NCBI GenBank assembly: GCA_947478785.1 | Contig: CANJXI010000030.1 | Coordinates: 1 to 39,784, forward strand | Direction of reading: 5' to 3' | DNA from: Caulobacteraceae bacterium | Lineage (GTDB): Bacteria > Pseudomonadota > Alphaproteobacteria > Caulobacterales > Caulobacteraceae | DNA: 39,784 bases | Notes under the pieces: model-generated | Told to the model about the DNA's origin: nothing | The model's input: the letters and a program-made list of their open reading frames with translations, nothing else | Database searches by the model: none | Position numbers and translations under genes: made by a program | Shown here: in pieces, positions 1 through 39,784 of the stretch | Layout: each line of letters begins with the position of its first letter | Position numbering within the stretch: the first letter of the stretch is position 1

Positions 1-43
1 CCGCCGCCGCATCAAAGTCGTCCCGCAATACAATCGACCCCAT
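1..43 (-). CDS. 5' end of a probable IS630-family transposase, cut by the window edge
   Basis: Only the first 14 codons are inside the window. They read MGSIVLRDDFDAAA from an ATG at 43, preceded by a good purine-rich ribosome site (GGAGAGGAG, about 8 nt upstream). This N-terminus resembles IS630-type transposases of alphaproteobacteria as I remember them. The codons are less G/C-biased at third positions (ATT, GTA, TTG, TTT, GAT) than the neighbouring genes, which suits a mobile gene. Bases 44-127 would then hold one end of the element, but I cannot define a terminal inverted repeat from one side. It could also be an unrelated short-start gene. Confidence 0.4.
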   Translation of the reverse strand, partial: MGSIVLRDDFDAAA

Positions 44-127
44 CCGACCACTCCTCTCCAACAAGAAGCGTGAATCACTGTTCGGCCCTCAGGGGAATCC
101 CCGAGTCTGCGTCAGCGGCGCTTGGTA

Positions 128-928
128 TTACCCGAACCGCAGCAGCGCCAACCCCGCCGCCCCGATCGCGATCCGCAGCCAGCCGAAGGGCGCGAAGCCC
201 TGGCGGGTGACGATGGCCAGCATGGCGCGGATCACGGCCAGGGCCACCAGGAATGACACGACGAACCCTATGGCCACCAGGCTGAGGTTGGCCTGTCCTA
301 GCTGCTCGCGGCTCTTCCAGGCGTCGACCGCGAAGGCGCCGGCCATGGTCGGGATCGCCAGGAAGAACGAGAACTCGGCGGCGGCGCGCTTCTCCACCCC
401 CATCAGCATCGAGCCCACGATGGTCGCCCCGGAACGGGAGACGCCGGGGACCATGGCCAGGCATTGGAAGAAGCCGACGATCAGCGCCGTCACGAGCGGC
501 AGCGCCATGGGGTCCTTGCGCGTCGGGGCCGGCGCCACCCGATCGATGAACAGCAGCACCACGCCCCCCGCGATCAGCGAGACGCACTGGACGCTCGGGC
601 TGTCGAACAGCACCCGCTTGATCAGGTCGTGGAGAAGAACGCCCAGTACGGCCGCCGGCAGGAAGGCCACGACGACGCTCAGCGCGAACTTCCGCGCCCG
701 GGGGTCCGACGGCAGCCGCAGGACCACCTTCCACAGCCGGCCGAAATAGAGCACCACCACCGCCAGGATCGCGCCCAGCTGGATCAGCACCGTGAAGGTG
801 TCCCAGAAGCCGTCGGGCAGGCCCATGGCCTTCTTGGCCAGCAGCAGCATGCCGGTGGACGACACCGGGATGAACTCGGTCAGGCCCTCGATGACCCCCA
901 GGATGACGGCATAGATCCAGTCCGACAT
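128..928 (-). CDS. uppP: Undecaprenyl-diphosphatase UppP (BacA family)
   Basis: Integral membrane phosphatase that converts undecaprenyl diphosphate to the monophosphate, recycling the lipid carrier for peptidoglycan and surface glycans. The N-terminus has the family motif EGLTEFIPVSSTG and the C-terminal half has PGVSRSGAT, with hydrophobic segments between. The length of 266 aa is normal for the family. I chose the ATG at 928 (MSDWIYAV), which has GGGGAG just upstream; an in-frame ATG at 952 adds eight residues with no better ribosome site. The residue after SSTG is Met, where most UppP proteins have the conserved His (His30 in E. coli). It lies 54 nt downstream of the HTH citrate synthase gene on the same strand. 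Confidence 0.95.
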   Translation of the reverse strand: MSDWIYAVILGVIEGLTEFIPVSSTGMLLLAKKAMGLPDGFWDTFTVLIQLGAILAVVVLYFGRLWKVVLRLPSDPRARKFALSVVVAFLPAAVLGVLLHDLIKRVLFDSPSVQCVSLIAGGVVLLFIDRVAPAPTRKDPMALPLVTALIVGFFQCLAMVPGVSRSGATIVGSMLMGVEKRAAAEFSFFLAIPTMAGAFAVDAWKSREQLGQANLSLVAIGFVVSFLVALAVIRAMLAIVTRQGFAPFGWLRIAIGAAGLALLRFG

Positions 929-982
929 GGGGCTCCCCGATTGCAGGCGCACAAAAGGCGCGGGACATGGTGAAGAAGTCGT

Positions 983-2146
983 TTATCCGAGCTCCGGCTC
1001 CGGCCCGATGTAGCGGGCGCGCGGGCGGATCAAGGTGTCGGCCTGCCCCTGTTCGATGGCGTGCGCGATCCAGCCGGCGCAGCGGGCGACGGCGAACAGC
1101 GCGAAGGGTGCGTCGGCGGGCAGCCGCAGGCTGTCGCTGGCGGCGATCAGGGCGAAATCGACGTTGGGGGCCAGCCCGGTTACCGCGCGCACCGCCGCGC
1201 TGAGGGCCGCGAGCTCGGCCGGCGGTTCGAATCGCGCCAGCAGGGCGGCGGCGCGAGGGTCGTTGTCGGCGTAGAGCTGGTGTCCGAAGCCCGGCAGCAG
1301 GCGATCCTCGACCAGCCGGTTGGCGATGGCCGCGCGCGGGCCGAGCTGGGCGGCCTCGGCGGCGAAGGTGCGCACCGCCGCCGTCGCCCCGCCGTGCCGG
1401 GGCCCCGACAGGGTAGCGAGCCCCGCCAGGGCCGAGGCCGAGAGCGACGCGCCGGTGGAGGCCGCCACCCGGGCCGCGAAGGCCGAGGCGTTGAGTTCGT
1501 GGTCGGCCACCAGCACCAGGATCCGCCGGATCAGGTCGGCGCCCGGTCCGCCGGGCCCCAGCCCCCAGGCCAGCGCCAGGCGGTTGTGGATCGGCCCGCC
1601 GCCCACCTCGCCCGCCACCGCGTCGGTCAGGACGTCCAGCAGGGTCGCGGCCTCCACCGCCAGCGCCAGGGGATGGCGGCCGCGGGCCGGCGGATCGGCG
1701 CCGGCCCGGCCGGCCAGGGCCAGGTAGGCCTGCGTGCGCATGTCCGGATGCTCGGGCGGCGCAGGCCGCTCCGAGCGCTTGAGCGCCGCGCCGTGACCGC
1801 CGCGCAGCAGGCGCGCGACCGACTCCAGGGTCTCGGTCTCAGCCAGGCCGATGGCGTCGCGGCCGCGATAGAACAGCCGTCCGCCGGCGATGGTGGTGAT
1901 CGCCGAGGCCAGCACCGGCTCGCCCCAGGCGATGGCGCCGGCGGCCACGTCGGAGACCTTGCGGCTGCGCGCCTTGCGCTCGGTCAGCGCGGTGATGTCG
2001 GCGGCGCGGTAGAGGCTGCGGCGGGGATCGTGGGGGTCGGGCCTCGTCTGCACGCGGCCCCGGCTGACATAGGCGTAGAGCGTCTGGGCGCGCACCCCGA
2101 GGCGGTCCATGGCGTCCTCCGCTCCGATCCAGTCCCGCGCGATCAT
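983..2146 (-). CDS. Citrate synthase family protein with N-terminal MerR-like helix-turn-helix
   Basis: A 387-aa protein. Residues ~5-60 (AEDAMDRLGVRAQTLYAYVSRG) form a MerR/excisionase-like helix-turn-helix, followed by a citrate-synthase fold. Catalytic-type motifs are DHELNAS (first His), GPRHGGA, GFGHQLY (second His) and NVDFAL (Asp). In GFGHQLY the usual Arg after His is Gln, an oxaloacetate/citrate-binding position, so activity may be altered. The start is the ATG at 2146; a downstream ATG at 2110 would break the HTH. It is divergent from a second citrate-synthase paralogue with only 82 nt between start codons. The HTH suggests DNA binding or autoregulation, which is inference. It could be a true citrate or methylcitrate synthase, or a partner or regulator of its neighbour. 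Confidence 0.85.
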   Translation of the reverse strand: MIARDWIGAEDAMDRLGVRAQTLYAYVSRGRVQTRPDPHDPRRSLYRAADITALTERKARSRKVSDVAAGAIAWGEPVLASAITTIAGGRLFYRGRDAIGLAETETLESVARLLRGGHGAALKRSERPAPPEHPDMRTQAYLALAGRAGADPPARGRHPLALAVEAATLLDVLTDAVAGEVGGGPIHNRLALAWGLGPGGPGADLIRRILVLVADHELNASAFAARVAASTGASLSASALAGLATLSGPRHGGATAAVRTFAAEAAQLGPRAAIANRLVEDRLLPGFGHQLYADNDPRAAALLARFEPPAELAALSAAVRAVTGLAPNVDFALIAASDSLRLPADAPFALFAVARCAGWIAHAIEQGQADTLIRPRARYIGPEPELG

Positions 2147-2228
2147 ATATTGATTACATTGATCAAGATTGACGAGCAAAGTCTGGCGCGCTTTCTGCGT
2201 CTCGGCAAGCAACGAAATGGAGGCCGTC
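2147..2228. promoter_or_regulatory. Divergent promoter/operator region between the two citrate-synthase genes
   Basis: The 82-nt gap is AT-rich on its left side compared with its surroundings. It holds three TTGA(T/C) elements at 2150, 2159 and 2169, spaced 9-10 nt, and the palindrome TTGATCAA at 2159-2166. This pattern could be an operator for the adjacent HTH protein. On the minus strand, TTGCTC (2180-2175) lies 17 nt from TAATCA, a weak -35/-10 pair close to the start codon. The regulatory role is inferred. Confidence 0.35.
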
Positions 2229-3311
2229 ATGTCGGATGGATTGGAAGGCGTCGTCGCCGCTGAAACCGTCCTCTCGGAAGTGGACGCCGCCGGGCGGCTG
2301 GTGATCCGTGGGTTCTCGTTGGACGACCTCGCCGGGCGCACGGCGTTCGAGGATCTGGTCCACCTGCTGTTCGAGGGCTTCTTCCCGGACCTGCCCGCCG
2401 ACCTCGGCCCGGCCCTGGGCGCCGCCCGTGCGCAGACCTTCATCCAACTGCAGGCGCTCGACACGGGGCTGCTGGACCTTTCACCGATCGAGGCGGTGCG
2501 GGCCCTGACCGCCCGGCTCCCTGACGGCGACGATCTCGCGACGGCGCTTCGGCTGATCGCGGCGCCGGCGGTGTTCACCGCCGCCGTGGTCCGCGCCCAG
2601 GCCGGCGAGGCGCCGGTTCGTCCCGATCCGACCCTCTGCCACGCGGCCGACATCCTGCGCATGATGCGCGGCCGGCCGGCCAGCGGGGACGAGGTGGAGG
2701 CGCTCGACACCTACCTGGTGACGGTGAGCGACCACGGCCTCAATGCGTCCACCTTCGCGGCCCGGGTGATCGCCTCGACGCGGGCCGGCCTGACCTCGGC
2801 GGTGCTGGGTGGGATCGGGGCGCTGAAGGGGCCGCTGCACGGCGGCGCGCCCGGCCCGGTCATCGAGATGCTGGACGAGATCGGCGAGCCCGCCAACGCG
2901 CGGGCCTGGATCGAGGGGGCGCTGGCGCGCGGCGACCGGCTGATGGGCTTCGGCCACCGGGTCTACCGCAGCCGCGATCCCCGCGCAGACGCCCTGAAGG
3001 GCGCCGTCCGCCGGCTGAACGAGGGCGCCAGCATCCGCCCCGGGCGGCTGGCCTTCGCCGAGGCGGTGGAGACCGCCGCGCTGGCCATCCTCAAGGCGCG
3101 CAAGCCCGACCGGTCGCTGCAGACCAACGTCGAGTTCTACACCGCGCTGCTGCTGGAGGCCGTGGAGTTTCCGCCCGCCGCCTTCACCTGCGTGTTCGCC
3201 ATGGGCCGCGTGGCGGGCTGGATCGCCCATTCGCGCGAACAGGTGGCAGGCGGGCGCCTAATCCGTCCGCAGTCGCTCTACATCGGGCCACAACCGCGCA
3301 AGGCGGCCTGA
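2229..3311 (+). CDS. Citrate synthase / methylcitrate synthase family protein
   Basis: A 360-aa citrate-synthase fold protein without a DNA-binding extension. Key motifs are DHGLNASTFAARV (first catalytic His), GPLHGGAPG, MGFGHRVYRSRDPRAD (second His and substrate Arg) and NVEFYTALLL. At the catalytic Asp position it has Glu (NVEF rather than NVDF), a variant I recall in a subset of bacterial citrate/methylcitrate synthases. The start is the ATG at 2229, with GGAGG 5 nt upstream; the earlier in-frame ATG at 2217 overlaps that ribosome site. It condenses an acyl-CoA with oxaloacetate, if active; acetyl- versus propionyl-CoA preference cannot be read here. It is divergent from the HTH paralogue and 73 nt before sthA. 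Confidence 0.88.
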   Translation: MSDGLEGVVAAETVLSEVDAAGRLVIRGFSLDDLAGRTAFEDLVHLLFEGFFPDLPADLGPALGAARAQTFIQLQALDTGLLDLSPIEAVRALTARLPDGDDLATALRLIAAPAVFTAAVVRAQAGEAPVRPDPTLCHAADILRMMRGRPASGDEVEALDTYLVTVSDHGLNASTFAARVIASTRAGLTSAVLGGIGALKGPLHGGAPGPVIEMLDEIGEPANARAWIEGALARGDRLMGFGHRVYRSRDPRADALKGAVRRLNEGASIRPGRLAFAEAVETAALAILKARKPDRSLQTNVEFYTALLLEAVEFPPAAFTCVFAMGRVAGWIAHSREQVAGGRLIRPQSLYIGPQPRKAA

Positions 3312-3371
3312 AAACGGCTGACAACATTAGTTAACACGTGCCCCCTATGGTGACGCTCGATTGCCATCCAG

Positions 3372-3378
3372 AAGGAGG
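3372..3378 (+). promoter_or_regulatory. Strong Shine-Dalgarno that fixes the TTG start of sthA
   Basis: AAGGAGG ends 6 nt before TTG at 3385. It excludes the upstream in-frame TTG at 3361, which would place this ribosome site inside the gene. Confidence 0.8.
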
Positions 3379-3384
3379 CGTGAG

Positions 3385-4848
3385 TTGTCAGAAGCACAGC
3401 GTCACTACGATCTCATCGTCATCGGCAGCGGGCCCGCCGGACGCCGCGCCGCGGTGCAGGCGGCCAAGCTCAACAAGAGCGTGCTGGTGGTCGAGCGCGG
3501 ACGCCGCGTCGGCGGCGTCTCGGTGCATACCGGCACCATTCCCTCCAAGACGCTCCGCGAGACGGTGCTCCACCTGTCGGGCTGGCGCGAGCGCGGCTTC
3601 TACGGCCGCGCCTACCGGGCCAAGCGCGACATCACCGCCGAGGATCTCGGCAAGCGGCTGGCCATCACCCTCAACCATGAGGTCGAGGTCCTGGAGCACC
3701 AGTTCGCGCGCAACACGATCGACACCGCGCATGGGACGGCCCGGTTCATCGACAGCCACCGCCTGGCCGTCGAGCACGACGGCGACACCGTGACCTATTC
3801 GGCCGAGCGGTTCGTCATCGCCGTCGGCACCAAGCCCTATCGGCCGGGCCACATCGGCTTCGACGGCGTGGACATCCTGGACAGCGACGAGATCCTAGAG
3901 ATCACCCGCATCCCGCGCCAGCTGGTCGTGGTCGGCGCCAGCGTCATCGGGGTGGAATACGCCTCGATCTTCTCGGCGCTGGACGTCAAGGTGACCATCG
4001 TCGAGCCGATGCCGACGCTGCTGCCCTTCATCGACCGCGAGCTCGCCGACGAGTTCGTCCACGACCTGCGCGACCGCGGCGTGTCGCTGCGGTTCGCCAC
4101 CAACGTTACCTCGGCTGTGGCCGACCGGCCCGGCGCCTGCACGGTGAAGCTCTCGGATGGCCGCGAGTTGCGCTCCGACATGGTGCTGTTCTCGGCCGGC
4201 CGGCAGGGCGCGGTGGACGATCTCGGGCTGGACGCCTGCGGCCTGGCCTGCGACGAGCGCGGCCGGCTCTCGGTCGATAAGACCACCTTCCAGACCTGCG
4301 TCCCGCACATCTACGCCGCCGGCGACATCATCGGCTTCCCGAGCCTGGCCTCGACCTCGATGGAACAGGGCCGGATCGCCGCCTGCCACGCCTTCGACGC
4401 GCCGGTGCACAAGGCGCCGGAGTTCTTCCCTTACGGCATCTATTCGGTGCCCGAGATCTCGACCATCGGTATGACCGAGGAAGAGGTCCGAGAACGCGGC
4501 ATTCCCTACGAGTGTGGCGTCGCCCGGTTCCGCGAGACCAGCCGCGGCCACATCATGGGCGTGGGCGCGGGCTTCATGAAGATGCTGTTCGCGCTCGAGA
4601 CCCGCCGGCTGCTGGGGGTCCATATCGTCGGGGAAGGCGCCACCGAGCTGATCCATATCGGGCAGGCTGTGCTGAACCTCGAGGGCACGCTCGACTATTT
4701 CGTGGAGAACACCTTCAACTTCCCGACCCTGGCCGAGGCCTACAAAGTGGCCGCGCTGGACGCCTGGAACCGCATGCCCAAGCAGCAGCCCAGCGTCGAG
4801 GTCGCCAATCTGGCCGTCGCCCGCATAGAGCGCGCCCTGGGCGGCTAA
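3385..4848 (+). CDS. sthA: Soluble pyridine nucleotide transhydrogenase (Si-specific NAD(P)+ transhydrogenase)
   Basis: Cytosolic FAD enzyme that moves hydride between NADPH and NAD+. The 487-aa protein has an N-terminal FAD-binding GSGPAG, a second dinucleotide fold near residues 183-195 (VVGASVIGVEYAS), a further FAD contact (YAAGDIIGFPSLA) and the C-terminal dimerisation domain. At the place where disulfide reductases have CxxxxC, it reads GVSVHTGTIPSKTLRE: no redox-active cysteines, which is the SthA hallmark separating it from lipoamide dehydrogenase and glutathione reductase. The start is TTG at 3385, set by AAGGAGG. It follows citrate synthase in the same direction, a plausible link between TCA-cycle flux and NADPH balance. 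Confidence 0.93.
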   Translation: MSEAQRHYDLIVIGSGPAGRRAAVQAAKLNKSVLVVERGRRVGGVSVHTGTIPSKTLRETVLHLSGWRERGFYGRAYRAKRDITAEDLGKRLAITLNHEVEVLEHQFARNTIDTAHGTARFIDSHRLAVEHDGDTVTYSAERFVIAVGTKPYRPGHIGFDGVDILDSDEILEITRIPRQLVVVGASVIGVEYASIFSALDVKVTIVEPMPTLLPFIDRELADEFVHDLRDRGVSLRFATNVTSAVADRPGACTVKLSDGRELRSDMVLFSAGRQGAVDDLGLDACGLACDERGRLSVDKTTFQTCVPHIYAAGDIIGFPSLASTSMEQGRIAACHAFDAPVHKAPEFFPYGIYSVPEISTIGMTEEEVRERGIPYECGVARFRETSRGHIMGVGAGFMKMLFALETRRLLGVHIVGEGATELIHIGQAVLNLEGTLDYFVENTFNFPTLAEAYKVAALDAWNRMPKQQPSVEVANLAVARIERALGG

Positions 4849-4850
4849 GC

Positions 4851-4978
4851 ACCGTCATGGCCCGGCTTGTCCGGGCCACCCATGATCTCCGCGTTGCAAG
4901 GCATGCTGTGGCGCCGCCGCGATCCTTGCTGCCCGACCAGTGTGCATGGGTCGCCCGGACAAGCCGGGCGATGACGGT
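4851..4978. repeat. REP-like nested inverted repeat downstream of sthA
   Basis: The left arm at 4851-4884 and right arm at 4945-4978 are 34-nt reverse complements with two mismatches by eye, around a 60-nt centre. Each arm contains its own hairpin, GCCCGG-cttgt-CCGGGC (4860-4876 and the matching part of the right arm). Double palindromes with this GTCAT...CCCGG-CTTGT-CCGGG core are common extragenic repeats in alphaproteobacteria, as I recall. It fills most of the sthA-to-exporter gap and could terminate or stabilise the sthA transcript. It has no coding capacity of note. Confidence 0.85.
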
Positions 4979-5062
4979 CAAAAGGTGGTTGGATCACCAG
5001 CCCGCAACACCTGAGAGTCGTTAGCGCTGGCCTCGCGTCGGCGCGGGGCTTAGTTGCGCCCC

Positions 5063-6004
5063 ATGACCGCCGCCCATGGCCTGACCCCGCAAGCCACCGC
5101 CGCCCTGACCCGGCGCGTGACCTTGATGTCCGTGACCGTGGCGGCGATCCTGGTGAGCCTGAAGGTCGCCGTCTGGCTGGCGTCCGGGTCGGTGGCGCTT
5201 CTGGCCTCGACGGCCGACTCCGCCCTCGACCTCGTCGCCTCGTTGGTCACCTTCTTCGGGGTCCGCTACGCCGCCGCCCCGCCGGACGCGAAGCATCGAT
5301 ATGGCCACGGCAAGGCCGAAGCCTTCGTCAGCCTGGTGCAGGCGGGCCTGGTGTTCGCCTCCGCCGCCCTCATCGCCCGCGAGGCGGTGGCCGACTTTCT
5401 CCATCCGCAGCCGCTGCGCCAGGAGGGCTGGGCGGTCGGCGTCATGGTTCTGTCCATGGTGCTCACGGCCTTCCTCATCACCGCGCAGGGCCGGGTACTG
5501 AAACAGACCAGCTCGGTGGCCGTCTCGGGCGACCGGGCGCACTACGCCGCCGACCTGGCCTCGAACGCCGCGGCCCTGGTGGGCATCGGGGCTGCGGCCT
5601 GGCTCGGCCTGGGCGGCCTCGACGCCGCCGCCGCCGTGGTGGTCGCGGGGATCCTGCTCTGGGGCGCGATCGGGGTTTTCCGCCAGGCGTCCAGCCAGCT
5701 GATGGACCGCGAGTTGCCGGACGAGGCCCGCGCGCGGATCGTCGCACTCATATCGGAGGACAGCAGGATCACCGACGTGCACCAGCTCCGGACACGGGCC
5801 GCCGGTCCCTATGTGCACATGCAGATGCACGTCGATCTCGACCCCAAGCTGTCGCTGGAATCGGCGCACGAGGTGCTGGTGGCGGCGGAGAACCGCGTGC
5901 TAGAGGCCTTCCCATCGGCGGACATCATCCTCCATGCCGACCCGCGCGGCCGCGCCGAACCGCACGGCGGCGCTTTTGCCGAGGTGCGGCACGAAGGGGC
6001 GTAG
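5063..6004 (+). CDS. Cation diffusion facilitator (CDF) metal exporter, FieF-like
   Basis: Inner-membrane proton-coupled divalent metal (Zn/Fe-type) exporter of 313 aa with about six membrane helices and a C-terminal cytosolic domain. The transport-site residues are visible: Asp52 and Asp56 in TADSALDLVAS (helix 2), and His160 and Asp164 in HYAADLASN (helix 5), matching the DD/HD site of E. coli FieF. The loop DAKHRYGHGKAE is also typical. The C-terminal domain has several His and Asp residues (HMQMHVDLDP, HADPRG). The ATG at 5063 was preferred over TTG at 5054; neither has a clear ribosome site. It stands alone after the REP-like repeat. Metal specificity cannot be assigned. Confidence 0.92.
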   Translation: MTAAHGLTPQATAALTRRVTLMSVTVAAILVSLKVAVWLASGSVALLASTADSALDLVASLVTFFGVRYAAAPPDAKHRYGHGKAEAFVSLVQAGLVFASAALIAREAVADFLHPQPLRQEGWAVGVMVLSMVLTAFLITAQGRVLKQTSSVAVSGDRAHYAADLASNAAALVGIGAAAWLGLGGLDAAAAVVVAGILLWGAIGVFRQASSQLMDRELPDEARARIVALISEDSRITDVHQLRTRAAGPYVHMQMHVDLDPKLSLESAHEVLVAAENRVLEAFPSADIILHADPRGRAEPHGGAFAEVRHEGA

Positions 6005-6075
6005 TAAACGACCCCTTAAGCGCTCAGGCGTCTCTTGAGATCCACCGATTCGGAAGGTCCCGGCGTTAAGCGGAC

Positions 6076-6765
6076 ATGAGCCTCGAACGAACCCTGCATC
6101 ACTTCCCGCTCGACCCCGCCTCGCGCCAGGTTCGCCTGGCGCTGGGCGAGAAACGCCTGGCCTTCGGCGAAGTCGCCGTGCGCTATTGGGAGCGGCCGAA
6201 GGAGCTGACCGCGCTCAACGCGTCGGGCCTGATCCCGGTCCTGCTGGAGACCGCCGAGGGTGCCCAGCCCCTGGCGCTCTGCGAGAGCCGGGCGATCCTC
6301 GACCACCTGGAGGAGACCGTCCCGGAACCCCCGCTGCTCGGGCGCGATCCGGCCGAGCGGGCGGAGGCGCGGCGCCTGCTGCAATGGTTCGACCGCAAGT
6401 TCGAGTTCGAGGCCAGCGGCTACATCCTGCACGAGAAGCTGGAAAAGCGGCTCCTCGGGCTGGGCGCCCCCGATCTCACCAACCTGCGCCAGGGGCGCGA
6501 CGGCCTGCGCAACCACATGTTCTACATCGACAAGCTGCTGCAGGAACGCGAGTGGCTGGCGGGACGCAGGCTGTCGCTCGCCGATTTCGCGGCCTCGGCG
6601 CACCTGTCGGTGATCGACTATTTCGGCGACGTGCCCTGGGGCGACTTCCCCGCCGTGAAGACCTGGTACATGAAGCTGAAGTCCCGGCCGTGTTTCCGGC
6701 CGCTGCTGGCGGACCGCTGGCCGGGTCTGGCGCCGGCCAAGCATTATGACGACCTCGATTTCTGA
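6076..6765 (+). CDS. Glutathione S-transferase family protein
   Basis: A 229-aa cytosolic protein with an N-terminal thioredoxin-like domain (residues ~1-80) containing the cis-proline motif GLIPVLLE and the glutathione-binding [11 protein letters not shown], followed by an all-helical C-terminal domain with [17 protein letters not shown], the usual capping-box region. The expected substrate is glutathione plus an unknown electrophile. The gene overlaps queG by 20 nt in another frame, so the two are probably translated from one transcript. The start is ATG at 6076, the only ATG before the conserved fold. Confidence 0.9.
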
Positions 6766-7870
6766 GCGGCCCGAAGACTTGATCCGCGCCGAGGCGCTCG
6801 CACTCGGCTTCGACCTCTGCCGCTTCACCCCGCTCGCCGACGCCTGGCCGGCCGGCGCCCGCCTCGAGGCGTTCGTGGCCGAGGGCCGGCACGGCGAGAT
6901 GGGCTGGATTTCCGAGACCGTGGAGCGCCGCGTCCACCCTCGGGCCATGTGGGCGGACGCCCGATCGGCCATCGTGCTAGGTGTGAATTATGGGCCTGAC
7001 CACGATCCCATGGCGGTGCTCGCCCAGCCCACCCGCGCCGCCATCAGCGTCTATGCCCAGGGTGATGATTATCACGAGCTGATCAAGGGCAGGCTGAAGG
7101 CGCTGGGCCGCTGGCTGCAGGGCCGGTTCGGCGGCGAACTGAAGGTCTTCGTGGACACCGCGCCGCTGCTGGAAAAACCCCTGGCCGCCCAGGCCGGGCT
7201 GGGCTGGCAGGGCAAGCACACCAACCTGGTCTCCAGGGCATTCGGCTCCTGGCTCTTCCTGGGCTCGATCCTGACCACCCTGGAGCTGGCGGCCGACGAC
7301 ACCGAGCGGACCACCTGCGGTGCGTGCCAGGCCTGCCTCGACATCTGCCCGACGAAGGCCTTCCCCGCGCCCTATCAGCTCGACGCCCGGCGCTGCATCT
7401 CCTACCTGACCATCGAGCTGAAGGGGCCGATCCCGCGCGAGTTCCGCCAGGCCCTGGGCAACCGCATCTACGGTTGCGACGACTGCCTGGCGGTCTGCCC
7501 CTGGAACAAGTTCGCCCAGGTCGCCGCCGAACAGAAGCTGCAAGCGCGCCAGGCCCTGAGGGCCCCGTCGCTGGCCGACCTCTCGCGCCTCGACGACCCG
7601 GCCTTCCGCGTCCTTTTCGCCAAGAGCCCGGTCAAGCGCATCGGCCGCGACCGGTTCCTGCGCAACGTCCTCTACGCCATCGGCAATTCAGGCCAGCCGG
7701 CGCTGGCGGCGGAAGCCGAACGGCTGCTGGACGATCCGTCACCCCTGGTGCGCGGCGCGGCGGTCTGGGCGCTTTCCCGCTTGCTGGATGGAGACGGCTT
7801 CGACGCTTTGCGGGCGCAGCAGGCTGAGAGGGAACCGCTGGTCCTCGAAGAGTGGTCCCACCAGGATTAG
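6746..7870 (+). CDS. queG: Epoxyqueuosine reductase QueG
   Basis: Cobalamin-dependent iron-sulfur enzyme that makes queuosine from epoxyqueuosine in tRNA. The 374-aa protein has the N-terminal catalytic/cobalamin region ([22 protein letters not shown]), then two ferredoxin-like 4Fe-4S motifs: [12 protein letters not shown] from residue 191 and [12 protein letters not shown] from residue 244. C-terminal HEAT-like repeats, thought to contact tRNA, follow ([24 protein letters not shown]). The start at 6746 lies inside the GST gene. The last 4 bases overlap the stop of rfbC on the opposite strand. Confidence 0.96.
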
Positions 7871-8421
7871 AACTCAGCTGCAGGCATGTCCTTGAGCCTC
7901 GGCAGGACCTTGTCCTTGTCCGACAGCACCGGCTCGCCGTCCAGCGGCCAGGCGATGCCCAGATCCGGGTCGTTCCAGATCAGCCCACCCTCGAGCTGCG
8001 GGGCGTAGTCGCCGTCGACCTTGTAGAAGAGCTCGGTGTCGTCGGCGATCGTCACATAGCCGTGGGCGAAGCCGCGCGGCACCCAGAGCTGCTCGCCCGC
8101 CTCGGCCGTCAGTGTCGCGCCCACCCAGCGCCCGTGGGTCGGCGAGCCCGGGCGGATGTCCACGGCCACGTCGAAGATCGCGCCCTTCAGCACGCGGACA
8201 AGCTTGCCCTGGGCGTGCGGCGCCTTCTGGAAATGCAGGCCACGCAGCGTGCCCTTCTTCGCGTTGAAGGCCTGGTTGTCCTGCACGAACTGGGTGTCGA
8301 CGCCGGCCGCGGCCAGTGACTTGCGGCTCCAGGTCTCGGCGAACCAGCCGCGCGCATCGCCATGCCGCTTGGGCGTGATAAGCAGGACCTCGGGCAGGTC
8401 GAGCGGTGTGATCGTGGTCAT
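7867..8421 (-). CDS. rfbC: dTDP-4-dehydrorhamnose 3,5-epimerase
   Basis: Cupin-fold epimerase acting on dTDP-4-keto-6-deoxyglucose on the way to dTDP-L-rhamnose or related sugars. The 184 aa match the family length. His63 in GTLRGLHFQ is the expected catalytic base; [20 protein letters not shown] and the [13 protein letters not shown] segment are family signatures. The usual partners rfbA, rfbB and rfbD are not in the window, so they must lie elsewhere if the full rhamnose route exists. It is divergent from a family 2 glycosyltransferase with only 33 nt between starts, suggesting joint use in a surface glycan. Its stop overlaps queG by 4 nt. Confidence 0.95.
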
Positions 8422-8454
8422 GGCGTCTCAAGGGCTGAAGGGGCAGACTTCCGG

Positions 8455-9495
8455 ATGGCGCGTGGCGTCGCGATTGGCAACCCTCCCGGCCTGCGTATCA
8501 GCGTGGTGGTGGTGGTCTACGAGAGCGGGCCGACGCTGACGGAGTGCCTGGCCGCGCTGCGGGCCCAGGACCTCCGCGACTTCGAGACCATCCTGGTGGA
8601 CAACGCCTCGTCGGGCGGCGAGGCGCAGGCCGCGGCCCAGGCCGACCCGACCCTCATCCTCCTGGAGAACGCCGCGAACCTGGGCTTCGCCGCGGCGGTG
8701 AACCAGGGCGCGGCCAGGGCGCGGGGCCAGTGGCTGGCGCTGCTCAACCCCGACGCCTTCGCCGAGCCCGCCTGGTTGGCGCGGCTGGTCGCGGCGGCTG
8801 AGTCGAACCCCCAAGTCCACGCCTTCGCTTCCCGCCAACTCCTGGCCGAAGACCCGACCCGGCTCGATGGTCTTGGCGACGTCATGGCGCTGCCGGGCTT
8901 CCCGTTCCGCGGCGGCTACACCCACCGCGATCCCGGACCCGTCGAGGCGGGCTGGGTGTTCTCGGCCTGCGGCGGGGCGATGTTGATCGAACGGGCGCTG
9001 TTCCTGGCGATCGGCGGGCTGGATGAGCGGCTGTTCTGCTATTGCGAGGACGTCGACCTGGGCTACCGCCTGCGGCTGATCGGCGAGCCCACCCTGCTGG
9101 TCCCCGACGCCGTGGTCCGCCACGTGGGCTCAGCCTCCTCGGGCGGGCGGCGTAGCGACTTTGCGGTCTTCCACGGCACCCGCAACCGCTTCTGGGTGTT
9201 CGTCAAGGACACCCCGCCGGTGCTGTTCTGGCTGACCCTGCCGCTGCACATTCTGGCGACGGTCATGCTGTTCATCACCCACGCCATGAACGGCGAGATC
9301 CGAGCCCCCATGCGCGGGCTGGCCGCCGGCCTGCGCAATATCGACGTGGCGCTGGCCGCGCGCCGCGAGGTTCAGGCGACGCGGACCGCGACCTCCTGGG
9401 ACATCGCCAGCGCCATGACCTGGAACCCCTTCAACCTGTTTCTGCGGCGCCCGTTCATCCAGCGGCGGCGGACCAGGCCACGAGCCGGCGCATGA
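8455..9495 (+). CDS. Family 2 glycosyltransferase (rhamnosyltransferase-like)
   Basis: A 346-aa GT-A fold transferase. It starts with the nucleotide-binding strand RISVVVVVYESG, then DFETILVDNASS, NLGFAAAVNQGA, LALLNPDAF (the DxD-equivalent region) and FCYCEDVDLGYRLRL, the ED acceptor-side motif. This matches rhamnosyl/WbbL-like transferases. A hydrophobic segment near residues 255-280 may anchor it to the membrane. I chose the ATG at 8455 (AAGGGG about 15 nt upstream), which opens just before the fold; longer forms would run into rfbC. The divergent rfbC makes a dTDP-6-deoxyhexose donor plausible. The 3' end overlaps argE by 41 nt tail-to-tail. Confidence 0.88.
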   Translation: MARGVAIGNPPGLRISVVVVVYESGPTLTECLAALRAQDLRDFETILVDNASSGGEAQAAAQADPTLILLENAANLGFAAAVNQGAARARGQWLALLNPDAFAEPAWLARLVAAAESNPQVHAFASRQLLAEDPTRLDGLGDVMALPGFPFRGGYTHRDPGPVEAGWVFSACGGAMLIERALFLAIGGLDERLFCYCEDVDLGYRLRLIGEPTLLVPDAVVRHVGSASSGGRRSDFAVFHGTRNRFWVFVKDTPPVLFWLTLPLHILATVMLFITHAMNGEIRAPMRGLAAGLRNIDVALAARREVQATRTATSWDIASAMTWNPFNLFLRRPFIQRRRTRPRAGA

Positions 9496-10621
9496 AGGCC
9501 CAGCCCCGCTCCATCTGCCGGACCTCGACATATTCGTTGGGCTGATGGGCCTGCTCGATGGAGCCCGGCCCGCAGATCACGGTGGAGAACCCGGCCTGCT
9601 GGAACTGCCCGGCCTCGGCGGCATAGGACACCGCTCGCGGCGGCCCGTTGTCGCCGGCCAGGGTGCGCACGAAGGCCTCGGCCGCGCCCTCGGGCTCCGG
9701 TGCGAAGGGCGGCGTGTTGGAGCGCTGCTCTACCGTGACGCCGGCGTCCGGCGAGCGCGCCTTCAGCGCCAGGTCCATCGCGCGGGCCTGGGCCAGGAAC
9801 GGCGCCATGATCGCCGCCGGGTCGAAGCCGGGCGGACACCGCAGGTCGAACAGGAAGCTGCATTCGCGGGCCAGGATGTTGCCGGCCGTGCCGCCGCTGA
9901 CGAGGCCGATGGTCAGGGTCGCGCCCTTCGGGGTGAAGGGCGAGGCCAGGTCGCCCTCGACCGCCAGCCGGTCCGACAGGGCGACCAGGGCGGCCATCAG
10001 GCGCGTCGCCTCCATGATCGCCGAGACGCCCAGGTGGGTCAGGCTCGAATGCGCCTCGTGGCCGCTGACATTAACTCGGAACGTATTGATCGACTTGTGG
10101 CCGTTAACCGCCACCATCTCGGTGGGCTCGCCGACCACCACGAAGGCCGGTTTCGGCAGTTCGCGCGCGATCACCGCGATCATCGCCGGCGCGCCCAGGC
10201 AGCCCACTTCCTCGTCATAGGAGAAGGCCAGGTGGACCGGCCTGCGCGGCCTGGCCGCGACCAGGTCCGGAACGGCGGCCAGGGCCAGCGCCAGGAACCC
10301 CTTCATGTCGCAGGTCCCGCGCCCATGGAGCCGGCCGTCCCGCTCGACCAGCGCGAAGGGATCGCTGTCCCACGCCTGGCCATCCACCGGAACCACATCG
10401 GTATGGCCCGACAGCACCACCCCGCCTTCGACCGCCGGGCCGATGGTGGCGATCAGGTTGGACTTGGTCCCCTCGGCGTTGGGGACCCGCCGGTGGGCCA
10501 CCGCATGGCCGTCGAGATAGGCCTCCACCCACTCGATGAGGGCGAGGTTCGAGTGCCGCGAGGTCGTGTCGAACGCGACCAGGGTCTTCAGGATATCAAG
10601 CGCGCGGCGGACGTCGGTCAT
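9455..10621 (-). CDS. argE: Acetylornithine deacetylase
   Basis: M20-family zinc amidohydrolase that removes the acetyl group from N-acetylornithine in arginine synthesis. The 388-aa protein has metal ligands in SGHTDVVPVDGQ, GRGTCDMKGF, DEEVGCLGA and the C-terminal HQPNEYV, with the dimerisation domain between (FRVNVSGHEAHSS). The start is ATG at 10621 (MTDVRRAL). It stands alone rather than in an arginine operon. Related M20 deacylases are possible, but the motif set fits ArgE well. Its last 41 nt overlap the glycosyltransferase on the other strand. Confidence 0.9.
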   Translation of the reverse strand: MTDVRRALDILKTLVAFDTTSRHSNLALIEWVEAYLDGHAVAHRRVPNAEGTKSNLIATIGPAVEGGVVLSGHTDVVPVDGQAWDSDPFALVERDGRLHGRGTCDMKGFLALALAAVPDLVAARPRRPVHLAFSYDEEVGCLGAPAMIAVIARELPKPAFVVVGEPTEMVAVNGHKSINTFRVNVSGHEAHSSLTHLGVSAIMEATRLMAALVALSDRLAVEGDLASPFTPKGATLTIGLVSGGTAGNILARECSFLFDLRCPPGFDPAAIMAPFLAQARAMDLALKARSPDAGVTVEQRSNTPPFAPEPEGAAEAFVRTLAGDNGPPRAVSYAAEAGQFQQAGFSTVICGPGSIEQAHQPNEYVEVRQMERGWAFMRRLVAWSAAAG

Positions 10622-10722
10622 GGCGGCAGACTTAGACCCGCGGGCTTGCGGCTGAAAGGAAAGCGTTCGGCTGGCGTCGTTCGCCGGGCCGTGCCTAGAT
10701 GCGCTCAAGAACAAGAGACGTC

Positions 10723-10730
10723 GGGGGAGG
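10723..10730 (+). promoter_or_regulatory. Shine-Dalgarno deciding the TTG start of the MFS gene
   Basis: GGGGGAGG sits 7 nt before TTG at 10738. The upstream ATG at 10699 has no ribosome site. Confidence 0.65.
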
Positions 10731-10737
10731 CTGTATC

Positions 10738-12393
10738 TTGGTCGACATCGCCCTGGAACCGGGCGCGCCCGCCGCGCCGCGGTTCGCGCCGGTGAGCGCG
10801 GCCTACGGCCGATATGCGCTGACCCTGCTGGTCGCGATCTACACGGTCAACTTCCTGGATCGCCAGATCATCACCACCATCGGTGAGAGCATCAAGACCG
10901 ACCTGCGCCTGACCGACAGCCAGATGGGCGCGCTGGGCGGCATCTTCTTCGCGGCGGTCTACACCATCCTGGGCATTCCGATCGCCCGGATCGCCGACAA
11001 GGCCAACCGGCCCTGGGTGATGACAGTCTCTTTGGCGATCTGGAGCGGCTTCACGGTCATCTCAGGCCTGGCCAGGAGCTATGCGACCCTGGCCTTCGCT
11101 CGCGCGGGCGTCGGCGTCGGCGAGGCAGGCTGTTCGCCGACGGCTCATTCCCTGCTGGCCGACTACTTCCCGGCCCATAAGCGCGCCACGGCCTTGGCCA
11201 TCTACTCGATGGGCATTTCCATCGGGACGCTCCTGGGCATGGCGATCGGCGGGATCGTCGCTGAGCACCATGGTTGGCGGGCCGCCTTCTTCGTGGCAGG
11301 CGCACCGGGCCTGCTGTTCGCGGTACTCGCGATCTTCACCCTGCGCGAGCCCCGCAGCCAACTCAGCCGCGACGCCCAGGCCGCCGCCAACGCAGCCAGC
11401 CACATCCCGCTGATGACGGTGTTCTCGACGCTCGAGCAGCGGCCGACCTTCTGGCTGTTTGCGATGGGCGGCGCGCTGACGGCCTTCATGACCTATGCCC
11501 ATGGCCAGTTCCTCACCCCCTTCTTCCTGCGCAACCACACCCCTGAGCTGATGGTCTTGGCCGGCCAGTTCGGCATGACGCCAGCCGCCGGCAGGCCGCC
11601 GCTGGGCTTCACGAGCCTTGCGCTGGGCCTCAGCGCCGGGATCGGCGGGGCGTTCGGATCCTGGCTGGGCGGCCATCTGGCCGACCGCTGGGGCGCCAGG
11701 GACATCCGCGACTATGCGCTGTTCCCGCTGCTGACCCCGATCCTCAGCATCCCGGTGCTCTGGTACGTGGCCGGCACGGACAATGTGCCGCTGGCGCTGG
11801 TCCTTTTGCTCATCCCCAACATGAGCCTGGGCGCCTGGTGGGGGCCCGTCTACGGCGGCGTGCAGAGCCTGGCGCCGCCGGCGATGCGCGCGCTCAGCGC
11901 CGCGGTGCTACTGTTCGTGATCAACATCATCGGACTGGGCGCCGGGCCAACGTCCTTCGGCATCACTACCGACGCCATGACCAACCACTACCTGGCCGGC
12001 ACCGGCCTCGACGTCGAGGCCTGCAAGCGGGCGCTGGATGCGGCCGTGGCGCCCTGCGCTGCGGCCTCCGCCCACGGCATCCGGACGACACTCTTGCTGT
12101 CCACGGCGATCCTGCCCTTCGCCATGCTGTGCTTTTTCCTGAGCCGCCGGACCATCAAGCGCGACATGGCGAACGCCGACGTCACGGCGGCGGCGGCGAT
12201 GCCGACCTCGCGATTGGCGATCTACCTGTTCGTGGCTGGCGCACTCCCCGGCGTCTTCCTGGGCCACGCCTCGGTGATGTTCTTTCGCGACCCGCCGCCG
12301 ATGCTGAGGGCGGTCGGATTGCTGACGGGCGGCGCCATCGGGGTCGTCCTGGCCTTCATGATCGCCAGCGCCGGGCGTCGGAAGGCGGGTTAG
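10738..12393 (+). CDS. MFS transporter, spinster-like
   Basis: A 551-aa inner-membrane carrier with about twelve hydrophobic helices. The N-terminal half reads YALTLLVAIYTVNFLDRQ, then LTDSQMGALGG, IPIARIADKANR (the loop 2-3 region), VGVGEAGCSPTAHSLLADYF and KRATALAIYSMG, a pattern typical of the spinster-like MFS group abundant in Caulobacterales and sphingomonads. The central loop (~210-230) is soluble, and an extra hydrophobic stretch follows residue 480. TTG at 10738 was chosen over ATG at 10699 because of the GGGGGAGG site. The substrate is unknown. It is flanked by argE and the FKBP gene on the other strand, with only 3 nt between its stop and theirs. Confidence 0.88.
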   Translation: MVDIALEPGAPAAPRFAPVSAAYGRYALTLLVAIYTVNFLDRQIITTIGESIKTDLRLTDSQMGALGGIFFAAVYTILGIPIARIADKANRPWVMTVSLAIWSGFTVISGLARSYATLAFARAGVGVGEAGCSPTAHSLLADYFPAHKRATALAIYSMGISIGTLLGMAIGGIVAEHHGWRAAFFVAGAPGLLFAVLAIFTLREPRSQLSRDAQAAANAASHIPLMTVFSTLEQRPTFWLFAMGGALTAFMTYAHGQFLTPFFLRNHTPELMVLAGQFGMTPAAGRPPLGFTSLALGLSAGIGGAFGSWLGGHLADRWGARDIRDYALFPLLTPILSIPVLWYVAGTDNVPLALVLLLIPNMSLGAWWGPVYGGVQSLAPPAMRALSAAVLLFVINIIGLGAGPTSFGITTDAMTNHYLAGTGLDVEACKRALDAAVAPCAAASAHGIRTTLLLSTAILPFAMLCFFLSRRTIKRDMANADVTAAAAMPTSRLAIYLFVAGALPGVFLGHASVMFFRDPPPMLRAVGLLTGGAIGVVLAFMIASAGRRKAG

Positions 12394-12396
12394 CGC

Positions 12397-12888
12397 CTAG
12401 CCCTGCTGGATCCGGCCTGGTCCGGGCAGGACGTCGATCAGCTCGATGCGGAAGATCAGCGCCGCGCCCCCGGGGATCTGGCCGCCCCCGGCGCCGTCAG
12501 AGCCGTAGCCGAGCTCCGGCGGGACATAGAGGATCCATTCGTCGCCGGGGCGCATCAGCTGCAGGGCTTCCTGCCAGCCCTTCACAAGGCCCTTGAGCGG
12601 CAGGGCGACCGGGGCTCCGCGCTCATAGGACGAGTCGAAGATCTTGCCGTCCAGCAGCTTGCCTTCGTAGTTCACCTTCACCTCGTCGGTGAGCTGCGGT
12701 TTGACGCCCGTCGCCGGCCCGGAGTGGACGATCTTGTACTGCAGGCCGGATGGCAGGGTCTGGACGCCCGCCGCCTTGGCGTTGCTCGCCATGAAGGCCG
12801 CGGCCGCCAGTCCTTGGTCGGGCGCGGGCGGCTTGTGGCAGGCCGCGAGGGACAGCGCGGCGGCGAAAATCGCGAGGATACGGATCAT
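12397..12888 (-). CDS. FKBP-type peptidyl-prolyl isomerase, lipoprotein
   Basis: A 163-aa exported proline isomerase. The N-terminus is a lipoprotein signal with lipobox LAAC (Cys17), so it should be membrane-anchored facing the periplasm. The FKBP domain (residues ~45-155) shows VKVNYEGKLLDGKIFDSSYERG, LVKGWQEALQLMRPGDE, the PPELGYG loop and the closing LIFRIELIDV. It is probably a periplasmic folding helper. It lies 14 nt after the threonine ammonia-lyase gene and likely ends that minus-strand operon. Confidence 0.93.
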   Translation of the reverse strand: MIRILAIFAAALSLAACHKPPAPDQGLAAAAFMASNAKAAGVQTLPSGLQYKIVHSGPATGVKPQLTDEVKVNYEGKLLDGKIFDSSYERGAPVALPLKGLVKGWQEALQLMRPGDEWILYVPPELGYGSDGAGGGQIPGGAALIFRIELIDVLPGPGRIQQG

Positions 12889-12902
12889 AAGCTTCGGCCT
12901 CT

Positions 12903-14111
12903 TCAGACGGCGCGGGGCGGGTAGCCCGCCGCACGCAGGGCGTCCATGATTTCCCGGGTGTGCTGGGCGTCGCGGGTCTCGATCATGATGTCGAATTCCG
13001 CGCCCTTGGCGGGGACGTCGAGGGCCAGGCGGTTGTGCGCCACCTCGATGATGTTGGCGCCCAGGTTGCCGATGATCGCCGAGACATTGCCCAGGAGACC
13101 CGGACGGTCGTCGCCGATGATCCGGAGACTGACGATCCGCTGCTCACGGACCAGTTCGCGGGTGAGGACCGACGCCAGGAGACGGGTGTCGATGTTGCCG
13201 CCAGTGATCACCAGGCCGCATTTCTTGCCCCGGAACGTCTCGGGAAAGGCCAGCAGGGCAGCCAGAGAGCCCGCGCCCGCCCCTTCGGTCACGGTCTTCT
13301 CGACATTGCAGTACAGCGCTATGGCGCGCTCGAAGAACGGCTCCTCGACCAGCAGCACGTCGTCCACCAGGGGGCGCGCCACGGAATAGCTCACGTCCCC
13401 CACCTGCTTGACCGCGATGCCCTCGGCGATGGTCGCCCCGCCGCTCGTGGCGCCGGCGTTCACGCCCCGCATGCGGGCGGTGAACGATGGATAGAGCGCG
13501 GGCTCGAGCCCGATCACCTTGATGTCCGGCTTGATGTGCTTGGCCGCCGTCGCCATGCCGGCGATCAGGCCGCCGCCGCCGATCGGCACGGGCAGGACCT
13601 CTAGCTCCGGCACGTCCTCCAGCATCTCCAGCGCCACCGTCCCCTGGCCCGCCATTACGTCCAGGTCGTTGAACGGATGGACGAAGGTCAGCTCGCGCTC
13701 GTCGCAGAGCTTCAGCGCGTGGCTGGAGGCGTCGTCATAGGTGTCGCCCTCGATGACCACCTCGGCCCCGAAGGCGCGGGTCTGCTGGACCTTCACGAAA
13801 GGGGTGTTCTTGGGCATCACGATGGTCACCGGCACGCCCAGCCGCGAGCCGTGGTAGGCCAGCCCCTGGCTGTGGTTGCCGGCCGAGGCCGCGATCACGC
13901 CGCGCTTGCGGACGTTTTCGCCAAGCTGCAGCAGCTTGTTGAGCGCGCCGCGCTCCTTGTAGGCGGCGGTGAACTGCAGGTTCTCGAACTTGACCCACAC
14001 CTCGGCCCCCGTGATATCCGACAGCGTGCGGGAGAAACGGCAGGGCGTGCGCTCGATATGACCCTGCAGCCGGTCTTTGGCTGCGAGGATATCGTCGAAG
14101 GATAGGGTCAT
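12903..14111 (-). CDS. Threonine ammonia-lyase with C-terminal ACT domain
   Basis: PLP enzyme converting threonine to 2-oxobutyrate and ammonia. The 402-aa protein has the PLP Lys52 in TAAYKERGALNKL, the phosphate-binding glycine loop (PIGGGGLIAG), and the C-terminal ACT domain from ~330 (SLRIIGDDRPGLLGNVSAIIGNLGANI). This TdcB-plus-ACT arrangement of about 400 aa differs from the two-domain regulatory IlvA of enterics. It may feed isoleucine synthesis or degrade threonine and serine. The start is ATG at 14111 (MTLSFDD). It is 68 nt downstream of manC and 14 nt before the FKBP gene. Confidence 0.92.
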   Translation of the reverse strand: MTLSFDDILAAKDRLQGHIERTPCRFSRTLSDITGAEVWVKFENLQFTAAYKERGALNKLLQLGENVRKRGVIAASAGNHSQGLAYHGSRLGVPVTIVMPKNTPFVKVQQTRAFGAEVVIEGDTYDDASSHALKLCDERELTFVHPFNDLDVMAGQGTVALEMLEDVPELEVLPVPIGGGGLIAGMATAAKHIKPDIKVIGLEPALYPSFTARMRGVNAGATSGGATIAEGIAVKQVGDVSYSVARPLVDDVLLVEEPFFERAIALYCNVEKTVTEGAGAGSLAALLAFPETFRGKKCGLVITGGNIDTRLLASVLTRELVREQRIVSLRIIGDDRPGLLGNVSAIIGNLGANIIEVAHNRLALDVPAKGAEFDIMIETRDAQHTREIMDALRAAGYPPRAV

Positions 14112-14179
14112 GGCGGCGCCGGGCGTTGCGGAAAAGGCGCGCAACCTAACGGCGGCTTGGGCCTGCCGCAATGCGGCGC

Positions 14180-15244
14180 CTAGAGAAGCTCGTCGCGGCC
14201 CGCCGCCTTGATCGCCTCCACGGCGGCGCGGACGGCTGAGGGGTCGTCCCTGCGGGTGACCAGGACGACGCCGTTCTCGACGATCACCGCCAGGTCCTCG
14301 ACCCCGCTGATCACCACGGTCGGACCGTCGGTGAGGACAAGGTTGCGGCTTGTCCCGGCGCGGATCGCGGGCCCGGAGACGGCGTCGCCCGACGCGGTCT
14401 TCGCGGCGGCCGCCCACAGAGCGTCGTAGTTGCCCACGTCGCTCCAGCCGATGTCGGCCTGCACCACCACGGCCTTTTCGGTCAGCTCGAACACCGCCGT
14501 GTCGATGGCCACGGCCGGGCTGCGCAGGAAGGCCTCGCCCAGGCGCACCGTGTCGCCAACGCGCTCGGCCTGATCGGCGGCGACCGTGGCGGCGGCGGCC
14601 AGTTCGGGCGCGAGCTGGGCGGCCTCGGCCAGGAAGACGTTCGGCCGGAACAGGAACATGCCGGCGTTCCAGCTGTAATCGGGGTCGGCGACGTAGGTGA
14701 TGGCGGTGGCGAGGTCCGGCTTCTCGACGAACTGGGCCACCTTGCGGAGGACACCGTCGCCCGGCTCGGCGCGGATGTAGCCGTAGCCGGTTTCCGGTCC
14801 GGTGGGCTTGATGCCGAAGATCACCAGCGCGCCGGCCTCCGCGGCGGGGGCGCCGGCCGTGATGGCGGCGTGCAGGGCCGGCACGTCGGCCACCCGGTTG
14901 TCGGCGTGCAGCAGCAGGATCAGGCTGTTGGGTTCGTCCTGCGCCGCGATCGCCGCGGCGACCGCCGAGGCGGGCCCGGTGTTGCGGCCTTCCGGCTCCA
15001 GGATGAGCGCCTTGGCTACGACACCCACGGCGGCCAACTGCTCGCGGACCAGATCGGCGTGTGCGGCGTTGCAGACCACCATGGGCGGGCCAAACAGCGC
15101 GCCCGCGACCCGGAGCGCCGTTTCCTGGATCAGGGTGTGGTGGCCGCCCAGCGTATGGAACTGTTTGGGCCTGGCCTGGCGTGAGAGCGGCCAGAGCCGC
15201 GTCCCGGCGCCCCCGGACATCAGGACGGGTGTGATCTTCCGCAT
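14180..15244 (-). CDS. manC: Mannose-1-phosphate guanylyltransferase (single-domain)
   Basis: Makes GDP-mannose from mannose-1-phosphate and GTP, for surface polysaccharide. The 354-aa protein has the nucleotidyl-transfer signature SGGAGTRLWPLSRQARPKQF (residues 9-28), LILEPEGRNT, the FVEKPDLATA catalytic loop and WNAGMFLFRP. It lacks the C-terminal isomerase cupin of bifunctional ManC/AlgA enzymes. The start is ATG at 15244, 10 nt after the stop of the upstream ABC gene, so they are likely cotranscribed. GDP-mannose could supply the glycan genes on both sides. Confidence 0.92.
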   Translation of the reverse strand: MRKITPVLMSGGAGTRLWPLSRQARPKQFHTLGGHHTLIQETALRVAGALFGPPMVVCNAAHADLVREQLAAVGVVAKALILEPEGRNTGPASAVAAAIAAQDEPNSLILLLHADNRVADVPALHAAITAGAPAAEAGALVIFGIKPTGPETGYGYIRAEPGDGVLRKVAQFVEKPDLATAITYVADPDYSWNAGMFLFRPNVFLAEAAQLAPELAAAATVAADQAERVGDTVRLGEAFLRSPAVAIDTAVFELTEKAVVVQADIGWSDVGNYDALWAAAAKTASGDAVSGPAIRAGTSRNLVLTDGPTVVISGVEDLAVIVENGVVLVTRRDDPSAVRAAVEAIKAAGRDELL

Positions 15245-15254
15245 GGTCTGGCTT

Positions 15255-17081
15255 CTAGGCCGCTTCTGACGGCGGGTCGAATTCGGCGACCAGATGGCCG
15301 GGCGCGACCTCGTTCAAGGCCGGCGGCAGGACCGGCGCCATGGGGTCGATGGGCAGGCGCGAGGGCGCGAAGCGCCAAGCGGCGCGGGGGTCCATCGGGC
15401 TGGGCGGCTCGCCCACCAGCTTCACCCGCTCGCGCGTGCGCTCGATGGTGGGGTCCGGGATCGGCGCGGCGGAGAGGAGAGCCTTGGTGTAGGGGTGCTG
15501 CGGCGCCCGGTAGATCCGGTCGCGGTCGGCGGTCTCCACCACCCGGCCCATGTAGAGCACCAGCACCCTGTGGCTGATCTCGCGGACCACCGCCAGATCG
15601 TGGCTGATGAAGATCATCGCCAGGCCCATCTCCTTCTGGAGGTTGATCAGCAGGTCGATGATCTGCGCCCGGATCGAGACATCCAGCGCCGAGACCGCCT
15701 CGTCGCAGATCACCAGGCGGGGCTTGAGGATCATCGCGCGGGCGATGCCTACCCGCTGGTTCTGGCCGCCGGAAAGCTCGTGCGGATAGCGGTTGATCAG
15801 CGCCGGATCGAGCTCGGTCCGGGCCATCATCGCGGCGACCTCGCGGTCGCGGCCAGCGCGGTCGAGGTCGGGGCGGAAGATCTGCAATGGCTCGGCGATG
15901 GAATCGCCGATCGTCACCCTTGGGTCGAGGCTGGCCAGCGGGTCCTGGAAGACGATCTGCAGGTCCTTGCGCGCCGCCCGCAAGGCCTCGCGCTGGGCGT
16001 GAGTGATGTCGCGGCCCATCAGGGTCACGACCCCGCCGGTGGCCGGGATCAGGTTGAGGATGGCGCGCGCCAGCGTCGACTTGCCCGAGCCGCTCTCGCC
16101 GACCACGCCCAGGGTCTCGCCCTGGCGCACCTGGAAGGAGACCCCGTCCACCGCGCGGAGCTGGCGCGTTGGCGCCAGGAACCCGCCGCCGATCGGGAAC
16201 CAGACCTTGACGTCGGCGCCCGACACCACGACGGGCGCGTTCGCGGCCACCGGGTCCAGCGTCGGCCGCCCGCCCCGGCCTTCGCGGTCGAGCCTCGGGA
16301 TCGCCGCCAGCAGGGCCCTGGTATAGTCGGTCTGCGGATTGGCGAAGATGTCCTCGGCCGAACCCTCCTCCACATAGGCGCCGTCCTTCATCACGCAGAC
16401 CCGGTCGGCCAGCCGCGCGATGACCCCCATGTCGTGGGTGACCAGCACCATGGCCGCGCCGGTCTCGCGCTGCAGCTCGGCCATCAGGTCGAGGATCTCG
16501 GCCTGGACGGTGACGTCCAGCGCCGTGGTCGGCTCGTCGGCGATCAGCAGTTCCGGCCCGCCAGCCATGGCGGCGGCGATCATCACCCGCTGGCGCATCC
16601 CGCCGGAAAGCTCATGCGGATACTGGCGCAGGCGTTGCGCCGCGTCGGGAATGCGGACCTTCTCCAGCCACAGCCTGGCGTGCGCCATGGCCTCGCGGTC
16701 GCTCATCCCCTGGTGCAGGCGCAGCGGCTCGGCGATCTGTTCGCCGATGCGTACGTGCGGCGTCAGCGCGGTCAGCGGATCCTGGAAAATCATCGTCATC
16801 TTCGAGCCGCGGATGCGGTTGAGCTCGCGGGGCGTGAGCGTCAGGAGCTCGGTCCCCGAGAACTTCGCGGAACCCGTCGCCCGCCCGTTGCGGGCCAGCA
16901 GGCCCATCACCGCCATGAAGGTCTGGCTCTTGCCCGAGCCGCTCTCGCCGACCACGCCCAGGGTCTGGCCCCGCGGAATGGCCAGGGAGACGCCCCGGAC
17001 CGCCTGGATCACCCCGTCGTGCGTGTCGAAGTCGACCTTCAGGTCGTCGAGGGTCAGGACGGCGGGGACGGGTGCGGGCAA
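15255..17081 (-). CDS. Fused two-domain ATPase of a dipeptide/oligopeptide-type ABC transporter
   Basis: A 608-aa cytosolic protein with two complete ATPase domains in the DppD-DppF order. Domain 1 has Walker A GESGSGKS (45-52), signature LSGGM (158-162) and Walker B LLIADEP. Domain 2 has Walker A at 328-335, LSGGQ (436-440) and Walker B LVICDEA. The oligopeptide-type C-terminal extension [16 protein letters not shown] is present. The start is TTG at 17081 with GAGG upstream. No permease or binding-protein gene lies nearby, so its membrane partners must be encoded elsewhere. It heads the ABC-manC-threonine lyase-FKBP run. The start is close to the divergent HAD gene. Confidence 0.92.
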
Positions 17082-17170
17082 GGGCGACCTCGGGCCAACA
17101 GCTGGGCAAGGACGACCTTAGACCGCCAGTTGGACTTTTTGAAATCGCCGGGGCGGCTATAGTCGCCCTG

Positions 17171-17716
17171 GTGTCCGAAACCGCCGCACAATATCTGCGC
17201 CCCGCCCTCTTCCTCGACCGCGACGGGGTGCTGAACGAGGACCAGGGGTATGTCCACCGCTGGGAGGACTTCCGCTGGATCCCCGGCGCGAAGGCCAGCG
17301 TGGCGGCGTTCAACCGGGCGGGCTGGCTGGTGATCGTGGTGACCAACCAGTCAGGCGTCGGGCGCGGCTACTACACCGAGGCCGCCATGCACGCCCTGCA
17401 CGCGCGGATGAGCGAAGACCTGGCCAAGGTCGGCGGCCACGTTGACGCCTTCTACCATGCCCCGGACCACCCCGACGCCGCGCTCGACGCCTACCGCCAC
17501 CCCGATCCGCCCGACCGCAAGCCCAATCCCGGCATGATCCTGAAGGCGCTGGCCGACTGGCCCATCGACCGCGACCGCTCCCTGCTGATCGGCGACAAGT
17601 CCTCGGACCTGGAGGCGGCGCTGCGCGCAGGAATTCGCGGCGTGCTGTTCGAAGGCGGCGACCTGAAGGCGTTTTTGGAGGCGGAGGCCCTGTTCCCAAC
17701 CTCCCGCACGGCATGA
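17171..17716 (+). CDS. HAD-IIIA phosphatase, GmhB/HisB-N-like, without zinc cysteines
   Basis: A 181-aa cytosolic HAD phosphatase related to D,D-heptose 1,7-bisphosphate phosphatase (GmhB). Asp16 and Asp18 in FLDRDGVLNEDQGYV are the nucleophile and acid/base; TNQSGVGRGYY, RKPNPGMI and LIGDKSSDLEAA are the other HAD motifs. In GmhB a zinc loop with Cys-x-His and Cys-x-Cys precedes RKPxPGM; here that stretch (APDHPDAALDAYRHPDPPD) has no cysteine. The substrate may therefore differ. I chose GTG at 17171 (MSETAAQY); TATAGT at 17158-17163 could be a -10 box, making the transcript nearly leaderless. It overlaps the next gene by ATGA. Confidence 0.82.
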   Translation: MSETAAQYLRPALFLDRDGVLNEDQGYVHRWEDFRWIPGAKASVAAFNRAGWLVIVVTNQSGVGRGYYTEAAMHALHARMSEDLAKVGGHVDAFYHAPDHPDAALDAYRHPDPPDRKPNPGMILKALADWPIDRDRSLLIGDKSSDLEAALRAGIRGVLFEGGDLKAFLEAEALFPTSRTA

Positions 17717-19500
17717 GCGCTGACGCCGCGCCGACGGACGCGATCCACCAGGCCTATGCCCTGCTGCAGCAGAAGGCCCCAGTGCAAGACATCCTCGCCC
17801 TGGTGGCCCACATCGACTCGGGCCACGGGCAGTTTGCCCAGGCCCAGTATGTGCGCGGAATCTGTGCGGCCCGGCTGGGCGACGTCCAGCGGGCCAAGGC
17901 GCTCTACATCGACGCGATCGGGCGGGGGCAGGACGGCGCAGTCTGGTTGAACCTGGCCGGCGCCGCGGCGGCGCTGGGCATGCCCGACGACGCCGTGTCG
18001 ATGCTACTCGGCCTGTTGCAGCGCATGCCCACGCCGCAACTCTTTCCGTTCGCCCGGCAACTCCTTGGCGTCACGGGCTTCGCCGACAAGGCGCCCGATC
18101 CCGGGAAGGACCTGGCCTTCAGCAAGCTCGTGCTGCCAACCCTGGCGATGCTCCTGGAACGGCGCGAGATGGATGGCGCCATGGGTCTCGAGAGCTTGCT
18201 CTACGAATACTATGTGAAGCCCACCGAGACAGAGGCCCACTTCGCCTGGTGCATGGCGCAGATAGCGCCTCTGTTCACCGCCGCGGCGCACGCTTGGCGC
18301 GCTCAGCTGCCACCCCTGCCCCAGCCTGCGCTCGAGCCGCCCTACAGGATCGGCTTCTTCATCCACAACGCCACGATGCTGGCCCATATCGAAGTGCTCC
18401 TGAACACGCTGAAAGGCTACCGGAGGCTCGACGAGCAGCCCTTTGAGCCCACGGTCTACTGCTTCTCCGGCAAGAGTCCGGAGATGGAGCAGGCGCTCGC
18501 CAGGCTGGGGGTTCGGCTGGTGATGCTGAACGAGCGCTTTCCGGAGACGCGCGACTCCGCCTGGCGCCGCATGCTGCGCCTTCGCGAACTCCTCTCGGAG
18601 GAGCGCGTCCAGGAACTCGTCTGGGTCAGCCTGGTGACCATGCTGCCGCTGGCCTTCGGCCTGCGCCTTGCGCCCGTCCAGACCTGGTGGGCCATGAAGT
18701 ACCGCAACTTCTCGCACCAGGACATCGACGGCTATGTCAGCGGCAGCGCGCTCACCCACTTTGGGATGCTCGCCGGGCGCATGTGGCGCATGGGCATGCT
18801 CGGCGTCGATGACTGGTACGACCCCAGCCTGGAGGACGAGGCCGCGGCGCTGAGGGTTGAACTGAGGGGCCGGGTGGTGCTGGCGACCTTTGCCCGCGAG
18901 GAAAAGATGGGTGACCCCGCTTATCTGCAGGCCCTGACGGCGATCCTCACCGCCCATCCCACTGCGGTCTTCCTGTGGGCCGGCCGGACGGAGAAGCCGG
19001 AGGTGGTGCAAGCCTTCCGCGCCGCGGGTGTCCTCGACAGGACCCGGTTCATCGGCTGGGTGAACACGCGGCTCTACGCCCAGGTCCCTGACATCTTCCT
19101 AGACAGCTTCCCGTTCCCCTGCGGCTTCACGCTTTTCCAGGCGATGGCGGCGGGAAAGGCGGCGGTGCTCTATGACTCGCCGGAGGCCGCCCAGACGGGC
19201 CTGTGGAATTTCCTGAAACCGCTTGTCGACGACGGGCAGGGGACCGTCGAGGAGCGCGCCGAACTCCAGGCCTTCATGGGCGACGAAGCAAATACCCTTA
19301 TCGCCGTCGCGCGCACGCCGGACGACTACGTTCGCCACGTCGGACGCCTGATCGAGGATCCGAAAGCCCGCGCCGCCGCCGGCGAGGCGTCACGCCGCTT
19401 CATGGCGCGCTATTTGTCGGACCCATGCGCCATGGCCGCTTCCTATGCGCGCCACTTCGTCGAACTCATCGAGGAGCGCGGCTCCATCGAACGGGGGTGA
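17713..19500 (+). CDS. TPR-containing glycosyltransferase, SPINDLY/GT41-like
   Basis: A 595-aa protein. Residues ~10-130 look like degenerate tetratricopeptide helices (QAQYVRGICAARLGDVQRAKALY, WLNLAGAAAALGMPDDAV). The second half is a GT-B glycosyltransferase: YRIGFFIHNAT, a donor-site-like FLWAGRTEKPEV, then RFIGWVNTRLYAQVPDIFLD and SFPFPCGFTLFQAMAAGKAAV, which resembles the GT41 motif DIFLDTFPYxxxTTxxDAL. TPR plus GT-B is the layout of O-GlcNAc-transferase-like enzymes and of the Caulobacter flagellin glycosyltransferase FlmG, so a protein acceptor is a reasonable guess. It starts in the stop of the HAD gene (ATGA) and ends 12 nt from the convergent aldolase gene. Confidence 0.8.
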   Translation: MSADAAPTDAIHQAYALLQQKAPVQDILALVAHIDSGHGQFAQAQYVRGICAARLGDVQRAKALYIDAIGRGQDGAVWLNLAGAAAALGMPDDAVSMLLGLLQRMPTPQLFPFARQLLGVTGFADKAPDPGKDLAFSKLVLPTLAMLLERREMDGAMGLESLLYEYYVKPTETEAHFAWCMAQIAPLFTAAAHAWRAQLPPLPQPALEPPYRIGFFIHNATMLAHIEVLLNTLKGYRRLDEQPFEPTVYCFSGKSPEMEQALARLGVRLVMLNERFPETRDSAWRRMLRLRELLSEERVQELVWVSLVTMLPLAFGLRLAPVQTWWAMKYRNFSHQDIDGYVSGSALTHFGMLAGRMWRMGMLGVDDWYDPSLEDEAAALRVELRGRVVLATFAREEKMGDPAYLQALTAILTAHPTAVFLWAGRTEKPEVVQAFRAAGVLDRTRFIGWVNTRLYAQVPDIFLDSFPFPCGFTLFQAMAAGKAAVLYDSPEAAQTGLWNFLKPLVDDGQGTVEERAELQAFMGDEANTLIAVARTPDDYVRHVGRLIEDPKARAAAGEASRRFMARYLSDPCAMAASYARHFVELIEERGSIERG

Positions 19501-19512
19501 GCGTGCCTTGGC

Positions 19513-20451
19513 CTACCCGCCGGCGAAATCCGCGGTCAGGCTCCGGGGTCGCTCAAGATAGAGATCGCGGAAGACCACCTCGCGGCTGCGGCCGCCGGCC
19601 AGCAGCCGGGCAAGATGGCGCGAGTGGGTGCCGGTGAGACCCAGCGCCACATTCCAGTAGTCATAGGGCTGGCCGACGCGCCGCGAAAACTCCTCGGCCA
19701 GGGCGATGACCGCGGATATCCGATCCGGATCGTCCAGCGTCAGGAGACTGAGCAGGATCTCGGTCGGCGCATTGCCTCCGGACCGGCCGAAGCCGCCCAG
19801 CGTGCCGTCGATGAAGGCATAACCGAGTTCAGCGGCCTGCAGACAGTTCGGGATGGCCGATTGCAAGTTGTTGTGGCCATGGAAACCACGGGCCCCGGCC
19901 CAGTTGCCGTCGAAGTGGGTCAGCGCCGCCGCTGTGCGCGCGCCGTAGAGGCAGCCGGCGGAGTCGACGTAGTAGCAGCCCGCGGTCTCGTAGGCGGCCA
20001 GGCGTTCAAGCACGCCCTCGATCTCGTCCGGCGGCCAGATCGATGTCGCCATCAGGAACGGAAAGACTTCGACCCTTCGTCCACGCAGGACCTCCATCAC
20101 CTCCAGGCTCGCCTCGACCGTATTGTCCTGGATGCCGACACGGATGAACTGCGCACCGTCGGCCACGCACCGGCCGACTTCGTCCAGAGTCGCGTTGCCG
20201 GCGATCAGGAAGCAGCCGACCTTGCTCGCCCCCGCGCTCGAAAGCGCCGCCTCCAGGTATGCCCCGTCGCTCGCGCCGGCGGCCTTGCCATGGAGCCGCG
20301 CCCCGCCCAGGCCCAGCCCATGGCCGACCTCGATGTGCGAGACCCCGACCTCAGCCAAGCCCTTCGTGATCGTCCGGGTGGTGTCCAGGTCGAGCATGAA
20401 GTCGACCACATAACTCGAATCCCGAAGCGTGCAGTCGAATACTGTCGTCAT
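19513..20451 (-). CDS. HMGL-like (DRE-TIM) aldolase
   Basis: A 312-aa TIM-barrel protein of the HMG-CoA lyase / 4-hydroxy-2-oxovalerate aldolase superfamily. It begins FDCTLRDSSYVVDF, with the metal- and substrate-binding Arg10-Asp11, and has the metal pair His191-x-His193 in GFHGHNNLQSA. A Tyr replaces the catalytic His found in DmpG-type aldolases (LRDSSY versus LRDGSH), as in the aldolase-like proteins I recall from O-antigen and glycan clusters. It probably makes or cleaves a short keto- or hydroxy-acid, possibly an acyl ornament. Convergent with the TPR-GT gene; divergent from the oxygenase at 20605. Confidence 0.82.
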   Translation of the reverse strand: MTTVFDCTLRDSSYVVDFMLDLDTTRTITKGLAEVGVSHIEVGHGLGLGGARLHGKAAGASDGAYLEAALSSAGASKVGCFLIAGNATLDEVGRCVADGAQFIRVGIQDNTVEASLEVMEVLRGRRVEVFPFLMATSIWPPDEIEGVLERLAAYETAGCYYVDSAGCLYGARTAAALTHFDGNWAGARGFHGHNNLQSAIPNCLQAAELGYAFIDGTLGGFGRSGGNAPTEILLSLLTLDDPDRISAVIALAEEFSRRVGQPYDYWNVALGLTGTHSRHLARLLAGGRSREVVFRDLYLERPRSLTADFAGG

Positions 20452-20496
20452 GGGTCCTCAGGGAGAGGAAACACCCCGCGCCTCTCGAGACGGCGC

Positions 20497-20526
20497 TTGT
20501 AGGTCAATCTCAGGCCGGCACATAAT
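20497..20526 (+). promoter_or_regulatory. Candidate sigma-70-type promoter for the 20.6-25.8 kb operon
   Basis: TTGTAG (20497-20502) and CATAAT (20521-20526) are separated by 18 nt in the gap between the aldolase and oxygenase starts. It would drive a six-gene plus-strand run. Prediction by eye only. Confidence 0.3.
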
Positions 20527-20604
20527 GGATTCCTAACCCTCTACGCCTGCAATATGACGCATGGCTCCGCAGGTGTAGCGGGCGGATTACTCTGGACAGC
20601 GGCG

Positions 20605-21390
20605 ATGGATATGAACGCGGACCACGCTCGCCGAGGCGTCCACGAGATCGAAGCGCCGGGCGCCATTCTCCGCGACCAGGCGGCCTATGTCGGGATGGCG
20701 GAGATGTTGCGGCAGGGACAGGTCCTGGTCAGCCGCAACGTCCTGTCGGCCGAACTGACGCGGCGGATCACCCACTATCTCGCGGGGATCGGCCGATCGT
20801 CGCTCCCCAACTGGCGCCCGATCGAGCCGGGCTGTCCCAACTTCCACCGCCTGAACTGGAACGACGAGCGGGCCTATGTGCACGCGGCCTTCCACCAGTT
20901 CTCGTTCTTCCCCTGGAACCAGGACGTCTTCGGTCTCTTCGGGATGCTGGACGACGTGTTCCGGCTACGGAACAGGCTGTGCGGGGCCGGCGAGACGGCG
21001 TTCCTTTCCGGCGATCCCTCCGAGGGCGCCGTCGCGCGGTTCTCGGCGCAGTTCTATCCCCGCGGGGGCGGACACATGGCCGGCCACATTGATCCGGCCG
21101 GCGAGTATCAACTGGTCGTGCCGACGCTGGTCATGTCGGCGCATGGAGAGGATTTCACGGACGGCGGCCTCTGGGTCGAGCTTCCCGATGGCCTGCGTCT
21201 GCAGGTCGATCCGCTGGTGGGCCCAGGCGACGTCATCTGGTTCCATCCGCAACGGCCGCACGGCGTGCAGGCGGTCGATCCTGAGGCCACGCTCGACTGG
21301 ACCGCCTTCCGCGGTCGGTGGTCGGCGATCCTCGCGGTGAACGGCCTTCCCGGCAACGCCGCCCGCGCGGGTGTCGAGATCGGAGGCTAG
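20605..21390 (+). CDS. Probable Fe(II)/2-oxoglutarate-type oxygenase
   Basis: A 261-aa protein with a double-stranded beta-helix look. The likely iron triad is His161-x-Asp163 (GHIDPAGEYQ) and His219 (PQRPHGVQAV), preceded by SAQFYPRGGGHMAGH; a downstream Arg (FRGRWSAI) could hold 2-oxoglutarate. This suggests hydroxylation of a small molecule or sugar in the glycan pathway. The start is uncertain: ATG at 20605 fits the conserved region, and ATG at 20554 would add 17 residues; neither has a strong ribosome site. First gene of a tightly packed plus-strand operon. Confidence 0.68.
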   Translation: MDMNADHARRGVHEIEAPGAILRDQAAYVGMAEMLRQGQVLVSRNVLSAELTRRITHYLAGIGRSSLPNWRPIEPGCPNFHRLNWNDERAYVHAAFHQFSFFPWNQDVFGLFGMLDDVFRLRNRLCGAGETAFLSGDPSEGAVARFSAQFYPRGGGHMAGHIDPAGEYQLVVPTLVMSAHGEDFTDGGLWVELPDGLRLQVDPLVGPGDVIWFHPQRPHGVQAVDPEATLDWTAFRGRWSAILAVNGLPGNAARAGVEIGG

Positions 21391-21401
21391 GGCCGCCCGT
21401 G

Positions 21402-22331
21402 ATGCTCAGCCTCGACCTCCCCAAGGCGACCCTGGTCGCCCAGCCAGTTCCCGGCGTCCCCTGGATGGCCGGCGGGCTAGGCGCGTTCTTTCCCCGCCTC
21501 ACGAGCGACGGGCATCTGGAGCTGCTGGTGAGCGGCCGCGACGCGGGGGGCGAAAGCCGCATCGGGGCCATGACCTTCGAATGGGGCGACCCGCCCCGCC
21601 TGCTGCACGTCTCCGAACCGCTGCTGGACCGGGGCGCGCTGGGCGCCTTCGACATGAACGGCGCCGGCTACCCCTGGCTCGTCCAGCACGAGGGCGCACA
21701 ACGGATGTTCTATGTCGGCTGGATGCGCCTGGGCGGCGGCGTCCCGTTCCGCAACCAGCTCGGCCTGGCCGAGCGCCTGGGCCACAACGGCCCCTTCCGC
21801 CGGATGTCACAGGCGAGTTGGTTTCCGGCGACGGACCGCGAACCGATCGGGACGGGATCCTGCGCCGTCGATCGTCTGCCCAGCGGGCTGTGGCGCATGC
21901 TGTACGTGAACTTCGTGGGCTGGGAGCGTCAGAGCGATAGCGTCAGCCACCGCTACAACGTGCGGCAGGCGTTCTCCGACGACGGGCTGACCTTCGACCG
22001 CGAGACGTCGAGCGTCGCCATCGAACTCGAGGGCGACGAGGTCGCCATCGGCACGCCGGCGCCGCGCTGGGTAGGCGGCGGCCAAGAGATCCTGTTCACC
22101 GCGCGCGTCCGCGACTATCGCCTCTATTCCGTCCCCGTGACCGACGATGGGGAGATCCTCAGAAGCCGCACCCGCCTGGACATCCCCGCCGGAAGCTGGG
22201 ACGGGGAGATGCAGGGCTATCCCAAACTGTTGCATCGCGCCGGGCAGGACTGGCTTTTCTACTGCGGCGATGGCTATGGACGGGCGGGAATTGGCATGGT
22301 CCCCCTGCCTGCGCGCCTCTTGGCGAAGTGA
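21402..22331 (+). CDS. Unknown protein, probable five-bladed beta-propeller (glycosidase-like fold)
   Basis: I do not recognise a named family. The 309-aa protein has repeating strand-turn units of the kind seen in GH32/43/130-like propellers: LVSGRDAGGESRIGAMTF, MFYVGWMRLGGG, WRMLYVNFVGWE, ILFTARVRDYRLYSVPV, DWLFYCGDGYGRAGIG. Conserved-looking acids (DMNGAGYPW, DGEMQGYP) could act on a carbohydrate. It has no signal peptide, so it is probably cytosolic and may process a sugar or nucleotide sugar. A GTG at 21399 directly before the ATG is an alternative start; GGAGG lies at 21382-21386. Its TGA overlaps a possible GTG start of the next gene. Confidence 0.62.
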   Translation: MLSLDLPKATLVAQPVPGVPWMAGGLGAFFPRLTSDGHLELLVSGRDAGGESRIGAMTFEWGDPPRLLHVSEPLLDRGALGAFDMNGAGYPWLVQHEGAQRMFYVGWMRLGGGVPFRNQLGLAERLGHNGPFRRMSQASWFPATDREPIGTGSCAVDRLPSGLWRMLYVNFVGWERQSDSVSHRYNVRQAFSDDGLTFDRETSSVAIELEGDEVAIGTPAPRWVGGGQEILFTARVRDYRLYSVPVTDDGEILRSRTRLDIPAGSWDGEMQGYPKLLHRAGQDWLFYCGDGYGRAGIGMVPLPARLLAK

Positions 22332-22345
22332 TCGAGCGGCTAGGG

Positions 22346-23152
22346 ATGAACGACGAAGTTCCGCTCTTCGACAGCCACGGCGGCGCAACCCTCGACGGCG
22401 CGTGGCTCGACGGCCGCCCGGGCCAGACCTTCGCGGACCTTCGCCAGGCCATGACGGAAGCCGGCTTCATCGGCGGCCTCATCCAGGGCCTGCCCGGTGT
22501 CGGAGGCTATGATCATCGGGAATTCGCCGAGGCGACGCTCGCCTGCCAACGGCTCTGGCCGGTCGCGGCGTGGGACGGTTCCGAGGCCGAAACCACGGAC
22601 ACCCAAATGGCCGCCCTGAAGGCGATGGGCTTCGTCGGCGTGCACGCCCATCCCCGCGCCGCCGGCGTGGGGCCGGACGAGCCGAGGTTCCACGCCCTCC
22701 TGCGTTCGGCCGCCGCGGCGGGCCTTCCCGTGTTCTACTGCACCTACCAGTTCGCCGACGTCGACGCGGGCCTGCCGGTCGATCCGCTTCCCCACCTGGC
22801 GGCGGCGCTGCGCCAGGCGCCCGACGCCCGCCTAGTGCTCCTGCACGGCGGCACCGTCGAGGTGCTGCGCTATGCCGAGTTCACCCGCGCCAATCCGCGC
22901 GTGCTGCTCGACCTGTCCTTCACTCTGATGCGCTACGCCGGCGCCTCGATCGACGCGGATCTCGGATATATCTTCCGCACGCTGGACCGCCGCGTCTGCA
23001 TCGGCACCGACGCCCCGGAATATTCACCCGCCGACGTGCGGGCCCGGTTCGAGGCGCTGACGGCGGGACTGCCCCTGAACAAGCGCCTCAACATCGCCGG
23101 CCGCAGCCTGACGCGGTTCCTGGGCCTCGACCTCTACCCGGCGGGAGAGTGA
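22346..23152 (+). CDS. Amidohydrolase-family (TIM-barrel) protein with reduced metal motif
   Basis: A 268-aa protein resembling amidohydrolase_2/TatD-type barrels: an N-terminal FDSHGG, then GFVGVHAHPRA, LVLLHGGTVEVL, VLLDLSFTL and the late strand CIGTDAPEYSP with the typical Asp. The first metal motif is DSHGG instead of the usual DxHxH, so one metal ligand is missing and metal binding may differ. The role is probably hydrolysis or decarboxylation of a pathway intermediate. ATG at 22346 was chosen; a GTG at 22328, overlapping the preceding stop, is possible and would couple translation. The next gene begins 2 nt after this stop. Confidence 0.72.
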   Translation: MNDEVPLFDSHGGATLDGAWLDGRPGQTFADLRQAMTEAGFIGGLIQGLPGVGGYDHREFAEATLACQRLWPVAAWDGSEAETTDTQMAALKAMGFVGVHAHPRAAGVGPDEPRFHALLRSAAAAGLPVFYCTYQFADVDAGLPVDPLPHLAAALRQAPDARLVLLHGGTVEVLRYAEFTRANPRVLLDLSFTLMRYAGASIDADLGYIFRTLDRRVCIGTDAPEYSPADVRARFEALTAGLPLNKRLNIAGRSLTRFLGLDLYPAGE

Positions 23153-23153
23153 C

Positions 23154-23819
23154 GTGGACCCGCAGGAGAAGGACGCCAACCGCCAGCGCTACGAGGTCCG
23201 CCACGCCGAGTTCGGCTACGACGAGCGCACGCTCGGCTGGACCAAGGGACGCCACAAACTGCGCTACGAAATCCTTCTGTCATCGTGGCCTGAGGCGACG
23301 CAGTCCGTGCTCGATGTCGGCTGTGGCTTCGGCGACATGGCGGCGTACTGCCACGAAAGCGGGCGCGGCCACTGGCGTTATACCGGCATCGACATCGTGC
23401 CGGCCCTGATCGCTGAGGGTCACGCTCACCATCCGGGCGTCGATCTGCGGCTGCATGATATGGACGACGCCGGGTTGCCGGACGGATACGATGTGATCGT
23501 CGCGTCCGGGGTCTTTTCGCATCGCCTGAAGGACAACATGGCCTTCATCGAACGCGCCTTCGAGCGGTTCGCAGAAGCCGCAGGGATCGGTTTCGCGGCC
23601 AACTTCATGTCGCCCGCCGCCGACGTCCGATACGATAACCTTTTCTATCCCGACCCCGGCGCGATCTTCGATATCGCCCGGCGGTACAGCAAACGCATCA
23701 CCCTACGCCACGACTACATGCCCTTCGAATACACGGTGCAGGTCCATGTGGACGACGCCTTCAGCTCGGATTCCGTGGTGTTCGAGCCCTACGAGGGCTT
23801 GATCGACCGCGCCCGGTGA
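23154..23819 (+). CDS. Class I SAM-dependent methyltransferase
   Basis: A 221-aa protein with a clear AdoMet-binding motif I, VLDVGCGFGDMA, at about residues 52-63, then YTGIDIVPALI (acidic strand 2 residue) and YDVIVASGVFSH. The N-terminus (QRYEVRHAEFGYDERTLGW) and C-terminus (FYPDPGAIFDIARR, MPFEYTVQVHVDD) resemble methyltransferases of glycan clusters. It likely methylates a sugar or its acyl group. The start is GTG at 23154 with GGGAG about 6 nt upstream. The stop overlaps the next start (GTGA). Confidence 0.85.
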   Translation: MDPQEKDANRQRYEVRHAEFGYDERTLGWTKGRHKLRYEILLSSWPEATQSVLDVGCGFGDMAAYCHESGRGHWRYTGIDIVPALIAEGHAHHPGVDLRLHDMDDAGLPDGYDVIVASGVFSHRLKDNMAFIERAFERFAEAAGIGFAANFMSPAADVRYDNLFYPDPGAIFDIARRYSKRITLRHDYMPFEYTVQVHVDDAFSSDSVVFEPYEGLIDRAR

Positions 23820-25051
23820 CCGGCCGCCCCACCGTGATGGTGCTTGGCGCCGGCCGACCCATCGTCGGCTCGGTGAAGGCGCTGAAGGAATCGGGTTTCC
23901 GCTGCATCGTCGTCGACGATCTGCCACGGCCGTTCGCCTTCGACGTCGCCGATCTTGGCGTCGCCTGCGCCATCGACGACGTGGACGGGCTCGAACAGAT
24001 CCTTGACCAGGTGGGTGGCGTGGACGGGGCCGTCGCGACCAACGAAGCCGGCGTCTCCTCGATCGCCGCGCTCGCCGCGCGTGGACGAATTCGCGGTGGC
24101 GCCCAGGCGACCGCCGCCCGGCTCGCCAGCAAGCTCCGCCAGCGGCAGGAGATCAATAGCCGCTGCCCTGCCTGGGAAGTGCCGTTCCGGCTCGTCGAAA
24201 GCGTCCAGGACGTCATCGCCGCCGGATCTGCGTTGGGTTGGCCGGTGATCCTGAAACCTGACGTCAGCGGCGGCGGCTCACGGGGCGTCAGTCTGGTCCA
24301 AACACCAGACGACGCTGAAAACGCGCTGGCCTTCGCGCGCGACGCGGCCGCGGGTTCGGCGGTGCTGGCGGAGCGCGCCCTCGACGGCCCGCAGTTCAGC
24401 GCCGAGGTGCTGGTCGCCGAGGGCCGGACGCAGGTGGTCGCCATTGGCCGCAAGCGAAAATCCAGGGCGCCCTACCGCGTGGATCTCGCCGTGATCTATC
24501 CCGGCCTCGAAGGCGACCTGGCCGCCGCGGCGGAGCGTATGCTGACGGATGTCGTCCAGGCCGTGGGCCTGACGGACTCGGCGGCCCACGTGGAGTTCGC
24601 CCTAACCGCCGATGGCCCACGGCCGATCGAGGTGGGCGGGCGCGTCGGCGGCGGCTTCACGTCGATGCTGGCCGCCCACGCCAGCGGCTGCGACCCCTTC
24701 GTTCAGGCCGCGCGACTGGCCTGCGGCCTGCGGGTTCAATGGCCCGATCCGACAGCCAGCTCGAAGGGCGCCGTCTATGGCTTCCTCACCTACCCGCCGG
24801 GGCAGGCGGTCGGTCATCTCATCCCGAGTCACATAGTGGACGACCCGCGCGTGCTCGACGCCTTCCTGTTCCTGCCGGCCGACGGCGTGGTGAAGCCACT
24901 TCAATGGACCTCGCAGCGCATCGGGATGATGGCGGTGACCGGCGACACGGCGGCCGACGCGCTCGCCTATTTCGACACGGTGTCGCGGGGTCTTACCGTG
25001 AAGTACGCTGACGGCCAGGCGCGCGGGCCGCTGACCGACAACGCGGAATAG
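23816..25051 (+). CDS. ATP-grasp carboxylate-amine ligase family protein
   Basis: A 411-aa protein. An N-terminal Rossmann-like preATP-grasp domain (VMVLGAGRPIVGSVKAL) is followed by the ATP-grasp core: WPVILKPDVSGGGSRGVSLV (Lys near residue 147 and the glycine loop), the hinge VLAERALDGPQFSAEVLV, and the metal site AHVEFALTADGPRPIEVGGRVGGG near 260-280. Such enzymes activate a carboxylate as acyl phosphate and join it to an amine. In this cluster the amine may be an amino sugar made by the aminotransferase at 27671. The start is GTG at 23816, overlapping the methyltransferase stop. Confidence 0.85.
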   Translation: MTGRPTVMVLGAGRPIVGSVKALKESGFRCIVVDDLPRPFAFDVADLGVACAIDDVDGLEQILDQVGGVDGAVATNEAGVSSIAALAARGRIRGGAQATAARLASKLRQRQEINSRCPAWEVPFRLVESVQDVIAAGSALGWPVILKPDVSGGGSRGVSLVQTPDDAENALAFARDAAAGSAVLAERALDGPQFSAEVLVAEGRTQVVAIGRKRKSRAPYRVDLAVIYPGLEGDLAAAAERMLTDVVQAVGLTDSAAHVEFALTADGPRPIEVGGRVGGGFTSMLAAHASGCDPFVQAARLACGLRVQWPDPTASSKGAVYGFLTYPPGQAVGHLIPSHIVDDPRVLDAFLFLPADGVVKPLQWTSQRIGMMAVTGDTAADALAYFDTVSRGLTVKYADGQARGPLTDNAE

Positions 25052-25069
25052 ACCGGCGCAGGAGTACAT

Positions 25070-25819
25070 ATGGCCGTCACCGCCAACGCATTGCCGCTGT
25101 TTGGGCGCGTCCTGCAGGTCGTGCGCAAACAGCTGCGCGCCGCAGTCGCACCGGGCGCTCCGATAAAACTCCTCTCGCTGGGCTATATCGACTTCGTGGT
25201 GTCGAAGGACGACGTGGAGCGTGTCTTCGGAGCCCAGGTGGCCGAGGTGGTCGGGATCAGGGCGGACTCGCAAACGATCGCCGCATGGCACCGTAGCCAG
25301 TCCAGCGTCATCGATGCCGACGCGCTGTTCCGCGCCCTGGGTTTCGAGCCGCATTACCTGGACATCGCCGTCATCCGCGGCGGCGAGATCGTCCAGGACC
25401 TCAACGAGCCCCTCGCGCCCGAACTCGTGGGCGCGTTCGACGTGGTGATCGATTCAGGGACGCTGGAACACTGTTTCAACATCGCCCAGGCCGTCGCCAA
25501 CGTGGCCATGGCGGTGCGGGTTGGCGGGATCGTCCACCACGGCAATCCTATGGTGATGATCAACCATGGCTTCTACAATTTCTCGCCGGCCTTCTATCAC
25601 GACTTCTACCGGGCCAACGGCTTCGAGATGCTGGACATGTACGCTGTGGAACAGCCGCCTGGCGAGGTCCGCCTGACCCGCCTGGATGGCGTCCAGCGCA
25701 TCAAATTCCGCGATCCCATCGAGAAGATCATCCAGGTCATCGCGCGCAAGATCGAAGACACCCCGACCAGATGGCCGACCCAGACGAAATATGTCCAGAA
25801 CCCGAACCTATCGGCCTAG
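25070..25819 (+). CDS. Methyltransferase-like protein of the WPTQTKY-x2-NPNL family (copy A)
   Basis: A 249-aa protein of unknown function. The fold looks like a class I methyltransferase: QDLNEPLAPELVGAFDVVIDSGTLEHCFN matches the strand 4 / post-motif region of SAM enzymes. The glycine-rich motif I is instead replaced by LLSLGYIDFVVS, so AdoMet binding is uncertain. Distinctive blocks are NHGFYNFSPAFYHDFY and the terminal WPTQTKYVQNPNLSA. A paralogue at 34765 shares all of these. The start is ATG at 25070 with GGAG 5 nt upstream. Last gene of the plus-strand operon; its stop overlaps the convergent PhyH gene by 12 nt. Confidence 0.78.
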   Translation: MAVTANALPLFGRVLQVVRKQLRAAVAPGAPIKLLSLGYIDFVVSKDDVERVFGAQVAEVVGIRADSQTIAAWHRSQSSVIDADALFRALGFEPHYLDIAVIRGGEIVQDLNEPLAPELVGAFDVVIDSGTLEHCFNIAQAVANVAMAVRVGGIVHHGNPMVMINHGFYNFSPAFYHDFYRANGFEMLDMYAVEQPPGEVRLTRLDGVQRIKFRDPIEKIIQVIARKIEDTPTRWPTQTKYVQNPNLSA

Positions 25820-26584
25820 GGATTTGGCCTTCTCGGCGTTCTCATAGAATTGTTCGATCGATTCCGGCGTCTGCTTCGCATAGCCCAGGAAGGTGCGGAG
25901 GTTGGCGCTGACTTGCGCCTCCACCTCGGGCCCCAGGAGCCGGGGATAGTCGAACCGCTGCTTCATGTAGCCGCGCACCGCGTAGGTGCTGAGCGCGTAG
26001 CGCGTGGCCGAGGTCCGGTTGTCGCCGGCGCGATGATAGCAGTGCGGATCCCAGATCAGCGCCGCGCGGGCCGGACGATCTACCCTCACCGCGTATCGCT
26101 CGAAACTCTCGGCGCTTGGGGGCGTCGAGTTTCGATGCGAGCCCGGCAGGTACCAGCTCGCCCCGTTCTCGGCGGTGAAGTCATCGATGGCCAGTGTCAT
26201 CTGCAGGCCTGTGCAGATGTTCGGCAGCCACCGGCCGGAATCCACATGGACGCTCTGCGCCGGCACGGCGTCGTTGGGCGCGAGCAGCGTCGAGGAGTAG
26301 GCGTAGAGGACGCAGTCCGCCCCCAGGAAATGGCGGTAGAACCGCAGCATCTCCGGATGCTCGAGCAACTCCAGGAAGAGGCCGCCGTAGGACGCCAGTT
26401 CCATGACATGGTTCCTGGCCTTGCCGGGGAAGCGTCCGAACCTGGCTTGATCCGCCGCCAGCGCCTCGGTCAGCGCCGACTTCAGTGCGGTCGCCATCTC
26501 CGGGGTGATGAAATCGGGCACAATCGTGAACCCGAAGGCCTCGATCTCGTAGTCGTGTCTGGCGTGGTCGATCAACGTCTTCAC
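25808..26584 (-). CDS. Phytanoyl-CoA dioxygenase (PhyH) family oxygenase
   Basis: A 258-aa Fe(II)/2-oxoglutarate dioxygenase. The iron ligands are His113-x-Asp115 in SVHVDSGRWLPN and His184 in DPHCYHRAGDN; the following RTSATRYALS supplies the 2-oxoglutarate Arg. The N-terminus FGFTIVPDFI is typical of the family. The predicted role is hydroxylation of a sugar, lipid or acyl intermediate. The only useful start is GTG at 26584, with no good ribosome site, 37 nt after the upstream methyltransferase stop, suggesting cotranscription. Second non-heme iron oxygenase in this cluster. Confidence 0.85.
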   Translation of the reverse strand: MKTLIDHARHDYEIEAFGFTIVPDFITPEMATALKSALTEALAADQARFGRFPGKARNHVMELASYGGLFLELLEHPEMLRFYRHFLGADCVLYAYSSTLLAPNDAVPAQSVHVDSGRWLPNICTGLQMTLAIDDFTAENGASWYLPGSHRNSTPPSAESFERYAVRVDRPARAALIWDPHCYHRAGDNRTSATRYALSTYAVRGYMKQRFDYPRLLGPEVEAQVSANLRTFLGYAKQTPESIEQFYENAEKAKSLGR

Positions 26585-26621
26585 CGTGGAGTGACTTGTC
26601 GTTCCCGCAATAACACGCCGC

Positions 26622-27641
26622 TCAGGCGCGCGCGTAGACGCCGGTGACCTTGTATCCCATGCCCAGGGCATGCAGGCGGTCGATGTTCAGGTCGTCCGGC
26701 TCGCTCAGGGCGGCGCCGGAGATCTCGTGGGCGACCCGCCGGATCGAATCCCACTCGAACGTCCGGATCTTGTCCATCTCGCTGATGACCGTCTCGGTCC
26801 CCAGCGCCCGGAAGCCGGCGCTGGCCAGCATGGCGTCCAGGGTCTTCGGCGTGAAGTAGGACCAGTGGCCAATATCGAACGTCGAGTTGGAAGCCCCCTC
26901 GAGGCGCACGATAAGGCTGTCGAAATTCGGCGCCTGGATGAAGAGACGGCCATCCGCGGGCAGGCGCTCGGCGACCTGATTCAGGAAATCGACAGGCCGC
27001 TCGGCGTGCTCGAGTATATCCAGCAGGCAGATGGCGTCGGGCTTCAAATCCGGCGGCAGGACATCGGGAAAGAAGCCCACCGTCACCTCATGGCCCTTGC
27101 CACGCGCCACCGCCGCGAGGTCGGGATTGGCCTCGATGCCGACGGTCTCCCAGCCGGCGTCGCGGGCGGCGTCCAGAAGCACGCCCGTGCTGCAGCCGAC
27201 ATCGAGCAACAGTCCGCGTCGCGGGGAGAACGAGCCTAGCCGCGCTACGAAATAGGCGGCCTTCCGCGCCTCCAGCATCGCGTAGACGGGGTTGGCCCGG
27301 ATGTTCTGGTGGAAGCGTGGGACCTCGGAATTCACATACCGGTCCCGGTCCGCTTCCTGTGTCAGGACATTCTGTGAATAGGTCATGTCGCAGACGTTGC
27401 AGGTGACGATGCGCAACCCCTTGGTGAAATAGCGCAGGCGGGAGGCCGAGCGGTCCGCGCCGCACAGGACGCAGTCGCGGTCGATGGCAATGGCGCCGGC
27501 CAGCGTGCCGTCCGATTCGAGAAGCTGCGTGGCCATCTCGCCTTCGGCCCGCCGCAGTTCGACATAATCCAGTGTCATGGCCGCCCGCGCGCCCGGCGTC
27601 AGGGCGGCGTCGAAGTCATCCTTGTGCAGGGCGGCGGTCAT
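26622..27641 (-). CDS. Zinc-ribbon class I SAM methyltransferase
   Basis: A 339-aa protein. An N-terminal zinc-ribbon-like motif (Cys57-x2-Cys60 ... Cys81-x2-Cys84) precedes an AdoMet-binding core with motif I LLLDVGCSTGVLL (~145-157), the acidic ETVGIEANP and AICLLDILEHAERP. This two-part layout is common in C- and O-methyltransferases acting on sugars. The start is ATG at 27641; a second Met at residue 22 is possible. It sits 29 nt downstream of the aminotransferase gene, on the same strand, and upstream of the PhyH gene, so the three probably form one operon. Confidence 0.85.
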   Translation of the reverse strand: MTAALHKDDFDAALTPGARAAMTLDYVELRRAEGEMATQLLESDGTLAGAIAIDRDCVLCGADRSASRLRYFTKGLRIVTCNVCDMTYSQNVLTQEADRDRYVNSEVPRFHQNIRANPVYAMLEARKAAYFVARLGSFSPRRGLLLDVGCSTGVLLDAARDAGWETVGIEANPDLAAVARGKGHEVTVGFFPDVLPPDLKPDAICLLDILEHAERPVDFLNQVAERLPADGRLFIQAPNFDSLIVRLEGASNSTFDIGHWSYFTPKTLDAMLASAGFRALGTETVISEMDKIRTFEWDSIRRVAHEISGAALSEPDDLNIDRLHALGMGYKVTGVYARA

Positions 27642-27670
27642 GGCGTGCGGCGGTCGGCTCCCAGGCCACG

Positions 27671-28834
27671 CTATGCCACGGCGCGTCGCACCACGTCGAT
27701 AACCTGGGCCACTGCCTCCGTCTTCATCTCCGACCCGAGCGGCAATCGCAGAAGTCCCTCGCCGGCGCGATCGGTGTTGGTCATCTCGCCGACCCAGCGG
27801 CCATAGCGCCGGCCCGCGGGCGCCGAATGCAGCGGCACATAGTGTGACACGCCCTGCACGCCCTCCCGCCGCATCGCCTGCAGCACGGCGGTGCGGCGCT
27901 CGGCCGAGGGCAGGCGCAGATGGTAGATGTGAGCGTTGTGGGCGCAGTCCTGCGGGATTTGCGGGGTGAGGGCCACGCCGGCTTCCTGCAGGCCGCCGAG
28001 CGACGCTTGATACTCGTCCCACAGATCCAGGCGCAGCCTGGTAATCTCCAGCGAGCGTTCCAGTTGCGCGCCCAGGAAGGCCGCGTTCAGTTCGCTGGGC
28101 AGGAATGACGAACCCACATCGACCCAGGTGTATTTGTCGATTTCGCCGCGGAAGAAGGCGGCGCGGTTAGTGCCCTTCTCCCGGATGATCTCAGCCCTTT
28201 CGCCCCATGTCTGCTGGTCGCAGACAAAGACGCCGCCCTCGCCGCAGTGAATGTTCTTGGTCTCATGGAAACTGAAGGCGGCCATGTCGCCCAACGCGCC
28301 GGCCGGCCGGCCGCGGTAGCGTGCGTGCAGGGCTTGCGCGGCGTCCTCGATCACGATCAGGCCATGAGTCTTCGCGAGCGCCATGATTGGATCCATGTCA
28401 CACGGCACGCCCGCGTAATGGACGACCATGATCGCCCGCGTCCGTTCGGTGAGCGCCGGCCGGATGAGGTCCGCATCTATGTTCAGGGTGTCGGCGCGGA
28501 CGTCGACGAAAACCGGCGTTGCGCCCCTCAGGACGACGGCGTTGGCCGTCGACGAGAAGGTGAAGGAGGGCATTACGACCTCGTCGCCCGGCTGGAGTTC
28601 AGCCAGGAGGGCCGCCAGTTCGAGGGCGGCCGTACCCGAAGGCGTGAGCAGGGCGTGCGCGACGCCCAGCGCGCCGCGAAGGTAGGCCTCGGCGCCGCGC
28701 GCCGCCAGATTGTCTCCGGACAACCTGCGCCGCCCGACGGCCTCGCGAAGCGCCTCCAGTTCGCCCCCGGTTCGTAAGGGCTCGACGAACGGGATCAGGA
28801 TCGGTGGCGACACGGCGTTTTCGGGCGAAGTCAT
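27671..28834 (-). CDS. rffA: DegT/DnrJ aminotransferase, dTDP-4-amino-4,6-dideoxygalactose transaminase (RffA/WecE-like)
   Basis: PLP enzyme that aminates dTDP-4-keto-6-deoxyglucose at C4. The 387-aa protein has the PLP Lys193 in FSFHETKNIHCGEGG, a motif close to WecE/RffA, plus TPSGTAALELAA, DEVVMPSFTFSSTANA, VIEDAAQALHARYRG and the C-terminal GVQGVSHYVPLHSAP. The last two and the length match the RffA subgroup better than perosamine or ArnB enzymes; exact product stereochemistry is not provable from sequence. The start is ATG at 28834. It leads the aminotransferase-methyltransferase-PhyH minus-strand run and likely shares its substrate with rfbC. Confidence 0.88.
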   Translation of the reverse strand: MTSPENAVSPPILIPFVEPLRTGGELEALREAVGRRRLSGDNLAARGAEAYLRGALGVAHALLTPSGTAALELAALLAELQPGDEVVMPSFTFSSTANAVVLRGATPVFVDVRADTLNIDADLIRPALTERTRAIMVVHYAGVPCDMDPIMALAKTHGLIVIEDAAQALHARYRGRPAGALGDMAAFSFHETKNIHCGEGGVFVCDQQTWGERAEIIREKGTNRAAFFRGEIDKYTWVDVGSSFLPSELNAAFLGAQLERSLEITRLRLDLWDEYQASLGGLQEAGVALTPQIPQDCAHNAHIYHLRLPSAERRTAVLQAMRREGVQGVSHYVPLHSAPAGRRYGRWVGEMTNTDRAGEGLLRLPLGSEMKTEAVAQVIDVVRRAVA

Positions 28835-29042
28835 GCGGTGTCTGTGGAATATGCCACCTCAAACGGCAAGCCGCCTCGACACCCCGCCGTTCGTGTCGGA
28901 CCCGGGGACGCGCGCATCCCTCGCCGACCGAATGCCCGCCCCGGAATGCGCCTTAAGCCTCTTTCGGAATGGGCGGTTAACCGGCAGGCTTCCATGGACG
29001 GGGCGAGCTGATGGAATTCCTTGCGGCGGAGGCCTAGCCGGC

Positions 29043-29959
<917 letters not shown>

Positions 29960-29963
<4 letters not shown>

Positions 29964-31360
29964 ACCCGGAGTTCCAGCGCAACCTCTGGCTGGAGGCCTC
30001 GCCGCGCCGCGTGGCCTGGGCCGCGGTAACCATCGTCCTCGTCCTGTTCGCCGCGATCATGGTCGGCCGCAGCGGGACCCACCAGGCCGAGATCCTGGGC
30101 GGCGTGGGCCTGGCGATCTTCGTGGCCTGCGCGGTCCTCTGGGCCGGGCGGCTGGCCGGTGGCGCCGTCCTGGCCGAGGTGGCGGCCCGCACCTGGGATT
30201 TCCAGCGGCTGTCGGCGCTAAGCGCGTGGCAGATGACCTGGGGCAAGCTGTTCGGCGTCACCGCGCTCGCCGCCTCGGCCGGCCTCGTGGGCCTCCTCGT
30301 CTACCTGGCCGTGGGCCAGCCCCCGGACGCCGGCTGGCAGATCGCGCTCGCGCTGGGCGTGGCCGTCCTGGTGCAGGCGGGCAGCTTCATGGCCGCCCTG
30401 GTCGCCGTGCGCAAGGCGCGCGCGGAGGGCCGCCAGGCGCGAACCGGCGGCGTCCTCGGTGGGCTCTTCATGGGCTACCTGCTGCTCTCGGGCTTCATCT
30501 CGTCGCGCGCCTTCAGCGGCGGCGGAGCCCGCAACCTGCTGAACCTCTTCGGCGGGTCCGCCGACATGATCCGCTGGTGGTCGCTCCCCCTGCCGGGTGA
30601 CGTCTTCCGCGCGCTCTCCGTGGCCTGCTTCGCGGGCTTTGCCCTGGCCGGCGCCTGGAGGCTGATGCGGCTGGAACTGCAGATGCGCAACGAACCGGTG
30701 GTCTGGCCGCTGTTCCTGGTCTTCCTGGCGGCCTGGGTCGCGGGCCTGCCGCAGGGCGCTCCCGGCCAGGTCAGCGCCTGGGCGGGGCTGAGCGTCGCGG
30801 GACTCGCCATGTGCCTGGCGGCCTACGCCGCGGCCTTCGTCGAACCCGCCGACCGGGTGACGCTGCGGCGGTTCGGGCGGCTGGTCTCAGGCGGCGACGC
30901 CGCGGAGGCCGCGCGGATCGCGCCGGCCGCGCTGTTCCCCCTGGCTTTCGCCGCGATCCTGACCCTCGCCTCGGTGGGCGCGCCCGACACCGGCGCTGTC
31001 CTGCGCGGCTCGGCGCTGGGCGGGACGGCGCACAGTGGCGCTCTGCTGGCGTTCCTGGTGCGCGACCTGGGCGTCATCGCGCTCTTCCGCTTCGGACCCA
31101 GGCCCCAGCGCGGCGATTTCGGCGCGGTCGTGGCGCTGGCCCTGCTCTATGGCGTGGGCGGGATCATCGGCTCGACCAGCGGCGGCGCGGCGGGCGCGGC
31201 CGTCTTCCTGCCCACCGGCGGCGCCTTCGTGGGCGTCAGCGTACTCTCGGCGCTTGCCCAGGCGGTCGTCGCCTGGATGCTCGCGGTTCGACGCATCCGC
31301 GCGCCGGAGAGCAGCGTCAGCGCCCCTCCATCCGGTCCAGCATCCGCTCCAGTGTCGTAA
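29960..31360 (+). CDS. ABC-2-type transporter permease
   Basis: A 466-aa multi-pass inner-membrane protein with roughly ten to twelve hydrophobic segments, from VAWAAVTIVLVLFAAIMVG near the N-terminus to ALAQAVVAWMLAVRRI at the C-terminus. A short motif, RTWDFQRLSALSAWQMTWGKLFGV, is typical of ABC-2 permeases: the segment between helices that meets the ATPase. It works with the ATPase encoded 4 nt before it. The substrate is unknown. The last 44 nt overlap the convergent DNA ligase gene. Confidence 0.82.
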
Positions 31361-32948
31361 GCGCGTCGGCCTCACCCGGCGGTTTGTCCCAGCGGATGCG
31401 GCTGATCCGGGGGAAGCGCATGGCGACGCCGGACTTGTGGCGGGTGGAACGCTGCAGGCCCTCGAAGGCGACTTCGAAGACCAAGCCCGCGTGGGGCTCG
31501 GCGCGCACCGAGCGCACCGGCCCGAACCGCTCGATGGTGTGGTCGCGGACGAACTTGTCGATCTGCTTCAGCTCCTCGTCGGTGAAGCCGAAATAGGCCT
31601 TGCCCACCGGGGTCAGCACCCGCTTGCCGCCATCGTCCCCAGAGTCAGAGGTGGTCCATACCCCAAAGGTGTAGTCGGAATAGAAGCTCGACCGCTTCCC
31701 GTGGCCGCGCTGGGCGTACATCAGCACCGCGTCGATCAGGAACGGGTCGCGTTTCCACTTGAACCAGGGCCCCTTCGGACGGCCGGCCTCATAGACCGAG
31801 TCCCAGCGTTTCAGCATCAGGCCCTCGGCGATCTGCGGGTCGCCGGCCGGCGGAGCGGCGCGCAAAGCCGCGATCTCGGCCCAGGTCTCGAAGGGCTGGA
31901 CGGGCGAAAGGTCGATGCGCGGGCTGGCTTCCCGGGCCACGAAACCTTCCAGCCGTCGGCGGCGCTCTGCGAAGGGCAGGGTCCGGGTATCCTCGGAGCC
32001 TTCTGACAGCAGGTCGTAGGCCCGGATGCCCGCCGGGAAGGCGGCCATGGTCTTGGCTTCCACGGTCTTGCGGTTCAACCGCTGCTGCAGGTCGGCGAAG
32101 GACGCGACCTTGCCCTCCCGCAGCACCAGCAGCTCCCCGTCGATCACGCCCTCCTGGTCGAGCGCGCCCACCACGTCGGGGAAGGTGGCGGAGATGTCGT
32201 CGCCGGTGCGGGTGTAGAGCCGGCGCACCCCGCCCTCGTTAACCGCCTGGACCCGGATCCCGTCCCACTTCCATTCCGCGGCGTAGTCGGCCGGATCGAG
32301 CCTGGCGAAGTCGACCGCCTCGTCGATGGCCTGGGCCAGCATGGCTGGGCGGAAGCGGCCGGGGTTGTCCGACGACGGTTTCTCCGAGCGGCCTTCCAGC
32401 CAGGCGAAGAGGTCCTCATAAGGCGGGTGCAGCGCGTGCCAGAGTTCCTCCACCTCGGCCACGGGAACGCCGCCAAGGGCGGCGGTGGCCTGTTTGGCCA
32501 GCCGCGCGGAGAGGCCCACGCGCAGGCCGCCTGTCATCAGCTTCAGCAGCGCCCACCGGCCCGTGGCGCCCAGCGCGTCCAGCCAGCCCTCGATCAGCCG
32601 CTGCACTTCGGCCCGGGTGGCGCCGCGCAGTGCGTCGACCACCTCCGAAAGCTCCGGCTCGCGGTTGGCGCCCGGGCGCGCCGGCCAGACCAGGGCCACG
32701 GTCTCGGCAAGATCCCCCACGTAGTCGTAGGACCAGCGGAAGAGCTGCGGGTCCATCCGCTCTTCCACCGCCTTGCGGATGAAGGCGGGCTTGGCGGCCT
32801 GGAAGCTGAGCTCGCCGGTCAGCGCCGCCAGCGCCCAGCCGCGGTCGGGGTCCGGCGTATCGCGCAGGTAGTCGCGCACCAGGGTCAGCTTGGCGTTGCG
32901 CGAGGCGGTCAGCGACAGGCGGTCGAGGAGTTCGGCGAAGGCGCGCAT
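31317..32948 (-). CDS. ATP-dependent DNA ligase (cisplatin damage-response type)
   Basis: A 543-aa ligase. The N-terminal DNA-binding domain (residues ~1-195) precedes the adenylation domain with the nucleophile Lys227 in EWKWDGIRVQ. Further motifs are YTRTGDDIS (III), DGELLVL (IIIa/IV region), AEGLMLKRWDS (IV) and WFKWKRDP (V). An OB-fold follows, ending PRISRIRWDKP. It joins DNA nicks during repair and belongs to the ligase usually encoded beside an Lhr-type helicase and an MBL-fold exonuclease. Here the exonuclease is 2.5 kb upstream with three unrelated genes between, and no helicase gene follows. The start is ATG at 32948. Confidence 0.93.
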   Translation of the reverse strand: MRAFAELLDRLSLTASRNAKLTLVRDYLRDTPDPDRGWALAALTGELSFQAAKPAFIRKAVEERMDPQLFRWSYDYVGDLAETVALVWPARPGANREPELSEVVDALRGATRAEVQRLIEGWLDALGATGRWALLKLMTGGLRVGLSARLAKQATAALGGVPVAEVEELWHALHPPYEDLFAWLEGRSEKPSSDNPGRFRPAMLAQAIDEAVDFARLDPADYAAEWKWDGIRVQAVNEGGVRRLYTRTGDDISATFPDVVGALDQEGVIDGELLVLREGKVASFADLQQRLNRKTVEAKTMAAFPAGIRAYDLLSEGSEDTRTLPFAERRRRLEGFVAREASPRIDLSPVQPFETWAEIAALRAAPPAGDPQIAEGLMLKRWDSVYEAGRPKGPWFKWKRDPFLIDAVLMYAQRGHGKRSSFYSDYTFGVWTTSDSGDDGGKRVLTPVGKAYFGFTDEELKQIDKFVRDHTIERFGPVRSVRAEPHAGLVFEVAFEGLQRSTRHKSGVAMRFPRISRIRWDKPPGEADALTTLERMLDRMEGR

Positions 32949-33062
32949 GGCTCCCTAACTAGGGACCCCAGGAGCGGGCTCCAAATCGTCGGAAAAAGGC
33001 TGGACCGTTTCTTTCCCCGCGCGCGATGGATAACGGTCGGGGAAACAGGGGGAAACCAGCGC

Positions 33063-33884
33063 ATGGCGCATTCGGAAGGACGGCCCGAGGGCGTCGCGGT
33101 GATCACCGGCGCCGCGTCGGGGATGGGCGAGGCCTCCGCGCGCCTGATGGGTCAGGCCGGCTGGCCCCTGTTGCTCTGCGACCTCGACGGCGGACGTCTG
33201 GCGACGACCGCCGAACGGCTGCGGGGAGGCGGGGCGGTCGAGACCCTGGCGGGAGATATCGCCGGCGCGGCCTTTCCGGGCAGCCTGGCGGCGGCGCTGG
33301 CCGACCGCCCGGTCGGCGCTCTGATCCATTGCGCGGCCCTGTCGCCAACCATGGCCAATCCTGACCGGATCCTGGAGGTCAACCTTGCGGCGACCATGCG
33401 GTTGGTCGACGCTGTTCGGCCGCGTATGGCGGCAGGCTCGGCGGCCGTCCTGTTCGCCTCCATCGCCGGCCACCAGATGGGCGCGGCGCTGGACGAGCCG
33501 ATCTCCAAGGCGAGCACCCCGGACGCCGTGGCCTCCCTGACGGCGTATGCGTCGAACTCGGGCCTGGCCTATTCGATCTCCAAGCGTGGCGTGCATCTGC
33601 TGGTTCGGCGCGAAGCCCTGGGTTTCGGCCGCCGGGGCGCGCGGATCATCTCCTTGTCGCCGGGGATCATCGACACGCCCATGGGCCAGGCGGAACTCAA
33701 GGCGCATGCGGTGATGCAGACGATGGTCGATGGCTCGGCGCTGCCCCGACTGGCGCGGGCGGAGGAGGTGGCGGCGGTGGCCGCGTTCCTGTGCTCGCCG
33801 GCCGCCAGCTTCATCACCGGCACGGACATCCTGGTCGATGGCGGAACCATCGGCGTCATGCTGTCCGGCGCCGGCGGGAAATGA
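33063..33884 (+). CDS. Short-chain dehydrogenase/reductase, 3-alpha-HSD-like (SDR copy 1)
   Basis: A 273-aa NAD(P)-dependent oxidoreductase. The cofactor motif is TGAASGMG (15-22); Asn107 in EVNLAA, Ser133, Tyr170 and Lys174 (YSISK) are the catalytic set. The Ser-to-Tyr gap is 37 residues rather than about 13, an insertion like that of Comamonas 3-alpha-hydroxysteroid dehydrogenase, and the end LCSPAASFITGTDILVDGG also matches that group. CAALSPT replaces the usual NNAG. The start is ATG at 33063; the second copy aligns with it without gaps from residue 1. The substrate is unknown. Confidence 0.88.
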   Translation: MAHSEGRPEGVAVITGAASGMGEASARLMGQAGWPLLLCDLDGGRLATTAERLRGGGAVETLAGDIAGAAFPGSLAAALADRPVGALIHCAALSPTMANPDRILEVNLAATMRLVDAVRPRMAAGSAAVLFASIAGHQMGAALDEPISKASTPDAVASLTAYASNSGLAYSISKRGVHLLVRREALGFGRRGARIISLSPGIIDTPMGQAELKAHAVMQTMVDGSALPRLARAEEVAAVAAFLCSPAASFITGTDILVDGGTIGVMLSGAGGK

Positions 33885-33898
33885 CTGGACCGGTCCCG

Positions 33899-33919
33899 CG
33901 CGATCCGAAATGGATCGCG
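33899..33919 (+). repeat. Perfect hairpin between the two SDR genes
   Basis: CGCGATCC (33899-33906) and GGATCGCG (33912-33919) form an 8-bp perfect stem around GAAAT. It lies between the SDR1 stop (33884) and the GGGGG ribosome site of SDR2. No U-run follows, so an RNA processing or stability element, or an operator, is likelier than a terminator. Confidence 0.7.
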
Positions 33920-33939
33920 AAACATGTTGGGGGATGTCC

Positions 33940-34755
33940 ATGGCGGTGACGCAACAACGGGCCGAGGGCGTCGCGGTGATCACCGGCGCCGCCTCGGGAA
34001 TGGGCGAGGCCGCGGCCCGGCTCATGGCCGAGGCGGGTTGGCCGCTGCTGATCTGCGACCTCAATGTCGACGCCCTCGCGCTCGCGGCGGAGCGGCTGGG
34101 CGCATCCGGTCCGGTCGAGACCCTGGCCGGAGACATCTCAGGCACCGACTATCCTGACAGGCTCGCCGCCGCGCTGGGCGATCGTCCGGTCGGCGCCCTG
34201 ATCCATTGCGCGGCGCTGTCGCCCACCATGGCGGGCCCCGAGCGTATCCTGGAGGTCAACCTGGCGGCGGTGATGCGGCTGGTGGACACTGTCCGGCCAC
34301 GCATGTCGTCAGGCGCGGCGGCGGTGCTGTTCGCCTCCAAGGCCGGACACAGGCTGGGCCCCGCGCTCGACGCGCCGATCTCGCAGGCCACGACGCCGGA
34401 AGCGGTGGCGTCACTGCTGGCCCATGCGCCCGAATCCGGCGCGGCCTATGGGATCAGCAAGCGCGGCGTGCACCTTCTTGTCCGGCGCGAAGCCGGCGCG
34501 TTCGGCCGGCGCGGCGCGAGGATCGTCTCGGTTTCGCCGACCATCATCGACACGCCCATGGGACGGGCAGAAATGCAGAAGTACCCGGTGATGCAGGCGA
34601 TCATCGACGGCTCGGCCCTGTCGCGGCTGGCGCAAGCAGAAGAGGTGGCGTCGGTCGCGGTCTTCCTCTGCTCGCCGGCCGCCAGCTATGTGACCGGGAC
34701 CGATATCCTGGTGGATGGCGGAACGGCGGACGGAAACCTCGCGCTGGCGTCCTAG
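33940..34755 (+). CDS. Short-chain dehydrogenase/reductase, 3-alpha-HSD-like (SDR copy 2)
   Basis: A 271-aa tandem paralogue of the preceding gene, about 70% identical by eye and colinear for about 260 residues with no gap. It keeps TGAASGMG, Asn107, Ser133, Tyr170 and Lys174 (YGISK), and ends LCSPAASYVTGTDILVDGG. Differences cluster at residues 41-75 (cofactor-side loop), 135-165 (substrate-loop insertion) and 185-230, suggesting divergent substrate or cofactor use. ATG at 33940, 6 nt after GGGGG, is preferred over ATG at 33934. The next gene begins 9 nt after its stop. Confidence 0.88.
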   Translation: MAVTQQRAEGVAVITGAASGMGEAAARLMAEAGWPLLICDLNVDALALAAERLGASGPVETLAGDISGTDYPDRLAAALGDRPVGALIHCAALSPTMAGPERILEVNLAAVMRLVDTVRPRMSSGAAAVLFASKAGHRLGPALDAPISQATTPEAVASLLAHAPESGAAYGISKRGVHLLVRREAGAFGRRGARIVSVSPTIIDTPMGRAEMQKYPVMQAIIDGSALSRLAQAEEVASVAVFLCSPAASYVTGTDILVDGGTADGNLALAS

Positions 34756-34764
34756 GGAGACCGC

Positions 34765-35493
34765 GTGGCGATCAACGCCCCCATCCTGCAGACCGTGCTC
34801 CAGACCGCGCGCCTGGTCGGCCCCCGGAGCCGCATGTTGAGTCTGGGATATTCCGACATGCTGGTGAGCGAACCCCAGCTCCAGGCGCTGTGCGGACCCG
34901 ACATCCTCGAACGGATCGCGTTCCGCGAGGATTCAGCCTCGATCCTGCGCTGGCATAATGTGGCGGGCGAGGTCTCGCGGATCGCGGAGACCCGCAGCCT
35001 GTTCGAGGCGATGGGCGTCGAGACGGACTTCGTCGACATCGTCGCCTCCCGGGGCTGCGAAATCGTGATGGATCTGAACGAGCCGGCGCTGCCCGCGATG
35101 ATCGGGGCCTATGACCTGATCTATGACGGCGGCACCATGGAGCATTGCTTCAACGTCGGCCAGGTGATGCGGAACATCCACGCTATGACCCGGCGGGGCG
35201 GATACATCGTGCACCTCAATCCGGTGAACTACTTCAACCACGGATTCTACAACTTCAATCCGACCTTCTATCACGACTTCTACACCCAGTCCGGCAACCG
35301 GATCGTCGGCGATTTCCATGTACTCTATGGCCCGGTGTTCGGATCAAAGGTGGCGCGGGTCCATCCGACGGCGGGCGGCGCGGAGTTGCCGGCCAAGTCC
35401 GTGGTGCTGGTGGTGGCGCAGAAGACCAGCGAAGCGGTCCCCGGCTGGCCGACCCAGACGAAATACCTGAACAACCCGAACCTGGCGGGATGA
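34765..35493 (+). CDS. Methyltransferase-like protein of the WPTQTKY-x2-NPNL family (copy B)
   Basis: A 242-aa homologue of the 25070 gene. Shared blocks are MLSLGYSDMLVS, MDLNEPALPAMIGAYDLIYDGGTMEHCFN, NHGFYNFNPTFYHDFY and WPTQTKYLNNPNL at the C-terminus; the middle of the C-terminal half differs. It has the outline of a class I methyltransferase without a normal glycine-rich motif I, so catalysis by AdoMet is not assured. The start is GTG at 34765 with AGGGAG upstream. It is the third gene of the SDR-SDR cassette and ends 16 nt from the convergent exonuclease gene. Confidence 0.78.
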   Translation: MAINAPILQTVLQTARLVGPRSRMLSLGYSDMLVSEPQLQALCGPDILERIAFREDSASILRWHNVAGEVSRIAETRSLFEAMGVETDFVDIVASRGCEIVMDLNEPALPAMIGAYDLIYDGGTMEHCFNVGQVMRNIHAMTRRGGYIVHLNPVNYFNHGFYNFNPTFYHDFYTQSGNRIVGDFHVLYGPVFGSKVARVHPTAGGAELPAKSVVLVVAQKTSEAVPGWPTQTKYLNNPNLAG

Positions 35494-35509
35494 CAGGGCG
35501 CCACAGTCC

Positions 35510-36532
35510 TCAGTCGTCGTCCTCTTCCTCATAGCCGACGAGGGCGAGCGCCCGGGCCGGGACGTCGTGCAGTTCGGCCCAGCGGGCCAGCGCCTCCTCG
35601 CGGCCATGGGTGATCCAGAGCTCGGCCGGGCGCAATTCGTCGACGGTGGCGGTCAGTTCGTCCCAGTCGGCGTGGTCGGAGATCACCAGCGGCAGCTCGA
35701 CCCCGCGCTGGCGGGCCCGCGCCCGGACCTGCATCCAGCCTGACGCGAACGCCCCCACCGGATCGGCGAACCGGCGGCTCCAGCGGTCCTGCAGGGCCGA
35801 CGGCGGGGCGATGACGATCTCGCCGGCGAAGTGCTCCTTCTTCGCCGCCGTGGTGGCGGGCTCCAGGGGCCCTAGGTCGACGCCGTGGCGTTCGTAGAGG
35901 GCGTTCAGCCGCTCCAGCGCGCCGTGCACATGGATCGTCCGGTCCCAGCCGGCCTCGCGCAACAGGCGGATGATCCGCTGGGCCTTGCCGAGCGCATAGG
36001 CGCCGATCAGGTGGGTGCGCTCCGGGAACTGGGCGACCGAGCGCAGCAGCCGGGCGATCTCGCCCGCGTCGTCCGGATGGCGGAACACCGGCAGGCCGAA
36101 GGTGGCCTCGGTGATGAAGACGTCGCAGGGGGTCGGTTCGAACGCCTGGCAGGTCGGATCGCGGCGGCGCTTGTAGTCGCCGGAGACCACCATGGTCAGG
36201 CCCTTCCAGCGGACGACGACCTGGGCCGAGCCCAGCACATGGCCGGCTGGGACCAGGGTGACCGACACGTCGTCACGGTCCACCGCCTCGCCATAGGGCG
36301 CGGCCTGCCGCGACTCGGCGAAACCCTGGCCGTAGCGCTCGCCCATGATGTCGAGCGTCTGGGGCGTGGCCAGCACTGCGCCGTGGCCGGCGCGGGCGTG
36401 GTCGGCGTGGCCGTGGGTGATCACCGCGCGGGCCACCGGCCGGATAGGATCGATGAAGAAGTCGCCGGGGGCGCAGTAGAGGCCCTCGGGCCGCGGGCAG
36501 AGCAGGTCCTGGGGGCGGATCATGGCAGTCAT
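35510..36532 (-). CDS. Ligase-associated DNA damage response exonuclease (MBL fold)
   Basis: A 340-aa metallo-beta-lactamase-fold nuclease. The metal motif is THGHADHARAG, followed by AGHVLGSAQVVV, VVSGDYKRRRDPTC, ITEATFGLPVF and SDHADWDEL, as in beta-CASP-like nucleases of the SNM1/CPSF type. Proteins of this kind are usually encoded next to the damage-response DNA ligase. Here the ligase gene lies downstream but is separated by a three-gene cassette on the other strand. ATG at 36532 was chosen; ATG at 36523 is an alternative. Confidence 0.9.
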   Translation of the reverse strand: MTAMIRPQDLLCPRPEGLYCAPGDFFIDPIRPVARAVITHGHADHARAGHGAVLATPQTLDIMGERYGQGFAESRQAAPYGEAVDRDDVSVTLVPAGHVLGSAQVVVRWKGLTMVVSGDYKRRRDPTCQAFEPTPCDVFITEATFGLPVFRHPDDAGEIARLLRSVAQFPERTHLIGAYALGKAQRIIRLLREAGWDRTIHVHGALERLNALYERHGVDLGPLEPATTAAKKEHFAGEIVIAPPSALQDRWSRRFADPVGAFASGWMQVRARARQRGVELPLVISDHADWDELTATVDELRPAELWITHGREEALARWAELHDVPARALALVGYEEEDDD

Positions 36533-36569
36533 ATAAGCGCGGCGGCGGCCTGCGCGATCCCGGCGGCCG

Positions 36570-37556
36570 CTATCTGAGCGCGGCCTTCTCGCGGGCGATC
36601 TGGTCCAGCGCCGCCTGCGCCTTGGCTGCCGCCGGCGTGTCGCCCTTCTTCCGTGCGACGATAAGCTGTTCGGTGGCCTCCATCTCGCGGACCGGCAACA
36701 AGTGGCTGTTGTCGGCGCGCTTGAAGGGCAGGGTCTGGATGCGCGCCAGGATGGCCCGTTGGCGGACGGCGTCGGCGCTGTCGCCCACGCCGTAGTTGAA
36801 CATGAAGGCCGCGATCCTGGCCTTCAGCTTCGGATCGAGGTCCTTGCGCCAGATCAGCGGATCCTCGGGGATGCGCGGCGAGCGCCAGATGATCTCGACG
36901 GACTTCAGGGTGCGCCGGGCGATGTCGGTGTCCAGCATCGCCATCCGGTCCATCGAGGCGGTGTTGTTGGTGGAGGCCGCCAGCATGCCGGCCCCCACGG
37001 CGATCAGGTTGGCTTCGTGGTTCGCCGATTTCACCGTGCGGAAGCATTCGGCCGGGTCGATGCCGCGCGGCGCGAAGAGATAGGTCATGGGCGCCAGGGT
37101 GCCCGACGTGGACTTCGCGTCGCCCATGCCGAAGTCGATGGTCTTGTCGCACTTGAGCAGCTTGTCGAGGGTCAGGCCCGACCCTCGCCTGACGATGATC
37201 ACGCCCTCGTAGCCGTCGACTCCGGAGGGGTTAACCGAGCGGGCGAAGACCTCGCCGCCGGACCGCCGCACCGCCTCCAGGCCCGACTGGTTGGTGAACC
37301 AGCCGAGGTCCGTCTGCCTGAAGCGCATGGCCTCGATCAAGCCGGTGTAGTTGGTCCCGTAGAAGGCGTTGACCTTCAGGCCCAGCGCCTTGGCCATGTC
37401 GTCGAGGAAGGGCTGCCAGTCGGCCTGCGCCGACTGCTGGCTCTCGGCGGAGAGGATCGAGAAGTTGAGTTCCGACCTGGCGGCCGGCGCCGCCGCGGGA
37501 CGGGCGCAGGCGGCGAGCGCGAGGAGCGCCAGGAGCGGGACGAGACGTCGGATCAT
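36570..37556 (-). CDS. PhnD-like phosphate/phosphite/phosphonate-binding lipoprotein
   Basis: A 328-aa solute-binding protein. The signal peptide ends in lipobox LAAC (Cys17), so it is tethered at the inner membrane facing the periplasm. The mature part matches the PhnD family: FSILSAESQQSAQADWQPFLDDMAKALG, GTNYTGLIEAMRFRQTDLGW, DFGMGDAKSTSGTLAPMTYLF, EVIWRSPRIPEDPLIWRKDL-like ligand residues. No ATPase or permease gene of the same transporter lies nearby, so it is an orphan here. The start is ATG at 37556. It is divergent from lysK with 81 nt between. Confidence 0.88.
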   Translation of the reverse strand: MIRRLVPLLALLALAACARPAAAPAARSELNFSILSAESQQSAQADWQPFLDDMAKALGLKVNAFYGTNYTGLIEAMRFRQTDLGWFTNQSGLEAVRRSGGEVFARSVNPSGVDGYEGVIIVRRGSGLTLDKLLKCDKTIDFGMGDAKSTSGTLAPMTYLFAPRGIDPAECFRTVKSANHEANLIAVGAGMLAASTNNTASMDRMAMLDTDIARRTLKSVEIIWRSPRIPEDPLIWRKDLDPKLKARIAAFMFNYGVGDSADAVRQRAILARIQTLPFKRADNSHLLPVREMEATEQLIVARKKGDTPAAAKAQAALDQIAREKAALR

Positions 37557-37637
37557 GCCGCCAGCATAGCCCAGGTTCGTGACGGTCCGGCAAAACTCCG
37601 CTTGAGCCCATGGACCCGGGACGCTACCGCCAGCGCC

Positions 37638-39323
37638 ATGTTGACCGGACTTTCCCATCAGGCGCGCGACGCCAAGAGCTGGCCGTTCGAGCAGGCCAGG
37701 CTCCTGCTCCAGCGGATCACCCGCCTGCGCCTGACGGACGCCGAGCGCGATCTGGCGGCGACGCTGTTCGCGCAAGGCAAGTTTTTCGAGGCTGTTCAGA
37801 CGCTGCCCGCGCTGAAGAAGCCGGTCGTCTTCCAATGCGGCTACGGCGCGTCCGGCCTGCCGCACATGGGCACTTTCGGCGAGGTCGCGCGGCCGACCAT
37901 GGTGCGCACCGCCTTCCGCGCGCTCACCGAGGACGCGATCCCGACGAAGCTGATCGTCTTCTCCGACGACATGGACGGGTTCCGGAAGATCCCCGACAAC
38001 GTCCCCAACCGCGAGCTGCTGGAGCTGGACCGGGACAAGCCGGTCACCTCGGTGCGCGATCCGTTCGGCGAGCACGAGAGCTTCGGCGCCCACAACAACG
38101 CCCGCCTGCGCGCCTTCCTCGACGGGTTCGGCTTCGACTATACCTTCATGAGCTCGACCGAGACCTACAAGTCGGGCGGCCTCGACGCGGTGCTGCTGCG
38201 CATCCTGGAGCGGTTCGACGCCGTCCAGGCGATCATGCTGCCGACGCTGGGCGAGGAGCGGCGGGCCACCTATTCGCCGTTCCTGCCGATCAGCCCGAAA
38301 TCAGGCCGGGTGCTGCAGGCGCCGACCCTGGAGCGCAACGTCGAGAAGGGCACGATCACCTTCGCCGACGAGGACGGGACAATCACAGAACTGCCAGTCA
38401 CCGGCGGGCATGTGAAGCTGCAGTGGCGCCCCGACTGGGCGGCCCGCTGGACGGCGCTGGAGGTCGACTTCGAGGCCTCGGGCAAGGACCTGATCGACTC
38501 GGTGCGGGTCTCGAACCGGATCGTGAAGGCGCTGGGCGGGGAGCCGCCGGAGGCCTTCCACTTCGAGCTGTTCATGGACGAGAACAACCAGAAGATCTCC
38601 AAGTCAAAGGGCAACGGCCTGACCATGGAGGAGTGGCTGCGCTACGGCACGCCGCAGAGCCTGGCCTACTACATGTACCAGTCGCCGAAGTCGGCCAAGC
38701 GGCTCTATTTCGACGTGATCCCCAAGGCCACGGACGAATACCTCCAGCAGCTCGACGCCTTCAACCGCGCCCGGGCGGCCGGCGAGAACGGGCCGGCGAT
38801 CGACAACCCGGCCTGGCACGTCCACCAGGGCGCCCCGCCCGAGCGCGGCTCGCCGGTGAGCTTCAGCCTGCTGCTCAACCTGGTCTCGGCGGCCGATGCG
38901 TCCACCAAGGATATCCTGTGGGGGTTCCTGGAGCGCTATATCCCGGGCGCGACGCCGGCCAGCGAGCCGCTGCTCGACCAGCTCGCCGGATACGCCATCA
39001 ACTACTACGAGGACTTCGTGAAGCCCGCGAAGGTCTTCCGCGCGCCGGACGACCGCGAGCGGGGGGCCATGGAAGCGCTCGTCGCCAAGCTGCAGGCGCT
39101 TGCGCCCGGCGCCGACGCCGAGGCGATCCAGAACGAGGTCTTCGAGGTCGGCAAGGATGCCGGGTTCGAGCCGCTGCGCGCCTGGTTCGGGGCGCTGTAT
39201 GAAGTGCTGCTGGGACAGAGCCAGGGGCCGCGGTTCGGCTCGTTCGTGGCGATCTTCGGGATAGAGCGGACCGTCAAGCTGATCGAGCGCGCGCTGGCGG
39301 GGGAGCTGGTCGCGGCCTTGTAG
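37638..39323 (+). CDS. lysK: Lysine--tRNA ligase, class I
   Basis: Class I lysyl-tRNA synthetase (LysRS1), the form found in archaea and many alphaproteobacteria rather than the common class II enzyme. The 561-aa protein charges tRNA-Lys. The ATP-binding HIGH-type motif is PHMGTFG (His76), and the KMSKS-type motif is KISKSKGNG near residue 319. The C-terminal helical domain binds the anticodon. The start is ATG at 37638. It is followed after 18 nt by a palindromic repeat that may end its transcript. Confidence 0.96.
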   Translation: MLTGLSHQARDAKSWPFEQARLLLQRITRLRLTDAERDLAATLFAQGKFFEAVQTLPALKKPVVFQCGYGASGLPHMGTFGEVARPTMVRTAFRALTEDAIPTKLIVFSDDMDGFRKIPDNVPNRELLELDRDKPVTSVRDPFGEHESFGAHNNARLRAFLDGFGFDYTFMSSTETYKSGGLDAVLLRILERFDAVQAIMLPTLGEERRATYSPFLPISPKSGRVLQAPTLERNVEKGTITFADEDGTITELPVTGGHVKLQWRPDWAARWTALEVDFEASGKDLIDSVRVSNRIVKALGGEPPEAFHFELFMDENNQKISKSKGNGLTMEEWLRYGTPQSLAYYMYQSPKSAKRLYFDVIPKATDEYLQQLDAFNRARAAGENGPAIDNPAWHVHQGAPPERGSPVSFSLLLNLVSAADASTKDILWGFLERYIPGATPASEPLLDQLAGYAINYYEDFVKPAKVFRAPDDRERGAMEALVAKLQALAPGADAEAIQNEVFEVGKDAGFEPLRAWFGALYEVLLGQSQGPRFGSFVAIFGIERTVKLIERALAGELVAAL

Positions 39324-39341
39324 GCAATGCGTCGGAGCGCG

Positions 39342-39394
39342 CCTTCTCCCCTTGTGGGAGAAGGTGTCAGCGCAGCTGACGGATGAGGGGTTTT
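39342..39394 (+). terminator. Probable lysK terminator inside the left palindromic repeat
   Basis: CCTTCTCCC-cttgt-GGGAGAAGG (39342-39364) is a 9-bp perfect stem; GTCAGC-gca-GCTGAC (39366-39380) is a second. TTTT follows at 39391-39394. It starts 18 nt after the lysK stop. Confidence 0.55.
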
Positions 39395-39577
39395 GCTCCG
39401 CTCTCCGTGCGATCTGTGAGGAGGGTTCAAACCACGGAAGACACGGAAAGCGCACGGAGACGACCAGCGTCTTCCGTGTTTTCCGCTATTCGTCCTGTTT
39501 CGCGGCGGTGGATGGGGCGTGCGACCCCTCATCCGAGCCGCATTCGCGGCCCACCTTCTCCCACAAGGGGAGAAGGG
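39342..39577. repeat. Two inverted copies of a palindromic intergenic repeat around a third hairpin
   Basis: The left copy (39342-39391) and right copy (39524-39577) share, in inverse orientation, CCTTCTCCCCTTGTGGGAGA, AGGTG, and CGGATGAGGGGT, with a divergent middle hairpin. Between them, 39444-39485 forms a further imperfect hairpin built from CGGAAA and CACGGA-type units. Both kinds look like dispersed extragenic repeats of alphaproteobacteria. They fill the 257-nt gap before the edge gene. Confidence 0.85.
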
Positions 39578-39580
39578 ACT

Positions 39581-39784
39581 TCAGGCGGAGCTGTTCCAGT
39601 AGTCGTCGGCGAGGACCGGGTCTGGCGCTGCGGCGTCCTCCGCGGGCGCTTGCCTGCCGAGGCCGATGGACTTGCGGATGCGTTCGACCTGGGCGTCGAG
39701 GGGTTCGGTGGTGAAGCTGTCGACGAGTTCCTCGTCGTCGAGGCTTTCGCCGACGGCCATTTCCCAAGCCTCGGCTTCGTCGCC
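39581..39784 (-). CDS. C-terminal 67 residues of an unknown acidic protein, cut by the window edge
   Basis: An open frame runs from the edge to TGA at 39583-39581 with no stop and very high G/C at third positions, so it is real coding sequence. The residues are acidic and mostly hydrophilic: they include EAEAWEMAVGESLDDEE, EPLDAQVERIRKSIGL and the end DDYWNSSA. I do not recognise the family. It is convergent with lysK, separated by the palindromic repeats. Confidence 0.7.
   Translation of the reverse strand, partial: GDEAEAWEMAVGESLDDEELVDSFTTEPLDAQVERIRKSIGLGRQAPAEDAAAPDPVLADDYWNSSA

What the first reader, a model, noticed from the sequence alone, without database searches (positions are those of the whole stretch)
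17171..28834. Accessory cluster that may build and attach an unusual N-acylated amino sugar
In 11.7 kb there are a 4-keto-6-deoxyhexose aminotransferase, an ATP-grasp amide ligase, an HMGL-like aldolase, two Fe(II)/2OG-type oxygenases, two SAM methyltransferases, an amidohydrolase, a beta-propeller protein, a HAD phosphatase and a TPR-glycosyltransferase. There is no Wzx/Wzy and only one glycosyltransferase. A coherent reading is: aminotransferase makes dTDP-4-amino-4,6-dideoxyhexose; aldolase and oxygenases make a hydroxy-acid; ATP-grasp joins them; methyltransferases finish; the TPR-GT transfers the sugar, perhaps to a protein such as flagellin. Anthrose-type sugars of Bacillus show that such acyl amino sugars exist, but this gene set is not one I recognise as described.
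Basis: inference. Interest (0 to 1): 0.75.

Follow-up and report, generated by a model that had tools for sequence, protein, structure and literature searches.

The report
Flagellin-sugar island with amide ligase
An 11-gene DNA island, most of whose genes also sit inside flagellar gene clusters of distantly related bacteria, probably builds an amino sugar, caps it with a custom-made acid, and attaches it to flagellin or another surface protein; the exact sugar is unknown.

Summary
The cluster is real, with corrected borders. It is an 11-gene island (17713-28834; inserted stretch about 17.70-29.04 kb), absent from the same site in 12 of 12 same-genus genomes fetched. The HAD phosphatase is a backbone gene.

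Eight island genes recur together on a closed Pseudoroseomonas cervicalis plasmid: ATP-grasp, oxygenase, amidohydrolase, propeller, aldolase, WecE, methyltransferase, TPR-glycosyltransferase. Next to them lie FliI, a 'WPTQTKY' homologue, flagellar export/basal-body genes and flagellin. Roseomonas sp. 18066 and P. deserti carry parts of the set beside flagellin or fliI.

Best reading: WecE (over curated cut-offs) makes dTDP-Fuc4N; the ATP-grasp ligase N-acylates it with a cassette-made acid; the OGT-fold TPR-transferase puts it on a protein. Activities, acid, order of steps and the target here are inferred. Against: this host also encodes pseudaminate synthase; two Acetobacteraceae loci hold an extra hexapeptide-type transferase; one relative has WecE/WPTQTKY/TPR-GT beside an RTX protein. 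ATP-grasp genes in flagellin-sugar loci have precedents (C. difficile type B, Shewanella sfm), so: new variant of a known kind.

The parts
17713..19500 (+). TPR + GT-B protein glycosyltransferase (TPRGT), 595 aa
19513..20451 (-). HMGL-like (4-hydroxy-2-oxovalerate aldolase-type) aldolase
   Evidence: PF00682 57.8 bits; 4-hydroxy-2-oxovalerate aldolase models, below cut-off; solved relatives 8ih7, 1nvm; homologues in L040 and L087, 36-37%
20554..21390 (+). Putative Fe(II)/2OG-type oxygenase (OX1)
   Evidence: conserved H-x-D...H and R in three clusters; 50-51% identity in L040/L087
21402..22331 (+). Five-bladed beta-propeller protein (BPROP), GH130/GH43-like fold; no obvious signal peptide (read by eye)
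22328..23152 (+). Amidohydrolase-2 family protein (AMH)
   Evidence: PF04909 46.8 bits; 48-50% identity in L040/L087
23154..23819 (+). SAM methyltransferase MT1
   Evidence: PF13649 46.3 bits; 49% identity in L040, no match in L087
23816..25051 (+). ATP-grasp carboxylate-amine ligase with LAL_C2 domain (ATPG)
   Evidence: PF13535, PF18603; best solved relatives are L-amino-acid ligases; 43-44% identity in L040, L041, L087
25070..25819 (+). 'WPTQTKY' methyltransferase-like protein (WPTQ)
   Evidence: Methyltransf_12 E 6e-4, below cut-off; homologue beside fliI on pL11-D (34%) and beside WecE in G537 (38%, motif WPMQTKY)
25808..26671 (-). Phytanoyl-CoA dioxygenase-family oxygenase (PHYH)
   Evidence: PF05721 70.6 bits; no match in the seven Acetobacteraceae stretches compared
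26622..27641 (-). SAM methyltransferase MT3 with N-terminal Cys pairs
   Evidence: PF13489 74.1 bits; next to WecE in L087 and L101, beside TPRGT in L087, L101 and L102
27671..28834 (-). WecE-type dTDP-4-keto-6-deoxyhexose 4-aminotransferase
   Evidence: passes TIGR02379 and PRK11706 cut-offs; PDB 4piw E 9.5e-115; 48-49% identity in L087, L101
17171..17716 (+). HAD phosphatase (GmhB-like): backbone gene at the left border, not part of the island
   Evidence: present at this site in 12 of 12 same-genus genomes fetched

Best explanation
The island is a horizontally acquired protein O-glycosylation cassette. WecE converts dTDP-4-keto-6-deoxyglucose (made by the host's Rml enzymes) into dTDP-4-amino-4,6-dideoxy-D-galactose (dTDP-Fuc4N). 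The aldolase, oxygenase(s), amidohydrolase and methyltransferase(s) make a small hydroxylated, possibly methylated carboxylic acid. The ATP-grasp enzyme activates that acid as acyl-phosphate and joins it to the 4-amino group, in place of the CoA- or ACP-dependent acyltransferase used elsewhere. The OGT-like TPR glycosyltransferase picks the target protein with its TPR half and transfers the finished sugar to Ser/Thr in the cytoplasm. In Acetobacteraceae the target is most likely flagellin; here flagellin is the first candidate. Shown: gene content, co-occurrence, flagellar context in relatives, predicted folds of two proteins, empty site. Inferred: enzyme activities, acid, order of steps, target.
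Against: No activity is shown. Host flagellins lie on another contig, and the host also encodes a PseI (499 bits, cut-off 340), so its flagellins may already carry pseudaminic acid. Between fliI and TPRGT, P. deserti has a hexapeptide-type transferase (Hexapep), and pL11-D has a homologue there that runs across the record start (64-73% identity in two pieces): another possible acyl or acetyl transferase, without a match in this window. In G537 the WecE-WPTQ-WbqC-TPRGT set lies beside a 788-aa RTX-repeat protein, and none of 7 flagellar queries matched in 59.7 kb at E 1e-4. In R. 18066 the two halves are on separate contigs and WecE is followed by a WbsX/GT2 protein, so the glycan may be longer than one sugar. 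TPRGT identity across loci is only 29-33%. AMH has lost part of the usual metal motif (HGG for HxH, canonical motif recalled). PHYH has no counterpart, and MT1 only one, in the loci compared. The role of BPROP is unexplained.
Confidence: 0.57

Rival explanations
1. Same chemistry, different protein: the TPR-GT decorates another exported surface protein (RTX adhesin or S-layer type) in this host, and flagellin only in Acetobacteraceae.
For: In G537 the WecE/WPTQ/WbqC/TPRGT set lies next to an RTX-repeat protein with 23 HemolysinCabind stretches, and no flagellar query matched nearby. The host has PseI for a possible separate flagellin sugar. No flagellar gene was recognised among the flanking genes of this window that I scanned, which is a part of them.
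Against: No exported target gene was recognised in or next to the island here. The three Acetobacteraceae with cassette genes, and R. marmotae, are all in flagellar context.
Confidence: 0.3
2. The island makes a diffusible small molecule (a peptide-like metabolite built by the L-amino-acid-ligase-type ATP-grasp and tailored by oxygenases and methyltransferases), and WecE/TPR-GT are bystanders.
For: The best solved relatives of the ATP-grasp protein are L-amino-acid ligases.
Against: WecE, MT3 and TPR-GT travel with the cassette in pL11-D; no exporter or carrier protein was recognised among the island genes; the flagellar context recurs.
Confidence: 0.06
3. The sugar goes onto lipopolysaccharide or another polysaccharide through host glycosyltransferases.
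For: WecE is best known for enterobacterial common antigen (recalled). Of 8 distant propeller homologues in own-family genomes (26-33% identity), 5 have a WecE-like match within the 4-20 kb fetched; in plasmids two of three looked at lie among polysaccharide genes (the third, does not). ATP-grasp hits from the class search lie near a WecE-like and an MT3-like match in 2 of the 7 loci that I extended (L082, L084) and next to an HMGL match in one (L079). ATP-grasp amino-acyl ligases also occur in sugar operons that one paper assigns to surface polysaccharide (PMC4000134, passages).
Against: No Wzx, Wzy or lipid-linked step recognised in the island; its only glycosyltransferase has an OGT-type fold.
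Confidence: 0.09
4. WecE and TPR-GT act without the acylating cassette: the ATP-grasp group modifies something else, and the sugar is plain Fuc4N or is acylated by another enzyme (a host acetyltransferase; in Acetobacteraceae the hexapeptide-type transferase beside TPRGT).
For: G537 and R. marmotae have TPRGT without the ATP-grasp cassette in the stretches held. A hexapeptide-type transferase lies between fliI and TPRGT in P. deserti and pL11-D.
Against: This window has no match to that transferase. Where the cassette is missing, another acyl-type gene sits beside TPRGT: WbqC in G537, a GNAT-domain protein in R. marmotae. The ATP-grasp gene overlaps MT1 by 4 bases here and so looks like part of one transcription unit with the cassette.
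Confidence: 0.18

Closest known systems
Clostridium difficile type B flagellin glycan locus (GT1-GT3, CDR20291_0244-0247); passages of PMC5207246 seen
   Same: Flagellin locus with an ATP-grasp (PF13535) protein, CDR20291_0245, needed for an amide-bearing terminal sugar, plus a dTDP-keto-sugar aminotransferase (FdtB-like) and rml-like genes nearby.
   Different: There the aminotransferase is of 3-amino type, with FemAB-like and ornithine-cyclodeaminase-like proteins and several stepwise GTs; no aldolase, amidohydrolase, oxygenases or TPR-OGT is mentioned in the passages seen.
Shewanella oneidensis sfmABCDE; section 5 and passages of PMC3765264 seen
   Same: Flagellin-modification operon with a SAM methyltransferase and an ATP-grasp_4 protein (SO_3265).
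   Different: Contains a NeuB-domain and a TPP enzyme (putative nonulosonic acid); no WecE, aldolase or TPR-GT among its five genes.
Clostridium acetobutylicum CA_C2186-2196 type sugar operons; passages of PMC4000134 seen
   Same: An 'ATP-grasp amino acyl ligase' among glycosyltransferases, methyltransferases and nucleotide-sugar enzymes; acyl transfer to an amino sugar is discussed there.
   Different: Built around an N-acetylneuraminate-synthase-like protein and a peptidase-like protein; assigned there to surface polysaccharide rather than protein.
Pseudomonas syringae viosamine island (vioA, M, T, S, B, R, acp); passages of PMC3927599 seen
   Same: dTDP-4-amino-4,6-dideoxyhexose made by an aminotransferase, N-acylated, methylated and placed on flagellin glycan.
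   Different: Acyl group built on ACP (VioS, VioR, ACP) and moved by VioB; sugar added to a rhamnose glycan by a 1,173-aa transferase. Here an ATP-grasp ligase and an aldolase cassette stand in that place.
Caulobacter FlmG flagellin O-glycosyltransferase; passages of PMC7591256 seen
   Same: N-terminal TPR plus C-terminal GT-B, 596 aa against 595 aa; cytoplasmic flagellin O-glycosylation.
   Different: FlmG adds pseudaminic acid. TPRGT found no full-length relative in 19 other genomes of its genus and order, only one 66-residue TPR-region match.
OGT / SPINDLY (GT41-type) protein glycosyltransferases
   Different: No GT41 Pfam family matched at E 0.01; donor expected to be a dTDP-sugar, not UDP-GlcNAc or GDP-Fuc (inference).

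Membership tests
WecE (dTDP-4-keto-6-deoxyglucose 4-aminotransferase) | Score over curated WecE cut-offs | tested here: met
   TIGR02379 495.6 vs 434.85; PRK11706 508.3 vs 375
WecE (dTDP-4-keto-6-deoxyglucose 4-aminotransferase) | Product is the galacto (Fuc4N) epimer | not testable with these tools
   needs enzyme assay
LAL-type ATP-grasp ligase | ATP-grasp domain, LAL_C2 domain and conserved core positions | tested here: met
   PF13535 46.9 and PF18603 31.8 bits, both over cut-off; K147, G153-G154, R156-V158, H258, E260, P270-E272, R276 invariant in the alignment of 28 sequences, own included; that these are the catalytic ones is recalled
LAL-type ATP-grasp ligase | Uses a nucleotide amino sugar as amine acceptor | not testable with these tools
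   inferred from context only
GT41 (OGT/SPINDLY) | TPR plus GT-B fold of OGT type | tested here: met
GT41 (OGT/SPINDLY) | Sequence match to a GT41 family model | tested here: not met
   Pfam scan lists only Glyco_trans_1_4, Glycos_transf_1 and TPR models at E 0.01, all below cut-off
FlmG flagellin O-glycosyltransferase | Orthology to Caulobacter FlmG | tested here: inconclusive
   no full-length hit in 19 related genomes, but I did not confirm that those genomes hold FlmG
Viosamine-island type (ACP/CoA route) | VioB-type acyltransferase, KAS III, ACP and ketoreductase in the locus | tested here: not met
   none among the island genes; note that two Acetobacteraceae loci hold a hexapeptide-type transferase
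C. difficile type B-like locus | ATP-grasp plus sugar aminotransferase in a flagellin-modification locus | tested here: met
   in pL11-D; in this window the flagellin is elsewhere
C. difficile type B-like locus | FemAB-like and ornithine cyclodeaminase-like partners | tested here: not met
   no such match among the island genes
GH130/GH43-type propeller enzymes (BPROP) | Five-bladed propeller fold | tested here: met
GH130/GH43-type propeller enzymes (BPROP) | Pfam glycosidase family match and catalytic residues | tested here: inconclusive
   no Pfam match at E 0.01; catalytic residues not mapped onto a template

The most novel reading that the evidence does not exclude
A modular protein O-glycosylation system: a shared chassis (WecE, the WPTQTKY protein and an OGT-fold TPR transferase for dTDP-amino sugars) carries exchangeable acyl-loading modules. 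These are an ATP-grasp/aldolase/oxygenase/amidohydrolase/propeller cassette (this island and Acetobacteraceae), WbqC (G537) or a GNAT-domain protein beside the TPR transferase (R. marmotae). The chassis is targeted to flagellin or to an RTX protein. The ATP-grasp cassette would be a CoA- and ACP-independent route to N-acylated sugar nucleotides with an undescribed acyl group.
Probability: 0.33. Interest if true: 0.75.

Novelty: new variant of a known kind. Interest (0 to 1): 0.55.

Why it matters
If right, it adds a carrier-free, ATP-grasp route for loading custom acids onto flagellin-type amino sugars, with a dedicated protein O-glycosyltransferase of OGT fold whose donor would be a dTDP-sugar. 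It gives a closed reference locus (eight cassette genes plus the WPTQTKY homologue on pL11-D) in a named species, on which donor, acyl group and target can be tested directly, and it offers functions for proteins that the record or Pfam leaves as hypothetical or unmatched (propeller, WPTQTKY, OX1). It also suggests that surface-protein decoration can be swapped by horizontal transfer of small cassettes.

Tried and rejected
HAD as a pathway phosphatase: rejected, backbone gene.

Window-type ATP-grasp elsewhere in family or class: none seen. One search reports 36 of 40 relatives with a match, but apart from the own gene these are generic ATP-grasp hits (38 bits or less); 10 of 390 family genomes at E 1e-15, own gene 669 bits, next 73; 21 of 385 genomes of the class, next best 119 bits. 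(TPR-GT): 2 of 385, own and G537. In some searches at most 3-4 candidates per genome were scored, so misses are possible.

Extending class-level ATP-grasp hits: I extended 7 of the 20 non-own hits. L079 has an HMGL match (29%) next to it; L082 and L084 have WecE-like (32%) and MT3-like (25-27%) matches; four have nothing else. No full cassette.

Propeller family (9 of 199 family genomes, own included): the 8 others are 26-33% identical. In the 4-20 kb fetched none has an ATPG, AMH, HMGL or TPRGT match at E 1e-4, but 5 have a WecE-like, 4 a PHYH-like, 2 an OX1-like and 1 an MT3-like match.

Mobile-element signs: no tRNA in the window, no telling repeats at the borders, no sigma-70-like promoter in 17000-29200.

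OX1 against solved structures: two hits that look spurious. AMH: no solved relative by sequence. NeuB family in the two Roseomonas-type genomes: one hit each (142 bits), not decisive.

Literature: answered searches found no paper; one listed two papers that look unrelated; 48 one (PMC4000134, passages seen); 46 seven, 49 twenty, 87 five and 88 one. Of these I looked inside PMC7591256, PMC3927599, PMC3765264, PMC5207246 and PMC4000134 (passages; one section of PMC3765264); the others were seen in the listing only. None of what I saw describes this gene set.

The contigs themselves were not seen.

Full report

Borders. I searched 40 same-genus genomes for the neighbouring DNA ligase (33 matches at E 1e-80, own included) and fetched the site from the 12 best-scoring others. 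All 12 have the HAD gene there, and none of the 11 island genes matches in the stretch at E 1e-5. In three of them the order is ManC-ABC-HAD-ABC transporter-permease-ligase, with 56-59 bases between HAD and the ABC gene. Nucleotide homology on the left ends at window 17.64-17.70 kb and on the right resumes at 29.04-29.07 kb. The island is thus an insertion of about 11.3 kb, and HAD is not part of it. The stretch 17171-28834 has 67.4% G+C against 70% in both flanks. In two of the 12 genomes 4.1 and 4.6 kb of other DNA separate HAD and ligase, so the site is variable.

Who else has it. An ATP-grasp alignment (A1) found two relatives in the species-genome collection, Roseomonas sp. 18066 (L040) and Pseudoroseomonas deserti (L041). 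L040 carries aldolase-propeller-amidohydrolase-MT1-OX1-ATP-grasp in a row, followed by genes that include flbT, flaF and flagellin. L041 begins inside the ATP-grasp gene and continues into the flagellin operon. TPR-GT, MT3 and WecE of R. 18066 lie on another contig, followed by a WbsX/GT2 protein. In P. deserti the TPR-GT and MT3 lie near fliI (87% to the pL11-D FliI), with a hexapeptide-type transferase between fliI and TPR-GT.

The decisive record is plasmid pL11-D of P. cervicalis (circular, complete). ATP-grasp, OX1, amidohydrolase, propeller, aldolase, WecE, MT3 and TPR-GT fill 118947-128230. Across the record start follow a hexapeptide-type transferase (unlisted in the gene table, found in two pieces), fliI, the WPTQTKY homologue, flgG, flgC, fliE, fliQ, flhA, fliR, flhB and fliL, and after two other genes flbT, flaF and flagellin (homology). 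In tblastn with six of the 11 island proteins against 72,556 plasmids, this record is listed first for five and has the higher bit score of two for the sixth, TPR-GT; OX1 matched 2 records, the amidohydrolase 1, TPR-GT 2.

Two related loci vary the theme. A R. marmotae plasmid has a TPR-GT (29%) inside a flagellar cluster, followed by a GNAT-domain protein and a methyltransferase, with no match to the other island proteins in the 37 kb held. An unnamed alphaproteobacterium of another family (G537) has WecE (47%), WPTQTKY (38%, motif WPMQTKY), WbqC and TPR-GT (30%), beside an RTX-repeat protein; none of 7 flagellar queries matched within 59.7 kb. So the target need not be flagellin everywhere.

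Metagenome proteins support linkage indirectly: 7 pairs of ATP-grasp, TPR-GT or propeller relatives share the same longest-contig length, for example P0004 and P0064 at 1,835,818 bases (from, a part of the hits). This is inference from lengths.

Against this reading. The host encodes a pseudaminate synthase (499 bits, cut-off 340), and its flagellins lie on another contig, so flagellin may already carry another sugar. Two Acetobacteraceae loci hold a hexapeptide-type transferase beside TPR-GT that could acylate the sugar there; this window has no match to it. The TPR-GT is conserved at only 29-33% between loci. PhyH has no counterpart in the loci compared and MT1 was found in only one. The role of the propeller is unexplained. 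The amidohydrolase lacks the second His of the usual HxH (canonical motif recalled).

Precedent. ATP-grasp proteins in sugar loci are known: C. difficile CDR20291_0245 is needed for the terminal sulfonated peptidylamido sugar of flagellin, in a locus with an FdtB-like aminotransferase (passages of PMC5207246); Shewanella SO_3265 belongs to the sfm flagellin operon (PMC3765264); and an 'ATP-grasp amino acyl ligase' lies in a C. acetobutylicum sugar operon (passages of PMC4000134). N-acylated 4-amino sugars on flagellin are known from the P. syringae viosamine island, made by an ACP route (PMC3927599). I found no description of the present gene set in what I saw of the library (most listed papers seen in the listing only). 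Hence: new variant of a known kind.

Noticed in passing
window 17171-17716 and 29036-32948; L125-L136: The spot between the HAD gene and the DNA-ligase gene is variable in the genus: nearly empty, an ABC transporter pair, or 4-5 kb of other genes (in one genome what reads by eye like a sigma factor with a regulator).
   Followed up: partly
G000 contig C98 (L118:10352-11401): The host genome also encodes a pseudaminic acid synthase over its curated cut-off, so a second surface-sugar pathway may exist.
   Followed up: partly
G000 contig C117 (L108), both ends: The same short peptide-coding stretch (MRGALRERRSYRRGATPPPGTRP) appears at both contig ends, once running into a flagellin frame; it looks like an assembly or adaptor artefact.
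   Followed up: no
L139:6355-10735 (genome G537): WecE, WPTQTKY, WbqC and TPR-GT lie beside a 788-aa RTX-repeat protein: a likely smaller relative of the system with a non-flagellar target.
   Followed up: partly
L123:17527-21283 (Roseomonas marmotae plasmid p1318-2): A TPR-GT homologue inside a plasmid flagellar cluster, followed by a GNAT-domain protein and a methyltransferase.
   Followed up: partly
L087:14-457 and L122:3-323 (pL11-D, across the record start); L102:2349-3149: A hexapeptide-type transferase between fliI and TPR-GT in pL11-D and P. deserti, unlisted in the pL11-D gene table, with no match in the window.
   Followed up: partly
L079 (genome G733): A distant ATP-grasp match (29%) next to an HMGL-aldolase match (29%) in another alphaproteobacterial family: perhaps a remote relative of the acid-making pair.
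   Followed up: no
window 35510-36532: Ligase-associated DNA damage response exonuclease near the DNA ligase at 31317-32948: looks like an ordinary ligase-associated set.
   Followed up: no
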